In this document: one piece after another, positions 1 through 64,000 of the stretch | Layout: each line of letters starts with the position of its first letter | Position numbering within the stretch: the first letter of the stretch is position 1 | Origin: Pyramidobacter sp. YE332 | Lineage (GTDB): Bacteria > Synergistota > Synergistia > Synergistales > Dethiosulfovibrionaceae | Direction of reading: 5' to 3' | DNA: 64,000 bases | Assembly: GCF_033060595.1 (NCBI RefSeq) | Contig: NZ_CP133038.1 | Location: forward strand, 124,001-188,000 | The notes under the pieces: model-generated | Seen by the model: the letters and a program-made list of their open reading frames with translations, nothing else | What the model was told of the DNA's origin: nothing | Database searches by the model: none | Program-made: the position numbers and the translations under genes

Positions 1-98
1 CCTTTCTTCTCGACTTTCGCGCATTTCACTTCGCCCGCTTCCCGATACTTCGCGTCGGCGAAGTCGGGGCACGCAAAGACAGGCATTTCAAACTTCAT
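1..98 (-). CDS. Partial CDS, unrecognised N-terminus
   Basis: Only the first 32 codons are inside the window; the gene runs off the left edge. The start ATG at 98-96 overlaps the stop codon of the upstream AraC-type regulator (ATGA overlap), and a clear ribosome site (GAGAGGAGC on the minus strand) precedes it, so it is very probably translationally coupled to the regulator. The visible peptide starts MKFEMPVFACPDFADAKYRE and then becomes lysine-rich. I do not recognise a family. Its position at the end of the ornithine carbamoyltransferase/carbamate kinase run suggests a related metabolic role, but that is inference only. Confidence 0.6.
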   Translation of the reverse strand, partial: MKFEMPVFACPDFADAKYREAGEVKCAKVEKK

Positions 99-1426
99 GA
101 TTGCTCCTCTCTGGACGAACGAAACAGGTGGCCGATGTCCACCGTGTCTTTCTGTTCCGTCACTCGCTCTCGAAACTCGCTGGCCGTAACTTTCAGCCAT
201 TTCAGGAAGTTACGGTTGAAACTCCGCAGTGAATTGTAGCCGACCTGAAACGCGATATCCGTCACCGACTGATCGGTGCGAAGCAGCAGGTTCGCCGCCT
301 CGTGGATGCGCAGGTAATTCAGGAAATTCGTAAAGTTCATCTCGACGATGTAGACCAGGGATTCGTTGACCATCCTGGGAGAGGCATTGAACTGTTCCGC
401 CACGTCCAAAACGGTAAGATCGCTCGCAAAATTCCGATATATGTATTCGATGATCTTGCCGGCTTTCGGCGCGGGCAAAACCATGGAGACGCCGGGATTG
501 TTCCGGTAGCAGCGGCGGAACTGCTGCGCTCCGATCCCTTGCTGGTCGGAAAAGACGCGGGACAGATGCGATATGTCGGAGTAATCGAGGATGTCGGCGA
601 TCTCCGCCAGGGAAATATTCGTGTGCAGCAGCAGAAACGTGACCTTCGACAGCTTCATTTCCTGAAGCAGCTCGTAAAAACCGAGCCCGGTCACCTTGAA
701 GATGTAGCGGGAAAGCGACGCTTCGCTGACAAAATAGATCCGGCTCAGGTCCTGAAGCGTCAGCTTGCGGTGCAGATTCAGGTACATGTACTGAAAAATG
801 TGGGGGGAACAGCTTTCTTCCTCTTTTTCAAGACGGGCCTGTCCGTCGGAACGTTCTTCCTGGTCCTGCGCCAAGCGCAGGTAGAGGACGACCAGTTCCA
901 CCAGCTTCGCCGTCAGGTACAGCTCGGACCACGACTGGCGGACGGCGGACGTTGCGATGGAAACCGGTTCGATCTCGCGGCGGATCTCGTCGAAGAGGGC
1001 CCTGACGCGCGGACGCTCCTGCTCCGGGACGCGCACGCCGCCGTAGCGATACAGAAGCGTGACCATGTCGAATTTCTCGTTTTCGATGTTGAACTGGTTT
1101 TTGACGATGAAATTCAGAAACTCGAACGGATAGATCAGCAGGTAATAGCACAGCGGTTCCTTCACTTCGACGATTTCGGAAATTTCCCATGGCAGTAGGG
1201 CGATGACCGCGCCCGGCTCCATCGCATAGTCTTTGTCGTAGATCCTGATCGTGCCTTTTCCCGAAAGGACGTAGAGGAAACGGCTGTTTTTGTGCAGCAG
1301 CGGCTTGGTCGGCGCGCTGTCCGACTGCACTTCGAAATAAGTCGCGACGCCCTCGCGGGACGCCGTGCGGTAAAATTCCTGAATTTCCACGCGCTTCCTC
1401 TGTCCGGGATTTTTCCGGGAAGTCAT
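95..1426 (-). CDS. AraC-family regulator with cupin domain and two AraC DNA-binding domains
   Basis: This is a 443-residue transcription regulator. Residues about 40-105 look like a cupin ligand-sensing domain (FLYVLSGKGTIRIYD region, followed by a proline/glycine turn pattern). Two separate AraC-type helix-turn-helix regions follow: one at about 210-310 (LTLQDLSRIYFVSEASLSRY, then ISLAEIADILDYSDISHLSR) and one at about 325-425 (LTVLDVAEQFNASPRMVNES, then QSVTDIAFQVGYNSLRSFNR). Normal AraC proteins are near 300 residues with one such domain. A strong ribosome site (AAGGGGGAGGA) supports the start. It lies 50 bp after arcC at the end of the run, so it may regulate the upstream catabolic genes. 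The ligand is unknown. Confidence 0.9.
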   Translation of the reverse strand: MTSRKNPGQRKRVEIQEFYRTASREGVATYFEVQSDSAPTKPLLHKNSRFLYVLSGKGTIRIYDKDYAMEPGAVIALLPWEISEIVEVKEPLCYYLLIYPFEFLNFIVKNQFNIENEKFDMVTLLYRYGGVRVPEQERPRVRALFDEIRREIEPVSIATSAVRQSWSELYLTAKLVELVVLYLRLAQDQEERSDGQARLEKEEESCSPHIFQYMYLNLHRKLTLQDLSRIYFVSEASLSRYIFKVTGLGFYELLQEMKLSKVTFLLLHTNISLAEIADILDYSDISHLSRVFSDQQGIGAQQFRRCYRNNPGVSMVLPAPKAGKIIEYIYRNFASDLTVLDVAEQFNASPRMVNESLVYIVEMNFTNFLNYLRIHEAANLLLRTDQSVTDIAFQVGYNSLRSFNRNFLKWLKVTASEFRERVTEQKDTVDIGHLFRSSREEQS

Positions 1427-1476
1427 CTGTCCTCCCCCTTTTGCCGGTGCCTCCGGCGTCCCGAAGGCCCGCGGCG

Positions 1477-2406
1477 CTACGCCTGGATCCAGGTGCCGGT
1501 CGAGCCTTCCAGACCTTCCTTCGCCTTCTCCAGCGACGTGATCAGCGCCTTGCGGCCCGGTTTCGACTCGGCGAACTTGATGGCCGCTCTGATCTTCGGC
1601 AGCATGGAACCTTCGGCGAACTCCTTGTCCTCGATGTACTTCTTGGCTTCGGCCACCGTCAGCTTATCGAGCCACAGCTGATCCGGCGTGCCAAAGCGGA
1701 TCGCCACTTTTTCTACGGCGGTGAGGATCACCACCACGTCGGCGTCGATCGTCTCGGCCAGCTTCACCGACGTGAAGTCCTTGTCGATCACCGCGTCGAC
1801 GCCCTTCAGCACGCCGTCTTTCTCCACGACGGGCACTCCTCCGCCGCCGCCCGCGATGACGGTCACGCCCTGGTCGAGCAGCTTGCGGACGGCCTCTTCC
1901 TCGACGATGCGGACAGGCGCCGGAGAGGCGACGACCTGACGGTAGCCGCGGCCGGCGTCTTCGGCCACGGCCACGCCCGCAGCTGCCAGTTTGTCGGCGT
2001 CTTCCTTGCTCATGAAGGTGCCGATCGGCTTGGTCGGGCGCTGGAAAGACGGGTCGCAAGCGTCGACCTGGACCTGCGTCACGAGAGTGGCGACGCTGTC
2101 GTTCATCTTCCTGGCGCGGAACTCGTTGCCAATGGCATTCTGCAGGTGGAAGCCGATGTAGCCTTCGCTCATGGATCCGCACTCCGGGAACGGCACGTAG
2201 GGCAGCTTCTCGCCCGATTTGGCGGCGATATCCATCGACTTCTTGATCATGCCGACCTGCGGGCCGTTGCCGTGACACACCAGCACCTGAACGCCGGACT
2301 GAACGAAATCGACGATGGAACGCGCGGAGTGCTTGACGCGTTCCTTCTGCTCCTCAGGCGTGTTTCCAAGGGCGTTGCCGCCCAGCGCAATGACTACTTT
2401 TTTCAT
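1477..2406 (-). CDS. arcC: Carbamate kinase
   Basis: This cytoplasmic enzyme transfers phosphate from carbamoyl phosphate to ADP, yielding ATP, ammonia and CO2. The 309-residue length is normal for the family. Recognisable parts are the N-terminal VVIALGGNAL nucleotide/phosphate loop, the CHGNGPQVG segment near residue 50, VIAGGGGGVPVV near 190 and the DKDFTSVKLAETIDADVVVI stretch near 220. The start has the ribosome site TAGGAG. It sits 35 bp after the Clp ATPase gene and in the same direction as the ornithine carbamoyltransferase upstream, so the two would together convert citrulline to ornithine plus ATP. No arginine deiminase gene is visible. Confidence 0.95.
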   Translation of the reverse strand: MKKVVIALGGNALGNTPEEQKERVKHSARSIVDFVQSGVQVLVCHGNGPQVGMIKKSMDIAAKSGEKLPYVPFPECGSMSEGYIGFHLQNAIGNEFRARKMNDSVATLVTQVQVDACDPSFQRPTKPIGTFMSKEDADKLAAAGVAVAEDAGRGYRQVVASPAPVRIVEEEAVRKLLDQGVTVIAGGGGGVPVVEKDGVLKGVDAVIDKDFTSVKLAETIDADVVVILTAVEKVAIRFGTPDQLWLDKLTVAEAKKYIEDKEFAEGSMLPKIRAAIKFAESKPGRKALITSLEKAKEGLEGSTGTWIQA

Positions 2407-2441
2407 TATAATCTCCTATCCTCTTAAATGGAAACCCTTTT

Positions 2442-4931
2442 TCAGGAAACGACATCCGCGCCGCCGGTCCTTATGACGACGCGCGCGCCGGGACGCAACC
2501 GGCCGAGTAGTTTTTTCGCAGCCAGATCGGCGAGGACGGTCCGCTCCATATACCCGGCAACAGGATGAGCGCCGCTCTCGGCGCGGTCGAAACCGGCCGT
2601 GACGGCGTCGAGCGTCGCTTCGTCCCACGACAGTTCGATCTGCTCTTCCTCAAGCTCTCTTTGCAGTTCCCGCAGGCGGAGTGTCAGCAGTTCCCGGCGC
2701 TCCCGCAGCGAAAAGTCCTCGAAGTAATAGACGCCGTCGAGTCCGTCCCGCAGCAGTTCGCGCACCGGCGGATCGCGGTCCGTGCCGGTGACGGTGAAAA
2801 AGAGCAGGGCGTTACGGAAGTTGACGGTCCGCCCCCTGTTGTCGGCGATCTCGCCGTCGGCGGCGAGGCGCGCGACCAAACTCAGCACTTCCGCGCCGGC
2901 ATGATCAACCGATTCGAAGACGATCACGCTGTGAGGGCGCAGGCGCACCGCTTCCGTCAGAGCGCCGGCCGCGTCGTGTCCGACATAGCCGGGCGGCGCG
3001 CCGATCAGTTTATTGACAGAAGCTTTGTCGGTGAACTCGCGCATGTTGAAGGACAATGGCGAACGTTCGTCTTCGTAATAATGCTTCGCGAACAGTTCCG
3101 CCAGATAGCTCTTGCCGGTGCCGGAGGGACCGACCAGCAGGAAGCTGCCCACCGGACGGCGGCGCTTCATAAGGCCGCTGCGTGCCCGCAGGATGCTCTG
3201 CCGAACGGCGGAAACCGCGTCGCGATGGCCGACGAACTCGGCAAGCAGGCTCTTTCCGGCCTGCTCCAGCTTTTCGCTTTCGCTGCGGCCGATGCTCGAC
3301 AGCGGGATGCCGGCGCGGACAGCGACGATGCGCTTGATCTCCTCTTCCGTCACTTCCCGCGAAACGGGGTAGTGCGGTCCGATCCGTTCGATCTCCGCGA
3401 TCTTGGCGTCGAAAGCCTGCCGTTCCGCGACGAAGCGTTTCACGTCGTCGACGCGGTGAGCTTCCTGGGCGTCTTCCAGGCTGCGGCGCACTTCGTCGCG
3501 AAGCTCCTTGAGGCGCGACAGCTCGTCGAGACGCTCCACTTCCTTCTGCCAGGCGGCAAAACGTTCCCCGTAGCGGACGCGTTCGCCCTCGAGCTGTTTT
3601 TCCAGCGTCTGCCGCCGCCGCTGCGCCGCGGGATCCGCCTCGTCCAGCAGCAGGATGTGTTCCATCTCCCACTGGATGATGCGGCGGTTCCACTCGTCTA
3701 GCTCCTGCGGCATGGAGTCCATGCTCATGCGCACCATCGCGCCGGCCTCGTCGATCAGGTCGATGGCCTTGTCCGGCAGGGAACGGTCGGTGATGTAACG
3801 CTTCGAAAGCTGAATCGCGGCAATGAGCGCGCCGTCGGCGATACGGACGCGGTGATGCGTTTCGTATTTCGAGACGACGCCGCGCAGCATGGACAGCGCC
3901 GCCTCTTCGGAAGGTTCCTCGATGAGGATCTTCTGGAAGCGCCGTTCCAGCGCCCGGTCCGGCTCGATGTAGCGCCGGTATTCCTCGACCGTCGTGGCGC
4001 CGATCATGAGGATCTCGCCGCGGGCCAGAAAGGGCTTGAGGATGTTGGACGTGTCCATTGAGCCGGAGCTGTTTCCCGCGCCGATGATGGTGTGCAGCTC
4101 GTCGACGAAAAGAATGATGCGCCCCTTGGAGGCCTTGACGATCTCTAGGATCTCCTTGAGGCGTTCCTCGAAGTCGCCGCGGTACTTAGTCCCCGCCACC
4201 AGCGACGCCATGTCCAGCGAAAAGACGATGCGCCCGCGCAGCAGCGCCGGCGCGTCCTGTTTGGCGATACGCTGGGCGATTCCCTCGGCGATGGCCGTCT
4301 TGCCGACTCCCGCTTCGCCGATCAAAACGGGATTGTTCTTGAGACGGCGCGAGAGGACGCGGAAACATTCGTTGATCTCCTCGTCGCGTCCCAGCACCGG
4401 ATCCATCAGACCTTCGCGGGCTTCCTTCGAGAAGTTGCGGCCGAAGCAGTTCAGAAGCTCCATCTGCTCGGGGCTGATACCCAGTTCGTCGGAGGCGGTC
4501 AGACGGGCCGTCAGCATCGACTGCACGGACTCGACGGTGACGCCGAACTCGGCGGCGATGACCGTCGACGGTGCCTCGCGGTCGCGCAGAATGGCCAGAT
4601 ACAGATGCGGCGTGCGCACATAGGCGTCAAACGACGCGCGCGCGATCTCGCCGCTGACCAGGACGATCTTGTGATACTGGCGGCTGTAATACAGCTTGCT
4701 AACGCCGGGCGCGGCGCGGCGATTCTGCAGCGCCTCCGTCAGCTTCCGTTCGTACGACAGAAGATCGACGCCCGCTTCCAGGAGCCGATACTTGATCTCG
4801 CTTTCTTTTTGGCGCAGGATGGCCAGAGAGAGGTGCAGGTCCGTTATCTCCGCATGATCGCAGCGGATAGCGATGTTTTTCGCCTCCGCGAAGACGCGCA
4901 GGACCTCTTGCGAAAATTTCGAAGAGTCCAT
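2442..4931 (-). CDS. ClpB/Hsp100-like AAA+ ATPase with degenerate second ATPase domain
   Basis: This is an 829-residue class-1 Clp unfoldase. It has a Clp N-domain (about 1-140), a first AAA+ module with Walker A GEAGVGKT (~205), Walker B ILFVDELH and pore loop [10 protein letters not shown], a coiled-coil middle region (~400-520, shorter than ClpB) and a second module with Walker A GPSGTGKS (~598) and pore loop GAPPGYVGH. The second Walker B reads [10 protein letters not shown] where LLDE is expected, sensor-1 lacks its Asn, and the GARP sensor-2 motif reads GAHP. Hydrolysis in D2 is therefore doubtful, though nucleotide binding may persist. No clpP is nearby, and placement in an amino-acid catabolic operon, 17 bp after a membrane protein gene, is unusual. 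Disaggregase or dedicated remodelling functions are both possible. Confidence 0.88.
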
Positions 4932-4948
4932 GGGCTCCTCTGCCGCCG

Positions 4949-6106
4949 CTAGCCGATCAGCATCCAGATCAGATGCGCCGCGATGCCGGCGCAGAGGCCG
5001 CCGATCGTGTGCGAAAGGATCGCGTTCCCGGTCATTTCCTTCATGTCAAGCGCGTCCATCATGGCGATATGCGTGGAGAAATAGCCGCTCCAGCACATGC
5101 AGATCGCCGTGAAGACCGCCAGATCGTTGCCCGTGGCCGCGCCCTTTTTGACAAGATCGCCCACCATGCCGATCGCCGCGCCGCTGCTGCCCAACGCCGT
5201 GATCGGCACGGCAATGGCCTGCGGCGACTGGAAGCCGAACAGCGGATCGAGCAGGAAACGGAGCTTTGAACCGATCAGCGGCAGCAGCGCCACCCCTTCG
5301 TCGGCCGCTCCGGTGTAGACGCCGTCCGCTCCCGGGCCGTTCGTCAGCATCAGCACGATCGTGCAGATCAGCAGCACGCCGGGAATGATGGAAATGCCCA
5401 TATCGACGCCGCTCTTGCCGCCGTGCAGCATTGACTGGATGAAGCGCGAGCCGGCCGAACCTTCCCGCACGACGCGCATGTCCGCGGGGATCGTCTCGCC
5501 GCCGGAGACCGGCATCATCGTTTCGATACCGTAATAGGCCCTGGTTTTGCGCAGCATCAGACGCACCGAAACGACGGAACCGATTATCGCGCCTATATTG
5601 CCGATCAGGGCCGCCTTCATGGCTCCCTCGACCGACAGACTCATCATCGTTGTCGTGATGATCAACCCCATGCCAAACGCCGTGCCCAGATTGGTCAGCG
5701 CCGCCATCTGATACTTCCTGAAATAGCGCTTGAAGTTGTCGTCCTGGGCGAAGGCCAGGATCGCCGGGTTGTCCGACAGATAGCAGTTCATAATGCCCAG
5801 GGCGCTTGAGCCGGGAAGGCCGTACAGCGGATAAATAACGGGGCGCAGCGCCCGGTTGATCAGAGAGATCACGCCGAACTCCGACAAAAGCCCGGCCGCG
5901 CCGCCGGCCAGCACCGACACCGCCATCAGATAGAAGCAGACGGACGTCAGCAGCTGATACCCTGTCAGCATCATTGTTTTGAACATGTTGGTACAGCCCA
6001 TGACGCTGCCGATACCCACGAAAAAGGCAAGAAAGAAAAAGAGAAAAACGAAAGCCTCTTTTCCGATCTCCTTCTTGAGTTTGACCGTTTCCCCGTTCGC
6101 CTTCAT
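4949..6106 (-). CDS. Multi-pass membrane protein with nucleoside-recognition (Gate) type domain
   Basis: This is a 385-residue integral membrane protein with about nine hydrophobic segments. It resembles the Gate/nucleoside-recognition membrane family (related to YjiH-like proteins) found beside amino-acid carriers in anaerobes; substrate unproven. I chose the internal ATG at 6106 because AGGAGGAACC directly precedes it; an upstream ATG would add 14 poorly supported residues. A conserved-looking loop with NCYLSDNPAILAFAQDDNFK lies between membrane spans near residue 120. It is followed after 17 bp by the Clp ATPase and preceded by the AGCS symporter, so it is likely co-transcribed and may move or sense an amino acid or related solute. 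Confidence 0.75.
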   Translation of the reverse strand: MKANGETVKLKKEIGKEAFVFLFFFLAFFVGIGSVMGCTNMFKTMMLTGYQLLTSVCFYLMAVSVLAGGAAGLLSEFGVISLINRALRPVIYPLYGLPGSSALGIMNCYLSDNPAILAFAQDDNFKRYFRKYQMAALTNLGTAFGMGLIITTTMMSLSVEGAMKAALIGNIGAIIGSVVSVRLMLRKTRAYYGIETMMPVSGGETIPADMRVVREGSAGSRFIQSMLHGGKSGVDMGISIIPGVLLICTIVLMLTNGPGADGVYTGAADEGVALLPLIGSKLRFLLDPLFGFQSPQAIAVPITALGSSGAAIGMVGDLVKKGAATGNDLAVFTAICMCWSGYFSTHIAMMDALDMKEMTGNAILSHTIGGLCAGIAAHLIWMLIG

Positions 6107-6203
6107 GGTTCCTCCTGTAAGAGAGCAGGGAGTGCGGTTTAACGCCACGCGATAAACCGCACTGCCCGCCGATTGGATGCTTATCTATATTCCCGGACGA
6201 CGC

Positions 6204-7583
6204 TTACTTTTTGCCGGGAAAATACTTGGGATTGCCGAAGAAATCGTCGACGATCGCCCTGACCTTGCCGCTCATCATCACCATGCCCAGCATGTTGACA
6301 AAGACCACCAGCCCGAGCGTGAAGTCGAGGAACACGCCGGCGTGCTCGAAGGAGATGAACGCCCCCAGCAGGATCATCAGGCTGGCCACGACGCGGATGA
6401 TCTTGCCGATCGCGGTGCCGAAGCAGAACTCGGCCTGCTTTTCAGCGTAGAAAACAATGACGATGATCGTCGAAAGCACGAACAGGAAAAGGCAGACGGA
6501 GATCAACACTGAGCCGAACGCGCCGAAAGCACCCGTGAACGCCTGATGGATGGCGATGTTCTGATTGGCGGGATTCTTCCAGACGTCGGAGACGAGGACG
6601 ACCAGCGCGGAGATCGAGCAGACGATCAGAGTGTCGGCCACGACCTCGAAGATGCCCCACATGCCCTGACGGGCGGGGTGATCCGTGACGGCGGCCGCGT
6701 GGCCGTATCCGGCGGAGCCCATGCCGGCCTCGTTCGAGTAGCAGCCTCGGGCGATCCCTTTCTGCATGGCCTTGGCCAGCGTGGCGCCGACGATGCCGCC
6801 GGCGACGGACTGAGGATTGAACGCGCCTTGGAAGATGGACAGCAGCGCGCCAGGAACCTTCGCGCCGTTCATGACGATGATCACGAATCCGAAGATAATG
6901 TAAAGGCCGGCCATGAACGGAACCATTCTCTCGGTGACCTGGCCGATCCGCTTGACGCCGCCGAAGACGACGAGCGAAACAAGGATGAAAATGATAACGA
7001 CGGAGACCTTCGGGTTGACGCCGAGCTGCTCGATCGGGCCGGCTGCGGAAAGCGTCTGCAGCGTGATCGAAGGCAGAATTTCGAGCATGAAGAAGAACGC
7101 GACCGTCCAGCCCATGATCTTGCCCAGCACGCCGCCGATGCCGTTCCTGAACGTATAGGAAGCGCCGCCGACATACTCGCCGTCGACGTTGGTTTCACGA
7201 TACTTGATGCTCAGCGCCACCTCGGCGAATTTCGTGCTGCAGCCGATGATGCCCGCCACCCACATCCAGAACACGGCGCCGGGGCCGGCCATGAAAATGA
7301 TCGCCGGAGCGACGACGATGTTCGCCGCGCCGATCGACGAGGCCAGAGCCGTCGAAGCCGCCTGGAACGGCGAGACCGTGCCTTCGCCGCCGACGTGCGA
7401 GTTGAACATCTTGCCGAACGTTTCCTTCATGATCGTGGTGAAGTACCTGAACTGCACGAAACGCAGCTGGAACATGATCAGAAGCCCGCCGCCCATGAGC
7501 AGGATCAGGATCGGCCAGCCCCAGAAAAAGTCGGTCAGCGCAACGATATTGTCGATAACGGATTGCATGAACGGTGAATCCAT
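6204..7583 (-). CDS. AGCS-family sodium:amino-acid symporter
   Basis: This 459-residue inner-membrane carrier belongs to the alanine/glycine:cation symporter family, which takes up small neutral amino acids with Na+. Family marks include the GWPILILLMGGGLLIMFQLRF-like N-terminal helix region, the GGEGTVSPFQAASTALASSIGAANI stretch (seen here from about residue 64) and YSNEAGMGSAGYGHAAA near 280. About ten membrane spans are visible and the length is typical. The start has the ribosome site AGGGAGGAA. Placement directly after ornithine carbamoyltransferase suggests the substrate may be citrulline, ornithine or a related amino acid, which is an inference. Confidence 0.93.
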   Translation of the reverse strand: MDSPFMQSVIDNIVALTDFFWGWPILILLMGGGLLIMFQLRFVQFRYFTTIMKETFGKMFNSHVGGEGTVSPFQAASTALASSIGAANIVVAPAIIFMAGPGAVFWMWVAGIIGCSTKFAEVALSIKYRETNVDGEYVGGASYTFRNGIGGVLGKIMGWTVAFFFMLEILPSITLQTLSAAGPIEQLGVNPKVSVVIIFILVSLVVFGGVKRIGQVTERMVPFMAGLYIIFGFVIIVMNGAKVPGALLSIFQGAFNPQSVAGGIVGATLAKAMQKGIARGCYSNEAGMGSAGYGHAAAVTDHPARQGMWGIFEVVADTLIVCSISALVVLVSDVWKNPANQNIAIHQAFTGAFGAFGSVLISVCLFLFVLSTIIVIVFYAEKQAEFCFGTAIGKIIRVVASLMILLGAFISFEHAGVFLDFTLGLVVFVNMLGMVMMSGKVRAIVDDFFGNPKYFPGKK

Positions 7584-7667
7584 AACGATTCCTCCCTCTG
7601 TGTTTATACATGGCAGCGCGTGCCGCCGCTTCGGGCGGCGGACACGCGCCGGTCGCCGTTTTTCAGC

Positions 7668-8660
7668 TTAGCAGAGCGTCGCGTACATGACCGCCTTGAT
7701 GGTGTGCATGCGGTTCTCGGCCTGATCGAAAACGTAGGACTGCTTCGACTCGAAAACCTCGTTGGTGACCTCCATCTCGGTGATGCCGAACTTGTCGGCG
7801 ATCTCCTTGCCGACCTTGGTCTCGGTGTCGTGGAAAGAGGGCAGGCAGTGCAGGAAAATCGCCTGTTCGTTCGCGTTCTTCATCGCCTTGGCGTTGATCT
7901 GATAGGGGCTCAGCTGCTTGATGCGCTGCTCCCAGATCTCCGCGGGCTCGCCCATGGAAACCCAGATGTCCGTGTAGAGAACGTCGGCGTTCTTCGTGCC
8001 CTCGTCGACGTCGCTCGTCAGCGTCACAGTGCAGTAATTCTCTTTGGCAATTTCCTTGGCCGTCTCGACCAGCTTGGGATCGGGGAAAAGCTCCCTGGGA
8101 GCGCAGGCGACGTAGTTGACGCCCATCTTGGCGCAGGCGATCATCAGCGAGTTGGCCACATTGTTGCGGGCGTCGCCCATGTAGACGAATTTCAGCCCCT
8201 TGAGGTGGCCGAAGTGTTCTTCGATCGTCAGAAGGTCGGCCAGCATCTGCGTAGGATGCCATTCGTCGGTCAGGCCGTTCCACACCGGCACGCCGGCGTA
8301 AGCCCCCAGCTCCTCGACCGTCTTCTGCGAGAAACCGCGGTATTCGATGCCGTCGAACATGCGTCCCAGCACGCGCGCCGTGTCCTTGATGCTCTCCTTG
8401 TGCCCCATCTGCGAACCGGCGGGATCGAGATAGGTGACGCCCATGCCCAGATCGGCGCCGGCGACTTCGAACGAGCAGCGCGTTCTCGTCGAGGTCTTCT
8501 CGAAGAGCAGCACGATGTTCTTGCCCTCGAGGTAACGGTGCGGCACGCCCGCGCGCTTCATCGACTTGAAGTTCTTCGAGAGCTCAAGCAGATAACGGAT
8601 GTCCTGGGACGAAAAATCCAGCAGCTTCAAAAAATTCTTTCCCCGCAAATTCTTAGCCAT
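7668..8660 (-). CDS. arcB: Ornithine carbamoyltransferase
   Basis: This enzyme interconverts citrulline plus phosphate with ornithine plus carbamoyl phosphate. The 330-residue protein has the carbamoyl-phosphate motif STRTR (~57-61), the HPTQ motif (~138) and the ornithine/active-site motif HCLPSFHD (~270), so it looks catalytically complete. The start follows AGGAGGC. As the first gene of a leftward run ending with carbamate kinase, it most likely works catabolically, making carbamoyl phosphate for ATP, which is why arcB is preferred over argF; the sequence alone does not settle the physiological direction. The 140 bp upstream are AT-rich and probably hold the operon promoter, but I could not fix its boxes. 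Confidence 0.94.
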
Positions 8661-8790
8661 GTGGCGCCTCCTGAAAGTATGAGAATGTGTGTTACGATTT
8701 ACGCTTAAAACTAATTGACTTATTTATTCTACAAAAAATACGAAACACTTGTGAGACATTTCTCTTTCATTTATTTGACTTTTTTTGCAG

Positions 8791-8825
8791 AATAGAAAAC
8801 AGGGAGCCCGGACATCCGAGCTCCC
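8791..8825 (-). terminator. Rho-independent terminator of the rRNA operon
   Basis: An inverted repeat pairs GGGAGC with GCTCCC and CGGA with TCCG around a two-base loop, with one mismatch. On the minus strand it is followed by TGTTTTC. It lies about 120 bp after the last 5S gene, the expected position for rRNA transcript termination. Confidence 0.75.
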
Positions 8826-8944
8826 TTAAAGTGCAATCCTGACGGCAACAGCCTTTGAGCGCTGCCGCCTTAAAAATTGTTTGCAATTCTCGTCCAATGA
8901 CATGATATTTTTAAAGCGTAACACGAAAGGGTTCAAAGGGAAAC

Positions 8945-9057
8945 TTGCGACGACCTGCTCTCCCGCGAAGCGAATCGCAGTACCATCGGCGCTGGAGGAC
9001 TTAACTTCCGGGTTCGGCATGGGACCGGATGGACCTCCTCCGCAATTCTCACCAGCT
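8945..9057 (-). rRNA. rrf: 5S rRNA (distal copy)
   Basis: The minus strand carries the 5S core CCCATGCCGAACCCGGAAGT followed by GCGCCGATGGTACTGCGATT and a complementary 3' end. Ends are estimated from 5S alignment by eye, to within a few bases. It is the second of two 5S genes in this operon and lies 277 bp from the first, with a similar leader. Confidence 0.9.
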
Positions 9058-9221
9058 CCTCTGTTCCATCAGACTCCCGCCGCCGTCATGGCCTAGCCGC
9101 AACGGTGCGAAAGCTAAATTTTTTCAGGCGAACGTATTCGTTTATTTTCGGACTTTCGTTTTCGTTCTTTGCGCGTCGGCCAGTTCCGCAAGCGCAGGAA
9201 CAAAGAAAAAAACAGAGACAC

Positions 9222-9334
9222 GGGCGACGACCTACTCTCCCGCGAAGCGAATCGCAGTACCATCGGCGCGTGAGGGCTTAACTGCCGGGTTCGGCATGGG
9301 ACCGGGTGGACCCCCTCCGCATTTATCACCAGTA
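9222..9334 (-). rRNA. rrf: 5S rRNA (proximal copy)
   Basis: This is the same 5S core as the distal copy (CCCATGCCGAACCCGGCAGT on the minus strand) with a few substitutions. It lies about 130 bp after the 23S 3' end, the usual place for 5S. Differences from the distal copy cluster at potentially base-paired positions and near the ends. Confidence 0.92.
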
Positions 9335-9466
9335 TCTCTGTTCAATTCGACTTCCGCAACTGCCATGGACGCGTCCACAGTCAGTGCGAAAGCGAAACCT
9401 TTTCGTTGTTCTTTTTTCGTTTCTCTTTTTCGTTTCTCTTCTCTCGAACAGCACGAAACTGAAACA

Positions 9467-12438
<2,972 letters not shown>

Positions 12439-12742
12439 TGTTTCAGTTTCGTCCTGTTCGATTGTCAAATGGCTGGGCGCGCGGGAGGGGGATCCGGTTT
12501 CCCGAGGATCTTTCTCCAACGCTGGATGCCGCGCGCTCTTTCGGCGCTTGCTCTTTGGCGTTTTGCGTTTGGCGCTCGGCGCTTTCTTAATCCAGGCATA
12601 AAACGCCCGGTTGGGTTCCTTGACTCGAAGAGGGGGAGAGAAGCGGCGTGAAGCGGGGGAAGATGTTTTGGTATTTCTGTCGTGCAAACGTGCAGCTTGT
12701 TTCGTTCAGCTTGAGTTCTCGTTCGCTGATGGTGCTCCTTAG
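12439..12742 (-). other. 16S-23S internal transcribed spacer without tRNA
   Basis: About 300 bp separate the rRNA genes. I looked for tRNA-Ile or tRNA-Ala (T-loop GTTCGAATC-like, anticodon stems) and saw none. The part next to the 23S gene forms one arm of the 23S processing stem. Confidence 0.7.
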
Positions 12743-14267
<1,525 letters not shown>

Positions 14268-14415
14268 ATCCTTTATCCTTACCTGTTCCATCTTCTCGGA
14301 TCGTTCCCGCTTGGCTTCTCTTCCTCGTCCTCTTCGGTTGTCAAGAAACGGCGTCGCACGCTCTCCAGCCGCTCTCTCTCTTCCAAAAACGGCTTTCCCG
14401 CGCGCAACACGGCGT

Positions 14416-14444
14416 ATATTAACGCGACTATCCTTTTCTGTCTA
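14416..14444 (-). promoter_or_regulatory. Probable rRNA operon promoter
   Basis: On the minus strand TAGACA (14444-14439) and TAATAT (14421-14416) are separated by exactly 17 bp, about 150 bp upstream of 16S. The sequence further upstream (14450-14570) is strongly AT-rich, like an UP element. No other good sigma-70-like pair stands out in the 430 bp between 16S and the neighbouring terminator. Confidence 0.55.
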
Positions 14445-14646
14445 CGATTTCATTCAGATTCTTTTATCACAAATAAAAATCTATTTGTTTTCTTTTATTG
14501 AGATTTAATTGATACACTGATTATAAGTCACAAATATTTATTGACTTATTTCTTCAGGCATCATGAAATGTCTTTAAATAAACCATTTAACAGAATATTT
14601 CATCTTTAAAATTTCGCGAAAACATTTACCGGCGAGATCGCGGTTC

Positions 14647-14696
14647 AAAAAAAAGAGACTTTTCTCTTCCTCGCGTTGGAAGAGAAAAGTCTCTTT
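14647..14696 (-). terminator. Strong terminator after ABC transporter genes
   Basis: A 19-bp perfect stem (AAAGAGACTTTTCTCTTCC and its complement) with a 7-base loop is followed on the minus strand by a run of eight T. It begins 2 bp after the stop of the ABC ATPase gene. Confidence 0.9.
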
Positions 14697-14698
14697 GT

Positions 14699-15463
14699 TT
14701 ACGCTCCGCGGTCGTCGAAGTTCAGCTGCTCCATGGCGAACCTGCGATAATCCATGAATTCTCGGCTGGTGCGGCGGCGCGGATAGGGCAGGTCGACTTT
14801 GATGTCGTTGTGGACGCGGCCGGGGCGCGGCGCCATGACGACGACGCGGGAGCCCATGTAGAGGGCTTCGTCCACATCGTGCGTCACCATGACGACCATG
14901 GGGCGGTGGCGCGACCACATGGAGAGGATCACGTCTTGCATGGTCATGCGGGTGAAGGCGTCGAGCGCGCCGAGCGGCTCGTCGAGCAGAAAGACCTGCG
15001 GGTTGTTGACCATGGTGCGCAGCAGCGCGGCGCGCTGGGCCATACCGCCGGACAGCTGGTGCGGCCAGTTCTTGCGGAATTCCCACAGCCCGGCGGTTCT
15101 CATCAGTTCCTCGACTTCGGCCTCATGGCCGCGCAGCTGGCCGCGCATTCTCAGGCTGAAGGCGACGTTCTGTTCCACAGTCAACCACGGAAAAAGCGTC
15201 GGTTTTTGAAAGACCATGCCGCGCACGGGGGCGGGGCCGTCGATGACCTCGCCGTTGAGGGTCACCTTCCCGGTCGTCGGCACGATCAGCCCGGCGATCA
15301 GGCGCAGGATGGTCGATTTGCCGCAGCCGGAGGGGCCGATGACGCTGATGAACTCGCCGGAGCGAATTTCCAGTTCGATGTCTTCGAGGGCGTTGGTGAC
15401 GGAACTGCCGGCGTTGGCAAAGCTTTTGCTGACGTGGTCGAGCTTGAGGATATTTTCGCACAT
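14699..15463 (-). CDS. ABC transporter ATPase, nitrate/sulfonate/taurine (SsuB/TauB) type
   Basis: This 254-residue cytoplasmic ATPase energises the adjacent permease. Walker A GPSGCGKST (~43), Q-loop, signature LSGGMAQRAALLR (~138) and Walker B VFLLDEPLGALD (~160) with the switch His in VTHDVDEAL are all present. The DEPLGALD/AQRAAL pattern and length fit the NitT/TauT group. It starts 10 bp after the permease gene stop and is the last gene before a strong terminator. Candidate substrates are sulfonates, nitrate-like anions or small organic compounds; the binding proteins do not let me choose. Confidence 0.93.
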   Translation of the reverse strand: MCENILKLDHVSKSFANAGSSVTNALEDIELEIRSGEFISVIGPSGCGKSTILRLIAGLIVPTTGKVTLNGEVIDGPAPVRGMVFQKPTLFPWLTVEQNVAFSLRMRGQLRGHEAEVEELMRTAGLWEFRKNWPHQLSGGMAQRAALLRTMVNNPQVFLLDEPLGALDAFTRMTMQDVILSMWSRHRPMVVMVTHDVDEALYMGSRVVVMAPRPGRVHNDIKVDLPYPRRRTSREFMDYRRFAMEQLNFDDRGA

Positions 15464-15472
15464 GACGGCGGC

Positions 15473-16510
15473 CTACCTTTCCTGCCAGCGCAGCATGTAG
15501 CGGCGGACCGCGCCCAGCAGCGCGTTGACAAGCACGAAGATAACGCAGATGGCGACGACGGCGGCGTACATGTTGCCGTAGCGGGCCCAGCTTTTCTGCC
15601 AGGTGATATACCAGCCAAGCCCCGACTCGACGCCGATCATCTCGGCCACCATCAAAGCGACGCAAGCCGTGCTCATGCCTTGAGTCATGCCCTGCAGGAT
15701 GTTCGGCAGCGCCGAGGGCACGGCGATGGTTCCGACGAGGCGCATGCCTTTGACGCCCAGCGTGCGCGCCGCCTCGAAATAGGCGGGGTCGATGTTGGTG
15801 ATGCCGGTCTTGGTAGCGATCGTGACGGAGTACCACACGCCGAGGGCGATGATGAACACGCTGCCGCGGAAGAGCGTGGCGGCCAGCACCATGACGACGG
15901 GAAGCCAGGTCGTGGAGGGGATGGCGCCCAGCAGGCGCGTAAACGGCTCGATCCAATAGTTGACGTTGCGGTTGTAGCCGCAGGCGATGCCGGTCACCAG
16001 CCCGACGCCGACGCCGATGAAGTAGCCGGTGAACAGCAGGATCAGCGAGTTTTTGGCGCAGTCCATCAAGTAGGCCCAGTCGGCGATGGCCGCTTCCAGC
16101 ATCTGATCGAGCCACGGAAAGTACGGCAGCGGCAGGCCGCCTGTCTTGAGCGTCAGCCAGTCGTAGCCGGCCAGCGCCAGAAAGACGAACGTATAGAAGG
16201 GGGCTTTGTAGCGCATCCAGCGGAAGGCGCGGCGCCCGCAAAACGAGGCGAGGAAACCGATCAGCGCCAGCCCCGTCAGGGCGAGGATGAACCAGTTGTA
16301 GTCGTTGCCGTGAGTGTTTCCCTGCAGATCGGGAAGGCAGTTGTACTCCCACAGGGCGACGACGCCGGCGACGACGGGAAGAAAACAGACGACGTAATCG
16401 AGAAATTTCTGAAATTTCGTTCTCGGGCGGCTCTCGAGAATCGCCAGTTCGTCCCGCGTCAGACGGCGGGGCGGCATCCCGGAAGCGCGGCCGTTTTCAT
16501 GACCGGGCAT
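15473..16510 (-). CDS. ABC transporter permease, SsuC/TauC type
   Basis: This 345-residue inner-membrane permease has an unusually long N-terminal part with extra spans before the core. The EAA-type loop EAARTLGVKGMRLVGTIAVP near residue 245 is the contact for the ATPase. The ATG at 16510 has AAAGGAGA upstream; a longer reading frame exists but adds an arginine-rich stretch with no ribosome site. It is followed by its ATPase. A terminator hairpin 94 bp upstream separates it from the TDT carrier gene, so this pair may be transcribed separately from the binding proteins. Confidence 0.9.
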   Translation of the reverse strand: MPGHENGRASGMPPRRLTRDELAILESRPRTKFQKFLDYVVCFLPVVAGVVALWEYNCLPDLQGNTHGNDYNWFILALTGLALIGFLASFCGRRAFRWMRYKAPFYTFVFLALAGYDWLTLKTGGLPLPYFPWLDQMLEAAIADWAYLMDCAKNSLILLFTGYFIGVGVGLVTGIACGYNRNVNYWIEPFTRLLGAIPSTTWLPVVMVLAATLFRGSVFIIALGVWYSVTIATKTGITNIDPAYFEAARTLGVKGMRLVGTIAVPSALPNILQGMTQGMSTACVALMVAEMIGVESGLGWYITWQKSWARYGNMYAAVVAICVIFVLVNALLGAVRRYMLRWQER

Positions 16511-16603
16511 AAAGAAAAATCTCCTTTCTTCTCTTCGGCAAGCACTGCGCAGCGCTGGCTGCCTGTCACATTTTCTGTTCCCGTTTCGCGCCGGGCGGAA
16601 ACG

Positions 16604-16638
16604 CAAAAAGAGGGGGAGCCGCAGCGAGCCCTCCCCCT
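16604..16638 (-). terminator. Intrinsic terminator between TDT carrier and ABC permease
   Basis: AGGGGGAG (minus-strand copy at 16638-16631) pairs with CTCCCCCT and is followed on the minus strand by CTTTTTG. A second perfect 9-bp hairpin (CCGGACGGA/TCCGTCCGG, 16672-16692) lies next to the TDT stop and could attenuate read-through. Confidence 0.65.
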
Positions 16639-16698
16639 TCTGCGCCATACCGCCGGCAGATCTTGTTCACGCCGGACGGAAACTCCGTCCGGAGCAGG

Positions 16699-17610
16699 TC
16701 ATTTCGAAAAGATGAATTTCATGAAACGGAAATAGGTATAAACCACGAACACGACAGCGATCAGCGTCGCCGCCGGCACCAGGTACGGTGCGAGCGGCAG
16801 GGCGCGCCCAAGCTTGGCGGCGCAGGATGCGCCCTGCTTGAAGGCGATCGCCGAGATCACGAACGGGAAGGTGAAGGCCGCGTAGCTGGGATAGAACGGC
16901 AGTTTCAGCATCGAGAAACTCCTGACCAGCGCAAAGACGTACGTCAACAGCGCCAGCGCCAGCAGGAAGGCCAGCATCGCGAAGGACTTGGGCATGACCG
17001 ACTGCACATAACCGGCCACGCAAAGGCTCGTGGGCGCCGCATAGACGCAGATCAGCGGCATCGCCGGCTCCGGCACGGGCAGCGTTTGATACCGCTTCGT
17101 CACCACGAACAGCAGGATCAGAAGCGCCGCAAACCCAAACCAGAAAGCGACGGTGCCGACATCGGCGCCGCGCCCATAAGCGGGCGCCGTCACCGAAGCG
17201 ACGACAATGCCGACGTAGAGGATGAAGAACACCGTGGTGACCTTTTTCAGATCAAAGCGGAGCACAAACTTGAGAGTGAACCAGACGATCAGCACCACGT
17301 GCAGCGCCACGGCGAACCACCACACGAGGCGCGCCGCCGCTCCCGCAAAAGGCAGGATATAAGTGCTCAGCAGCATCAGCGCCATCGGGAACGTGGCGGA
17401 GACGCCCGCCGTGATCGGATTTTGCATGTCCTCTCTGACCGCGGCGGGGAAGCAAAACAGCTTCAGAAGCAGCAAAACCAGCAAAAACGCCGCCAGCACC
17501 CCGCAGACGGCGCGGATCCCTTCGCCGCAGCTCTGCAGCAGATTGCCCAGCGCAGCGGCGCCCACCATCACGCCCGCCGCGGGAATCGGCACTTTCTTGA
17601 TGAACTGCAT
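16699..17610 (-). CDS. TDT-family (TehA/SLAC1-like) membrane carrier
   Basis: This 303-residue protein has about ten hydrophobic helices. Family-like features are the N-terminal PIPAAGVMVGAAALGNLL helix, the repeated helix-hairpin layout and NPITAGVSATFPMALML near residue 65. TDT proteins export or import small anions such as tellurite, C4-dicarboxylates, malate or sulfite. It starts 19 bp after the C_GCAxxG_C_C gene and belongs to the same leftward unit as the binding proteins. A sulfite-exporting role would fit a sulfonate-using pathway, but nothing in the sequence proves it. Confidence 0.78.
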   Translation of the reverse strand: MQFIKKVPIPAAGVMVGAAALGNLLQSCGEGIRAVCGVLAAFLLVLLLLKLFCFPAAVREDMQNPITAGVSATFPMALMLLSTYILPFAGAAARLVWWFAVALHVVLIVWFTLKFVLRFDLKKVTTVFFILYVGIVVASVTAPAYGRGADVGTVAFWFGFAALLILLFVVTKRYQTLPVPEPAMPLICVYAAPTSLCVAGYVQSVMPKSFAMLAFLLALALLTYVFALVRSFSMLKLPFYPSYAAFTFPFVISAIAFKQGASCAAKLGRALPLAPYLVPAATLIAVVFVVYTYFRFMKFIFSK

Positions 17611-17629
17611 CCGTCAACCTCCGTTCAAA

Positions 17630-18166
17630 TCAGTTCTTCGCAGGCGGCAAATACGGCGCTTTCAGACCTTCGATCGGTCCGTCGTCAACGTTTTTGATGT
17701 TCAGCTCGCGGCACAGGATCTCGGCGACCTTGCCCGCGCAGAGACCGGTGAAGGCGATGCACTGAGCCTTGTGTTCCCCTTCGGCCATCTCAAAGCCTCT
17801 GGTGAGCACGCGGCAGCAGTTCGCGTGTTTGGCGTTCGCGTCTCTGAACCAGTCGTGCAGCTCGTGCGTGAGCTTCATGCAGTAATTGACCTTCGGATCC
17901 TTGGGGCCGTCCTGCGTCGTGCGGCCGAAAAACAAACTCAGCGCCATGATGCCGCCGTTCAGCGCCCCGCACATGCAGCCGGAGCGCCCGGCGCCGATCG
18001 CCATGCCCGACGACAGAGCGATGACTTCTTCGGGAACGTCCACGTTGAAATCGCTTCTGATCGCCGACATCACCGCCTCGCAGCAGAAGAAGCCGTTTCT
18101 GTAAAGATCTTCCGCGTGCTTCTGGACGGCCTTCGGGCTGACCTGTTCGACTGAGTACTTTACCAT
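17630..18166 (-). CDS. C_GCAxxG_C_C family cysteine-rich protein
   Basis: This 178-residue cytoplasmic protein belongs to the family named for its cysteine pattern. Visible cysteines are in GFFCCEAVMSAI (~24), GRSGCMCGALNGGIMALSLF (~62), NYCMKL, NCCRVL and the C-terminal GLCAGKVAEILC. These suggest a redox or metal-binding role; the family has no firmly established reaction. The ATG at 18166 is used because AGGGGAG precedes it; an upstream in-frame start lacks such a site. It lies between the second binding protein and the TDT carrier in one transcription unit, implying a job connected with the imported or exported compound. Confidence 0.85.
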   Translation of the reverse strand: MVKYSVEQVSPKAVQKHAEDLYRNGFFCCEAVMSAIRSDFNVDVPEEVIALSSGMAIGAGRSGCMCGALNGGIMALSLFFGRTTQDGPKDPKVNYCMKLTHELHDWFRDANAKHANCCRVLTRGFEMAEGEHKAQCIAFTGLCAGKVAEILCRELNIKNVDDGPIEGLKAPYLPPAKN

Positions 18167-18263
18167 TGAAAAACTCCCCTTGAGATATGATTGGATGTTT
18201 TTTCGCCGGGAGCCCCCTCGCGGCAAAAACATCTTAAAAACGAACGATTTGGCGCGGTCGATC

Positions 18264-19268
18264 TCAATCGTTCCCGAGAACCGGATCCCAGACCTGCTTC
18301 ATCAGCGCATCGGTATCCTTTTTGGCGTCGATGAGGCCGAAAGTCTTGTAGTCGTCGATGATGTTGCGCAGCGCGGCTTCCGTAGCTTCGTCGCTGATGC
18401 TGTAGTCGTAGGTCTTGAAGATCTCGAGCACGAGCTTGGGATCGCCGGCCGCCCATTTGTTCGCCTGAAGCACGGCGACGGCCTCTTCGGGGTGCTCCAT
18501 GACCCAGGCGCTGGCGGCCTCGTGAGCGCGAGTCAGTTTTTTCACCGTGAGCGGGTTCTCGTTGTAGAAATCGAGGTTGACGGCGTGGATGCAGCAGGGC
18601 TCCTGCTTGAAATCCTCGTCGAACGTCAACGAGCGGATGATGCGCAGTTCGCCGCTGTCGAGGAATTTCTTGGCGAACTGGTCGCCGAGCAGCGCCGCCT
18701 GCACTTCGCCTTTCTTCATGGCCATCACGGCGACGCCCGCTTCGGCGACTTTCCATTTGATCTGGCGCGGATCGACCTTGTCGTGGTTGAAAAAGCGCAT
18801 GGAAATGTTCTGATCGGAACCGCCGATGCCGTCGGGAATGGCGACGTATTTGCCGACCAGATCGGCCGTAGTCTTGATCGGACTGTCCACGGGCACATAC
18901 AGCGATTTACAGCCCGAATGGATGCCCGTGGTGAACTTGACGCGCACGCCATTGACGGTGGGAACGAGCATCGTGGCGATATGATCGCCCGTCACGTCCA
19001 CCTTGCCGGTGCCGATGGCGTCGATCTGACCGCTACTGCCGCCGGCCATACGGATCACTTCGGTCTTCAGCCCTTCCGCTTCGTAAAAACCTTTCAGCTG
19101 GGCGATGCCGAACGTGCCGAGGCAGAGGCCGCCGTTGTAACCGATCTTGATGACGCGGCCGTAGGCGGGTTCCTTCCTCCAGGCGGCGTCTTCCTCTTCC
19201 TTCGTCATGGCGGCGGCAGGCGCAGCCATCAGCGCGGCGCAGAACAGAACGACAAGAAACTTTTTCAT
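18264..19268 (-). CDS. ABC substrate-binding protein (NMT1/THI5-like), copy 2
   Basis: This is a 334-residue exported solute-binding protein. A signal peptide (KKFLVVLFCAALMAAPAAA) is followed by the mature start MTKEEEDAAWRKEPAYGRV and a two-lobe periplasmic-binding fold with IGYNGGLCLGTFG near residue 42. The start ATG at 19268 has GAAGGAGAGC upstream; a longer frame reading into the preceding gene is not credible. It is clearly paralogous to the binding protein at 19818-20819, sharing the mature start and most motifs. The partner permease and ATPase lie further downstream. Substrate unknown. Confidence 0.9.
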   Translation of the reverse strand: MKKFLVVLFCAALMAAPAAAMTKEEEDAAWRKEPAYGRVIKIGYNGGLCLGTFGIAQLKGFYEAEGLKTEVIRMAGGSSGQIDAIGTGKVDVTGDHIATMLVPTVNGVRVKFTTGIHSGCKSLYVPVDSPIKTTADLVGKYVAIPDGIGGSDQNISMRFFNHDKVDPRQIKWKVAEAGVAVMAMKKGEVQAALLGDQFAKKFLDSGELRIIRSLTFDEDFKQEPCCIHAVNLDFYNENPLTVKKLTRAHEAASAWVMEHPEEAVAVLQANKWAAGDPKLVLEIFKTYDYSISDEATEAALRNIIDDYKTFGLIDAKKDTDALMKQVWDPVLGND

Positions 19269-19345
19269 CAACAGCTCTCCTTCATAATGTTTTTTCGTAG
19301 AGGTCAAATCAAGAACACGAAAAGTCGCTGAGATCCAGGCTTCCG

Positions 19346-19765
19346 TTACTTGGCGCTGAACTGATCGTACGCTTCCAGCACGATCCCGGCATAAGCCGAG
19401 CTGGGGCCGCCGCCCATAAGGACGGCGACGCCAAGCGCTTCGGCCAGCTCTTCGCGCGTGACGCCGGCCTTGATGGCGTTCTGGACGTGCGAGTTGATGC
19501 ACATTTCGCAGTGGGCCTGCAGGCCGAGCATCAACGCGATCAGTTCCTTGGTCTTCAGGGAAAGCGCGCCCTCTTTCAGCACGGCGCCGGCCAGGCCGCC
19601 GAAGGCCTGCATCGTTTCGGGGGCCGCTTCGCGCAGTTTTTTGCCGCGCAGGCCGGCCTGACGCGCCGCGTTTTTGTAGTCCACCTGTTTTTGAGGTTTC
19701 TCCGCTGCAAAAGCCACGCTGCTCAAAACCATTATCATGGCGGCTGCCAACACTAGAATTTTCAT
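19346..19765 (-). CDS. Exported AhpD-like carboxymuconolactone decarboxylase family protein
   Basis: This is a 139-residue protein with a cleavable signal peptide (KILVLAAAMIMVLSSVAFAA). The CMD/AhpD core follows, with HCEMCINSHVQNAIKAG near residue 85 carrying the CxxC pair and the His that in AhpD-type proteins supports thiol-based peroxidase chemistry. Family members are usually cytoplasmic, so export is notable. It lies between two paralogous substrate-binding protein genes in the same direction, 77 bp before one and 52 bp after the other, so a role in handling the imported compound or protecting it from oxidation is plausible but unproven. Confidence 0.85.
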   Translation of the reverse strand: MKILVLAAAMIMVLSSVAFAAEKPQKQVDYKNAARQAGLRGKKLREAAPETMQAFGGLAGAVLKEGALSLKTKELIALMLGLQAHCEMCINSHVQNAIKAGVTREELAEALGVAVLMGGGPSSAYAGIVLEAYDQFSAK

Positions 19766-19817
19766 GATAAATTTCTCCTCTCGATCATGTGTTCGATCTT
19801 GAAAGACCGTTCCGAAA

Positions 19818-20819
19818 CTAATCGTGCTGCAGGACCGGATCCCAGATCTTTTTCAGGATCTTGTCGGGATCGAGGCGGGGGTCGAGAATGCCGAAGCTCT
19901 GATAATCGCGGATGATAAGGCGCAGCGTCTCCTCCGTCGCCTGATCGCTGATGCCATAATCCAGAGTTTTCTGGATGGACTGCACGAGGTCGAAGTTGCC
20001 GGTGACGTACTTGTGGTCAAGGAGGAGGCGGACGCTCTCGTCGATATTGTCGAGAATCCACTGACTGGCCTTTTCATGGGCGCGGGTCAGTTTCTTCACG
20101 GTGATCGGGTTCTCGTTGTAGAAGTCCAGATTGACGGCATGAACGCAGCAGGCTTCTTTCTTGAAGTCATCGTCGTAGGTCAGCGAACGTACGATGCGCA
20201 GGGTACCATCGTCGAGGAAACGGCGCGCGAACTGATCTTCAAGCAGCGCGGCCTCAATCTCTCCGTTCTGCATGGCCATGATACTGACCCCCGCTTCCAC
20301 GACCTTCCATTTGATGTCACGGAAGGGACTGATACCGTCGCGGCTGAAAAAGCGCATGGCGATGTTCTGATCCGAATCGCCAATGCCGTTCGGCACAGCT
20401 ACCGTCTTGCCGACCAGATCTTTTGTGTTCTTGATGTCGCCCTTGGCGAGCACGTACAGCGATTTACAACCAGTGTGGATGCCCGTCGTGAATTTCATGC
20501 GCACGCCGTTAACCGTAGGAATGATGAACTTAGCGATATGGCCGCCCACCACATCGACTTTGCCGGTGCCGATGGCGTCCACGTCCTTGGTCATGCGCGT
20601 GATCTTGACTTTCAAGCCCTCTTCGGCGTAGAAACCCTTGATGTCGGCAATGCCAAAAGTGCCGAGACACAGACCGCCATTGTAGCCCACATTGATCACG
20701 CGCCCGTAAGCAGGCTCCTTCTTCCAGGCCGCGTCTTCCTCTTCCTTCGTCATCGCGAAGGCCGCGGCAGAAACAAGCGTCGCCGCACCTGCCAGAACCG
20801 CAACCAGCTTTCTGTTCAT
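19818..20819 (-). CDS. ABC substrate-binding protein (NMT1/THI5-like), copy 1
   Basis: This is a 333-residue exported solute-binding protein, first gene of the leftward unit. The signal peptide (NRKLVAVLAGAATLVSAAA) is followed by MTKEEEDAAWKKEPAYGRVI, almost the same mature start as copy 2, then IGTFG-like and YNGGLCLG motifs. ATG at 20819 is preceded by AAGGAGCG. High similarity to the protein at 18264-19268 over the full length indicates tandem duplication with the AhpD-like gene between. Two binding proteins for one importer may give two substrate specificities. Which substrate is not visible. Confidence 0.9.
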   Translation of the reverse strand: MNRKLVAVLAGAATLVSAAAFAMTKEEEDAAWKKEPAYGRVINVGYNGGLCLGTFGIADIKGFYAEEGLKVKITRMTKDVDAIGTGKVDVVGGHIAKFIIPTVNGVRMKFTTGIHTGCKSLYVLAKGDIKNTKDLVGKTVAVPNGIGDSDQNIAMRFFSRDGISPFRDIKWKVVEAGVSIMAMQNGEIEAALLEDQFARRFLDDGTLRIVRSLTYDDDFKKEACCVHAVNLDFYNENPITVKKLTRAHEKASQWILDNIDESVRLLLDHKYVTGNFDLVQSIQKTLDYGISDQATEETLRLIIRDYQSFGILDPRLDPDKILKKIWDPVLQHD

Positions 20820-21222
20820 AAAACGATCGCTCCTTCTCAACCGTTAGTAACAGTTATAGTTTTTATGCTTAATCAACATATCATTCGGCTTTTGAAAAGT
20901 CAATTCGAATTTATGAACAGTATTACTCTCAAGAAAACATTTTGCATCGTCTTGGTTGTTCGGAAATTCTGCTTCGCCGCAAATCATCAGTTCTGTCCGA
21001 AAGAATCGTTTGCAAAGGGGCGTTCCTGCCTTATTCTTTTACGATCACGTAAGTACGCTTAAAAATTTCCGGCAAAACCAAGAATCATACGCCAAAAATC
21101 ACAACGCGTCGCCCTTTTTTTGTCCATTTCGCACTGGACGGGGACGGACCCGTCGTTTATGATGAAACACGGTTTTCGAAAAGAGCGCCCGTTCGATGAA
21201 CTTTATAAAGGAGGAGTCCGTC
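20820..21222. other. Divergent intergenic region
   Basis: About 400 bp separate the leftward binding-protein operon and the rightward M20 peptidase. It is AT-rich near the left half and must hold both promoters. TATAAC on the minus strand near 20855 and TATGAT on the plus strand near 21158 are possible -10 boxes without convincing partners. A short inverted repeat GTCCA/TGGAC occurs near 21122-21139. No small gene is supported. Confidence 0.4.
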
Positions 21223-22362
21223 ATGAACGACATGATCAAGGCCGCGGCCGAACAGTTCGCCCGCGAGAACGTAAAAGAGGCTCAGGACCTGCTGCGCACG
21301 CTGGGGAAGATCCCGGCGCCGTCGCACGACGAAGGCCGGCGCGCGGCCTTCGTCAGCGAGTGGTTCAAATCGCAGGGATTCAAGGACGTGCAGATCGACG
21401 CCGCCCAAAACGTGATCTGTAAGTTGGGGCCACAGGACAGCGATCTGATCGTCTTCGCAGCGCACACCGACATCGTCTTTCCCGACACGGCGCCGCTGCC
21501 CATGCGCGAGGAAGACGGCCGGCTCTACGCGCCCGGCATCGGCGACGACACCGCCAACCTCGTCAACCTGATGATCGCCGCCCGTCATCTGGCGTGGCGC
21601 GAAGAGGAACTGACGCAGGGCGTGCTGATCGTCGCCAACGCCTGCGAAGAAGGGCTGGGCAACCTCGACGGTACGAAGGCGCTGTTCGCCGCCTACGGGC
21701 CGCGCGTCACGGCCTTTTACTCGCTCGACGGCAAGCTCGGCCATTGCTGCAGCGGCGCCGTCGGATCCTATCGTTACCGCGTCACGTGCCGGACCACGGG
21801 CGGCCATTCCTACGCCAACTTCGGCAACGCCAACGCCATCGAATGCCTGGCGCACCTGATCGAGGATCTCTACGCCGTCACGCTGCCCGAAAGCGCGCGC
21901 ACGACCTTCAACGTCGGGCGCATCGAGGGCGGCTCCACCGTCAACTCCATCGCCCAGTATGCCGCGATGCTGTACGAATTCCGCTCTCCTTCCCAGGAAT
22001 GCCTGGATTACATGAAGGTCCAGTTCGACGCGATCCTCAACGCCAACCGCAACCGCGGCGGCGAATTCGCGGTCGAACTGTTGGGAGTCCGCCCCGGCGA
22101 CGGCATGCTGAACCGCGAAGCGCTGCAAGCCTTTACCGCCCGCACGTTGGACGTGATCCGCAGCTATTACGACGGCGAACTGACCGTCACCCCCTCGTCC
22201 ACCGACAGCAACGTGCCCCTGTCCCTGGGCATCATGGCCAATACGCTCGGCACCGTCGTCGGCATGGGCGCGCACACCCGCGAAGAGTGGGTAGACCTGG
22301 GTAGTCTGGAAACGGGGCTGAAAATCGCCCTCAGCCTGATGCTCGCCGCGCAGGCCCCCTAG
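21223..22362 (+). CDS. M20-family metallopeptidase (peptidase T/CPG2-like)
   Basis: This 379-residue cytoplasmic zinc peptidase probably cleaves di- or tripeptides or N-acyl amino acids. Metal-site motifs are AAHTDIVFP (~80), GIGDDTANLVNL (~105) and NACEEGLGN (~140), with a dimerisation-domain insert after TTGGHSYANFG and the closing STDSNVP and GAHTREEW motifs near the C-terminus. AAGGAGGAG lies 6 bp before ATG 21223, so I used that rather than the upstream in-frame ATG. It is monocistronic. A small hairpin (GCCGC/GCGGC near 22373) follows the stop. Confidence 0.92.
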   Translation: MNDMIKAAAEQFARENVKEAQDLLRTLGKIPAPSHDEGRRAAFVSEWFKSQGFKDVQIDAAQNVICKLGPQDSDLIVFAAHTDIVFPDTAPLPMREEDGRLYAPGIGDDTANLVNLMIAARHLAWREEELTQGVLIVANACEEGLGNLDGTKALFAAYGPRVTAFYSLDGKLGHCCSGAVGSYRYRVTCRTTGGHSYANFGNANAIECLAHLIEDLYAVTLPESARTTFNVGRIEGGSTVNSIAQYAAMLYEFRSPSQECLDYMKVQFDAILNANRNRGGEFAVELLGVRPGDGMLNREALQAFTARTLDVIRSYYDGELTVTPSSTDSNVPLSLGIMANTLGTVVGMGAHTREEWVDLGSLETGLKIALSLMLAAQAP

Positions 22363-22499
22363 AATAAAATCAGCCGCGAAAAAGCGGCGAAACGGAAAAA
22401 GAACAAAAACGCCGGAAGAAGCGAAAGCGCCCCGACACGACGCGACGAAAGAGATTCATCGGTCGTACCGGAGCGCTTTTATAGGACGTTTTTTTTCGA

Positions 22500-22515
22500 T
22501 GTTCCACGTAGAACT
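22500..22515. other. Degenerate parS-like site
   Basis: TGTTCCACGTAGAACT differs from the perfect palindrome TGTTCCACGTGGAACA found elsewhere in this window at two positions. It is intergenic, upstream of the YgjP-like gene. Confidence 0.4.
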
Positions 22516-22649
22516 TTTTTCTATCGTTCATGAATTTGCAATGGATAAGAACACATCGTATATAATTAATATTATTGCCGCCGCTTCTTCGCGACGGCGG
22601 TCGTTTCAAAAAACATGATAAACTGAACGCAAAAAAGGAGGGAAGCGCG

Positions 22650-23366
22650 ATGGAAAGCAGAAACGGCGGCAATGTGCGCGAGATCCTCGGCGCGCCGGCG
22701 CTGATCGTGCGCCGCCCGCAAAAGAACATGTACCTGAGCGTGCGTCCCGACGGCATGCTGCGCGTCTCCTGCCCGACGGGCACGCCCGATGCGGAGATCG
22801 AACGCTTCGTCGCTTCGCAGTCGCGCTGGCTGCACAAGCGCCGCGCCGCCGTTTTGCAGATGCTGGACGAGCGGACGAAACACGACGCCGGCGACACCGT
22901 GCTGTTATGGGGCCGTTCTCTGCCGCTGGCCGTCGCACACGGACGGCCGTACGGCGCCAGCCTGCGCGGCGAAACCATTCTCCTGAACCTGCCGGAAAAC
23001 GGCACCGCCGATGAACGGGGCAAACTGATCCACAGCTTTCTGCGCGCCCGCCTCGGGCTCGCCATCCCGCCGCTGCTGGCCCATTGGCAGCCCGTGCTGG
23101 GCGTGCGAGCCTCGGGGTGGCATGTGCGCGACATGACGACGCGCTGGGGCAGCTGCAATACGCGCACGGGGCGGCTGTGCTTCAATCTTCGCCTCGCCGC
23201 CAAAGACCCGTGCTGCCTCGAGTAGGTCGTCGTGCACGAACTCAGCCATCTGATCGTCGCCAGCCATTCGGCCGCCTTCTGGAACTGCGTAGCCCGCTGT
23301 CTGCCCGACTGGCGGCAGCGGCGCGCGTTGACCAACCAGACAATGAAAGAACCGTCCGCAGAATAG
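22650..23366 (+). pseudogene. YgjP/SprT-like zinc metallopeptidase interrupted by in-frame TAG
   Basis: The gene starts at ATG 22650 behind AAGGAGGG and runs 191 codons to a TAG at 23223-23225. The same frame continues for another 46 codons to a TAG at 23364 with exactly the family's catalytic end: VVVHELSHLIVASHSAAFWN, where the HELSH helix and the later His bind zinc. Family members usually have Tyr at the TAG position (one base change from TAC or TAT). Without read-through the product has no active site. The simplest reading is a nonsense mutation or base-call error; read-through is a less likely alternative. It converges with the AEC carrier gene, which ends 1 bp later. Confidence 0.85.
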
Positions 23367-23367
23367 C

Positions 23368-24309
23368 CTACACGAAAATGCAGGGCGTCACTGCCATCCA
23401 GAACAGCAACGTCACCATGCACAGCAGCGTCGACGACGCTACCAGCATGGCCGCGTAGTCGGCGTCCATGCCGAAGCCGCGGGCCAAAACGTAACAATTG
23501 AAGGCCGGCGCCACCGCGGATCCGACCACCGCCACCTGCATGACAACGGGATTTTCCACGGGAAAAAGCATGAACGCAGCCATGACGATCGCCGGGTGAA
23601 GGAACAGCTTCATGAGCATGTCGGGCCAGGCCGATTTGACGTCGCTCCACAGACGCTCCGGCGCCAGCGCCGCGCCGATGACCAGCAGCGCCATGCCGTT
23701 GCCGCAGTCGCCCAGCACCTCGAGGACGCGCGCAAACCATTGCGGGATATAAGGCGTCCAGCCCAAAGCGCCGATCAGGATGCCGCAGATGCCCGCCAGC
23801 AGGATCGGATTTCTGACCGTCCGCACCAACGCGTTCGCCAGTGACCGGCCGTCGCTCTGACCGCTCATGGCAATTTGCGACATCAGCAGCGGTACGAGGT
23901 TGAAATACGGCGTTCCCACCGCCACGAAGAGCAGCTGCGCTTCCGTGCCCGCCTGTCCGAGCCAAAGCGTCATCACCGGCAGGCCGATAAAGATCGCGTT
24001 GGGACGCACCGACGTGAGCATGGACACGGCGCGCCGTTCGGGCGCGATCTTGCGCAGTCCCGACATCACCCAGAACACTGCCGTCGCCGCCGCATAACCG
24101 CCAATGAGCACGGCAGCAAAGCGCCAGCCATGGATCATGGACGCGTTGAAGCCAAGTCCGGCCTTGAAAAAGCTGACGGGCATCAGCAACGAGAAAAGCA
24201 GCCCGTTCAGTTCCTTCAGTCCGGTTTCAGTCAGCCGCCCCCGTCTTTTCAGAAACCAGCCGCAGCCCATGACGATGAAAATCACCAGATTCGTTAGAAA
24301 GCCCTGCAT
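23368..24309 (-). CDS. AEC-family (auxin efflux carrier-like) transporter
   Basis: This 313-residue membrane protein has ten hydrophobic helices in two five-helix halves, typical of AEC permeases that carry malate, malonate or other organic acids in bacteria. Helix-breaking motifs such as RPNAIFIGLPV (~100) and AVAPAFNCYVLARGFGMDAD (~270) fit the family. The start ATG at 24309 follows GGAGGGG. It stands alone, with a parS site just upstream. Substrate not predictable. Confidence 0.87.
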   Translation of the reverse strand: MQGFLTNLVIFIVMGCGWFLKRRGRLTETGLKELNGLLFSLLMPVSFFKAGLGFNASMIHGWRFAAVLIGGYAAATAVFWVMSGLRKIAPERRAVSMLTSVRPNAIFIGLPVMTLWLGQAGTEAQLLFVAVGTPYFNLVPLLMSQIAMSGQSDGRSLANALVRTVRNPILLAGICGILIGALGWTPYIPQWFARVLEVLGDCGNGMALLVIGAALAPERLWSDVKSAWPDMLMKLFLHPAIVMAAFMLFPVENPVVMQVAVVGSAVAPAFNCYVLARGFGMDADYAAMLVASSTLLCMVTLLFWMAVTPCIFV

Positions 24310-24365
24310 CGTTTCAGCCCCTCCGTCCGCATCCGATCAGGATCGGCGGCTCTCGAGACGGGAAA

Positions 24366-24381
24366 TGTTCCACGTGGAACA
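24366..24381. other. parS: parS centromere site 1
   Basis: TGTTCCACGTGGAACA is a perfect 16-bp palindrome matching the known ParB-binding consensus TGTTNCACGTGNAACA. It is intergenic, about 13 kb left of parAB. Confidence 0.9.
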
Positions 24382-24526
24382 ATCCCTGCCGTCGCCGTCT
24401 CGTCACTTTTCGACAAGTTTACCACGCTCACCTGAAAGCCGCTACGCGAGACGGAACACTCGTCGCCAGCCACAGCATTTTACTGTTTTTTAATAAAGAG
24501 ACCGTATCAGTCCCATCCTCATAATG

Positions 24527-24575
24527 ATAATGCCGCCAGACCGTCGGAAGATTTCCGACGGTCTGGCGGCATTAT
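24527..24575 (-). terminator. Long perfect hairpin terminator after M20 amidohydrolase
   Basis: A 23-bp perfect stem (24527-24549 with 24553-24575, core GCCGCCAGACCGTCGGAA) has a 3-base loop. It lies 13 bp after the amidohydrolase stop. The T-run after it is weak. Confidence 0.7.
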
Positions 24576-24588
24576 TCGCGTCTCGCTC

Positions 24589-25971
24589 TTATTTCTGGAC
24601 CGGCATGGGCACGGGAACGTCGGCGGGGATGGGGCAGCGGTAGGGTTCGCCGTGGGTGGCTTCGAGAAACTCCGCCTTGGCGGCGGCGACAAGCTGCGGG
24701 TCGGCGGCGACCTTGGCGGCCGTCAGAGCCAGGGCGCGGGCGCCGTAAAGCATGCCTTTCATGCCGATGGACGAGCCGGCGCAGGATGTGACCTGCCAGC
24801 TGTGGCCGGGAGCGGCGCAGTTCCACGAAGCGGTGTTCACTTCCGCACAGGGGACGATGTGCTGCACGTCGCCCACGTCGGTGGAGCCAAAGCCATTCTC
24901 CTCGCGGATCCCGACGCTGACGCCGAGCGGGCCGTCGTAATCGGGGCGCCGTTTGATCTGATCGTAGTTCGGATTCTGTACGTTGATAGCCTCGGCGAAT
25001 TCCAGCTCTTCCTCGGTCCAGACGGGCCTTTCCACTTCCTGCAGGCTTTGATAGATTACGTCGCTGAGGACGCGGTTTTCCAGCGTCGGATAACAGCCGC
25101 CGAGGAACTCGATCTCCACTTTCGTCTCGGTCATGTGCGCCGCCCCCTCGGCGACCAGCACGAGGCGGCGATACGTGTCTTCCACGGCCTCGCGGGTCAG
25201 GGCGCGCACGAAGTACCAGACGCAGGCTTTGTCGGGGACGATGTTGGGAGCCATCCCGCCGTCGGTGACGACGTAATGGATGCGGTTGTCCATGGTGACG
25301 TGCTCGCGCAGGTAGTTGGCGCCGACGTTCATGAGCTCGACGGCGTCGAGGGCTGAGCGGCCGTTCTCCGGCGCGCCGCCGGCGTGAGAGGTGCGCCCCG
25401 TGAAATGGAACTTGGCGCTGTTCAGGCCCGTCATGACGCCGCGCATGACGCAGTTTTTCGCGGCTCCGTGCCAGGAAAAAGCGAGATCCAGCTCACGGAA
25501 CGCGCCGCCGCGGGCCATGAAGACCTTGCCGGTAAGGGCCTCTTCGGCGGGACAGCCATAGTAAACTACGGTACCGGGACAGCCGGAAGCCCGCAGCTCT
25601 TCTTTCAAGCCGTACGCCGCCGCCAGCGGCGCCACGCAGAGCAGGTTGTGCCCGCAGCCCTCCCCCGGCGCGCCGTCCCGTACGGGTTCCTGGCGGGTGC
25701 CGACCTTCTGGCTCAGACCGGGCAGAGCGTCGAACTCGCCCAGAAAACCGATCGTCGGTTCGCCGCTGCCCCAACTGGCACGCAGGGCCGTGGGCATCCC
25801 GTACATCCCCGTTTCCACGACAAAGCCCAGCTCGCGCAGCAGCTCGGCAGTGACCGCGCACGTGCTCACTTCGTTGTAGGCGGTCTCGGGATGCTCCCAG
25901 ATTTTTTTAGCGTGGGCGACAAACTGTTCCTCTTTCGCTTGAAGAGCTTTTAACGCCGCTTCTCCGACCAT
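24589..25971 (-). CDS. M20-family amidohydrolase (AbgB-like)
   Basis: This 460-residue cytoplasmic metal-dependent amidohydrolase is similar to p-aminobenzoyl-glutamate hydrolase subunit B and related aminoacylases. Features are GFLGEFDALPGL (~80), the GEGCGHNLLCVAPLAAAYGL segment (~110) with metal-binding Cys/His, SWHGAAKNC and TGRTSHAGGAPENGRSALDA (~205) of the dimerisation part, and a C-terminal GHSWQVTSC motif. The internal ATG at 25971 is used because CTAGGAGGAATT precedes it. A tandem 23-bp repeat lies just upstream, and an IS110-type element beyond that. The exact substrate (an N-acylated or glutamyl compound) is not determined. Confidence 0.9.
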   Translation of the reverse strand: MVGEAALKALQAKEEQFVAHAKKIWEHPETAYNEVSTCAVTAELLRELGFVVETGMYGMPTALRASWGSGEPTIGFLGEFDALPGLSQKVGTRQEPVRDGAPGEGCGHNLLCVAPLAAAYGLKEELRASGCPGTVVYYGCPAEEALTGKVFMARGGAFRELDLAFSWHGAAKNCVMRGVMTGLNSAKFHFTGRTSHAGGAPENGRSALDAVELMNVGANYLREHVTMDNRIHYVVTDGGMAPNIVPDKACVWYFVRALTREAVEDTYRRLVLVAEGAAHMTETKVEIEFLGGCYPTLENRVLSDVIYQSLQEVERPVWTEEELEFAEAINVQNPNYDQIKRRPDYDGPLGVSVGIREENGFGSTDVGDVQHIVPCAEVNTASWNCAAPGHSWQVTSCAGSSIGMKGMLYGARALALTAAKVAADPQLVAAAKAEFLEATHGEPYRCPIPADVPVPMPVQK

Positions 25972-25981
25972 AAAAATTCCT

Positions 25982-26027
25982 CCTAGAATAATGTAGTCGC
26001 ACTTCCTAGAATAATGTAGTCGCACTT
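25982..26027. repeat. Tandem 23-bp repeat upstream of amidohydrolase
   Basis: Two perfect copies of a 23-bp unit beginning CCTAGAATAATGTAGTCGCA stand head to tail, only 10 bp before the amidohydrolase start. Each copy carries, on the minus strand, a TACATTAT segment resembling a -10 box, so the duplication may double a promoter or operator element. Confidence 0.85.
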
Positions 26028-26138
26028 GTTGACAGATTATTGAACGGAACAATCTGCGATAATGTCAGCATGCAGTGTGAGCGTCGCCGTTTGTTTCCTT
26101 GGGGACATTTCCTCGTAAAGGAGAGTGCGCCTCACCTC

Positions 26139-26216
26139 TTGCGGCAGTTCACGAATGAGCTGGATGTTGAGACCGAAGGTCTTCTCCGTCTGTCCAAGGA
26201 GGTTGTGAGCCGCAGG
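26139..26216 (+). ncRNA. Candidate IS110 bridge RNA structure
   Basis: In the leader before the transposase, CTTGCGGC pairs with GCCGCAGG (26138-26145 with 26209-26216), followed inward by TCAC/GTGA and a central hairpin GAGACC-GAA-GGTCTT. IS110 elements are known to encode a structured guide (bridge) RNA in such a region. The fold is by eye only. Confidence 0.35.
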
Positions 26217-26260
26217 AAGCGTGAGAATTCACCTGCAAATACGTTGTGGTGAGGTGACTC

Positions 26261-27448
26261 ATGTACTATCTTGGTATTGACATCGGGAAGAACAATCACG
26301 AAGCAGGGCTTATCAGGGAGGACGGCAGCCACGTCGGCAAGTCGCTGCGTTTCGCCAATGCGCAGGAGGGCTTTCAGCAGCTTCTGCTCTTTCTCGAACA
26401 GAGTCTTCCCGAGCGGGAGGCCTTCTGTATCGGCATGGAGGCGACCGGTCATTACTGGCTCGCGCTCTACTCCTTTCTGCGGGAGCAGGGTTTTGCTCTG
26501 CATGTGATCAACCCGATCCAATCCGACAGTCTGAGGAACTTCCACATCCGGAAGCAGAAAACGGATGCGGTCGACTGCTTTCTGGTGGCTGAGGTGATCC
26601 GTTTCGGCTCGTTCAGCGCAACTCATCTGGCTGATGAAGATATCATGGCGCTGCGCAATCTGGCCCGTTTCAGAGAGTCGCTCAAGGACTCCTGCGCCGA
26701 CTACAAGCGACAGGTCGTCACCGTTCTGGATCAGGTGTTTCCGGAGTATGCCGCCTTGTTCTCCAACGTCTTTGGCGAGAGTTCAAAGGCATTTCTCAAG
26801 ACGTACGGCACTCCGGAACAGGTGGTCGACGTGAACACGAAATCGCTGGCCGCTTTGCTCAGAAAAACCAGCCGGGGCCGGCACGGTACTGACAAAGCCC
26901 GTGAGCTCAAGTCTCTGGCGGCGCGTTCGGTCGGCCTGACTCTGTGTTCGGATGCCTTTGCCTTTCAAATCAGGATTCTCATCGAACAGATCGAATTCAC
27001 GGAGAAGCAGATCGATGAGATCGACAAGAAGATCGCCCGGCAGCTGAGGAAGTTTAGCTCTGTCATCCTCACTGTCCCCGGCGTGGGGCCGGCGACGGGC
27101 GCCGTGATCCTCGGTGAGATCGGCGATATCAGTCGTTTCTCCAATCCCAAGAAACTCGTCGCCTTTGCCGGGATCGATCCGACTTCGTTTCAATCGGGGA
27201 ACTATGTCGGCCAGCACAACCGCTTGTCCAAGAAAGGATCCCCCTACCTGAGACGAGCTGTCTGGATGTCGGCGCTGATAGCAGTCAGATGCGATCCTGT
27301 CTTCAAAGCGTTCTACGAAAAGAAGCGCGGTGAGGGGAAAGCGCATGGGACTGCATTGGGGGCTGTGTCGAGAAAACTGCTTTATACGATTTACGCTGTT
27401 CTGAAAGCCAACAAACCTTACGAGGTACGCCGCCAGGGCATAGAATGA
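26261..27448 (+). CDS. IS110-family transposase (DEDD recombinase)
   Basis: This 395-residue recombinase has the RuvC-like DEDD domain at the N-terminus: GIDIGKNNH (first Asp), CIGMEATGHYW (Glu, ~62) and KTDAVDCFLVAEVI (two Asp, ~100). The C-terminal transposase_20 region holds VPGVGPATGAVILGEIGDI (~270) and the putative catalytic Ser in DPTSFQSGNYVGQ, with LSKKGSPYLRRAVW following. Length and both domains are intact, so it looks functional. GAGGTGA precedes the ATG. IS110 enzymes use an RNA guide from their own flank to choose target and donor DNA. Confidence 0.95.
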   Translation: MYYLGIDIGKNNHEAGLIREDGSHVGKSLRFANAQEGFQQLLLFLEQSLPEREAFCIGMEATGHYWLALYSFLREQGFALHVINPIQSDSLRNFHIRKQKTDAVDCFLVAEVIRFGSFSATHLADEDIMALRNLARFRESLKDSCADYKRQVVTVLDQVFPEYAALFSNVFGESSKAFLKTYGTPEQVVDVNTKSLAALLRKTSRGRHGTDKARELKSLAARSVGLTLCSDAFAFQIRILIEQIEFTEKQIDEIDKKIARQLRKFSSVILTVPGVGPATGAVILGEIGDISRFSNPKKLVAFAGIDPTSFQSGNYVGQHNRLSKKGSPYLRRAVWMSALIAVRCDPVFKAFYEKKRGEGKAHGTALGAVSRKLLYTIYAVLKANKPYEVRRQGIE

Positions 27449-27823
27449 TTCTGTTCCCGCGGGGTTCCCTGCTCGTATCGCTTCCGTGTGAGCTCGTTCG
27501 CGTGCTTGTTTTGTCTGAGTTCTGTCCAATATGCCGTTTTCAGGGGCGCTTTGGCTTTTTCACGCGGGCAACCGGCTAGAAATACTTCGGGCATGAGCTC
27601 GAATTTCCTACTTGACTTTTAATAGCTGGTCTCCTTCTGAATTTCTCGAATTCACGCGCGGCAAAAAACGGGGATTGCCGCGGGAATCAAGAAAATTGTC
27701 CGAGCACATATCGAACGACATCAGCGTTCATATGTTCCAACAGAGAATGTTCCACGTGGAACATTCTGCCCGAAAATGAACGCAACGCTTTTTTCGCGTT
27801 GACATGCCTCTTTGCCTCGGGAC
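27449..27823. other. Intergenic region with IS110 right flank and a parS site
   Basis: No gene is seen in these 375 bp. The left part probably contains the right end of the IS element. A perfect parS lies at 27748-27763, and a TATGTTCCAACA half-site stands just before it. A CAACGC/GCGTTG inverted repeat around a T-run (27788-27806) precedes the P1-peptidase stop. Confidence 0.5.
27748..27763. other. parS: parS centromere site 2
   Basis: TGTTCCACGTGGAACA sits within a longer 24-bp palindrome (27744-27767, AGAA...TTCT). It is intergenic and matches the other perfect sites in the window. Confidence 0.9.
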
Positions 27824-28891
27824 TTAACGGCGCGGCGCGCTCAGTCCCGGCACGCGCCCGGCCAGCTCGGCCAGAGAAACGCGCCGGTGCCCCTGAAAGC
27901 CTGTCACCGTCTCGGCGGCCAGCATCGACGAGAGGATCGCCTCGTGTACCGACTCGATCACGGCGCGGAAGAACAGGTTGGCGTGCGCGTCGCTGACCGA
28001 ACGAAACGCCAGTTCCCCCGCCGCGTCGAAGGGAACCCGCTGCGCGGTGGAAAAAGCCACGGCGATCTCGCCGCTGCCGTTGCCGATGATCGAGCCGGTG
28101 TGCGTGATGCCGGCGCTGGCGCGTTTACAGAGCCTCTTCAGCTGGCGCGCGGTCATGGGCGCGTCGGTGGCGATCAGCACGATGCAGGATCCCTGCTCGC
28201 GCAGCTGTTCCGCGGCGAGGATCTTTTTCGCTTCGGCCCCCGTCGGCTGACCGTCCAGCGTAAAGTCCTCCATCTCGCCGAAGTTGCTCAGAACCAGCGC
28301 GCCCAGCGTATAGGTCCGTGCGCCGGCAGTCACCAGCCGCGAAGCCGAACCGACGCCGCCCTTGAACTGGTAGCAGCTCATGCCCCGTCCCGCGCCCACG
28401 GCGCCGAGAGCGAAATCGGGCGCGGCGGCCGCCAGCGCCTGACGCGCCAGCTCCGGCGTCACCGCCTGGACGCGGATGTCGTTTAGAAAACCGTCGTTGC
28501 ACTCGCACACCAGTGGATTGACCGTGCCCGCCGCGCCGCCGATCGACGGTTCGCTCTCGATCATCGCCTGGGACAACGCGCGCCAGACGTCGCCGACGCT
28601 GAGAGTATTCGTCAGCAAAATCGGCGTTTCCAGCGTGCCCAGCTCGTCGATCTGCACCAGCCCCGCCGTCTTGCCGAAGCCGTTGATCACGTGCGAGGCG
28701 GCGATCAGTTTGTTCCGGAACAAACTGCCCGGCGCGGGAATCACCGCCGTCACGCCCGTCTGCGTTTTCCCTTCCGCCAGCGTCGCGTGTCCCACGATCA
28801 CGCCCGCCACGTCGGCGATCGTGTTGCGGGGGCCTTTGGGCAGGCGGCCGGCGCTCAGTCCGAAACGCTCGAGCCAGTCGTTGTTTTTCAC
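27824..28891 (-). CDS. P1/DmpA-family aminopeptidase (Ntn-type hydrolase)
   Basis: This 355-residue self-processing aminopeptidase or amidase belongs to the S58 family. The autocleavage/nucleophile region KGGVGSASR (~195) has the Gly-Ser junction whose Ser becomes the N-terminal nucleophile, preceded by AVGAGRGMSCYQF. Other family features are PKGPRNTIADVAGVIVGH near the start and VGDVWRA (~100). The start appears to be GTG at 28891 behind AAGGGA. Such enzymes release N-terminal amino acids, sometimes D- or beta-residues, which fits the peptide-catabolising surroundings. Confidence 0.9.
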   Translation of the reverse strand: MKNNDWLERFGLSAGRLPKGPRNTIADVAGVIVGHATLAEGKTQTGVTAVIPAPGSLFRNKLIAASHVINGFGKTAGLVQIDELGTLETPILLTNTLSVGDVWRALSQAMIESEPSIGGAAGTVNPLVCECNDGFLNDIRVQAVTPELARQALAAAAPDFALGAVGAGRGMSCYQFKGGVGSASRLVTAGARTYTLGALVLSNFGEMEDFTLDGQPTGAEAKKILAAEQLREQGSCIVLIATDAPMTARQLKRLCKRASAGITHTGSIIGNGSGEIAVAFSTAQRVPFDAAGELAFRSVSDAHANLFFRAVIESVHEAILSSMLAAETVTGFQGHRRVSLAELAGRVPGLSAPRR

Positions 28892-28956
28892 GTTTCACAC
28901 GTCCCTTTCACAGCGCAAGATGAAAGAATCCCGTTCATATTATAGCCGCCGGGCCA

Positions 28957-29014
28957 TAAAAATCGAGCCGCTCCGTCTCTTCCATCCGAAAAAAACGGCG
29001 CGGCTCGATTTTTA
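28957..29014 (-). terminator. Bidirectional hairpin after OadB
   Basis: TAAAAATCGAGCCG (28957-28970) pairs perfectly with CGGCTCGATTTTTA (29001-29014); the T-rich flank is part of the stem. It ends 15 bp after the OadB stop on the minus strand. Confidence 0.75.
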
Positions 29015-29029
29015 CGATCGGGGAAAAAA

Positions 29030-30157
29030 TCAGCTCAACAGCGCCAACAGCAGCCCGCCAGCGACGACGGAGCCGATCTGTCCGGCCACGTTGGCCGCGG
29101 AAGCCTGCATGAGCACGAACGTGCCGGGTTTTTCCCTGGCCGCCATCTGCTGGATCGTGCGCGACGACATCGGGAAGGCGGAAATGCCCGCCGCGCCGAT
29201 CATCGGGTTGATCTTTTCCTTCATGAACAGATTCAGCAACTTGGCGCTGAGCACGCCGCCGGCCGTATCGAAGACGAAGGCCACCAGCCCCATGCCGAGG
29301 ATCATCAGCGTGTCGGCGCGCAGGAAGCGGTCGCCCGTCATCGTGCAGGAGATGCCTAGCCCCAGCATGATCGTGACGATGTTGGCCAGCTCGTTCTGGG
29401 CGCTGTTGGAAAGGCGCGCGACTACGCCGCTCTCGCGCAGCAGGTTGCCGAACATCAGAAAGCCGATCAGCGTTGACGACGAGGGCGCGAAGATGCCGAC
29501 CACGATCGTGACGACGATCGGGAAGAGGATCCTGGCACGCTTGCTCACCGTGCGCCCGGCGCGGAGCGTCATGTTCATGCGCCGCTCCTCTTTGGTCGTC
29601 AGCGCGCGGACCACCGGCGGCTGGATGACCGGCACCATCGACATGTAGGAATACGCCGCCACGGAGATCGGTCCCAGCAGCTGCGGCGCGAAGCGGCTGG
29701 AGACGAAGATCGAGGTGGGGCCGTCGGCGGCGCCGATGATGCCGATCGAAGCCGCTTCCCTGACGCTGAAGCCGAAAACGTAATAGGCCAGCCCCATGGT
29801 GAGGAAGATGCCCGCCTGCGCCGTCAGGCCGAAGAGCGCGTAGACGGGGCGTTCCATCACGGGCGAAAAGTCCATCATCGCGCCGATGCCGATGAAGATC
29901 AGCAGCGGGAACATCTCGTTGGCGATACCGGCGTCGAACAGCACGCTGATCGCCCCCGGCACCACCGTGCCGTCCATGGCCTGCGTCAGCGCCGCCGTCA
30001 TGGGAATGTTCACCAGCACGGTGCCGAATCCCATCGGCAGCAGCAGCGAAGGCTCGTATTCCTTGGCCACCGCCAGCCAGACCAGCGTCAGGCCGATGCC
30101 GATCATCACCGCCTGCTGCCAGGTCAGGCTCAAAAAACCCTGAAACAACGCTTCCAA
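29030..30157 (-). CDS. Sodium-pumping decarboxylase beta subunit (OadB/GcdB-like)
   Basis: This 375-residue membrane subunit couples decarboxylation of a biotin-bound carboxyl group to Na+ export. Family motifs are FPLLIFIGIGAMMDFSPVM (~95), YSYMSMVPVIQPPVVRALTT (~180), GNLLRESGVVARLS and the C-terminal ISAFPMSSRTIQQMA. The best start is TTG at 30157, seven bases after GAGAGGAG; a much longer frame upstream overlaps msrA antisense-like sequence and is rejected. No alpha (carboxyltransferase), gamma or biotin-carrier gene is adjacent, so partners must lie elsewhere. It follows msrA by 47 bp in the same direction. Confidence 0.9.
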   Translation of the reverse strand: MEALFQGFLSLTWQQAVMIGIGLTLVWLAVAKEYEPSLLLPMGFGTVLVNIPMTAALTQAMDGTVVPGAISVLFDAGIANEMFPLLIFIGIGAMMDFSPVMERPVYALFGLTAQAGIFLTMGLAYYVFGFSVREAASIGIIGAADGPTSIFVSSRFAPQLLGPISVAAYSYMSMVPVIQPPVVRALTTKEERRMNMTLRAGRTVSKRARILFPIVVTIVVGIFAPSSSTLIGFLMFGNLLRESGVVARLSNSAQNELANIVTIMLGLGISCTMTGDRFLRADTLMILGMGLVAFVFDTAGGVLSAKLLNLFMKEKINPMIGAAGISAFPMSSRTIQQMAAREKPGTFVLMQASAANVAGQIGSVVAGGLLLALLS

Positions 30158-30204
30158 AACGATTCTCCTCTCAAAATTCCAGCGATGCCGCGGCAGAGCG
30201 CGGC

Positions 30205-30714
30205 TCAGTCTTCCTCGGGCGGCAGCGGCTCGTCGAGCAAGGCGAGGTTGACGTGGCAGTAGCCGCACGGCTTCTTTTTCAGATAATCCTGATGGTATTC
30301 CTCGGCCGCATAAAAGTTGACCAGAGGCTCCACCGTCGTGACGACGGGCTCGTCCCAGTTCTTCTGTTCTTTGGCGAGAAGCTCCTCGGCCAGACGGCGC
30401 TCCTCGTCGTCGTTGTAGTAGATGGACGTACGGTACTGCGCGCCGATATCCGGCCCCTGCCGATTCAGCGTCGTCGGGTCGATGATGCGCAGATAGTGGC
30501 GCAGCAGCGTGCGCAGGCTGATGATCTGCGGGTCGTATTCGACCTTGCAGGCCTCGGCGTACCCTGTGCCGCCGGCTTTGACCTGTTCGTACGTCGGGTG
30601 CGGCATGCGCCCGTTGGCGAATCCCACTTCCGTATCCAATACGCCGGGCAATTCCCTCATGTAGGCCTCGAGGCCCCAAAAACAGCCTCCGGCCAAAACG
30701 ATCCTCCTCGACAT
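30205..30714 (-). CDS. msrA: Peptide methionine-S-sulfoxide reductase
   Basis: This 169-residue enzyme repairs methionine-S-sulfoxide in proteins. The catalytic motif AGGCFWGLEAYMREL is at residues 8-22 with the nucleophile Cys11. GYANG is replaced by GFANG, and YHQDYLKKKP near 140 completes the active site. A further CGYC pair near 150 could act as resolving cysteines. The ribosome site AAGGAGGAAG is strong. It precedes the oadB-like gene; a repair enzyme in an anaerobe indicates some oxygen exposure. Confidence 0.96.
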   Translation of the reverse strand: MSRRIVLAGGCFWGLEAYMRELPGVLDTEVGFANGRMPHPTYEQVKAGGTGYAEACKVEYDPQIISLRTLLRHYLRIIDPTTLNRQGPDIGAQYRTSIYYNDDEERRLAEELLAKEQKNWDEPVVTTVEPLVNFYAAEEYHQDYLKKKPCGYCHVNLALLDEPLPPEED

Positions 30715-31145
30715 CGGTCTTCCTCCTTATTATTCCCGCGGCTCGGCGGGAACGGGCATACGCTCGGGGATCGCCGCCACCTCCAGCCCCAGATGGCACG
30801 TTCCCCGTTCCACATCGACTCGATCACGGGGCGCCGCGGGCTTGCGTCAAAACAGCGGGCGACGGCTCCGGCTGTTTCATATCGAAATTATATTCTGCGC
30901 CGTAGCGAAAAGCAAACGCAACGCGGCTTTGCGTCCCAGGGACAAAGCGGCGTCGCCCGGCGCGTGGATCCGAAGCCTTGATACATTGTTTGACGAATAG
31001 ACAGTGTTCCCCGGCGGGCGGACACGACGACAAACGCCTTCGCGGCGGCGAAATACGGCGATCCGAATTTCCAGACAGGATACTATAAAATACGGGCCGT
31101 CAAGCGCCGGAAACGACGCCTGACGGCTCTTTCGCTTTCTTTCGC
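30715..31145. other. Intergenic region with hairpin
   Basis: I see no gene in these 430 bp. A hairpin GCCGTCA-A-GCG/CGC-C-TGACGGC at 31096-31127 lies just after the zinc-ribbon gene on the minus strand and probably ends it. TATATT-like AT-rich sequence near 30880-30900 could contribute to the msrA promoter. Confidence 0.45.
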
Positions 31146-31697
31146 TTAATCGTTTTTCTCCGATCCCCGCTGCTTCCAGACGCGGAAAACCACGGCAACC
31201 AGCGAGAGCGCGGTCAGACCGGCCAGTATCGGCCCGAGAGAAGCGTCTTTCTCCGGGGACTGCTCCGAGTTCAGCATGGCGGCAATATAAAAGAGGCTGT
31301 ATCCAAAAGACAGCCATTTGACCAAGGAGCCGCGCTTTTTGCCATAGAAAAACGCCAGGTTGCTGACGAACGGCAACACAAAGCCCACAAGACAGAGAAA
31401 AAACGTTCCCGCCATGGAGGCTACCGTACTGCCCACCTTTTTCACCTCGGCGACCGCCGCCCTGGAACGGTCGGCGATATAACCGCAGGACGAGCACTCG
31501 CCTTTGAACATGCGCGCGCCGCAGCGGGGGCACCTCTGCCCTTCGTCGTCGGCCCGCACGCCGCACTGCGGACAGGCCGCGCCGTCGTACTCGGCGCCGC
31601 AGTTTTTGCAGATGTGATCCGCCGCGCGCCCGCCGCAATAGGGACATTCGTGCAGGGCTCCGTCGAATTCGGAGCCGCAGTATGCACACTTCTTCAT
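31146..31697 (-). CDS. Zinc-ribbon membrane protein of unknown function
   Basis: This is a 183-residue protein. The first ~75 residues carry a series of CxxC pairs (CAYCG, CPYCG, CKNCG, CPQCG, CPRCG, CSSCG) expected to form two to three zinc ribbons. The remainder has three hydrophobic segments (about 92-112, 122-138, 155-175) ending in a basic tail. The layout suggests a membrane-anchored protein with a cytoplasmic zinc-ribbon head. The ribosome site CGGAGGAATC is clear. No specific function can be assigned. Confidence 0.8.
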   Translation of the reverse strand: MKKCAYCGSEFDGALHECPYCGGRAADHICKNCGAEYDGAACPQCGVRADDEGQRCPRCGARMFKGECSSCGYIADRSRAAVAEVKKVGSTVASMAGTFFLCLVGFVLPFVSNLAFFYGKKRGSLVKWLSFGYSLFYIAAMLNSEQSPEKDASLGPILAGLTALSLVAVVFRVWKQRGSEKND

Positions 31698-31925
31698 TGG
31701 TGATTCCTCCGTTCGTCGGGATAAAAACCCGAAATCACGTTTTTATTTTCGAATAATATCACAGCGGCCGCCAAAAAAGAAGCGCGCGAAACTTTTTCCA
31801 TCGCACAGCCGCGGACGAAGCGGCTGCGACGGACTGAAAAAACGCGAACTCTCGCGGCAAATTCTGCGAGAGAAGAAATTGATTAAACCTGACTATAAAT
31901 TTTCCCCGCTCCGTCTGCGCCGACG

Positions 31926-31966
31926 CAGGAGATCCCGCGAACGCTTTTCGTCCGCGGGATCTCCTG
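31926..31966 (-). terminator. Hairpin after QueG-like gene
   Basis: CAGGAGATCCCGCG and CGCGGGATCTCCTG form a perfect 14-bp stem (31926-31939 with 31953-31966), 6 bp after the stop. No T-run follows on the minus strand, so termination is probable but not certain. Confidence 0.55.
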
Positions 31967-31972
31967 TGCTCG

Positions 31973-32413
31973 TTATTCCGTTTTCTTCCAGGTGGCGTCG
32001 GTGAACACCGTGCCGAAACGCACGTTGACGCCGAATTCCGGCGCCGTCATCAGGCCGTCGCCGTTGCGTTCCGCCAGTCCGGCGGCGGCCGCCGCGGTCT
32101 GGTCGGGGAACTCGGTGACCGGCGTTTCGCCGTCCATATACGCCTTGGGCATGACCTCGCCGGCAAAGCCGTAGCGGCGCAGACACGCTTTGACGTGTTC
32201 GGCCAGCAGCTCCACCTTGTCTCCCGCTTCGAAGTAGGCGCGCGCGTAAGCCCAGACGCTGCCGTCGGCCGGTTCGAGGCGCACAGCGTAGGACACGGCC
32301 TGCGTCAGCGCCGGATAAGGCAGCTTTTCGTTTCCCGCCAACGAAGCATATCCGACCAGTACCGCGCCGGCGTTCATCAAGTTGCGGCGCAGTTCTTCCC
32401 TTAACACTCCCAT
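31973..32413 (-). CDS. Small protein resembling the N-terminal part of QueG-type reductases
   Basis: This 146-residue protein begins with LREELRRNLMNAGAVLVGYA and ends with RNGDGLMTAPEFGVNVRFGT VFTDATW. The latter resembles the segment in epoxyqueuosine reductase-like proteins that precedes their iron-sulfur domain (xxLLxPEYGxxVRLGxVxTD). It stops right there: the eight-cysteine ferredoxin part is absent and no other frame supplies it, since a hairpin follows at once. It could therefore be a stand-alone cobamide-binding-like domain or a degraded gene. GAGGAGGAT precedes the ATG. The assignment is tentative. Confidence 0.6.
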   Translation of the reverse strand: MGVLREELRRNLMNAGAVLVGYASLAGNEKLPYPALTQAVSYAVRLEPADGSVWAYARAYFEAGDKVELLAEHVKACLRRYGFAGEVMPKAYMDGETPVTEFPDQTAAAAAGLAERNGDGLMTAPEFGVNVRFGTVFTDATWKKTE

Positions 32414-32786
32414 CGGAAAATCCTCCTCGATCAGCGCTCTGTAAGACGCCGTTTTTTCTTATTATATACCAGTCCCCGATCTCCCATCTGATTCTACGAA
32501 TGTCAAAAAGCGCCATCACTTGTCCATATGACATGAAAAGCAAATTTCATGGGCTTCCAGCATCCTTTTCATAAATATCCGTTCCATACTAAAAATTAGA
32601 GTATACATGGCATTATTCATTTATTAATGTTATAATTTTTCACGAATAAGATATCATCGGAAGCTCTCCGAAAGATGGAGACCTCCCTCGTGAAGGCAAA
32701 GAAGAAGGCGGTCCGTAAATTCTATTGTCTTTATGGGCGATTGAGCGTTATTCAAAAAATGGAGAACTTTTAAGGGGGAAAATGCG
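32414..32786. other. AT-rich upstream region of D-aminoacylase operon
   Basis: There is no gene in about 370 bp. TATAAT at 32631-32636 is a plausible -10 box for the rightward operon (-35 weak). Between it and the start the sequence can fold locally (CTCC-GAAAGAT-GGAG near 32665-32680), but I recognise no riboswitch class. Confidence 0.4.
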
Positions 32787-34376
32787 TTGCTAGATCTTTT
32801 GATTCGAAACGGTACCGTCATTGACGGAACACGAACGACGCGGCGGAAATCAGACGTTGGCGTCCGCCATGGAAAGATCGTCGCGGTCGCCCCGCAGATC
32901 GAAGAAGAAGCAAAGGAGACGATCGACGCCTCTGGAAAAATCGTCGCTCCTGGATTCATCGATATCCATTCCCACTCCGACATGAGTCCCTTTTTCACCA
33001 ATCAGAAAATGCAGAGTAAACTCTATCAAGGCATCACGCTCGAGATTGTCGGAAACTGCGGCATCTCGTGTCTGCCGACCGACGACGCTTCACGCGAGGC
33101 GATCACTCGCCTCATCTCTTCAGGTCTCGAACTGCCGATGGATGGCAGGACCGTCGAGGACGATTCTCTGTCGGATTATGCCGAACACCTGAAACGTTGC
33201 CCAGCCGCGACAAATATCGGCGTCCTTGTCGGTCACGGCACACTTCGCGGCATGGTCATGGGATTTGGCATGCGAAAACCGACTTTCGAGGAACAGAAAC
33301 ATATGGAGCGCGTGCTTGAGCGGGAACTTAGCGAAGGCGCATTTGGCATGTCGCTCGGCCTGATTTATCCGCCCAGTTCGTACGGCGCGATTGACGAGTT
33401 CGTCGCGTTGGGCAAAGTGCTTAAAAGGCACGATGCGATCCTTACTGTTCATATGCGCAGCGAGAGCACGAAAATCTTTGAAGCGGTCGATGAAATGCTC
33501 GAAGTGGCGCGCCATTCCGGCGTCCACGTCGAGATTTCCCATCTCAAGTTGATCGGCAAACCGCAATGGGGCCGTTCCAAAGAGCTCCTTGCAAAAATCA
33601 GAGCGGCCCGCGAAGAAGGATTGAATATCACGTGCGACCAGTATCCATATACCGCAACGTCGACAGGCATGTCGGCCTTGGTTCCTGCCTGGGCCCATGA
33701 TGGCGGTTCGGATGAAATGTGCAAACGCCTTGCGTCTCCGACGGAAGAATTGCTCTCTGAAACGGAATCGGAAATCGAACGCCGCGGCGGCGCCCATGCG
33801 GTTCTGGTCGTTTCCACGCACGGCAGACTCCCGCAGTATGAAGGGAAACGCCTTGACGAGATCGCCGCGGACATGGAGCTGCCTCCGGCTCAGGCCGTCG
33901 TTCGCCTGCTGCGTGCGAGCGATGGGGGCGTTCCGTGCTGTTATTTCAGCCTTTCGGAAGACGATATGCTGCACATTATGCGCGAGCAGTTCGTCTGTAT
34001 CGGATCGGACGGTTACGCGATGACCTATGACCGCCATTTTCTTGGGACGAACCCGCACCCGCGCAGTTTCGGCACCTTTCCCCGTTATTTCCAGACGATC
34101 AGGGAACATCGGCTGATGAGCCTCGAAGACGCTGTTTACAAGGCTACAATGCTTCCGGCGCAAATCCTCGGCCTGAAGGACCGCGGCGTGATTGCCGTCG
34201 ATAAGATCGCGGATATAACCGTTTTCGATGCGGCCGAAATTAGCGACCGCGCCACGTACACCGATTCCCCGCAGAAACCGGCAGGCATTTGCGCGGTTGT
34301 GATCGACGGCCGTGTCGCGTTCAAAAATGGCGAACAGACTGGCGATAACATCGGACACCTTGTTGTCCATAAATAA
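32787..34376 (+). CDS. N-acyl-D-amino-acid deacylase (D-aminoacylase family)
   Basis: This 529-residue amidohydrolase removes acyl groups from N-acyl-D-amino acids. Metal-site motifs are GFIDIHSHSD (~65), the bridging Cys in VGNCGIS (~92), VEISHLK (~245) and IGSDGYAMTYD (~410), followed by the family tag NPHPRSFGTFPRYF. The start is TTG at 32787: AAGGGGG lies 8 bp upstream, and the nearby ATG at 32782 is out of frame and closes at once. It is followed 23 bp later by a permease. Likely role: use of D-amino-acid derivatives, for example from peptidoglycan or racemised food protein. Confidence 0.93.
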   Translation: MLDLLIRNGTVIDGTRTTRRKSDVGVRHGKIVAVAPQIEEEAKETIDASGKIVAPGFIDIHSHSDMSPFFTNQKMQSKLYQGITLEIVGNCGISCLPTDDASREAITRLISSGLELPMDGRTVEDDSLSDYAEHLKRCPAATNIGVLVGHGTLRGMVMGFGMRKPTFEEQKHMERVLERELSEGAFGMSLGLIYPPSSYGAIDEFVALGKVLKRHDAILTVHMRSESTKIFEAVDEMLEVARHSGVHVEISHLKLIGKPQWGRSKELLAKIRAAREEGLNITCDQYPYTATSTGMSALVPAWAHDGGSDEMCKRLASPTEELLSETESEIERRGGAHAVLVVSTHGRLPQYEGKRLDEIAADMELPPAQAVVRLLRASDGGVPCCYFSLSEDDMLHIMREQFVCIGSDGYAMTYDRHFLGTNPHPRSFGTFPRYFQTIREHRLMSLEDAVYKATMLPAQILGLKDRGVIAVDKIADITVFDAAEISDRATYTDSPQKPAGICAVVIDGRVAFKNGEQTGDNIGHLVVHK

Positions 34377-34399
34377 CGACCATGGGGAGAGGGATTTCC

Positions 34400-35734
34400 A
34401 TGTTGGGGCCTTATGCGTTGATTCCTGAAGAATCGTTATGGGCATTGATTCCGCTTGCAGTATACATTCTTGTTTCGTTCCGTCCGAAAGTTCACGCGCT
34501 GACGATCGCGATGATCGCCTGTCTGTTTGGTTATATTCTGACGGGACAAACCCCCGCCATGACGGGAGCTCTCGTTGTGAAATCGCTGGGATCGACGCTC
34601 GGTCTGATCGGCTTCATCATCATGTGCGGCGCCGGGCTCGGCAGTGTCATGAGCGAGGCGCGTGTAAGCCATACGATCGTGTATTGGATCGTCAAATATA
34701 TCGGCGTGACGACTGAAAAACGTGCCATTCTCTGTGTGATCGTCACAACAACGCTTGTCTGCGGTCTGCTGGGAACCTTGGCGGGCGGTTGTGCTATCGT
34801 CGCCCCCATCCTCATTCCTATTGTAGCGGCGGCAGGATTGAAACCTGCCACGGTGGCCTGTCTTTTCCAATCATCCGGCGAAACGGGTCTGATCTGGGGA
34901 CCATTCACGGGACCGACTGTCGCTCTCCTTGCGATTACGCATCTGAGCTACGGTCGTATGATGCTGTGGGCCGCGCTTCCTTATGGTCTCATTTGGCTCA
35001 CGGTCATCTACTTCTGCGGTCTGCGAATTCAACACGACCCAAGTTACGACGAAAGATACGAGCTCGACACCGCCGAACAGACGACGCTCGGCATCACCGC
35101 TCAGGAAAAGCGCGTGACACTGGCGTTCCTAATTGGCTTTGTCGGACTTCTGACGTTTTCGATGATCACCCATCAAAAAACGGCGTTCACGGTGTTCGTC
35201 ATGCTGGCTCTGGCTCTCGTGATCTGCCTTTTCAAGTCCCTCGATATGTCAGTCATGTTCCGGGCGTTTGCCAAAGGCATGGGCTCCATGGCCGGCACAT
35301 TTCTTCTCTTTATCTTGTTGAACATGATGCTCGAATACATCAATTATGGTCATGGCTTTGAAGCTCTTGGCAAAATCCTTGTTTCGTTTGCAGGCGAGGG
35401 AAGCCGCATGATGGTTGTCATTATGGGCACATTGGTCGGCTCTTTCGGCGTCAATGGCGGCGCCGTCGCGCAGCTGCAAGTTACGCACGATTTGTTCGCC
35501 AGCGCCGTGAAAACAGCCTCCGTCCCCATGGAGTTCTGGGCTCTGGCGTTGATTTGCGGTTCCCGCGTCACAACGTCGATCTATCCCGGATCGAACATGA
35601 TCGCTCCAATGGGACTGGCGCGCAGCGAAAGTCTGAAAGCCATGCTGTTCGGCGGCTGGTCAGTATCTATGACGTCAATCGCGTTCATCATCGTGTGGTC
35701 ATGGTTTGCGATGCCGATTTTCTTCCCGATATAA
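34400..35734 (+). CDS. Large ion-transporter-type permease (NhaC/GntP-like)
   Basis: This 444-residue membrane protein has about eleven helices and belongs to the ion-transporter superfamily, which includes Na+/H+ antiporters and organic-acid carriers. Motifs such as GLLGTLAGGCAIVAPILIPIV (first part GLLGTLAGG, ~125) and SSGETGLIWGPFTGPTV (~165) form the re-entrant loops. ATG 34400 follows GGGGAGAGG; the earlier in-frame ATG at 34382 is less well placed. Linkage to D-aminoacylase suggests it imports an N-acyl amino acid or exports the released acid. A strong terminator follows. Confidence 0.8.
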   Translation: MLGPYALIPEESLWALIPLAVYILVSFRPKVHALTIAMIACLFGYILTGQTPAMTGALVVKSLGSTLGLIGFIIMCGAGLGSVMSEARVSHTIVYWIVKYIGVTTEKRAILCVIVTTTLVCGLLGTLAGGCAIVAPILIPIVAAAGLKPATVACLFQSSGETGLIWGPFTGPTVALLAITHLSYGRMMLWAALPYGLIWLTVIYFCGLRIQHDPSYDERYELDTAEQTTLGITAQEKRVTLAFLIGFVGLLTFSMITHQKTAFTVFVMLALALVICLFKSLDMSVMFRAFAKGMGSMAGTFLLFILLNMMLEYINYGHGFEALGKILVSFAGEGSRMMVVIMGTLVGSFGVNGGAVAQLQVTHDLFASAVKTASVPMEFWALALICGSRVTTSIYPGSNMIAPMGLARSESLKAMLFGGWSVSMTSIAFIIVWSWFAMPIFFPI

Positions 35735-35881
35735 CCAGACAACTGAACGATACGAGAGCTCCGAAGGAGATCTCCAAATCGAGAACATCCTGAGCGACTA
35801 AATTCCCTTGGGACGCTCCTGCTATTCAACGTTTTAGTCAACAAACAGCATGAGTACGAAGAGATTCATCAAAAAAAGAAC

Positions 35882-35920
35882 AAAGAAGCCGCCTCAATTG
35901 ACTTTTGAGACGGCTTCTTT
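35882..35920 (+). terminator. Terminator after the D-aminoacylase-permease operon
   Basis: AAAGAAGCCG and CGGCTTCTTT pair, with CTCA/TGAG continuing the stem, followed by TTTATTTAT on the plus strand. Confidence 0.85.
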
Positions 35921-35963
35921 ATTTATAACAGCGCGGATTTTCAAAAGCTCCTTACCGGATCAA

Positions 35964-36281
35964 TCAAAACTCGTGACGCGAATCATGGCTCCCCGTCATT
36001 TCTCCGCTCTCGGGATCGATCAGGATGGCGTTGACGTCGCCCATGTAGGATTTGAGCGGCAGCGAGTAGCCCATGGAGAGCAGACTGTCGACGGTTCCGC
36101 CGCTGAGGCCGTTCATCGGTTCCACGCGCAGCTCGTCGGGCAGCCACTGCATATGCACCCGGGGAGCGCTGACCGCCTTGTTGATGGGCATTTTATGGTC
36201 GATCACATTGGAGATCACCTGCAGGACGGTGGTGATGATGCGGGTGCCTCCGGGGGCTGCCGCAAGCGAAGATCCGTCCAT
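35964..36281 (-). pseudogene. C-terminal remnant of gamma-glutamyltransferase
   Basis: These 105 codons match the end of the small subunit of gamma-glutamyltranspeptidase: APGGTRIITTVLQVISNVID (family: SPGGSRIIT...), then APRVHMQWLPDELRVEP and a closing GSHDSRHE resembling the family's final D-R-E motif. The large subunit, the catalytic Thr and the substrate-binding half are absent upstream, where frames are closed. It is a degraded fragment of an enzyme that hydrolyses glutathione and gamma-glutamyl peptides. It converges with the permease across the terminator. Confidence 0.85.
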
Positions 36282-36443
36282 CCCAAAAACAAAAAAGCGA
36301 TTCCCTCCGACGCTTCATTCGGTGCTCCACGAATATGATCCAATAATAGTCAGTATTAATCAATCTCTTATATCTCTTTTATTTCACGAAGAGAAATTTT
36401 TCCATCGGCAAAACATCTGCTGGGCGTCCTTCCAACCGCCTGA

Positions 36444-36459
36444 TGTTCCACGTGGAACA
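36444..36459. other. parS: parS centromere site 3
   Basis: TGTTCCACGTGGAACA, a perfect palindrome, is 165 bp upstream of rsmG and within 1 kb of parA. Confidence 0.92.
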
Positions 36460-36560
36460 TCGCTTTTCCGGCGATGGGGGCGAACGTTCAGCGCCAACGA
36501 TCCAATGCCGTTTCACGCGTTGTTTCTCACCAAACAGACCTTCAAGAAAAGGGGGCTCGC

Positions 36561-36576
36561 TGTTCCACGTGGAACA
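36561..36576. other. parS: parS centromere site 4
   Basis: TGTTCCACGTGGAACA, a perfect palindrome, lies 117 bp from site 3 and about 50 bp before rsmG. The pair flanks the likely promoter region of rsmG-parA-parB, so ParB may also influence this operon. Confidence 0.92.
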
Positions 36577-36623
36577 TTTTTGCGGTATGATTGAACCGAA
36601 AATGAAGCATGGAGGTGAACCCC

Positions 36624-37310
36624 ATGGAGATTCAACCGTTGCCGCCGCTCCCCGAACTGTCCGCGGAAACGCTGACGCGGCTGCGCCGCTACGCTTCGCT
36701 GTTGTCTGTCGCCAACGAGCGAGTGCGGCTGACGGGACCTCACGACGAGGAAACGCTGTGGCGCGACCACATCGAAGACTGTCTGCACATGCTGCCGCTA
36801 TTGCCGTCCTCAGGTACGGTCGTCGACGTCGGTACCGGCGGCGGTCTGCCCGGCGCCGTCCTGGCCGTTTGCCGCCCCGATCTGGAATTCACGCTGCTGG
36901 ACAGTCTTTCGCGCAAGAGCAAGGCCCTTGCAGAAATTGTCGCTGGGCTGAACCTTTCCAACGCGGAAGTGGTCTGCGCGCGCTCGGAGGATTTCGCCGC
37001 CGCGCGTCGCGAGCAGTACGACGCCGCCGTGGTGCGGGCCGTCAGCGAAGCCGGCGTCATCGCCGAATATCTAGCGCCGTTGGTGCGCGAAGGCGGCGTG
37101 CTAATCGCCATGAAGGGCAGTTCCGTCGGCGAAGAGCTGGCGCCGCTGGAAGGCCGCTGGAACGTGCTTGGCCTCAACGAGCCGAAACTTTACGAATACG
37201 ACATCAAAGATCACAAGAGCTACATGCTTCTCTGGAAGAAAAGCGCGCCCTGCCCCGCGGTTTATCCGCGCAAGCCCGGGCGGGCCGAAAAAAAACCGTG
37301 GTGGAGGTGA
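36624..37310 (+). CDS. rsmG: 16S rRNA (guanine-527-N7) methyltransferase
   Basis: This 228-residue SAM-dependent enzyme methylates G527 in 16S rRNA (old name GidB). Motifs are WRDHIEDCLHML (~36), the SAM loop VVDVGTGGGLPGAVLAV (~57), LLDSLSRKSKAL (~81) and the GGVLIAMKG strand (~150). The ATG at 36624 is preceded by GGAGGTG; an in-frame ATG five codons earlier overlaps that ribosome site. It is the first gene of the rsmG-parA-parB operon, 4 bp before parA, a classical near-origin arrangement. Confidence 0.95.
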   Translation: MEIQPLPPLPELSAETLTRLRRYASLLSVANERVRLTGPHDEETLWRDHIEDCLHMLPLLPSSGTVVDVGTGGGLPGAVLAVCRPDLEFTLLDSLSRKSKALAEIVAGLNLSNAEVVCARSEDFAAARREQYDAAVVRAVSEAGVIAEYLAPLVREGGVLIAMKGSSVGEELAPLEGRWNVLGLNEPKLYEYDIKDHKSYMLLWKKSAPCPAVYPRKPGRAEKKPWWR

Positions 37311-37314
37311 GACG

Positions 37315-38076
37315 ATGAAGACTATCGCGGTCATCAATCAGAAAGGCGGCGTCGGCAAGACGACGACCTGCGTCAATCTCGCTTCCGAACTCGGCGCCAT
37401 GCGCAAAAAGGTGCTCGTCGTCGACGCGGACCCTCAAGGCAACGCGTCCAGCGGTCTCGGCTTTCAGTTCGACGACTCCGTGTCGCTTTATGACCTTGTC
37501 GTCGGCAATGAAGATCCCAAGTGGGCGCTGCATTCGACCAGCGCCAAAAACGTCTCGCTGATCGCCTCGAACATCAATCTGGTCGGCGCCGATCTGGAAA
37601 TGGGCAGCCTTCAAGGAAGGGAGTTCCGCCTGCGCGAAGCGCTACGCAAGCTCGAAAACGACTTCGACGTCGTCCTCGTCGACTGCCCGCCGTCGCTGGG
37701 GCTGCTTACCGTCAACGCGCTGGCCGCCGCCAACCGCCTGTTGGTGCCCGTACAGTGCGAATATTACTCCATGCAGGGACTCAGCCTGCTCGCGCGCACC
37801 GTGCAGATGGTCCGCGAGCAGGGCATCAACCAGGGCGCGCAGATCGACGCGATTCTGCTCACCATGTACAACCCAAATCTGCGCCTCACGCGCGAGATCG
37901 AGACGCAAATCCGCGACGTCTTCGGCGAGCACGTGCTGAAGACCGTGATCCCCCGCAACATCGACCTGGCGGCAGCCCCCGCGCAGGGACTGGCTATCCG
38001 CGACTACGTCCGTTCCAGCCGCGGCGGCCAAGCCTATCACGATCTGGCATTGGAGGTCAAAAGACTATGGCTGTAA
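37315..38076 (+). CDS. parA: Chromosome-partitioning ATPase ParA (Soj)
   Basis: This 253-residue Walker-type ATPase acts with ParB-parS to segregate newly replicated origins and, in relatives, to modulate DnaA. The deviant Walker A KGGVGKTTT is at 10-18, VDADPQGNASSGL at 39-51 and VLVDCPPSLGLL at 119-130. There is no N-terminal DNA-binding extension, so it is the short chromosomal type. The start ATG follows GGAGGTGAG. It overlaps parB by 10 bp, implying coupled translation. Confidence 0.97.
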   Translation: MKTIAVINQKGGVGKTTTCVNLASELGAMRKKVLVVDADPQGNASSGLGFQFDDSVSLYDLVVGNEDPKWALHSTSAKNVSLIASNINLVGADLEMGSLQGREFRLREALRKLENDFDVVLVDCPPSLGLLTVNALAAANRLLVPVQCEYYSMQGLSLLARTVQMVREQGINQGAQIDAILLTMYNPNLRLTREIETQIRDVFGEHVLKTVIPRNIDLAAAPAQGLAIRDYVRSSRGGQAYHDLALEVKRLWL

Positions 38077-39026
38077 ATCGCAAAAATACCGCCGCGGCCC
38101 AGGCCGCGAAGAAATCCGCCGCTTCCGCGAAGTCCATCATCCAGTCTGGCCGCGGCCTCGGCGCGCTGCTGGCCAAGCAAAACGTGAGCCGCGTCCCCCA
38201 GAACAGCGAAATGGCCCCGCTGGCCGATATCGAGCCCAATCCCAATCAGCCCCGCAAGCTTTTCGACAGCGCGACGCTGCGCGAACTGGCCGCATCCATC
38301 AAAGTTCACGGGCTGCTCCAACCGCTGATCGTCACCCCCGCGCCTGCCAAGAGCGCAAAGAAATACCGCATCGTCGCCGGCGAACGCCGCTTTCACGCCT
38401 GCGAGCTGGCCGAACTCTCGGAAGTGCCCGTGCGCATCGTCCGGGGCGACGAACAACTCCTCAGCGAGATCGCCCTTGTAGAGAACCTTCAGCGCGAAGA
38501 TCTGACCGTGCTCGAGACCGCCAACGCTCTCAAGGTCTTGATGGAGAAGCATCGGCTCACCCAGAACCAACTGGCCGAGCGCATCGGTTGGAGCCGCAGT
38601 GTCGTGGCCAACAAGCTCCGCATCCTCTCGCTGCCCCAGGGCGCGCTGGATCAGATCGCCGCCGGCAACCTCAGCGAAGGGCACGCCAAAGCCCTGCTGT
38701 CTCTGAAGGAACCGCAGAAATTTCTTGAAGAGCTTGTAGCAGACTGCATCGCGCACCATTGGTCCGTTCACAACCTGCAAAAACGCATCGACTCCCTCAA
38801 CAGCCGCCGTGTTACCGTCCTTTACAAGGCTCCCCAGCTTGACCCCTGGCGCCCCAAAGGAGCGCTGAAAGTGGCACGCCGTCTTGGCCTGTCTTTCAGC
38901 GTTCTCGGCAACGAGAGAGAAAACCGCGTCGTCATCAACGGCATGCGCCGTGAGCAAGTGGAGCGTCTTTTCGCCCTGCTGGACCGCGAAGCCGATTTTA
39001 TGAGCGGAGATCCGGACAGTAAATAA
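38067..39026 (+). CDS. parB: Chromosome-partitioning protein ParB (Spo0J), CTPase clamp
   Basis: This 319-residue parS-binding protein has IEPNPNQPRKLF (~60), CTP-site box II GERRFHACELAELSEVPVRIV (read as GERRFHACELAELSEVPV, ~108), ENLQREDLTVLETANA (~140) and the helix-turn-helix LTQNQLAERIGWSRSVVANK (~168), followed by a C-terminal dimerisation region. The lysine/alanine-rich first 30 residues probably bind ParA. Six perfect parS sites in the window are its targets. It overlaps parA and is directly abutted by the small AtpZ-like gene. Confidence 0.97.
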   Translation: MAVNRKNTAAAQAAKKSAASAKSIIQSGRGLGALLAKQNVSRVPQNSEMAPLADIEPNPNQPRKLFDSATLRELAASIKVHGLLQPLIVTPAPAKSAKKYRIVAGERRFHACELAELSEVPVRIVRGDEQLLSEIALVENLQREDLTVLETANALKVLMEKHRLTQNQLAERIGWSRSVVANKLRILSLPQGALDQIAAGNLSEGHAKALLSLKEPQKFLEELVADCIAHHWSVHNLQKRIDSLNSRRVTVLYKAPQLDPWRPKGALKVARRLGLSFSVLGNERENRVVINGMRREQVERLFALLDREADFMSGDPDSK

Positions 39027-39266
39027 ATGAAAACTCCCAACGTCAAAGACGTTATCGTCTTCAGCCGCATCGTCGGAGCAGCCCTGCTCGTTTGCGGCTA
39101 CCTCCTGGCAGGGCTGTTCATCGGCCGTTATTTTCTGGACCGCGGTTACCCGCAATGGACCCTCCCCTTGTGCCTGATCGCCGGCCTCATCGGCGCGTTG
39201 CTCTCGGGAGTTCGCGAGTTGAAAAGCATTCTCGCGATGATCCGTCGCGACCGCCAGAATCAGTGA
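39027..39266 (+). CDS. Small two-helix membrane protein, AtpZ/AtpI-like
   Basis: This 79-residue protein has two membrane helices (about 12-32 and 44-62), glycine-rich with GRYFLDRGYP between them, and a basic C-terminus. The pattern resembles the AtpZ/AtpI family that accompanies F-type ATP synthase operons. Its ATG starts directly after the parB stop codon, so it is translated from the same message. No ATP synthase genes occur in the window, although in some bacteria the atp operon lies near the origin. Confidence 0.65.
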   Translation: MKTPNVKDVIVFSRIVGAALLVCGYLLAGLFIGRYFLDRGYPQWTLPLCLIAGLIGALLSGVRELKSILAMIRRDRQNQ

Positions 39267-39297
39267 AGTTTCGGCGTGACGCGTGGAATGTCCCAAG

Positions 39298-39696
39298 TTA
39301 TCCACATTTTATCCACTTCTCCACAAGAACAAAAGCATACTTTCCGGCACTTGACAAAAATCTCCGGGAGAAAGGGAGCTCTTTCAAAAAATATTTTGAA
39401 GAGAACGCTATCGAGAGACGCCTACCTGCGAGGACTTTTGAAAACTCCATCACGAAAAACGAACGCAAAAATTCGCTTTCAACAGAAATCGCGATGCCAA
39501 AAAGTTCACATGGGAAGAGTTTTTTGACCATTCAATTTTCCCCTTGACGCTTTGATTCACAGTTTCCACAGAAACGCTCCGCTTTTTTTCAGATCCCCTC
39601 GAAACGAGCTTAAAAAATCATTTTCCGCGCCGATCCGGCTGCAAATTTTTGCGAATCCCGATCTCGCTCACAAGTTATCCACCAATGTTGTCCACA
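39298..39696. other. DnaA-box cluster after parB operon
   Basis: The 477-bp gene-free region 39267-39743 holds TTATCCACA (39298), TTATCCACT (39309), TTCTCCACA (39317), TTATCCACC (39675) and TTGTCCACA (39688), plus AT-rich stretches around 39380-39480 and 39590-39660. Perfect or near-perfect boxes in one orientation next to AT-rich DNA look like an origin or a DnaA-titrating site. No other gene is supported here. Confidence 0.6.
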
Positions 39697-39743
39697 GCGG
39701 TGAATAACTCCCACCTTTTTGCTCATAGAAAAGAGGAAAGAAC

Positions 39744-40229
39744 ATGGAAACACTCATGGCCCCATGGAGGTACACGTACCTCAACTCCGCCAAAAGCGAC
39801 GGCAAGAGCTGTATCTTCTGCGATTTCCCCACCGACGGCAGCGACGACAGAAAGCACTTCATCGTCTTTCGCGGCACACACTGCTTTGTGATTCTCAACG
39901 CCTACCCTTACAGCTCGGGGCATCTGATGGTCATCCCCTACCGCCACACGACCGACCTGAGCTCTTTCACCCCCGAAGAATCCCTCGAGTTCCACGATCT
40001 GATCGCCCGCGCCATCGAATCTCTTAAAGGCGCGTTTCATCCCGACGGTTTCAACGTCGGCATCAACATCGGCGCGGCGGCCGGCGCCGGCATCGACACC
40101 CATATCCACTGTCACGTCGTGCCGCGCTGGAACGGCGACAGCAACTTCATGGGCGCGATCGGCGACGTCAAAGTCGTCCCCATCTCCCTTGAAGAGACCT
40201 GGGAACGCTGCTGCTCGTGCTGGCGCTAG
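39744..40229 (+). CDS. HIT-family nucleotide hydrolase/transferase
   Basis: This 161-residue protein has the histidine-triad motif HIHCHVVPRWNGD (~113-125) and the zinc-binding-type N-terminal CIFC pair (~26), typical of the Ap4A-phosphorylase-like HIT branch. Other features are APWRYTYL at the start and SSGHLMVIPYRH (~60). The last codons (WERCCSCWR) look unlike family ends, and the gene overlaps the next one by 13 bp; a slipped frame would join the two. The ribosome site AAGAGGAAAG supports the start. Confidence 0.88.
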   Translation: METLMAPWRYTYLNSAKSDGKSCIFCDFPTDGSDDRKHFIVFRGTHCFVILNAYPYSSGHLMVIPYRHTTDLSSFTPEESLEFHDLIARAIESLKGAFHPDGFNVGINIGAAAGAGIDTHIHCHVVPRWNGDSNFMGAIGDVKVVPISLEETWERCCSCWR

Positions 40230-40888
40230 ATCGGCCCTGCCGTCGTCCCGCGGCCCCCGCCGTTTACAGCTTCAAGGAAAAGCGCAGCGAGTTCATCGCC
40301 GCCCTCTTCCCCGCCGCCGCGGGCGACGAAGCCCGTGCCACGCTGGAATCCGTGCGCAAGGAACATCACGGCGCCGCGCACAACTGCCCGGCATGGCGCG
40401 CCGGCTATCCCGACGTGGAAGAGTTCTGCTCCGACGACGGCGAACCGGGCGGCACCGCCGGACGGCCGATCCTTGGTGCCTTGCAGAAAGCCGGATTGTT
40501 CAACGCAGTCCTCGTCGTCACCCGCTATTTCGGCGGCGTCAAGCTCGGCGTGCGCGGCCTCATCGACGCCTACGGCGCCGCTGCGGCCGGCGTCATCGAG
40601 CGCGCCGGCGTCGAAACGGCCCTGCCCTTCAAAGAGCTGGAACTGCGCTGCGGCTACGAACATCTGGCCGCCCTCAGCCGCGCCGTCAAAAGCGCCGGCG
40701 TCGCCGAAAACCGCCTGCGTACCGCCTACGGAACGGACATCACCCTCACCCTGCTCGTCGCTCCCGCGCTCGAAGAACGCCTGCGCTCCCTGCTCGACAG
40801 CTACGAAGGGCGCCAACTGCTCGCCGCGCCGCCGCTCTGGGGAAAAAGCTACGTGCTCGCGGCGGAAAACCAAGCCGGCGGATCATGA
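40217..40888 (+). CDS. YigZ/IMPACT-family protein (UPF0029)
   Basis: This 223-residue protein of the widely conserved YigZ family has EFIAALFP (~28), HNCPAWRAG (~54), DDGEPGGTAGRPIL (~75) and VTRYFGGVKLGVRGLIDAYG (~97), the family's core ribosome- or RNA-binding-like fold, followed by a ferredoxin-like C-terminal domain. The start is uncertain: I used GTG 40217, which overlaps the HIT gene and lacks a strong ribosome site. Function is poorly known; some relatives regulate translation or act as peptidases. Confidence 0.85.
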   Translation: MLALDRPCRRPAAPAVYSFKEKRSEFIAALFPAAAGDEARATLESVRKEHHGAAHNCPAWRAGYPDVEEFCSDDGEPGGTAGRPILGALQKAGLFNAVLVVTRYFGGVKLGVRGLIDAYGAAAAGVIERAGVETALPFKELELRCGYEHLAALSRAVKSAGVAENRLRTAYGTDITLTLLVAPALEERLRSLLDSYEGRQLLAAPPLWGKSYVLAAENQAGGS

Positions 40889-40906
40889 AAAAACTCGACA
40901 GAAAAA

Positions 40907-40951
40907 ACGTTTGGGCAGGATAAGCGACGACCGTCTATCCTGCCCAAACGT
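40907..40951 (+). terminator. Terminator after yigZ-like gene
   Basis: ACGTTTGGGCAGGATA pairs perfectly with TATCCTGCCCAAACGT over 16 bp, 18 bp after the stop codon. The T-run is weak. Confidence 0.7.
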
Positions 40952-40978
40952 CTGTCTTGGGGACGACGAACACAAAAA

Positions 40979-41004
40979 TCCGGGCTTTCACGCGAAAGCC
41001 CGGA
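40979..41004 (-). terminator. Terminator after APC permease
   Basis: TCCGGGCTTTC and GAAAGCCCGGA form an 11-bp stem with a 4-base loop, followed by TTTTTGTG on the minus strand. Confidence 0.85.
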
Positions 41005-41051
41005 CAACGAAAAATCTTCTCTGAAATTACAGACAAAAGACGAGAACCGTT

Positions 41052-42412
41052 TTATTCTTTGCCGATATCATCCGGCGTAAGGACGCGCATCTGATAGCCG
41101 CAGACGCGCCGGTGCGCGGCGGCGAGAGCGTAGACGACCGCTCCAAGGGCGAAGAAAAGCCCCAACGAGACGTATCCGCCGCGGTCCAGCTCCATGCACG
41201 CGCCGATGATCAGCCAGACGGAAATGAGCATACCGACGCCGAAGACGAAGTTCCCGCCCGGGGCCCTGAACGGACGCTTCCATTCGGGGTGCAGCTTCCT
41301 GAGACGTATCACGTCAAGGCAGGAAATAAAGTAGACGATGCCCGCGGCGATGCTGGAGATCGCGTAGATATACTGCACCCAGTTGTCGCCGCTGAAGTAG
41401 CAGAAGAACAGCGAAAACAGATACACGACGACGTTGGCCCAAAACGGCTGCCCGTAGCGGTTCACCTTCATGAACACTTTCGGCAGCTGATTCAGCTGGG
41501 AAGCGCCGTACAGCACGCGCGCGCTGGAAGTCCAGAACCCCATCAACGTCGTAAAGGCGTGCATCAGCCCGGACACAATGGCCAGAACGGCAAGGATGCC
41601 GGGCAGGCCGAAACGGGCGATCAGCTCGGGTTCGGGCATGTTCATGGCCGCGATTTCCTTCCAGGGCGCCATGCCGCCCATGGCGAGGACGACAAAGCTG
41701 TACAGCAGCGCGGGAATGAAAAGGGCGGATAAAATGACCTTCCACAGCTTGGAAGCGGGGAAGTTGGCTTCCTCGACCAGCGTCGGCGTCATTTCGAAAC
41801 CGATGAACTTCAGCGAGAACACGGCCATGGCGATGAAGATCCCGTAGCCCCTTTGGGGAAGAACCCCTGGTGCAGGCGGATATTGTCGAAGCTCCAGTGC
41901 CCGCTCAGGAAGAACGACGTCGAGACGCCAAGCGAGATGACGATCATCGCGAAGAAAAAGATGTTGGAAAGCCGCCCGGTCAGGCTGATGTTGAAGTTGG
42001 AAAGCACGAACCACAGCGTGACGGACAGCATGGCGATGATCATCATCTGATCGTTCGTCAGCGGATAGAAGTGATTGATCGCCGTGCCGAAAATGAACGC
42101 CATCATCGGCGGCTCGACGACCTGGATCAGAAACATCATCCACTGCGTGGCGAAGCCGGCTTTGTTATTGTAAGCGTTGCACGTCCACACGTCGGTGCTG
42201 GCCGCGAAAGGCAGCATCGCCGACAGCTCGCCGAACGCCAGCCCCACGGGAACGAGCAGCAGCGCCAGCAGCGGGAACAGGAACGCCGCGCCGGCCCCCG
42301 TCGTCTGGAACCAGTAGGGCGCTTCCGCCAACCAGCCGCCGATCACGGCTCCAGAGGAAATCGCGACGACCTGGACAAAACTTAAACCCCTTTTCAGCCC
42401 GTTGTCTTTCAT
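41052..42412 (-). pseudogene. APC-family amino-acid permease, frameshifted
   Basis: The start ATG at 42412 follows GGGAGGAAG. The first ~190 codons read ISSGAVIGGWLAEAPYWFQT and further helices of an APC-superfamily permease, then the frame is lost at a GGGG run (minus strand, 41851-41848). In another frame the protein resumes at once with YGIFIAMAVFSLKFIGFEMT and continues to the stop at 41052. Adding one G restores a single ~453-residue permease. It may be a real frameshift or a base-call error. It sits 28 bp after the cysteine hydrolase gene, so the two form an operon opposite the PocR-type two-component system. Confidence 0.85.
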
Positions 42413-42439
42413 TTTTTCTTCCTCCCGCTTCAACAGAAT

Positions 42440-43129
42440 TTAAAGAGCGCCGATAAGCTCTTCCGTAGTGACGACGTGGCAGTAAATGTTGTTCAGTACG
42501 GAAAGTTCGTGTTCCTGGATCTCCCTGGTCGACGCGGCGCAAGCGTCTTCGATCAGCCAAACCTTGAAGCTCTCGTCGGCAAGGCTGCGCACCGTTCCGG
42601 AAACGCACTGATCCGTCAAAACGCCGGTGACGACCACCGTATCGATGCCGCAGTTATGAAGCATCAGACGCAGAGAAGTCCCCGTCAGGGCGCTGTCGGT
42701 CGTCTTCATGACGACCAGCTCGTTTTTGGCGGGCTTCAGAGGCTCGACGATTTCGGCGGAAGGCATGCCGGGAAGCAGAAGCAGTTCGTTGTACCCGGTC
42801 GCTTTTTGATCGAGAGAACGTTCGCGCCCGCTCTCGAGCTGACCGGTGATGCGCGCGTGGGAAACAAACATGTTCCTTTCCCTGAAAGCGGCCAGCAGTT
42901 TTTGATTGTTCGGGACGACTTCTCTTTCGACCCGGTCGTAAAAGCAGCCCCATTTGGCATAGTAGGCTTTTTCACGCTCGGACGAGTTCTCGTCCAACTT
43001 CGGACGAGTGAGGAAATGATACTGCATATCGACGATGAGCAGCGCCGTCCTGTCCCGGTCGATCTCGATACCGCAGTAGTCGTCGTCCAGCTCATAGTAG
43101 AAAGAACAGTACCGATCGTTCACCTTCAT
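42440..43129 (-). CDS. Isochorismatase-like cysteine hydrolase
   Basis: This 229-residue hydrolase has the family triad: Asp in TALLIVDMQYHFL (~34), Lys in VVMKTTDSALTGT (~141) and Cys in VTGVLTDQCVSGTVRSLADE (~174). Relatives hydrolyse nicotinamide, ureido compounds, N-carbamoyl amines or isochorismate. An N-terminal ~27-residue extension (acidic, Tyr-rich) is present. Co-directional with an amino-acid permease and divergent from a sensor kinase/regulator pair, it probably degrades an imported amide controlled by that pair. Confidence 0.9.
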   Translation of the reverse strand: MKVNDRYCSFYYELDDDYCGIEIDRDRTALLIVDMQYHFLTRPKLDENSSEREKAYYAKWGCFYDRVEREVVPNNQKLLAAFRERNMFVSHARITGQLESGRERSLDQKATGYNELLLLPGMPSAEIVEPLKPAKNELVVMKTTDSALTGTSLRLMLHNCGIDTVVVTGVLTDQCVSGTVRSLADESFKVWLIEDACAASTREIQEHELSVLNNIYCHVVTTEELIGAL

Positions 43130-43290
43130 AAGAATCCCTCCAATAAAAAGATATGTTAAGATAGCACCATTATCAGCAAATACCTCGTTTCTGACAATTC
43201 ATGAAAGCGACTTTCCATCGTCAAAAAAAGTTATATGCTCACTATTTTGCAATAAAAATCCACAAATTTGCGACAGAAAGGCAAGAAGAG

Positions 43291-44355
43291 ATGCATACCG
43301 TACTGATTGCTGAAGATGAGATGATCGAGCGGGAATTTCTCGTAAATTTATTGAACCGCCTCGAAGATTTTCACGTCGTCGCGGAGGCCGGGGACGGGCG
43401 GACCGCCGTCGAATTGGCCTTTCTGCATCGTCCCGACGTCGCGTTTCTCGATATCCGCATGCCGCTGCTGGACGGCCTGGCCGCGGCGGGAAAGATCAAA
43501 AAAGCTTTGCCTCAAACGTTTATCGTGCTGAATTCGGCGTTTGCCGAATTCAAGTACGCGCAGCAAGGCATCGACTGCGGCGTCGACGCCTATCTGCTGA
43601 AGCCCTCGTCGGAAAGCGAGATATTTTCCCTGCTGCGTTCCCGTTTTACGCCGCGGCCTCTTGAACGCGACGGTCAGGAGACGTTCCGCTCTCTTCTGGA
43701 CGCTTTTCCGACGGAAGCCGCCGAAAACTTCGCCCGAGCTTTGGAAACAAAGGACGGCGCGCTGTGCGAGAGCGTGCTGAGCGAGATCCGCGCTTCGCTT
43801 GGAAAGAACCTGAGTTTAAACGTTTATCGGCTGCACGTCCTCAACGTTCTGTTCGACGTCATGAAAGCGTGCCGTCTTGGCTCAGTTTCCATGAGCGCTG
43901 CTGATGAACGCCTGTGCGACCGGATCCTGACGCGCATTTCGCAGACGCCCACCATGCCGGAGATCGCCGATCTCGCCAATTCTTGCCTTGACAATATCCT
44001 TTCCGCCGTCAGAAGTTCTTTTCGCGATTCAGCCGCGCCGATACGGCGCATTGTGGAGTTCCTGGACGAACATTTCCGGGAAGACGTCGGCGCCGGCGAT
44101 TTGAAAGGACTCGTCTTTTTGAGCGAAGACTACGTCGAGAGGCTGTTTCGCAGGACTCAGCGCGTTTCGATCCAGCAGTACGTCAACGGAAAACGTCTTG
44201 CAGAAGCCGAACGGCTTCTGCTACAAAGCAGGATGACAATGCAGGAGATTTCGGAACGCTCAGGATTTCAAAACGTATCGACATTCTTTCGGAATTTCAA
44301 AAAGAAATACGGCCTGACGCCCGCCCGGTACAGAAAGGAAAAATACCGTGAGTGA
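43291..44355 (+). CDS. Response regulator, receiver plus AraC-type DNA-binding domain
   Basis: This is a 354-residue YesN-like regulator. Receiver residues are EDEMIE (~10), phospho-acceptor Asp54 in VAFLDIRMP, and the Lys in LLKPSSESE (~104). A poorly conserved middle region follows. The C-terminal AraC helix-turn-helix pair is LTPARYRK-closed, with EISERSGFQNVSTFFRNFKK near 320-340. The start ATG 43291 lies after AAGGCAAGAAGAG. The gene overlaps the kinase gene by 8 bp. It stands divergent to the cysteine hydrolase/permease operon with a 160-bp AT-rich promoter region between them, the likely target. Confidence 0.9.
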   Translation: MHTVLIAEDEMIEREFLVNLLNRLEDFHVVAEAGDGRTAVELAFLHRPDVAFLDIRMPLLDGLAAAGKIKKALPQTFIVLNSAFAEFKYAQQGIDCGVDAYLLKPSSESEIFSLLRSRFTPRPLERDGQETFRSLLDAFPTEAAENFARALETKDGALCESVLSEIRASLGKNLSLNVYRLHVLNVLFDVMKACRLGSVSMSAADERLCDRILTRISQTPTMPEIADLANSCLDNILSAVRSSFRDSAAPIRRIVEFLDEHFREDVGAGDLKGLVFLSEDYVERLFRRTQRVSIQQYVNGKRLAEAERLLLQSRMTMQEISERSGFQNVSTFFRNFKKKYGLTPARYRKEKYRE

Positions 44356-45574
44356 ACTTGCCGATCTTATCCCGGAAAAACTGCAGCGGGAACTGCAGGA
44401 GTCTTTCGCCTATGCGACGGGCTTCGGCGTCGTTTTCGTAGACAAGGAAGGGCGGCACATCGGCGAGGGAAGCAACTTCTCCCGTTTCTGCCGCGCCATC
44501 AACGCCGATCCGAAAGACGGGGCGCGCTGCCAGTGTTCGAACAAGAACGCCATCCGGATCGCGCTGAAAGAGGGGCGCCCCGGCATCTACATCTGCCACG
44601 CCGGCCTGGTCAACATCGAGATCCCACTGACGCTGGACGGCGAACTGATCGGCGCGATCACCGCCGGACAGGTCATTTGCGAAGGGAACCATCCTTTTCC
44701 TCAAGACGAGCAGGCGACCCGCCAACTGTGGCGCGAAAACGAGCTGTATGCGTCGTATTACCGCGAGATCCCCATTCTCAGCCTGAAGCAGATCCAGGAA
44801 ACGGCGCGCGCCCTGCAAAATTTTTCCAACTATATCCTTCAGCAAAAGTCCTACACGCAGATTCAGGAGCACGTCGGGCATCTGACGGACGAGCTGCTGA
44901 AAAACCAGAAAAAATTGATCAACCTTAAAAACCAGCTGGCCCTGGCCCGCTTCGAGGCTTTGCAGAAGCAGATCATGCCGCATTTCACGTTTAACGTCCT
45001 CAACTCGATTTCCAGACTCATGAGCATGAAAAAAAACGATCAGGCCCAAGAAATGCTGGAGTCGTTTTCGTCGATGCTCCGCTACGCTCTGTCCCGGCCG
45101 GCGGCCAAAGTGACGCTCAAACAGGAACTCGACTACATACGCCATTACCTGCGGATCCAGAGATACCGATTCGGTGAAAATCTGGCATATCATATTGATT
45201 GCGATAAAAAATCGGAGTCCTTGACGATCCCGTTTTTCAGCCTTCAGCCCTTTGTCGAAAACGCGCTTGAACACGGGATCCTGAACCCGACGCACAAATA
45301 TGGAGGCGAGTTGGATATCGTCTGCCGCGCCGGTATTTCGGCATACACGATCGAAATCCGCGACAGCGGAGCGGGCATGGACGAAAACACGCTCGGCGCC
45401 ATCCTGGAAGAACTGGCCTCGAAAAAACTTCCGCGCGGCGGCAAAATCCATATCGGCATGAACAACTGTTTTGAAAGGCTGCGAATGTTTTTCGGCGCGC
45501 GCTGCACGATCGCCGTCAAAAGCAGCCTCGGCTGCGGGACAACTATCGCGATCACCATAAAAAATAAGCGTTGA
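44348..45574 (+). CDS. Sensor histidine kinase with PocR ligand-sensing domain
   Basis: This 408-residue protein begins with a PocR-type sensory domain (about 10-150; TGFGVVFVDKEG, SNFSRFCRAI, RCQCSNKNAIRIALKEGRPG, YICHAGLVNIEIPL), a domain that binds small molecules such as diols or aromatics. A coiled linker leads to a LytS/YesM-type kinase: phospho-His in QKQIMPHFTFNVLNSI (~211), then the ATPase with PFFSLQPFVENALEHGI and DSGAGMD. No membrane span is seen, so it senses a cytoplasmic ligand. It starts with GTG 44348, overlapping the regulator. Confidence 0.9.
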   Translation: MSELADLIPEKLQRELQESFAYATGFGVVFVDKEGRHIGEGSNFSRFCRAINADPKDGARCQCSNKNAIRIALKEGRPGIYICHAGLVNIEIPLTLDGELIGAITAGQVICEGNHPFPQDEQATRQLWRENELYASYYREIPILSLKQIQETARALQNFSNYILQQKSYTQIQEHVGHLTDELLKNQKKLINLKNQLALARFEALQKQIMPHFTFNVLNSISRLMSMKKNDQAQEMLESFSSMLRYALSRPAAKVTLKQELDYIRHYLRIQRYRFGENLAYHIDCDKKSESLTIPFFSLQPFVENALEHGILNPTHKYGGELDIVCRAGISAYTIEIRDSGAGMDENTLGAILEELASKKLPRGGKIHIGMNNCFERLRMFFGARCTIAVKSSLGCGTTIAITIKNKR

Positions 45575-45576
45575 AC

Positions 45577-45627
45577 AAAAACAAGGGATGCGGCGAGTGA
45601 ATTGCGCTCGCCGCATCCCTTGTTTTT
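45577..45627 (+). terminator. Very strong terminator after sensor kinase
   Basis: A perfect 21-bp stem (45577-45597 with 45607-45627) includes ACAAGGGATGCGGCGAG and its complement and ends in TTTTT. It starts 3 bp after the kinase stop. Confidence 0.93.
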
Positions 45628-45696
45628 ACCATCAAAAAATCAGGAAAACTGTTTCCAAAAAACTCCGCTGCTGAGACAAAGAATCGCTATCGCCGT

Positions 45697-46211
45697 CTAT
45701 TCGCTCCAGACGCCGTAGCGCACTTTGCTTTCGTCCACGCCGCTGTAGGCTTCTTTATGCTCGGCGGCATAGCCCATCACGGTGATGCCGAGAACTTCTA
45801 CGCCGTCAGGTAGCTGCAAAAACTCGCGGACCGCCGGCTCCTTGGCAGCGCGGCGGTAGACGCCGTACCAGAGCGAGCCGAGCCCCAACGACCTGCAGGC
45901 GATCTGCATGTTCTCCATAGCGGCGGCTCCGTCTTCGATCCAGGCCAGGCCGCTGTCGTAACCGCGCAGATCGGCGAGGACGGCAATGCCCCACTGCCCT
46001 TCGCGGAAGGGATCTTTCTGCTGAACTTTTTCGGCCAGAGAACCCATCTGTTTTTTATCCAGCACGACAAAACGCACCGGCCGTTCCCCTTGGCGCTGGG
46101 AGCGGCGCAGGCGGCCGCGAGGACAAGTTTCATCGTCGATTCGCAGACCGATTCGTCGGTGTATCTGCGGACGCTGCGGCGAGCCATAATGTTCGTCAAA
46201 GTCTCATTCAT
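45697..46211 (-). pseudogene. Nitroreductase-family FMN oxidoreductase, frameshifted
   Basis: The start ATG 46211 (ribosome site GGAGGGTG) gives MNETLTNIMARRSVRRYTDE, the FMN-phosphate site of nitroreductases, up to AAPSAKG. There a GGGG run (46089-46086) loses the frame, and the continuation RPVRFVVLDKKQM to the C-terminus (EVLGITVMGYAAEHKE) lies in another frame. One extra G would yield SAKGERPVRFVV and a normal ~171-residue protein. Family members reduce nitro-compounds, quinones or flavins with NAD(P)H. Error versus real mutation cannot be told apart here. Confidence 0.87.
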
Positions 46212-46237
46212 GATGACACCCTCCAATACCATAGCAA

Positions 46238-46259
46238 TTACGTATTATTTTATACGTAA
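46238..46259. promoter_or_regulatory. Inverted repeat operator candidate at nitroreductase promoter
   Basis: TTACGTA (46238-46244) and TACGTAA (46253-46259) form a perfect 7-bp inverted repeat with 8 bp between. TATAAT on the minus strand at about 46263-46268 could be the -10 box, so a regulator bound here would overlap the promoter. Confidence 0.5.
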
Positions 46260-46376
46260 GCGTATTATAGCACAGGGATGAGGAGAATACAGCAAAAACG
46301 GAGTATACACTGCGCAAAAATTCCGACAAAAGACCTGACCGAAGCCGCTCCGGCGTCGAAAAACGTTTGTCGCCGA

Positions 46377-46392
46377 TGTTCCACGTGGAACA
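46377..46392. other. parS: parS centromere site 5
   Basis: TGTTCCACGTGGAACA, a perfect palindrome, lies between the nitroreductase promoter and the cysteine desulfurase terminator, about 11.6 kb left of dnaA's end and 7 kb right of parB. Confidence 0.92.
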
Positions 46393-46401
46393 TTCCTTAC
46401 G

Positions 46402-46433
46402 AAAAAATCCCTGCAAACAGTGTCTGCAGGGAT
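46402..46433 (-). terminator. Terminator after cysteine desulfurase
   Basis: ATCCCTGCA and TGCAGGGAT pair over 9 bp with a 9-base loop, followed on the minus strand by six T. Confidence 0.85.
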
Positions 46434-46458
46434 CGGAACGATCAGCTTTCCGGCACGT

Positions 46459-47651
46459 TCATTGCGCCGGCAGCTTTGGGGCGCGTACGGCCGCCAGTGA
46501 ATCGGCCAAGATCTGCAGCGCTTCGTCGACCTGAGCGGAGGTGTTGAAACAGCCCAAACTGAGGCGCAGCGCCCCCTGTGGAAAACAGCCCAGCGTCCGA
46601 TGCCCCACGGGCTGCACTGCAGGCCGGGACGCGTTTCCAGACCGCGGCTGCTGAGCTCGGCGGCGAGAATGCCGTTGTCCACGCCTTCGAAGTTGACGGC
46701 AAAGACGGACAATCGTTTTTTGTCGACCATTTCCGGCAGACCGTAAAGAATCAAACCGTCCAGCTTTTTCAATCCGGCAAGGAATCGGGAACCCAGCTCG
46801 TTCTCGTGGGCGCGGATGGCGTCGACGCCGCGCTCTTCGATCCATTTCAGCGCCGCGTTCAGACCGGCGATGCCCGGTAAGTTTCCCGTGCCGCTCTCGA
46901 AACGATCGGGCATGGCTTCCGGCTGCGTTTCCACGTGCGAGAAGCTGCCGGTGCCGCCTTCGACGAGCGGCTCGCAGAGGCGCGCAAACTCGGGCTGCCA
47001 GACGATGCCGCCCATGCCCTGCGGCCCCATCAACCCCTTGTGACCCGTAAAGCATAGCGCCGCCAGACCGAGCGCCGCGGCGTTCAGCGGTATCAGTCCG
47101 GCCGTCTGCGCCGTGTCGACGACAAGGCGCACGCTCCGCTCCCGGCAGACGGCGGCGAAAGCTTCGAGGTCCTGAACGGAACCGCAGACGTTGCTGCAAT
47201 GGCTGAGCACAACCAGATCGGCTTTTTTCGCGTCAAGCGCGGCCGCCAGTTTTTCGGGATCGAGATATCCCTGCCGGTCGCAGGGCAATATCTTCAGTTC
47301 GACGCCGTTCTTTTCCAGATGGCGCAATGGGCGCGTCACGGCATTGTGCTCCATGGAAGTGGTGACGGCACGCATGCCGGGCTTGAGAAAGCCCTTCAGC
47401 ACTATGTTGAGCGACTCGGTGACATTGGCCGTGAAGGTCACGTAAACCGGCGACGCGTTTTCGTAGCCGCCCAGCAGCCGCGCCACGCGTTCACGGCACT
47501 CCAGAACCAGATCCATGGTGCCGAGGTCGCGGGCCGAAGCGGTTCCCCGCCCCAGGTTGGCGCCGCCGGAACCGAGAAAGTCGCTCATGGCGCGGGCGAC
47601 GCAGTCCGGTTTTGGCCACGTGGTGGCCGCGTTGTTGAAATAGATCGACAT
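46459..47651 (-). pseudogene. Cysteine desulfurase/selenocysteine-lyase-like protein, frameshifted near the end
   Basis: This is an aminotransferase class-V enzyme: YFNNAATTWPKP at the start, SMEHNAVTRPL (~100), the PLP-Lys in CFTGHKGLMGPQGMGG (~205) and RFESGTGNLPG (~255). After GLETRPGLQCSP the frame is lost at a GGGG run (46606-46603); the next frame gives HRTLGCFPQGALRLSLGCFN, exactly the family's C-terminus, ending at 46459. One extra G restores ~398 residues. Most such enzymes remove sulfur or selenium from cysteine or selenocysteine. The missing part includes conserved active-site-lid residues, so activity depends on whether the slip is real. Confidence 0.88.
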
Positions 47652-47966
47652 GATTATTACCCCTTCCAGCGAATGATCGATAAACGGAAGCGAAGATAAA
47701 ACAACTGTCCGTCGGAATTTTTCGCTTCTTCAAATCAGATCGAATCAGATCGAAAAAGTTTTACTTATCATAATAAAAAGTTCTCGCAAGATCAATCTGA
47801 ATTATACACCAGATTTTTTCCTTCTCTCTCGATGCTTTCCCCATAAAAAATCTCGATTGTCGAGTTCTTGTGAACAACTCTTGCAACTCTCGTCCAATTG
47901 TGGATAATAAGACTGGATTATTCTTGAGTTCAGGAACGGTAAAACACAAAGTAGGAGTTTGTGACG
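47652..47966. promoter_or_regulatory. dnaA upstream region with DnaA box
   Basis: This gene-free 315 bp is AT-rich on its left side (47755-47830). A perfect DnaA box lies at 47899-47907 (TGTGGATAA), 60 bp before dnaA, consistent with autoregulation or an origin sub-element. No clear further boxes are seen. Confidence 0.6.
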
Positions 47967-49283
47967 ATGAAAAACGCAGAAGAAATATGGGAGCAAATCA
48001 TGGAAGGAGCCGCCCCGCTCCTGCCGAACCAGACGGTCGACATCTGGCTCAAATCCTGCTCCGCCCTCCGTATGGAAGATGACCGGCTGGTGCTGGACGC
48101 AGGAAACTCCTTCGTCGCCAAAAAAGTCAAGGACAGCTTCCTGGCGACACTGGAAAGCGTGATGCAACGTCAAGGAAAAGGCAGCGGCATCGATCTGGTC
48201 TACGACAGCAAGACCGCCGGTGCGGAAGAGACGCTTCCGCATCCCGAGCCGCACCCTCCGATCAGCCCCAATGGTCTCAACCGACAGTACGATTTCACCT
48301 CGTTCGTCGTCGGCAAGTCGAATCGTCTCGCCCACGCCGCCAGCCTGGCCGTCGCCGAAAGCCCGGGGGAAGCGTACAACCCTCTGTTCATCTGGGGCGG
48401 CGTCGGGCTGGGCAAGACTCACCTGATGCACGCCATCGGCAATTATGCACAGGGGAAAAACGGGAACGCAAAAGTCACCTACCTTTCCTCGGAGAAGTTC
48501 ACCAACGAGCTGATCACGGCGATCAAAAACGCCCGCACCGCGGAATTTCGCGCCAAATACCGCCACGTGGACATCCTTTTGATCGACGACATCCAGTTTC
48601 TGGCCGGCAAGGAAAGCACGCAGGACGAGTTCTTTCACACCTTCAACGACCTTCATACCGAACACAAGCAGATCGTGCTCAGCTCCGACCGACCGCCCAA
48701 AGAGCTTGGCGACATCGAGGATCGCATTATCAGCCGCTTTGAATGGGGTTTGGTGACCGACATCCAGCAGCCTGATTACGAGACGCGCATCGCCATCCTC
48801 AAGAAAAAGGCCGAGCAGCGCCGCATTCCCGTCAATGACGACGTCATCGGTTTCCTCGCCGAGAACATCCCCAGCAACATTCGTGAGCTCGAGGGCGCTT
48901 TGAATCGCGTCATCGCCAGCGCCAATTTTTCGCAGGAACCGATCACCATCGAAAACACGCAGGAGTGGCTCAAAGACGTGATCGGCAACGGCCGCCGCGG
49001 CCCCCTCACTTTTCAGAGTATCATGGACGTGGTTTCCAGCGAGTTCGGCTTCTCTCCCGAGGACATCTGCGGCAAGCGCCGCACGGCGGAAGTGGCGCTG
49101 GCCCGTCAGGTGGCCATGTACATGTGCCGGACTCACACGGAATCCAGTTTGCAGCAAATCGCCAAGGATTTCGGCAAAAAGGACCATACCACGGTGCTGC
49201 ACGCGCTGAAGAAAATCGAGATGCTCATGAAGGAAGACGCCCGTGTGAAAAAGATTGTGGACAACATCAACAAAAAGCTGTGA
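47967..49283 (+). CDS. dnaA: Chromosomal replication initiator DnaA
   Basis: This 438-residue AAA+ initiator has an N-terminal helicase-loading domain I (~1-85), a variable linker II, ATPase domain III with WGGVGLGKTHLMHAIGNY (~143) and ILLIDDIQFLAGKESTQDEF (~205), and DNA-binding domain IV with the signature KKDHTTVLHALKKIE near 405. Two starts are possible: GTG 47961 or ATG 47967; I prefer the ATG because of its spacing from TAGGAG. It is followed by the DnaA-box-rich region and dnaN, the classical order. Confidence 0.98.
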   Translation: MKNAEEIWEQIMEGAAPLLPNQTVDIWLKSCSALRMEDDRLVLDAGNSFVAKKVKDSFLATLESVMQRQGKGSGIDLVYDSKTAGAEETLPHPEPHPPISPNGLNRQYDFTSFVVGKSNRLAHAASLAVAESPGEAYNPLFIWGGVGLGKTHLMHAIGNYAQGKNGNAKVTYLSSEKFTNELITAIKNARTAEFRAKYRHVDILLIDDIQFLAGKESTQDEFFHTFNDLHTEHKQIVLSSDRPPKELGDIEDRIISRFEWGLVTDIQQPDYETRIAILKKKAEQRRIPVNDDVIGFLAENIPSNIRELEGALNRVIASANFSQEPITIENTQEWLKDVIGNGRRGPLTFQSIMDVVSSEFGFSPEDICGKRRTAEVALARQVAMYMCRTHTESSLQQIAKDFGKKDHTTVLHALKKIEMLMKEDARVKKIVDNINKKL

Positions 49284-49531
49284 TTAAGAGGAGGATTTTC
49301 CGGAGGTTCAACAGTGGATAACCGTCTTGATTCTCCAGAATCACAAAAAAATGTGCATAGTGTGGATAAATTTCCACAGCTTGTCCGAAAAACCTTCCAC
49401 AGCGTTACCTCAGTTTTTTTCTATGAATCTCCTGTTTATCCACACTATTCACGGGACCTACTACGGCTTTTACGGTTTTTATGACTCATAAATCGAAGAA
49501 CACGTCAAATGAAAGAGAGGATTTTCCACAG
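49284..49531. other. oriC: Candidate oriC (dnaA-dnaN intergenic region)
   Basis: These 248 bp contain perfect DnaA boxes TGTGGATAA (49361) and TTATCCACA (49436), near-perfect AGTGGATAA (49313), and additional TTTCCACAG-type sequences (49371, 49395, 49523), with T-rich runs at 49412-49420 and 49468-49482 that could be unwinding sites. The position between dnaA and dnaN is typical for an origin. Confidence 0.7.
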
Positions 49532-50689
49532 ATGAAACTCGAAATCGTCCAGAATGAATTCATGAAATATTGGTCCATGGCCGAAAGAGTCACCGGAACG
49601 AAGAGCACGATGGCAACGTTGGCCAGCGTGCTTTGCGTCGCCGACGAGACGGGCGTGATGCTGAACTCCACGGATCTGAAGACGACGATCCGCGTCAAGG
49701 CCGAAGGCGTGACCGTCCTTGAGCCCGGCAAGGCGATTCTGCCTTTGAAAGTCGTCGGCGAACTTTTCAAGAAGATCGCCGTCAGCCCTTTTACCGTCGA
49801 AGTCGACAACGAAAAAGGGACGATCAGCGCCGGACGCAGCCATTATTCCTTTACTACTTACAACGTCGGCGATTTTCCCGATCTGCCGTCGCCTCGCGCC
49901 GCCGAGGAGTTTACCCGCGTTTCCGCCGGCGAACTCTCGCGTGTGCTGGCGGAAGGAGGCATTGCCGGGGCGCCGAACGAAGATTTTCCCAAGTACCTTT
50001 CCGGCGGTCTGATGCAGATTGCCGGCGGCGAACTGCGCGTCGTCGCTACCGATGGGCGCCGCCTTTCGCTGTCGAAGACCGTGATCGAAAACGCCGATGC
50101 GGCATCTTCCGCTCGGGAGATGCTGCTGCCGCTGAAATCGCTTGAAGAATATCAGCGTATCCTGACCAGCTTTGCGCCCGATCAAGAGGTCGAAGTGCTT
50201 CAGGACGGCGCCGTAACCTACTTCAACATGCCGGGCGTACAGTATTCCGTGCGCTGCATCGACTCCAAATTCCCCAACTACGAGCGCATCCTCAGCGACA
50301 CCAGCACCACGCAGATGCAGGCGGAGCGGGTCGGCTTCATGCAGGCGCTGGACCGCATCAACATTGTCGTCGGCGACAACAGCCGCGTCGTCATTCTGAC
50401 GCTGTCGCCCGGAGCGGGCATGGAGCTGAGCGGCCGCGCCCCCGAGATCGGCGAAGCCAACGAAAGCGTTGACGCTTCCATCAGCGGCGAGCCGCTCAAG
50501 GTGGCGTTCAACGTCGGCTATTTGATGGCCGGTATCAAGGCGTTCCACGGCAGCGATGTGACACTGGCTTTCAACGGCGCCGAAGGGCAGATGATGATCA
50601 CGCGCCCGGGCGGCACGGATTTCATTTACATGCTCATGCCCATCAAGCTCAAGTCCATGGATGCCTCTGAGACGGCCGGGGAGTCTTAA
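49532..50689 (+). CDS. dnaN: DNA polymerase III beta sliding clamp
   Basis: This 385-residue ring clamp tethers DNA polymerase to DNA. Three repeated clamp folds are visible: MKLEIVQNEFMKYWSMAERV at the start, GEFPDLP-like GDFPDLPSPRAAEEF (~125) in domain 2 and the closing YMLMPIKLKS. I start at ATG 49532, where the product begins as other clamps do; a longer in-frame ATG at 49481 would reach back into DnaA-box DNA. It is followed by recF 6 bp after its stop. Confidence 0.97.
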   Translation: MKLEIVQNEFMKYWSMAERVTGTKSTMATLASVLCVADETGVMLNSTDLKTTIRVKAEGVTVLEPGKAILPLKVVGELFKKIAVSPFTVEVDNEKGTISAGRSHYSFTTYNVGDFPDLPSPRAAEEFTRVSAGELSRVLAEGGIAGAPNEDFPKYLSGGLMQIAGGELRVVATDGRRLSLSKTVIENADAASSAREMLLPLKSLEEYQRILTSFAPDQEVEVLQDGAVTYFNMPGVQYSVRCIDSKFPNYERILSDTSTTQMQAERVGFMQALDRINIVVGDNSRVVILTLSPGAGMELSGRAPEIGEANESVDASISGEPLKVAFNVGYLMAGIKAFHGSDVTLAFNGAEGQMMITRPGGTDFIYMLMPIKLKSMDASETAGES

Positions 50690-50695
50690 GGCGGC

Positions 50696-51754
50696 ATGCG
50701 GATCGCACAGACGCGCTTCCGCAATTTTCGCAATCTGGAAAACGCGCTCATCGCCTGGGATCCGGGGCTGAATCTGCTTAATGGAGCCAACGGCGCAGGC
50801 AAAACCAACGTTCTCGAGGCTCTCCACGTCGTCACCGGCTGGGGAGCCTTCAGCGGTTCGAAATGCGCCGACACCGTGAAGTGGGATTCGGAAGGCGGCG
50901 CTTCTCTGGCGGCGCAGGCGACGGGCGAGCGGGAAGTCATGATCGAAGCTGTGATCACGATCCGAGCTTCGCTGCGTCTCGACGGCAGATCCTGCCGCTG
51001 GGGCGATCTGAGAAGCTGCGTGCCGTCGCTGACGTTTCTGCCGTCGGACATGGCGCTGATCGAGGGCGCGCCGTCCGTGCGCCGACGCTTTCTCGACCTG
51101 CTCTGCGCGCTTTATTTCCCGCTGTACGCCTACAAGCTTTCCGAGTACCGCAAGATCATGCAGCATCGCCGCCATCTGCTCGGTCTCGGGCATTCGACGC
51201 GCGTCACCGAGGAGACCATGGCCAATTTATCCGCGTGGCTCTGGGAATGTCGTCTCGAAGTGATCGCGGCGCTGCGAGTTCATCTGGAAAAATGGCGCGA
51301 TCTTTTGCCACGCACCATCGGCCTGAACTTAAAAAGAGGCGGGGGCGGCAATGCCGATGACCTTTTGGAAGACTTTCACCGTTCCTGCGCGATCCTCGCG
51401 GAACGGGAACGGGCTTCCGGGCTCCCCTTGGTCGGCCCGCACCGCGACGACCTGATCCTCGCCTGCGAGGGCCGTCCGGCGCCGGAGGTTCTCAGCCGCG
51501 GCCAGCGCCGCCGCACCGCGTTGGCGCTGATAATGGCCGCGGCCTCGGCGGTGGAGCGGCGCAATCGCGCGTCGCCTGTGCTGCTGTTTGACGAAGTCGC
51601 CTCCGAGCTCGACGAGGCCGGGCGTACCGTGCTGATGGAATGTTTGCGGCGCAGCAACTGGCAGGTTTTCGCCGCCACGGCGGAAACAACGTTGCCGTGG
51701 TCTGGAGGGGCGCGCTGGCTGGTGTCGGTAGGAAAGATCCAACGCTTTGATTGA
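50696..51754 (+). CDS. recF: DNA replication and repair protein RecF
   Basis: This 352-residue SMC-like ATPase loads RecA at gaps. Walker A GANGAGKTN is near residue 31, the ABC signature LSRGQRRRTALALIM near 265 and Walker B VLLFDEVASELDEAG near 298. The N-terminal RFRNFRNLENA is the usual start. It is co-directional with dnaN and probably co-transcribed. Slightly short but complete. Confidence 0.95.
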   Translation: MRIAQTRFRNFRNLENALIAWDPGLNLLNGANGAGKTNVLEALHVVTGWGAFSGSKCADTVKWDSEGGASLAAQATGEREVMIEAVITIRASLRLDGRSCRWGDLRSCVPSLTFLPSDMALIEGAPSVRRRFLDLLCALYFPLYAYKLSEYRKIMQHRRHLLGLGHSTRVTEETMANLSAWLWECRLEVIAALRVHLEKWRDLLPRTIGLNLKRGGGGNADDLLEDFHRSCAILAERERASGLPLVGPHRDDLILACEGRPAPEVLSRGQRRRTALALIMAAASAVERRNRASPVLLFDEVASELDEAGRTVLMECLRRSNWQVFAATAETTLPWSGGARWLVSVGKIQRFD

Positions 51755-51842
51755 ACGGGTTTAAAGATATTGATGAATCCTGATGAATAAAACCGGCTTG
51801 CGCTGGAAATTTCGTTTCCGTTATTTGAGGAGGAATTTCATT

Positions 51843-52415
51843 ATGAAGAAAATTCTTTTGGCGCTTTTGTTTGCCGCGGTCATGGCCGCGGGAGCCGACG
51901 CTGCCGAAATCGACGACACGATCGACGGCGTCTGGGGCATGAAGTTCGGCACGCCGGTCGCGGAGGCCGCCCGCATCATGACCGAGCAGAACAACGCCGC
52001 GCTGCTGTGCGAGTACAGCTACGTTCCCAACTACCACGAGGCTTTTTACAAGGTCAACTTCTTCGGCCGCGAAGGCCATCTGCTGCTGCGCTTTTCAAAA
52101 CGGGGACTCTTTTTGGCTCGCTTCGCCTTTATTCGAGCGGAGCAGCTGCCGGCCGCCGCGCCTCAGGGTTCTTCCGCCGAAAACAAGAAAAAAGAAAAGA
52201 AGTATCTCGCCTTCAGCCGCAATTTTATGGAGCTCAATGCCATGCTGACCCGTAAATACGGCGCTGCCAAAACGGAATACACCGTTGACGGCGCGGTTTC
52301 GGGCTACCAGTGGAGCACCGGCACATTCGGGCGCCAGTCCGTCGTTCTTTTCGAGAATCGTTCGCTGTCCCGCAACGACACCGTGCTCAGCTACGAGGAC
52401 GCCAGCCGCAAGTAA
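51843..52415 (+). CDS. Secreted protein of unknown function
   Basis: This 190-residue protein has a signal peptide (KKILLALLFAAVMAAGADA) and a mature part starting AEIDDTIDGVWGMKFGTPVA. The latter resembles small periplasmic proteins with a repeated W-G-x-x-F-G pattern, but no family is certain. A lysine-rich linker (NKKKEKKY) precedes a C-terminal segment with MLTRKYGAAKTEYTVDG. GGAGGAATTT precedes the ATG. It sits between recF and mnmG, which starts 16 bp after its stop. Confidence 0.8.
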   Translation: MKKILLALLFAAVMAAGADAAEIDDTIDGVWGMKFGTPVAEAARIMTEQNNAALLCEYSYVPNYHEAFYKVNFFGREGHLLLRFSKRGLFLARFAFIRAEQLPAAAPQGSSAENKKKEKKYLAFSRNFMELNAMLTRKYGAAKTEYTVDGAVSGYQWSTGTFGRQSVVLFENRSLSRNDTVLSYEDASRK

Positions 52416-52431
52416 GGATTTCGGTGCCTCC

Positions 52432-54309
52432 GTGCAGATTTTTCCCGAAAGCAAGTTTGACGTTATCGTCGTCGGCGGCGGCCATGCCGGCTGTGAAGCG
52501 GCCCTCGCCGCGGCGCGCATGGGCGCGCAGACTTTGATGATCGTGCAGGATGTGGATCACGTCGCCCATATGCCCTGCAATCCTTCCATCGGCGGTCCGG
52601 CCAAAGGCCATCTGGTGCGCGAAATTTCGGCGCTGGGCGGCGTTCAGGCCCGAGCCGCCGACGCCGCCGCGATGATGATGCGCTGGCTCAACACCTCGAA
52701 GGGGCCGGCTGTGCGCGCTTTGCGCGCGCAGTGCGACCTGCACGATTACCACGATTATTATCTGCGGGAGTTGGTGAATTGCCCGAATCTGCGCGTCTTC
52801 CAGGACCAGGTCGACGCGCTGTGGGTTGAAAACGACCGGCTCAAGGGCGTGAAGACGCGCTTTCAGCTGAGCTTCGAGGCGCCGCGCGTGATCCTGACGA
52901 CTGGCACGCATCTGGGCGGTCGCGTCCACGTCGGCCTGGTAAATTTCGCCTCGGGGCCGATGGGGCAGCAGCCTGCCGTCGGGCTTTCCCAATCGATGGC
53001 GGAGTTGGGTATCGCCATGCAGCGCCTCAAGACAGGCACGACGCCGCGCCTGTACCGCGACAGCATCGACTGGAGCCATATCGAGCTTCAGGAAGGCGAG
53101 ACGTGTCCCGTCGGATTCGACTTCTGGGACGAAAAGAAAGTCCGCCGCGAGATCAGCTGCGGCATGATCCGCACCAACGCCTGCACGCACCGCATCATCA
53201 AGGACAATCTCGACCGTTCGCCGATCGTCCACGGCGAGATCACCGGCGTGGGGCCGCGTTACTGCCCTTCGATCGAGTCGAAGGTGATGGCTTTTCCCGA
53301 GAAGGACAGCCATCCCATTTTTCTCGAGCCGGTGGCGCGCGGCAGCGTCGAGATCTACGTGCAGAACTTCTCCACCAGCCTGCCCTTCGACGTGCAGATC
53401 GCCATGACCCGTACGCTGCCAGGCTGCGAACGCGCCGTGATCCTGCGCCCCGGCTACGCGATCGAGTACGACGCCATCGATCCGCAGCAGCTTTCGCTGT
53501 CGCTTGAGATGAAGTGTCTCCCCGGCCTGTTCTGCGCCGGCCAGATCAACGGCACCTCCGGTTACGAAGAGGCGGCTTCGCAGGGGCTGTTGGCGGGCGT
53601 CAACGCCGTGCTGTCGCTGCGCGGCGAAGAACCGCTGGTGTTGAGGCGCCATCAGGCCTATCTCGGCGTGCTCGTGGACGACCTGGTCACCAAAGGCACC
53701 CGCGAACCGTACCGCATGCTCACAAGTCGGTGCGAACATCGTCTGCTGTTGCGTCACGACAACGCCGACCGCCGTCTCGCCCCGATCGGGCGCCGTCTCG
53801 GCCTTCTGAGCGACGAAAAGTGGCGCCTGCTTTGCGAGCGCTGGGAACGCGAGGATCGCGAGGTCGAAACTCTGGGACGCGTTCACGTCGCTCCGGCGCC
53901 GGCCAATGCAGTGCTGGCGGAAGAAAAACTGCGGCCGTTGGAGCGCGGCATGACCGCCGCCGAGCTGCTGCGCCATCCCGAGGTGAACTACGAGCTGCTG
54001 CGCCGTATCGTTCCCGATGGGGGCCTCCAAGGCGAAGAAGCCACCAACGTCGAGACCGCGGTCAAATATCTGGGCTATATTGCCCGCCAACAGGCAGCGG
54101 TGGATAAGATGCTCCACCTTGAAAGCATGAAGATCCCCGTCGGTTTCGACTACGGTGAGCTTCGGGGACTCTTGGCCGAAAGCCGCGAAAAGCTCGAACG
54201 CATCCGTCCGATGACGCTGGGGCAAGCCAGCCGCATTTCCGGCGTCACTCCCACCGATCTTCAGCATCTGGCCCTCTATCTGAGCGAGCGCGCTCGTCGT
54301 CGCGAATAA
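52432..54309 (+). CDS. mnmG: tRNA uridine-5-carboxymethylaminomethyl enzyme MnmG (GidA)
   Basis: This 625-residue FAD protein acts with MnmE to modify wobble uridines in tRNA. FAD motif VIVVGGGHAGCEAALAAARMG begins near residue 12 (core GGGHAGCEAA), then NPSIGGPAKGHLVREI (~53), the GRVHVGL region, ATSQGLLAG-type AASQGLLAGVNA (~380) and TSRCEHRLLLRHDNAD near 430. The start is GTG 52432 with AAGGA 13 bp upstream; the length fits the family. In many bacteria it is next to rsmG, but here the two are about 15 kb apart. Confidence 0.96.
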   Translation: MQIFPESKFDVIVVGGGHAGCEAALAAARMGAQTLMIVQDVDHVAHMPCNPSIGGPAKGHLVREISALGGVQARAADAAAMMMRWLNTSKGPAVRALRAQCDLHDYHDYYLRELVNCPNLRVFQDQVDALWVENDRLKGVKTRFQLSFEAPRVILTTGTHLGGRVHVGLVNFASGPMGQQPAVGLSQSMAELGIAMQRLKTGTTPRLYRDSIDWSHIELQEGETCPVGFDFWDEKKVRREISCGMIRTNACTHRIIKDNLDRSPIVHGEITGVGPRYCPSIESKVMAFPEKDSHPIFLEPVARGSVEIYVQNFSTSLPFDVQIAMTRTLPGCERAVILRPGYAIEYDAIDPQQLSLSLEMKCLPGLFCAGQINGTSGYEEAASQGLLAGVNAVLSLRGEEPLVLRRHQAYLGVLVDDLVTKGTREPYRMLTSRCEHRLLLRHDNADRRLAPIGRRLGLLSDEKWRLLCERWEREDREVETLGRVHVAPAPANAVLAEEKLRPLERGMTAAELLRHPEVNYELLRRIVPDGGLQGEEATNVETAVKYLGYIARQQAAVDKMLHLESMKIPVGFDYGELRGLLAESREKLERIRPMTLGQASRISGVTPTDLQHLALYLSERARRRE

Positions 54310-54327
54310 CGGCTGAAAATTCCGGAA

Positions 54328-54361
54328 TGTTCCACGGCGGATCAATGTTCCACGTGGAACA
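54328..54361. other. parS: parS centromere site 6 with degenerate neighbour
   Basis: A perfect TGTTCCACGTGGAACA lies at 54346-54361, preceded immediately by TGTTCCACGGCGGATC (54328-54343), which keeps only the left half. Intergenic between mnmG and the DciA-like gene. Confidence 0.9.
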
Positions 54362-54439
54362 TTTTTCAAAAACACTTGTGGAGACAGGTTTTGTGAAACA
54401 TGTCATTTTTCTCCGTTTATTGTGAAAGGGAGTGAGACT

Positions 54440-54925
54440 ATGGCGAAGGATCGGGCATTCGGCCCAAGGGCAGTCGGTTCCGTGATCGCCCATAACCTGC
54501 CGTCGGCTTTTCAGGTCGCTTTTAAGCTGGCCGACATGGAACGCCAGTGGCTCACGATCGTTGGCCCGCAGCTCTTCGCTTCGACCCGTCCGGACCGCCT
54601 CGAACGCGGCGAACTGATCGTCGCCTGCGAGTCGCCGGCCGCGGCGCAGATGATTAAATTGAGCGCCGGCACGCTGTTGCGCCGCGTGAAAAAGTTGACC
54701 GGCCTCGAACTGCCGGGCGTCCGCGCCGTCGTGTCGCGCCTTGAGCGCCCTCGCAAAAGGGCGTCCGCGCCGCCGCGCCGGCTTCAGGTTTCGCCGGAAA
54801 TGGTCGAGGAGGCCTTGAACCGGGTAAAAGCGACCGTCAAGGATCCCGATACGGCATTGTCTCTGGCCCGTGTGGAGGCTGCGGCGCGGGCGCGCTGGGG
54901 CGATGGGCGCAAGAACGAAGTTTGA
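54440..54925 (+). CDS. DUF721/DciA-like protein
   Basis: This 161-residue protein has an N-terminal domain matching DUF721/DciA, the helicase-loader-like family that binds DnaB in many bacteria: RQWLTIVGPQLFASTRPDRL (~30), then GELIVACESPAAAQMIKLSA (~55) and LLRRVKKLTGL. The C-terminal half is basic and predicted flexible. AAAGGGAG before ATG 54440 supports that start over GTG 54422. Its near-origin position and the absence of a DnaC gene here fit a replication role; that role is inferred from the family. Confidence 0.8.
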   Translation: MAKDRAFGPRAVGSVIAHNLPSAFQVAFKLADMERQWLTIVGPQLFASTRPDRLERGELIVACESPAAAQMIKLSAGTLLRRVKKLTGLELPGVRAVVSRLERPRKRASAPPRRLQVSPEMVEEALNRVKATVKDPDTALSLARVEAAARARWGDGRKNEV

Positions 54926-55025
54926 ATTCTGATATTTTTGATTCATGCTCTCTCAAAGTGCCGCAAGGTTCGATCTTTGTAATGAAGAAATGATATGGGG
55001 CGTTTCGTGCGGTAAAACTTCTCGC

Positions 55026-55034
55026 TTATCCACA
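55026..55034 (+). promoter_or_regulatory. Isolated perfect DnaA box upstream of pseudouridine synthase
   Basis: TTATCCACA lies 19 bp before the GTG start of the pseudouridine synthase gene, overlapping its leader. Confidence 0.6.
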
Positions 55035-55052
55035 AACGGAGGTGCATAATTT

Positions 55053-55793
55053 GTGAATAACTTGCACGCGGAAATGCGCCTCTCGAAGCGCATGGCCCAA
55101 CTTGGCCTTTGTTCCCGGCGCGAAGCCGACGAATATATTTCGCGCGGATTCGTCAGAGTCAACGGAGTTCCCGCCGTGCTCGGGCAGAAAGTGACGGAGC
55201 GCGATCGTATCGAAATGGACCGCGCCGCCGAACGGAATCAGAGCCGCCGCGTCACGGTCCTGCTGCACAAGCCGTTGGGATATGTTTCCGGCCAGGCCGA
55301 AGACGGCTACCGTCCCGCCCGCGTGCTGATCCGCTCGGAAAACCGCTGGAGCCGCGATTCGTCGCCGCGGCGTTTCGACTTCCGTCAGCTGCAGAACCTC
55401 GTTCCGGCCGGGCGGCTCGACGTCAATTCCACTGGATTGCTTGTGCTCACTCAGGACGGGCGCGTGGCGCGGCGCCTCATCGGCGAAGACAGCTTTGTGG
55501 AAAAGGAATATCTCGTGCGCGTGGCCGGAAGCCTGAGCGAACGCGGCCTGGCGCTGCTCAACCACGGCCTCAGACTCGACGGCGAAGAGCTTTTGCCGGC
55601 GCAGGTACGGTGGCAGAACGACGATCAGCTGCGCTTCGTCCTCCATCAGGGAAAAAAGCGCCAGATCCGCCGCATGTGCGCCCTTGTCGGCCTCGAAGTG
55701 CTGGCGCTCAAACGCGTGCGCGTCGGTTCGGTGCGCTTGGGAGCGCTGCCGTCAGGCCAGTGGCGCTATCTGCTTCCCGAAGAGGCTTTTTAG
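55053..55793 (+). CDS. Ribosomal pseudouridine synthase, RsuA/RluB family
   Basis: This 246-residue RNA modification enzyme has an N-terminal S4 domain (RLSKRMAQLGLCSRREADEY) followed by the catalytic motif AGRLDVNSTGLLVLTQDG (~127), with the active-site Asp in GRLD, and KKRQIRRMCALVG near 200. A ~25-residue insert rich in Arg/Ser (SRDSSPRRFDFRQL) before the catalytic motif is longer than usual. The start is GTG 55053, 8 bp after GGAGGT. It modifies 16S or 23S rRNA; the site cannot be told from sequence alone. Confidence 0.92.
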   Translation: MNNLHAEMRLSKRMAQLGLCSRREADEYISRGFVRVNGVPAVLGQKVTERDRIEMDRAAERNQSRRVTVLLHKPLGYVSGQAEDGYRPARVLIRSENRWSRDSSPRRFDFRQLQNLVPAGRLDVNSTGLLVLTQDGRVARRLIGEDSFVEKEYLVRVAGSLSERGLALLNHGLRLDGEELLPAQVRWQNDDQLRFVLHQGKKRQIRRMCALVGLEVLALKRVRVGSVRLGALPSGQWRYLLPEEAF

Positions 55794-55813
55794 GGGAGAG
55801 CAAACTGTTAGTC

Positions 55814-55843
55814 TTGACAAATTTTATCGGAATAACTTATATT
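55814..55843 (+). promoter_or_regulatory. Sigma-70-like promoter of rubrerythrin
   Basis: A consensus -35 TTGACA (55814-55819) and TATATT (55838-55843) are spaced 18 bp, 75 bp before the rubrerythrin ATG. The long leader is AT-rich at first and has no recognised regulatory fold. Confidence 0.7.
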
Positions 55844-55918
55844 GAACGGGTTCCGGGGGGAACAGGCAGAGATTTTCGCGGAAAATCCGCACGTTGAATT
55901 TGAAGGGGGACTTTTACC

Positions 55919-56461
55919 ATGGAAAACATCAAGGGCACTCAGACCGAAAAGAATCTTCAGGCCGCCTTCGCCGGCGAATCGCAGGCGCGCAACAAGTACA
56001 CCTATTACGCCAGCAAAGCCAAAAAAGAAGGCTACGAGCAGATCGCCAGGATCTTCGAAGAGACCGCGGGCAACGAGAAAGAGCACGCCAAGATCTGGTT
56101 CAAGCTGCTTCACGAGGGCGACGTCCCCACTACGGCGGTGAATCTCGAGGACGCCGCGGCCGGCGAGAACTACGAATGGACCGACATGTACGCCGGTTTC
56201 GCTAAAACCGCCCACGAAGAGGGCTTCACCCGCATCGCCAAGCTTTTCGAGATGGTCGGCGCCATCGAGAAGGAACACGAAGAGCGTTACCGCAAGCTTC
56301 TTGCCAACGTCGAGAACGGTCTGGTCTTCTCCCGCGACGGCGACATGGTCTGGCAGTGCGCCAACTGCGGTCACATCGTCGTCGGCAAGAAAGCGCCGCA
56401 GGTGTGTCCCGTCTGCGCTCATCCGCAGGCGTATTTCCAGATCAAGGCGAACAATTATTAA
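55919..56461 (+). CDS. Rubrerythrin
   Basis: This 180-residue non-haem di-iron peroxidase removes hydrogen peroxide in anaerobes. Di-iron ligands are the ExxH motifs [13 protein letters not shown] (~19), [12 protein letters not shown] (~54) and [13 protein letters not shown] (~118), plus Glu in AKTAHEEGF. The C-terminal rubredoxin-like iron centre has CANCGH (~146) and CPVC (~160). Length is normal. It has its own strong promoter and terminator, so it is probably a highly expressed single gene. Confidence 0.97.
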
Positions 56462-56474
56462 AATCTGCGAATAC

Positions 56475-56517
56475 AAAAAAGCGGCTCATTCCCGTAAAGG
56501 AATGGGTCGTTTTTTTA
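56475..56517 (+). terminator. Terminator after rubrerythrin
   Basis: CGGCTCATTCC pairs with GGAATGGGTCG, with two G-U pairs and a 6-base loop, followed by TTTTTTT. Confidence 0.9.
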
Positions 56518-56605
56518 CGCGCTTCAACTGGGTTTTACGAGAACGAATACGGCGGTATAATAAAATTCCCGTGTCATATTCAGCGAAGAAAAGGAGCGGG
56601 TTTTC

Positions 56606-58120
56606 ATGACGGGTCTGACGGTCGCCGGGATCGTTTTGGTTCTGGCGCTGATCATCGGCGTCGGGCTGTACTCGGGAAGAAGGGTGAGGAACGCCAAAGA
56701 CTTTCTCACCGGAGGCGGCAAGGCAGGTCCGGGGCTGGTCTGCGGCGCGCTGATGGGCAGCCTGGTCAGCAGCCAGTCGACGCTGGGTTCTGTGCAGCTG
56801 GCCTTCCATTACGGCCTGGCGGCCTGGTGGTTCACGCTCGGTTCCGGCCTCGGCTGCCTGCTGATGGCGCTGGGATACGCGAAGGCGCTGCGGAACAGCG
56901 GCTGCGTCACGGAACTGCAGATTATCTCGGGTGAATACGGCGGCACGGTGGAGAGCGTCGGTTCCGTGCTGAGCGCGACGGGGATCTTCATCACCGTGCT
57001 GTCGCAGGTGATGGGCTGCATCGGTCTGTTCACGCTGATGTTCCCGTCCATGTCGGTGACAACGGCGGCGATGCTGGCGGTGCTGGTTATGTGCTGTTAC
57101 GTGATTTTCGGCGGCGCTTGGGGAGCCGGCATGGGCGGGGTGGTCAAGGTGACGCTGCTCTATCTCTCGCTGATGGGGGATGGTGCTGATCCTTCGTTTC
57201 GAAGGCGGGCTCGGCGGCTTGACGGCGTCGCTGGAGCGGCTTCTGGGGGGACGCCGCTGGGTTTGGTGCAGCAGGCGGCGAACAACGTGCCGAATTTGAC
57301 GGGCGCGGCTGATATTTCCCGTCGTTTCATGAATTTGACGGCGCGCGGAACGATGAAGGACCTCGGTTCCTGTGTGTCGCTGCTGCTCGGGGTGCTCTCC
57401 ACGCAGACGTACGCTCAGGCGGTATGGAGCGGCCGCACCGACTCGGACGCCCGCAAGGGCGTGTTGCTGAGCGCCTTTTTGATCCCGCCGCTGGGTATCG
57501 CCGGCGTGCTGATGGGGTTGTCCATGCGCGCCCATTATCTGACGGCGGCCGAAGCGGCGGCGCTGGCCGCCGTCGGGCAGGCCGTGCCCGACCTGCCGGT
57601 GCTGGCCAGCACGCTGCACGTGATGCCGGCCTTTGCGATGGATCATCTGCCGCCGATTCTGGCCGGCGTGGTGCTCGGAACGCTGCTGATCACGGTGATC
57701 GGCGGCGGCGCCGGGCTGTCGCTGGGGATGGCGACGATCCTCGTCAAGGACATTTACAAACGCTTCTGGCCGCGTTTGTGCACGCCCGCGGGGGAACTGC
57801 TGGCCACGCGTTTGACGATCGCCGTTGTGCTGATCGTGGCGGCGGTGCTGTCGATCGTCATTCCCAATAAGACGCTGAACGATTTCGGTTTTCTCTCCAT
57901 GGCGCTGCGCGGCGCCGTGGTCTTCGCGCCGATGACCTGCGCGCTGGCGCTCAAGGGACGCATCCGTTCCGGGTTCATCCTCGCGGCGATCGTTTTCGCT
58001 CCTGCAGCGGTGGCGGCGGGGCATTTTTTCGAACTGCCCGGCGATCCGCTGTTGACGGGCATGGGAGTCTCGGTCGGCGGCTGTCTGCTGGGGCTGCTGT
58101 TCCCGCCGCACAAGCGATAA
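56606..58120 (+). CDS. Sodium:solute symporter (SSS family) with a probable double frame slip
   Basis: This 504-residue membrane carrier has about 12 helices, beginning with GIVLVLALIIGVGLYSGRR and DFLTGGG, then VSSQSTLGSVQLAFHYGL (~55). The stretch coded by 57180-57245 is arginine-rich and hydrophilic (SFRRRARRLDGVAG) in the open frame, whereas the +1 frame gives MVLILRFEGGLGGLTASLER, which looks like the missing membrane/loop segment. Slips in GGGGG (57175-57179) and GGGGGG (57245-57250) that cancel out would explain it. Downstream, GVLSTQTYAQAVWSGRTDSD (~258) is normal. AAGGAG precedes the ATG. Substrate unknown, often an organic acid or amino acid. Confidence 0.85.
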   Translation: MTGLTVAGIVLVLALIIGVGLYSGRRVRNAKDFLTGGGKAGPGLVCGALMGSLVSSQSTLGSVQLAFHYGLAAWWFTLGSGLGCLLMALGYAKALRNSGCVTELQIISGEYGGTVESVGSVLSATGIFITVLSQVMGCIGLFTLMFPSMSVTTAAMLAVLVMCCYVIFGGAWGAGMGGVVKVTLLYLSLMGDGADPSFRRRARRLDGVAGAASGGTPLGLVQQAANNVPNLTGAADISRRFMNLTARGTMKDLGSCVSLLLGVLSTQTYAQAVWSGRTDSDARKGVLLSAFLIPPLGIAGVLMGLSMRAHYLTAAEAAALAAVGQAVPDLPVLASTLHVMPAFAMDHLPPILAGVVLGTLLITVIGGGAGLSLGMATILVKDIYKRFWPRLCTPAGELLATRLTIAVVLIVAAVLSIVIPNKTLNDFGFLSMALRGAVVFAPMTCALALKGRIRSGFILAAIVFAPAAVAAGHFFELPGDPLLTGMGVSVGGCLLGLLFPPHKR

Positions 58121-58300
58121 AGAGAGGTCCCCGAAAGCAGCGAGTTTCCCCTGGTTCTGCGCACGGGGAACCCGCCGTTTTTTTTGCGGGGCGTCTTTCT
58201 GGAATTCTACGATTCTTTCGCTTATACTTATGAAGTCGTGAGTTTCCGGTATCGTCAAAAATTCAGCCGATTTGGGGAACGACAAAAGAGGTGAGATTCT

Positions 58301-60199
58301 TTGCTTGGATATTTTCGCCGCCACCGCGCGGTGGCCTCGCTCTTTCAGGGCGCGCTGCTGGCGGCGCTGATGACGCTGTTTCTGGCCTGGCCTCTGTACC
58401 GCTCCTGGATTTCGGCGAATTTCCTGACCTTCGTGATGTCGGAACGTCTGCGGACGACGCAGCTGTTTATCGAGTTTGCCGGCAGTTGGGCGCTGTGGTC
58501 GGCGATCTTGTACTGGCGCGGCGGCGCCGGCGCGAAGATCTACGCGTTCTTTCTGTTTTTCGAGTTTGCGCCGGCCTTTCTCTGCCACGCGCCCAGCGGG
58601 CTGTACGAATATGCCTGCCTGTGCCTTTTTCCGGCCTGCTGGACGCTGCTGGCGTGTATGCTTTCGCAGCGATTCGCGGGCGCGAAGCGCCTGTTCGGAG
58701 CGCTGCTGACGGCGCTGCTGGCGGCTGGCGTCGCGCAGTACATCGTCTATTTCGTCTATATCGTACGCTATGGGCGGCGGCTGGGTTCCAACACGCTGAT
58801 GACCGTTCTCGGCACAAATCTTGTCGAAGCGAGATCTTTTCTGTTGGATCAATTCGGTTTGCTGCCGACGGCGGCCAGTCTGGGGCTGTTCGTGCTGCTG
58901 GCGGCGGTGCTGCGCTCGCTGATCCGGCGCTGTCGTCCCGTGAAAAGCTTGTGGTGCGCCGCCGCGACGCTCTGCTTTTGCGTGGCGTTGGCCCTGTCCT
59001 GCCGCGCGAAGGCGACCAGTTACAGCAATCTTTTTTTTGACTTTCAAAAAGGCTATCGTCAGTATCAAACGGCGCTCGACAGTTTGGAAAAAGCCCGTTC
59101 CGACCCGCAGCGCCGCATCGAGGACCTGAAGATCTCCAGAACGGGACGCGGCGAAGTCTGCGTGGTCGTCGTCGGCGAGTCGGCCAGCCCCAGGCACATG
59201 CAGCGCTGGGGCTACCGGCGCCCCACCACGCCCTGGCTCTGTTCCAGCGACGCGGCGGTCCAGGAAGCGCTGATCGTGCTGGAGCGCGCCTATTCCTGCA
59301 TGGTTCACACCGAATCGGCCGTGACGCTGGCGCTGAGCCAGTTCAGCAATTACGACCCGCGCGTGCTGCTGCATTTCGACCATCGCGACAGCTCTTTCAT
59401 GTTCACCGGCATCATGAAAGCCTTTTCGCTGCTTGAGATCCTTGCCGGCGCCGGCGTCAGGACGCACTGGTTCAGCAACCAGGAGAAGATCGGCGCGTAC
59501 AACAATCTAGTCAGCGCGCTGTCGCGCGACGCCGGAGAACAGGAGTTCATCGAAGACCTGCCGCTGCTCGACCGCAAAAACGGCCATCAGGACGAAGAGC
59601 TTCTGCCGCTGCTGCGCCGGGCGCTGCAGCGCGCCAAAGACGGCGAGAGCCACGCGATCTTCCTGCACCTGCGCGGCAGCCACTGGAGCTACCGCAACAG
59701 CGCGCCCGAAAACTGGCCGTGGCTGCCCCGCGTCAAGGGCAGCAAACTCCTTTCGCGCGAGCTGCGCGAGCGCATCGACGCGTACGACCGCAGCCTCACC
59801 TATACGGACGACCTGCTGCGGCAAATCACTGAAATCCTCGCCCAATCGAAGTTTGCCGTCAGCAGCATGGTCTATTTTTCCGACCACGGCGAGGACGTGA
59901 CCGGCGTCGGTCACAACTTCGACGCCTTCAAACCCGTCATGGCCGAGATCCCCGTGGTGCTGTGGCTTTCGCCTGAATATCGCCGCCGTTACGCGGCGAC
60001 GACGGCGCAGCTGCGCGCGAATTCCGGCCGCATCTTCACCAGCGACCTGATCTGCCCGCTGGTGCTGGGGCTGATGCACGTCCAGCACGCCAACGCCGTG
60101 CCGGAGCGTCAGCTCACCTCGGAGAAATACGCCGTCAACGAACAGAACGCCCGCTTCTGGGAAGGCCGCCTGCTCAGATCGCTCGTGCCGGATCTTTAG
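58301..60199 (+). CDS. Phosphoethanolamine transferase (EptA-like, alkaline-phosphatase superfamily)
   Basis: This is a 632-residue inner-membrane enzyme. Five N-terminal helices are followed from about residue 270 by the periplasmic sulfatase-like domain: VVVVGESASPRHMQRWGYRR (first metal site Glu), the expected catalytic Thr region HTESAVTLALSQ (~330), HLRGSHWSYRNSAP (~455) and YFSDHGEDVTGVGH (~530) with metal-binding Asp/His. It would add phosphoethanolamine to lipid A, implying an outer membrane. The start is TTG 58301 behind AAAGAGGTGAG. Sequence around the nucleophile differs from classical EptA, so substrate could vary. Confidence 0.87.
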   Translation: MLGYFRRHRAVASLFQGALLAALMTLFLAWPLYRSWISANFLTFVMSERLRTTQLFIEFAGSWALWSAILYWRGGAGAKIYAFFLFFEFAPAFLCHAPSGLYEYACLCLFPACWTLLACMLSQRFAGAKRLFGALLTALLAAGVAQYIVYFVYIVRYGRRLGSNTLMTVLGTNLVEARSFLLDQFGLLPTAASLGLFVLLAAVLRSLIRRCRPVKSLWCAAATLCFCVALALSCRAKATSYSNLFFDFQKGYRQYQTALDSLEKARSDPQRRIEDLKISRTGRGEVCVVVVGESASPRHMQRWGYRRPTTPWLCSSDAAVQEALIVLERAYSCMVHTESAVTLALSQFSNYDPRVLLHFDHRDSSFMFTGIMKAFSLLEILAGAGVRTHWFSNQEKIGAYNNLVSALSRDAGEQEFIEDLPLLDRKNGHQDEELLPLLRRALQRAKDGESHAIFLHLRGSHWSYRNSAPENWPWLPRVKGSKLLSRELRERIDAYDRSLTYTDDLLRQITEILAQSKFAVSSMVYFSDHGEDVTGVGHNFDAFKPVMAEIPVVLWLSPEYRRRYAATTAQLRANSGRIFTSDLICPLVLGLMHVQHANAVPERQLTSEKYAVNEQNARFWEGRLLRSLVPDL

Positions 60200-60339
60200 T
60201 TTTTTGACGCCTGCTTCGGAATTTCTTTGCTCTGCATGGAATATCGGGCGAAAAAATTTGAACGCCGCTTTTGATGAAAATGTCGCATCGTTCCCTGCGT
60301 GCAGGTCTGCCTGTAACGAAAACGAGCCGCAAGACAAAC

Positions 60340-60381
60340 GGACAGCCGCTTCCTCGAATAAGAGGAAAAGGCTGTCCTTTT
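60340..60381 (+). terminator. Terminator after phosphoethanolamine transferase
   Basis: GGACAGCC pairs with GGCTGTCC and TTCCTC with GAGGAA (bulged), then TTTT on the plus strand. It lies between convergent genes. Confidence 0.75.
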
Positions 60382-60400
60382 GCGTTCGATCGTTTTTGGC

Positions 60401-61618
60401 CTAACGGCGCGGTTTGAGCGAGTCGCGGTAGATTTTGGCGACCACTTCGCTTGTGGCGGCGACAGGGGCGAGGTCGAGCAGGCCGCCCAGCGACGGCGTC
60501 TCGCGCGTGAGGCGCACGAGCTTGTCCACGTCGGCTTCGGTGTAGCCCATGTCGGCCAGCTTCTCCGTGACGCCCATCTTGAAGATCCACTGCTCCACGG
60601 CGTCGGCGGCCGCGGCGGCGTTGGCCGGGTCGGCGGTGATGCTGCCGGGCAGCATCGGGCGCAGCACGTCGATCAGCGTCTCCGCGGCGGCCGGCCAGCA
60701 GGCCTCGACGACGGAGGGCAGGATCATCGCCAGTCCCAGGCCGTGAGTGAGCGCAGGCTTGATGGCCGAGAGCGGGTGCTCCAGCCCGTGGGTGAGGTGC
60801 AGCATGCCGTTGTCGAACGAGACGCCCGCGATCATCGAGGCGTAAAGCAGGAAGTAGCGGGCTTCGAGGTCGTTCGGGTTGGCGACGGCGCGGGGCAGGT
60901 ACGTATCCACGAGACGCACCGTCTCCTCCGCCAGCAGGATCGTGTAGGGCGAGGCGAACAGCTTTGTGGTCGCGGCTTCGACGACGTGATTGACGGCATC
61001 GATGGAGACGTAGCGCGTCTGGTTGGCTCCCAGCCCCGTCATCAGCGCCGGATCGTCGATGGCGTAAGTGGGATAGATGCAGTCGTAGGCAATGGCGGGC
61101 TTGAAGTCCTTTTCGAGGATCGAGGCCACGGCGAAACGGTCCACCTCGGTGCCCGTGCCGTGGGTCAGGTTGACGGCCACGATCGGCTTGGCTTTGTCGG
61201 GCGTGAAGCGGTATTCGTACAGGTCGCGGGCGTTTTTGTCGGCGTATTCCAGCAGGATGGCCGCGCTCTTGGCCGTGTCGATGGGGCTGCCGCCGCCGAT
61301 ACCGAATACCGCCGTGGCGCCGATGCCCCTGCCGAGCGCGACCGCTTCGTCGATGCCGTCCACGGTCGGATTGGGCGTGACCTTGTCGTAGAGGACGTAG
61401 TTGATCTTGTGCGCGGCAAACGCCTTGACCACGTGGTCCCACGCGCCGGTGGCCTTGTAGGAACCGTGCCCGGTGACCACGAGCACGTTCTTGACGCCCT
61501 TGTCGGCCAGCGCCTTGCAGATGTCGTCCACCCTGGCGATCGCGCCGACGCCCAGATAGCACGTCGTCCGCGAGATGATCGTCTTCACTTCGTTGATGTT
61601 GATGTTCTTTTCCCACAT
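60401..61618 (-). CDS. Iron-containing alcohol dehydrogenase
   Basis: This 405-residue group-III NAD(P)-dependent alcohol dehydrogenase has the nucleotide-binding FGIGGGSPIDTAKSAA near 95 and THGTGTEVDRFAV (~145). The metal site is formed by Asp/His in SIDAVNHVVEA (~195), His in LHLTHGLEHPLSA (~260) and His in ALTHGLGLAMILP (~275). GGGGGAAAAT precedes ATG 61618. Such enzymes reduce aldehydes or oxidise alcohols in fermentation; the substrate here is not clear. It is a single gene with an AT-rich promoter region. Confidence 0.93.
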   Translation of the reverse strand: MWEKNININEVKTIISRTTCYLGVGAIARVDDICKALADKGVKNVLVVTGHGSYKATGAWDHVVKAFAAHKINYVLYDKVTPNPTVDGIDEAVALGRGIGATAVFGIGGGSPIDTAKSAAILLEYADKNARDLYEYRFTPDKAKPIVAVNLTHGTGTEVDRFAVASILEKDFKPAIAYDCIYPTYAIDDPALMTGLGANQTRYVSIDAVNHVVEAATTKLFASPYTILLAEETVRLVDTYLPRAVANPNDLEARYFLLYASMIAGVSFDNGMLHLTHGLEHPLSAIKPALTHGLGLAMILPSVVEACWPAAAETLIDVLRPMLPGSITADPANAAAAADAVEQWIFKMGVTEKLADMGYTEADVDKLVRLTRETPSLGGLLDLAPVAATSEVVAKIYRDSLKPRR

Positions 61619-62025
61619 GACATTTTCCCCCTTATTAATGTGATAAAATTCACATATTTTGTGACTAAAATCACAATACATCGCGAACGAGAATTTGTCA
61701 ACAGGAAATATGGCGAAGTTTTGTTTTCCCGATGCATTTCCCGCGGCGAAGGCGCGAAAAAAAAGAGGCTATCTCGATTTGGTGAACACCAATAAGGAAG
61801 TATCAAAATCATACTAACTTAACGGCTGACAAACAGGGTTGCTAAAAGAACCGGCGTGTTATTTCGCAATGAAATGGCACACCGGTTCCTTTTCTTTTTA
61901 GTCTGCTCAAAGAATTTATTTTAAAACACAACCACTCGAAATTTGGCGGATTTACGACTCGAGTATAAAGGTGTAAAATAATAGTGACTATAACTTTGAT
62001 TTTCTGCAAAAAGGAGATGGTAATA
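61619..62025. other. Transition region to AT-rich island, with hairpin
   Basis: No gene is supported in this 400 bp. A hairpin pairs GAACCGGCGTG with CACACCGGTTC (61848-61888, one G-U), flanked by CTAAAA and CCTTTTCTTTTTAG, able to terminate in both directions. GC content drops sharply to the right of about 61800. No tRNA or att repeat was seen. Confidence 0.5.
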
Positions 62026-64000
62026 TTGCTAAGAATTGACAAAGCTATTTTGGACACAAGTGGCGTGATTTGTGACAACATTGCACGTTTTGGCGCAACC
62101 GAGCGGGGTCTTTTGAGTCAAAACATACTGGGTCATATTCGCAATTTTGTAGAATATGTAGCTATCAAGGCATTTTCTAATGGCGCTGATGTTAATCCTA
62201 ATGATTATAATCTCAATGTTGCCGCCCTAAAAGATATGCAACGTCATGGAAATTTGCGTTTTTTATATAGATTTCATGAGCTACTCCAGAAGTCTGTGTC
62301 GCACTACACTGTAGACAAAGATGGCTCCGAGCGGCTTATGCTCAAATATTATGAACATCTACTTAAAACAAAACTCTATCTTAAACAGGCATACAATCTT
62401 GACGTGCTAGAGAATATAGAAGATTTTCCTTTGGACACTGATACCGAACTATCCGATTATTACACGAAAATCGCAGAGAGAATTGAGACACCAAGCAGAT
62501 TTAGTTATGCTGTAACATACAACGATCGCTATTATGTTCAGAAAATTAAACCTTTCTTTATAAATCAAAGAATATACTATGAGGTTACATTTACTGCAGC
62601 AACGGCTAATACCAGTAAGTTTGATCGAGTAATTGCTTTTACTAGTCACGAAATCATGGACAACTATGCTATAAAGTTTTCAATTCATAATGATACAATT
62701 CATATTCTGGACAAGGATATGTCTATCCTAATAATAGATGAGTATGAAGTATCTATTCGCCCGTGTGAATGGGATAACCTTTCTGAAATCTTTGGGCCAC
62801 GCGTGGAACATAGCACCAACTCTATTGAATATAGAGAGCTGATGAGATTTCTCTCAACTGTTAAAATGCCTCTGACAGAGCTTGTAAGTAGCGACCAAGA
62901 TTATTACAATTTTATAAAAAGTCATATCACTTCACAAGCTAAGTCGATCAAAATATATGAACTTCTAGATCAGTGTCGAGAAGTGATTGTGAACGGCAAA
63001 GCTGGCTCAAACGTATTGCGTTATTTGTTATATAAAATGAATAATCGTGTTATCAAATGGCAGTACTGGAATAAGCAGTGCGGAGGCTTATCAAATCTTT
63101 ATCTAAATTATGGTTGTATGCCTTTTGATCGTATGCCTTATTGCACTTCTCTTCGTCAGCATAACCCGAGAATATATGATCTATTTAACTCAATTCCCGT
63201 TTCTGGCCATGAGCACGAACTATTTGCTCGATATATTAAGAATAATACAGAGATAGAAGGAAAACTATTCACTCCTAAAACCGAGATTGAAAGGTTTGAG
63301 AACATCGATGATTTGATTAGGCAATATAATGCAGCCCTTTACTATAAGCATACCGGACGTAGACTAGAAGAATACAAAGGCCATATTTATATTAAAGAAT
63401 ATGCTGAGGATAGTGCTGAAATAATTAAAAAACTGCAACAACTCTCTTCTTCTGGTGTTACTCAATATATGGCATCTATTGACTCATGGCTCTCTCGAGA
63501 GTCATACAGTATTGATGACGATGGCAAAAAACATGCACTTCGCCAAATGTTTGAAAAATCACATGTTGCATTAGTTTATGGTTCTGCTGGGACAGGCAAA
63601 TCTACCCTAATTAATCATATAGCTAATTTTTGGGGAGAAAAGGATAAGCTCTTTTTGGCGAACACTCATCCCGCTGTGGATAATATGAGGAGAAAAGTAA
63701 CTGCGGGTAACAGCGAATATAATACCATTGCCAAGTTTTTATCAAAGAGAAATCTCAATACCGAGTGTGATATACTATTTATCGATGAGTGTAGCACCGT
63801 AAGCAACAACGACATGAGACAAGTACTTGAAAAGGCCAACTTCAAGCTCCTAGTCTTAGTAGGTGATGTGTATCAGATAGAATCAATTTACTTTGGAAAT
63901 TGGTTTAGCATTGCGCGAAAGTTTGTACCTGCAACTTCTGTGTTTGAATTAACGTATCCCTACAGAACCACTAATCAAGATTTGCTAACCGTGTGGGATC
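62026..64000 (+). CDS. Large SF1 helicase-like protein, 3' end beyond the window
   Basis: An uninterrupted frame of ~658 codons runs to the window edge. The start is probably TTG 62026, nine bases after AAGGAG (ATG 62017 is too close). Residues ~1-500 are a long N-terminal region without recognised domains (opens ATERGLLSQNILGHIRNFVE). From ~515 the helicase core begins: Walker A YGSAGTGKSTLI, Walker B DILFIDECSTV (~580), motif III LLVLVGDVYQIESI (~610) and FELTYPYRTTNQD (~640), like RecD/Pif1/UvrD-type helicases. Base composition is far lower in GC than the rest, suggesting transfer. Such stand-alone, N-terminally extended helicases are common in defence or mobile loci; this role is inferred. 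Confidence 0.85.
   Translation, partial: MLRIDKAILDTSGVICDNIARFGATERGLLSQNILGHIRNFVEYVAIKAFSNGADVNPNDYNLNVAALKDMQRHGNLRFLYRFHELLQKSVSHYTVDKDGSERLMLKYYEHLLKTKLYLKQAYNLDVLENIEDFPLDTDTELSDYYTKIAERIETPSRFSYAVTYNDRYYVQKIKPFFINQRIYYEVTFTAATANTSKFDRVIAFTSHEIMDNYAIKFSIHNDTIHILDKDMSILIIDEYEVSIRPCEWDNLSEIFGPRVEHSTNSIEYRELMRFLSTVKMPLTELVSSDQDYYNFIKSHITSQAKSIKIYELLDQCREVIVNGKAGSNVLRYLLYKMNNRVIKWQYWNKQCGGLSNLYLNYGCMPFDRMPYCTSLRQHNPRIYDLFNSIPVSGHEHELFARYIKNNTEIEGKLFTPKTEIERFENIDDLIRQYNAALYYKHTGRRLEEYKGHIYIKEYAEDSAEIIKKLQQLSSSGVTQYMASIDSWLSRESYSIDDDGKKHALRQMFEKSHVALVYGSAGTGKSTLINHIANFWGEKDKLFLANTHPAVDNMRRKVTAGNSEYNTIAKFLSKRNLNTECDILFIDECSTVSNNDMRQVLEKANFKLLVLVGDVYQIESIYFGNWFSIARKFVPATSVFELTYPYRTTNQDLLTVWD

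Follow-up and report, generated by a model that had tools for sequence, protein, structure and literature searches.

What is taken up by an ABC importer whose genes stand among those of cysteine-containing proteins and a TDT-type carrier? Pyramidobacter is a gut and oral anaerobe, and the window analysed here, i.e. the whole stretch of 64,000 nucleotides, carries seven co-directional minus-strand genes at positions 14699–20819. These encode, in order, the substrate-binding protein SBP1, an AhpD-like (CMD) protein, a second binding protein SBP2, a C_GCAxxG_C_C protein, a TDT/SLAC1 carrier, a permease and an ATPase. The importer cluster that a preliminary description had placed at this position proved to be real; its coordinates were right, all seven genes were present, each was preceded by an RBS, and every protein passed the gathering score of its own Pfam family.

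Layout and Conservation of the Cassette

All features named below lie on the minus strand. Upstream of the SBP1 gene, a consensus scan, the only basis for this feature, revealed a promoter-like site (20875–20903; TTGACT-17-TATGTT, with TG preceding the second hexamer). Sequence scanning placed a strong terminator with a 19-pair stem and a T-run (14652–14696) 3' of the ATPase gene, at the cassette end, and a hairpin with a T-run, a possible attenuator or terminator (about 16605–16639), in the gap between the TDT and permease genes; because of this hairpin, permease and ATPase may differ in expression. Gene starts were chosen by RBS and homologues, which gave 19268 for SBP2, 18166 for the C_GCAxxG_C_C protein and 16510 for the permease, whereas the longest permease ORF begins at 16648. 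A riboswitch search of the window cassette found none, and a NifH-like match in the window at 37168 was identified as ParA. Uptake of a thiamin precursor was rejected, the cassette having no thi gene and the window no TPP riboswitch.

Conservation of the linkage beyond this strain had been set beforehand as one of the tests on which the preliminary description could fail, and the linkage passed it. The entire gene order is kept in four Pyramidobacter genomes and sub-linkages recur outside the genus, and the linkage thus exceeds what is expected by chance.

Binding Proteins with a Cysteine Tetrad

SBP1 (19818–20819; signal peptide by reading) and its paralogue SBP2 (18264–19268) share about 65% identity and exceed the cut-off of the NMT1/THI5-like superfamily (PF09084; 20.5) with 58 and 65 bits, respectively. 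The AF2 model of SBP2 (pLDDT 91.9) matches the folds of Thi5, PqqT, SsuA and TauA. In a profile alignment, the CC pair of the binding proteins aligns with the cysteine run of Thi5, whose fold is near theirs.

Both proteins fall inside a family defined in this analysis by the residues C49, C120, C225 and C226 together with His117 (positions as in SBP2; SBP1 likewise has the four Cys and the His). This Cys-tetrad family forms a monophyletic clade (SH-aLRT 97%), in which all tetrad cysteines are present in 59/59 members and the histidine in 57/59; it ranges over Synergistota, Spirochaetota, Planctomycetota and Bacillota, with identities down to about 26%. None of the curated models fits the family. 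The decisive feature of the cassette, overlooked in the preliminary description, is this tetrad taken together with the contexts of the wider family, namely Cys/Met operons and MarDK-like or double-cubane genes.

An ordinary importer of the sulfonate, taurine or nitrate type, with the thiol-protein neighbours being incidental, would conform with the SBP fold and Pfam family, which are those of SsuA, TauA and NrtA. However, the aliphatic sulfonate model SsuA (TIGR01728) was not reached by the binding proteins (65 and 82 bits versus 163.5), the seven genes of the cassette include none for a desulfonating enzyme, the Cys residues are invariant, and the linkage is kept across genera. We regard this explanation as quite improbable.

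Genomic Neighbourhoods of Related Transporters

Genes for MarDK-like proteins, CysK, the double-cubane-cluster protein (DCCP), Mlp or corrinoid methyltransferases were found at 39/57 tetrad loci versus 2/61 control loci of non-tetrad SBPs, where most of the controls belong to other phyla and loci of one lineage are not independent. Among solved nitrogenase-like proteins, the best matches of the MarDK-like neighbours, which are nitrogenase homologues, were 9d9u/9fmg, at about twice the next score; 9FMG is a methylthio-alkane reductase according to PMC12552129. The neighbours CysK, MetA, MetX, MetW and OAH sulfhydrylase were confirmed by NCBIfam.

Regulatory elements were seen at two loci. Immediately 5' of the SBP-permease-ATPase genes of L227 lies a T-box with specifier UGC and antiterminator UGGA, which we read from its sequence as probably specific for tRNA-Cys, the only fit among the possible readings. 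In L220, a SAM riboswitch heads a metX-metW-...-cysK-perm-ATP-SBP-cysK-...-metY run; the sole TPP element detected lies at a distal position in the same locus.

In sister Synergistota, DCCP adjoins the transporter (L042 DCCP, NF040772, 486.9 versus a cut-off of 350), and one Synergistaceae operon combines the transporter with AhpD, double-cubane reductases, YedF, an Se/S carrier (DUF3343), TDT and C_GCAxxG_C_C. The window cassette itself has no reductase, CysK or selenium gene, the nearest DCCP being ~55 kb off. DCCP of the own genome (L169), which occurs there with an activase, scores 480.6 with NF040772 (cut-off 350). A MarD search of six genomes, the own one and five from relatives, found no homologue, a weak result since the search had no positive control.

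The company of YedF, the Se/S carrier and DCCP around close relatives, all of which are linked to selenium in PMC5322559 and PMC10418091, agrees with a narrower form of the sulfur/selenium reading, in which the cargo is a selenium compound (e.g. methylated selenium or selenite) destined for SelD/YedF and not bulk sulfur. Pyramidobacter also possesses selA, selB and YedF, the latter encoded beside selA/selB in the own genome. The wider tetrad family, in contrast, is accompanied by cysK/metXWY, the Cys T-box and the SAM riboswitch, and DUF3343 occurs too in organisms without selenium use, as stated in PMC5322559; selenium-specific acquisition is judged unlikely.

A different cargo is suggested by L226, where a tetrad SBP with C_GCAxxG_C_C stands beside arsD-arsA-arsR-acr3. 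This locus keeps alive the arsenic compound named as possible cargo in the preliminary description, a proposal that was nevertheless weakened because arsenic genes were found at this one related locus only. More generally, the Cys site might bind Hg, As or an alkylated form in a soft-metal or organometal transport akin to the predicted selenocysteine-assisted organometallic (SAO) system, whose transporter is SaoX-SaoP-SaoA (review PMC13188914). The nearest NCBIfam models include SaoX, SaoP and SaoA, and a CC pair and a His are common to SaoX proteins and tetrad SBPs. All scores were, however, far under the equivalog cut-offs (SBP1 82.6 and SBP2 66.9 versus 300; permease 81.8 versus 295; ATPase 251.5 versus 360), and SaoX has His/Gly in place of C49 and C120. 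Neither the MerB-like lyase SaoL nor another SAO gene was found among the seven cassette genes, and most tetrad-family loci are surrounded by Cys/Met or C-S cleavage genes. Membership in SAO was rejected, as the score cut-offs failed and 2/5 key residues differ; transport of a soft metal or organometal along such lines is considered distinctly unlikely.

Partner Proteins of the Cassette

The AhpD-like protein (19346–19765) passed CMD (PF02627; 75.4 bits versus 23) and ahpD_dom (TIGR00778; 50.8 versus 27.8) and carries its CxxC as CEMC, but missed the cut-off for AhpD proper (TIGR00777; 19.8 versus 191.95); its nearest solved structure is 5dik. A signal peptide is present in the window strain and other Synergistota (L035, L042, L149). 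The idea, put forward in the preliminary description, that thiol chemistry takes place to either side of the membrane lost ground because the AhpD-like protein of two sister Pyramidobacter species has no signal peptide.

The cysteine-rich C_GCAxxG_C_C protein (17630–18166; 178 aa) scored 85.3 bits with PF09719 (cut-off 27) and 85.5 with TIGR01909 (cut-off 47.4). No solved relative was found; the model, of low confidence (pLDDT 76), gave no fold match at E < 0.7. The TDT/SLAC1-type carrier (16699–17610) reached 70.9 bits with PF03595 (cut-off 27.9) and stayed under the cut-offs of TehA (NF008032; 47.7 versus 342) and tdt (TIGR00816; 29 versus 237.25). The two genes form a recurrent pair, being neighbours in 18/22 TDT-bearing genomes of the phylum, in the company of YedF, activase, DCCP and the Se/S carrier, or rhodanese. 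C_GCAxxG_C_C adjoins tetrad transporters also in L226 and L230.

The permease (15473–16510; 345 aa from the preferred start) scored 72.8 bits with BPD_transp_1 (cut-off 26.4), and none of its Cys proved to be invariant. The ATPase (14699–15463), to which SaoA is the nearest model, reached 112.9 bits with ABC_tran (cut-off 25).

Proposed Function

The importer most likely takes up a sulfur (or selenium) compound, since its binding proteins have four invariant Cys and its relatives lie in Cys/Met operons or beside C-S-bond-breaking enzymes; this sulfur evidence comes chiefly from relatives with an SBP identity of 27–50%. Uptake of a sulfur compound, already suggested in the preliminary description, whose interpretation was borne out in part, is the reading best backed by the comparative evidence. 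With moderate confidence, we propose that the seven genes together serve to import a sulfur compound, or perhaps a selenium analogue, and thereby feed reductive assimilation in an anaerobe.

In the proposed route, the two periplasmic SBPs would capture a soft, thiol-reactive S/Se species at the Cys-tetrad-plus-His site, presumably situated in the cleft, and permease and ATPase, judged by family membership, would import it. Once inside, the compound may have its sulfide or selenide freed by an ATP-driven reductase of low potential, as genomic linkage suggests. In this lineage, the candidate is the double-cubane-cluster protein together with the activase; their genes lie at another place in the own genome and are transporter-adjacent in sister lineages. 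In others, it would be a nitrogenase homologue that resembles methylthio-alkane reductase (MarDK/H) and is encoded next to cysteine synthase. From their conserved pairing, and thus on the basis of neighbourhood alone, C_GCAxxG_C_C may handle reduced S/Se and TDT may export an anionic by-product, e.g. a sulfite-like oxyanion. The AhpD-like CxxC protein is a putative accessory thiol redox partner.

A broader proposal is put forward tentatively, and on balance we doubt it: a widespread, undescribed family of Cys-tetrad ABC importers might supply one S/Se compound class to ATP-driven super-reductases that can stand in for one another, be they MarDK-like or double-cubane; C_GCAxxG_C_C and TDT would form the module for S/Se handling and anion export. 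We know of no established physiological substrate of double-cubane-cluster reductases and of no established function of C_GCAxxG_C_C proteins; if true, the Cys-tetrad importer reading gives these reductases such a substrate. Purification and screening of the SBPs would directly name the imported compound, and its identity would connect three kinds of gene cluster in gut and sediment anaerobes, namely nitrogenase-like, double-cubane and corrinoid methyl-transfer ones, with a single S or Se source.

Comparison with Known Systems

The cassette resembles the SsuABC/TauABC sulfonate importers in fold, gene types and the proposed role as a sulfur source, and differs from them in the Cys tetrad, the TIGR01728 score and the lack of a desulfonating enzyme. 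With the SAO transporter it shares an SsuA-like SBP with CC pair and His, a permease, an SaoA-like ATPase and a thiol/selenol-rich anaerobic context; unlike SAO, it has no SaoL, SaoB, SaoC or SaoT, and its C49 and C120 are absent from SaoX.

As in methylthio-alkane reductase clusters (marBHDK, PMC12552129), for which the sections used here describe no dedicated transporter with Mar, MarDK/H-like and radical-SAM (NifB-like) genes adjoin relatives of the transporter, whereas the Pyramidobacter genomes tested yielded no Mar homologue (search without positive control). The main text of PMC10418091, which describes DCCP-containing type 1 mlp gene clusters, mentions neither an ABC transporter nor an SBP. 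Tetrad transporters do have DCCP, Mar-like genes, corrinoid methyltransferases and RACE as neighbours, although the window cassette itself has none of these genes. For the selenium-linked YedF-DUF3343 genes (PMC5322559), neither TDT nor C_GCAxxG_C_C was found named among them in the part of that source considered, and in Synergistaceae such operons end with the TDT-C_GCAxxG_C_C pair.

Organisation and Conservation of the Cassette

The seven cassette genes were found where the preliminary description had placed them, all on the minus strand. In transcription order, they encode the substrate-binding protein (SBP) SBP1 (20819-19818), an AhpD/CMD-like protein (19765-19346), SBP2 (19268-18264), a C_GCAxxG_C_C protein (18166-17630), a TDT/SLAC1 protein (17610-16699), a permease (16510-15473) and an ATPase (15463-14699), with 7/7 proteins reaching the Pfam gathering scores of their own families. 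A promoter-like site lies upstream of SBP1 and a 19-pair terminator downstream of the ATPase; the TDT/permease gap contains a hairpin plus T-run. Elsewhere, the window carries an rRNA operon with two 5S genes (8942-14267, minus strand) and origin-region genes (rsmG-, parA-, parB-like, then, by reading, dnaA-, dnaN-, recF-like; 36609-51754); no tRNA was found in the entire 64,000 nt.

Linkage beyond the window strain, on which the preliminary description had made its proposal depend, was revealed by the full cassette, in the same order, in four Pyramidobacter genomes (that of the window strain, a second from its species, and those of two other species) and by parts recurring, rearranged, outside the genus. 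The proteins of Pyramidobacter sp. C12-8 were nearly identical to the window's across the cassette; two further Pyramidobacter genomes, both incomplete, gave no match. In the Synergistaceae loci L035, L036, L149, L152 and L155, permease-ATPase-SBP, with or without AhpD, is followed by a double-cubane-cluster protein (DCCP), and locus L042 (MAG RGIG1612) combines permease-ATPase-SBP-AhpD-DCCP-YedF-activase-DCCP-like-DCCP-Se/S carrier-TDT-C_GCAxxG_C_C in a single run. Loci L173 and L181 have another SBP type with the CC pair only, followed by the same DCCP-YedF-...-TDT-C_GCAxxG_C_C series.

Counted from gene coordinates, the C_GCAxxG_C_C gene adjoins TDT in 18 of the 22 TDT-bearing genomes of the phylum; in several Synergistaceae, the pair occurs together with YedF, activase, DCCP and Se/S carrier, and in L175 and L176 rhodanese genes adjoin it. 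The C_GCAxxG_C_C proteins of L175, L176 and L179 share 77-80% identity with the window's, the neighbouring TDT only 41%, which suggests that the former gene was exchanged between lineages.

As described previously, the window strain exports its AhpD, and other Synergistota do likewise; in two sister species, the protein starts without a signal peptide and with its own RBS, so that a fixed periplasmic role is unlikely.

A Cysteine Tetrad in the Binding Proteins

Both SBPs contain the motifs GGLC, TGC and CC (C49, C120, C225 and C226 in SBP2, with His117). When 22 family members (26-65% identity) were aligned, only 14 columns were invariant, and these included the His and all four Cys. The tetrad clade (n = 59; 97% SH-aLRT) has the four Cys in 59/59 and the His in 57/59 members; the tetrad was present in 0/11 SBPs from outside the clade, some of which have CC or one more Cys, and the phylogeny indicates that it arose once. 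The confident AF2 model of SBP2 (pLDDT 91.9) has the fold of Thi5, SsuA, TauA and PqqT, and its secondary structure would place the Cys at the starts of elements facing the ligand cleft. The permease was searched for invariant Cys, revealing none.

Gene Neighbours and Regulation

MarDK-like, CysK, DCCP, Mlp or corrinoid genes were found at 39/57 tetrad loci versus 2/61 control loci, which hold SBPs of this superfamily that lack the tetrad (Fisher p 6e-15, an overstatement because the loci are related and the controls largely from other phyla). Individually, tetrad versus control loci numbered 21 versus 1 for MarDK-like genes, 20 versus 1 for CysK, 11 versus 0 for DCCP, and 6 versus 0 each for C_GCAxxG_C_C and AhpD. 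The closest solved structures to the D and K proteins are 9d9u/9fmg, and 9FMG is a structure of methylthio-alkane reductase, a C-S bond-cleaving enzyme (PMC12552129). Other neighbours are MetA, MetX, MetW, O-acetylhomoserine sulfhydrylase, MtaA-like methyltransferases, a B12-binding protein and a RACo-type activator. A DUF169 protein adjoins tetrad transporters in L225 (5935-6792) and, by reading, L053 (6464-7009); DUF169 appears in a list alongside YedE in PMC5322559. In L230, a serine-dehydratase-alpha-like protein, possibly a desulfidase (5235-6824), lies between C_GCAxxG_C_C and the tetrad permease in a run including cysK.

In locus L227, a T-box with the specifier region GAAGUGCACC precedes the transporter operon. 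A UGGA antiterminator calls for discriminator U, and since UGC (Cys) is the only codon within the region fitting it, we assign the T-box, by established rules, as probably Cys-specific. In L220, a SAM riboswitch heads the co-directional run metX-metW-PLP enzymes-cysK-permease-ATPase-SBP-cysK-...-metY. Both elements link the transporter with the provision of cysteine or methionine.

The window strain's genome has two DCCP genes, one adjoining activase and radical-SAM genes, and a search without positive control found no MarD homologue there or in five relatives; therefore, DCCP may replace the Mar-like enzyme in the Pyramidobacter lineage. YedF adjoins selA and selB. At 46245-47651 (minus strand), a cysteine desulfurase/Sec-lyase-like protein scored 336 against a cut-off of 377 bits and has ~110 extra C-terminal residues.

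Proposed Function and Comparison with Known Systems

The predicted ligand would be a sulfur or selenium compound that is soft and reacts with thiols. After import, sulfide or selenide would be released reductively and handled by C_GCAxxG_C_C, with TDT as putative anion exporter. Counting against this sulfur/selenium reading are the origin of the sulfur evidence, which comes from relatives, and locus L226 (5041-10437), where tetrad SBP and C_GCAxxG_C_C genes adjoin arsD-arsA-arsR-acr3 and fix-like electron-transfer genes (arsA by model, others by reading).

Within partial literature coverage, no paper was found that describes this family of tetrad SBPs or connects it with Mar-like/double-cubane enzymes. 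Tested for membership of the selenocysteine-assisted organometallic (SAO) system, the cassette proteins fell below the model cut-offs. CC and His are common to SAO SBPs and the cassette's SBP type, so both may take a common kind of soft ligand. The cassette transporter is an SsuA/SaoX-like ABC importer.
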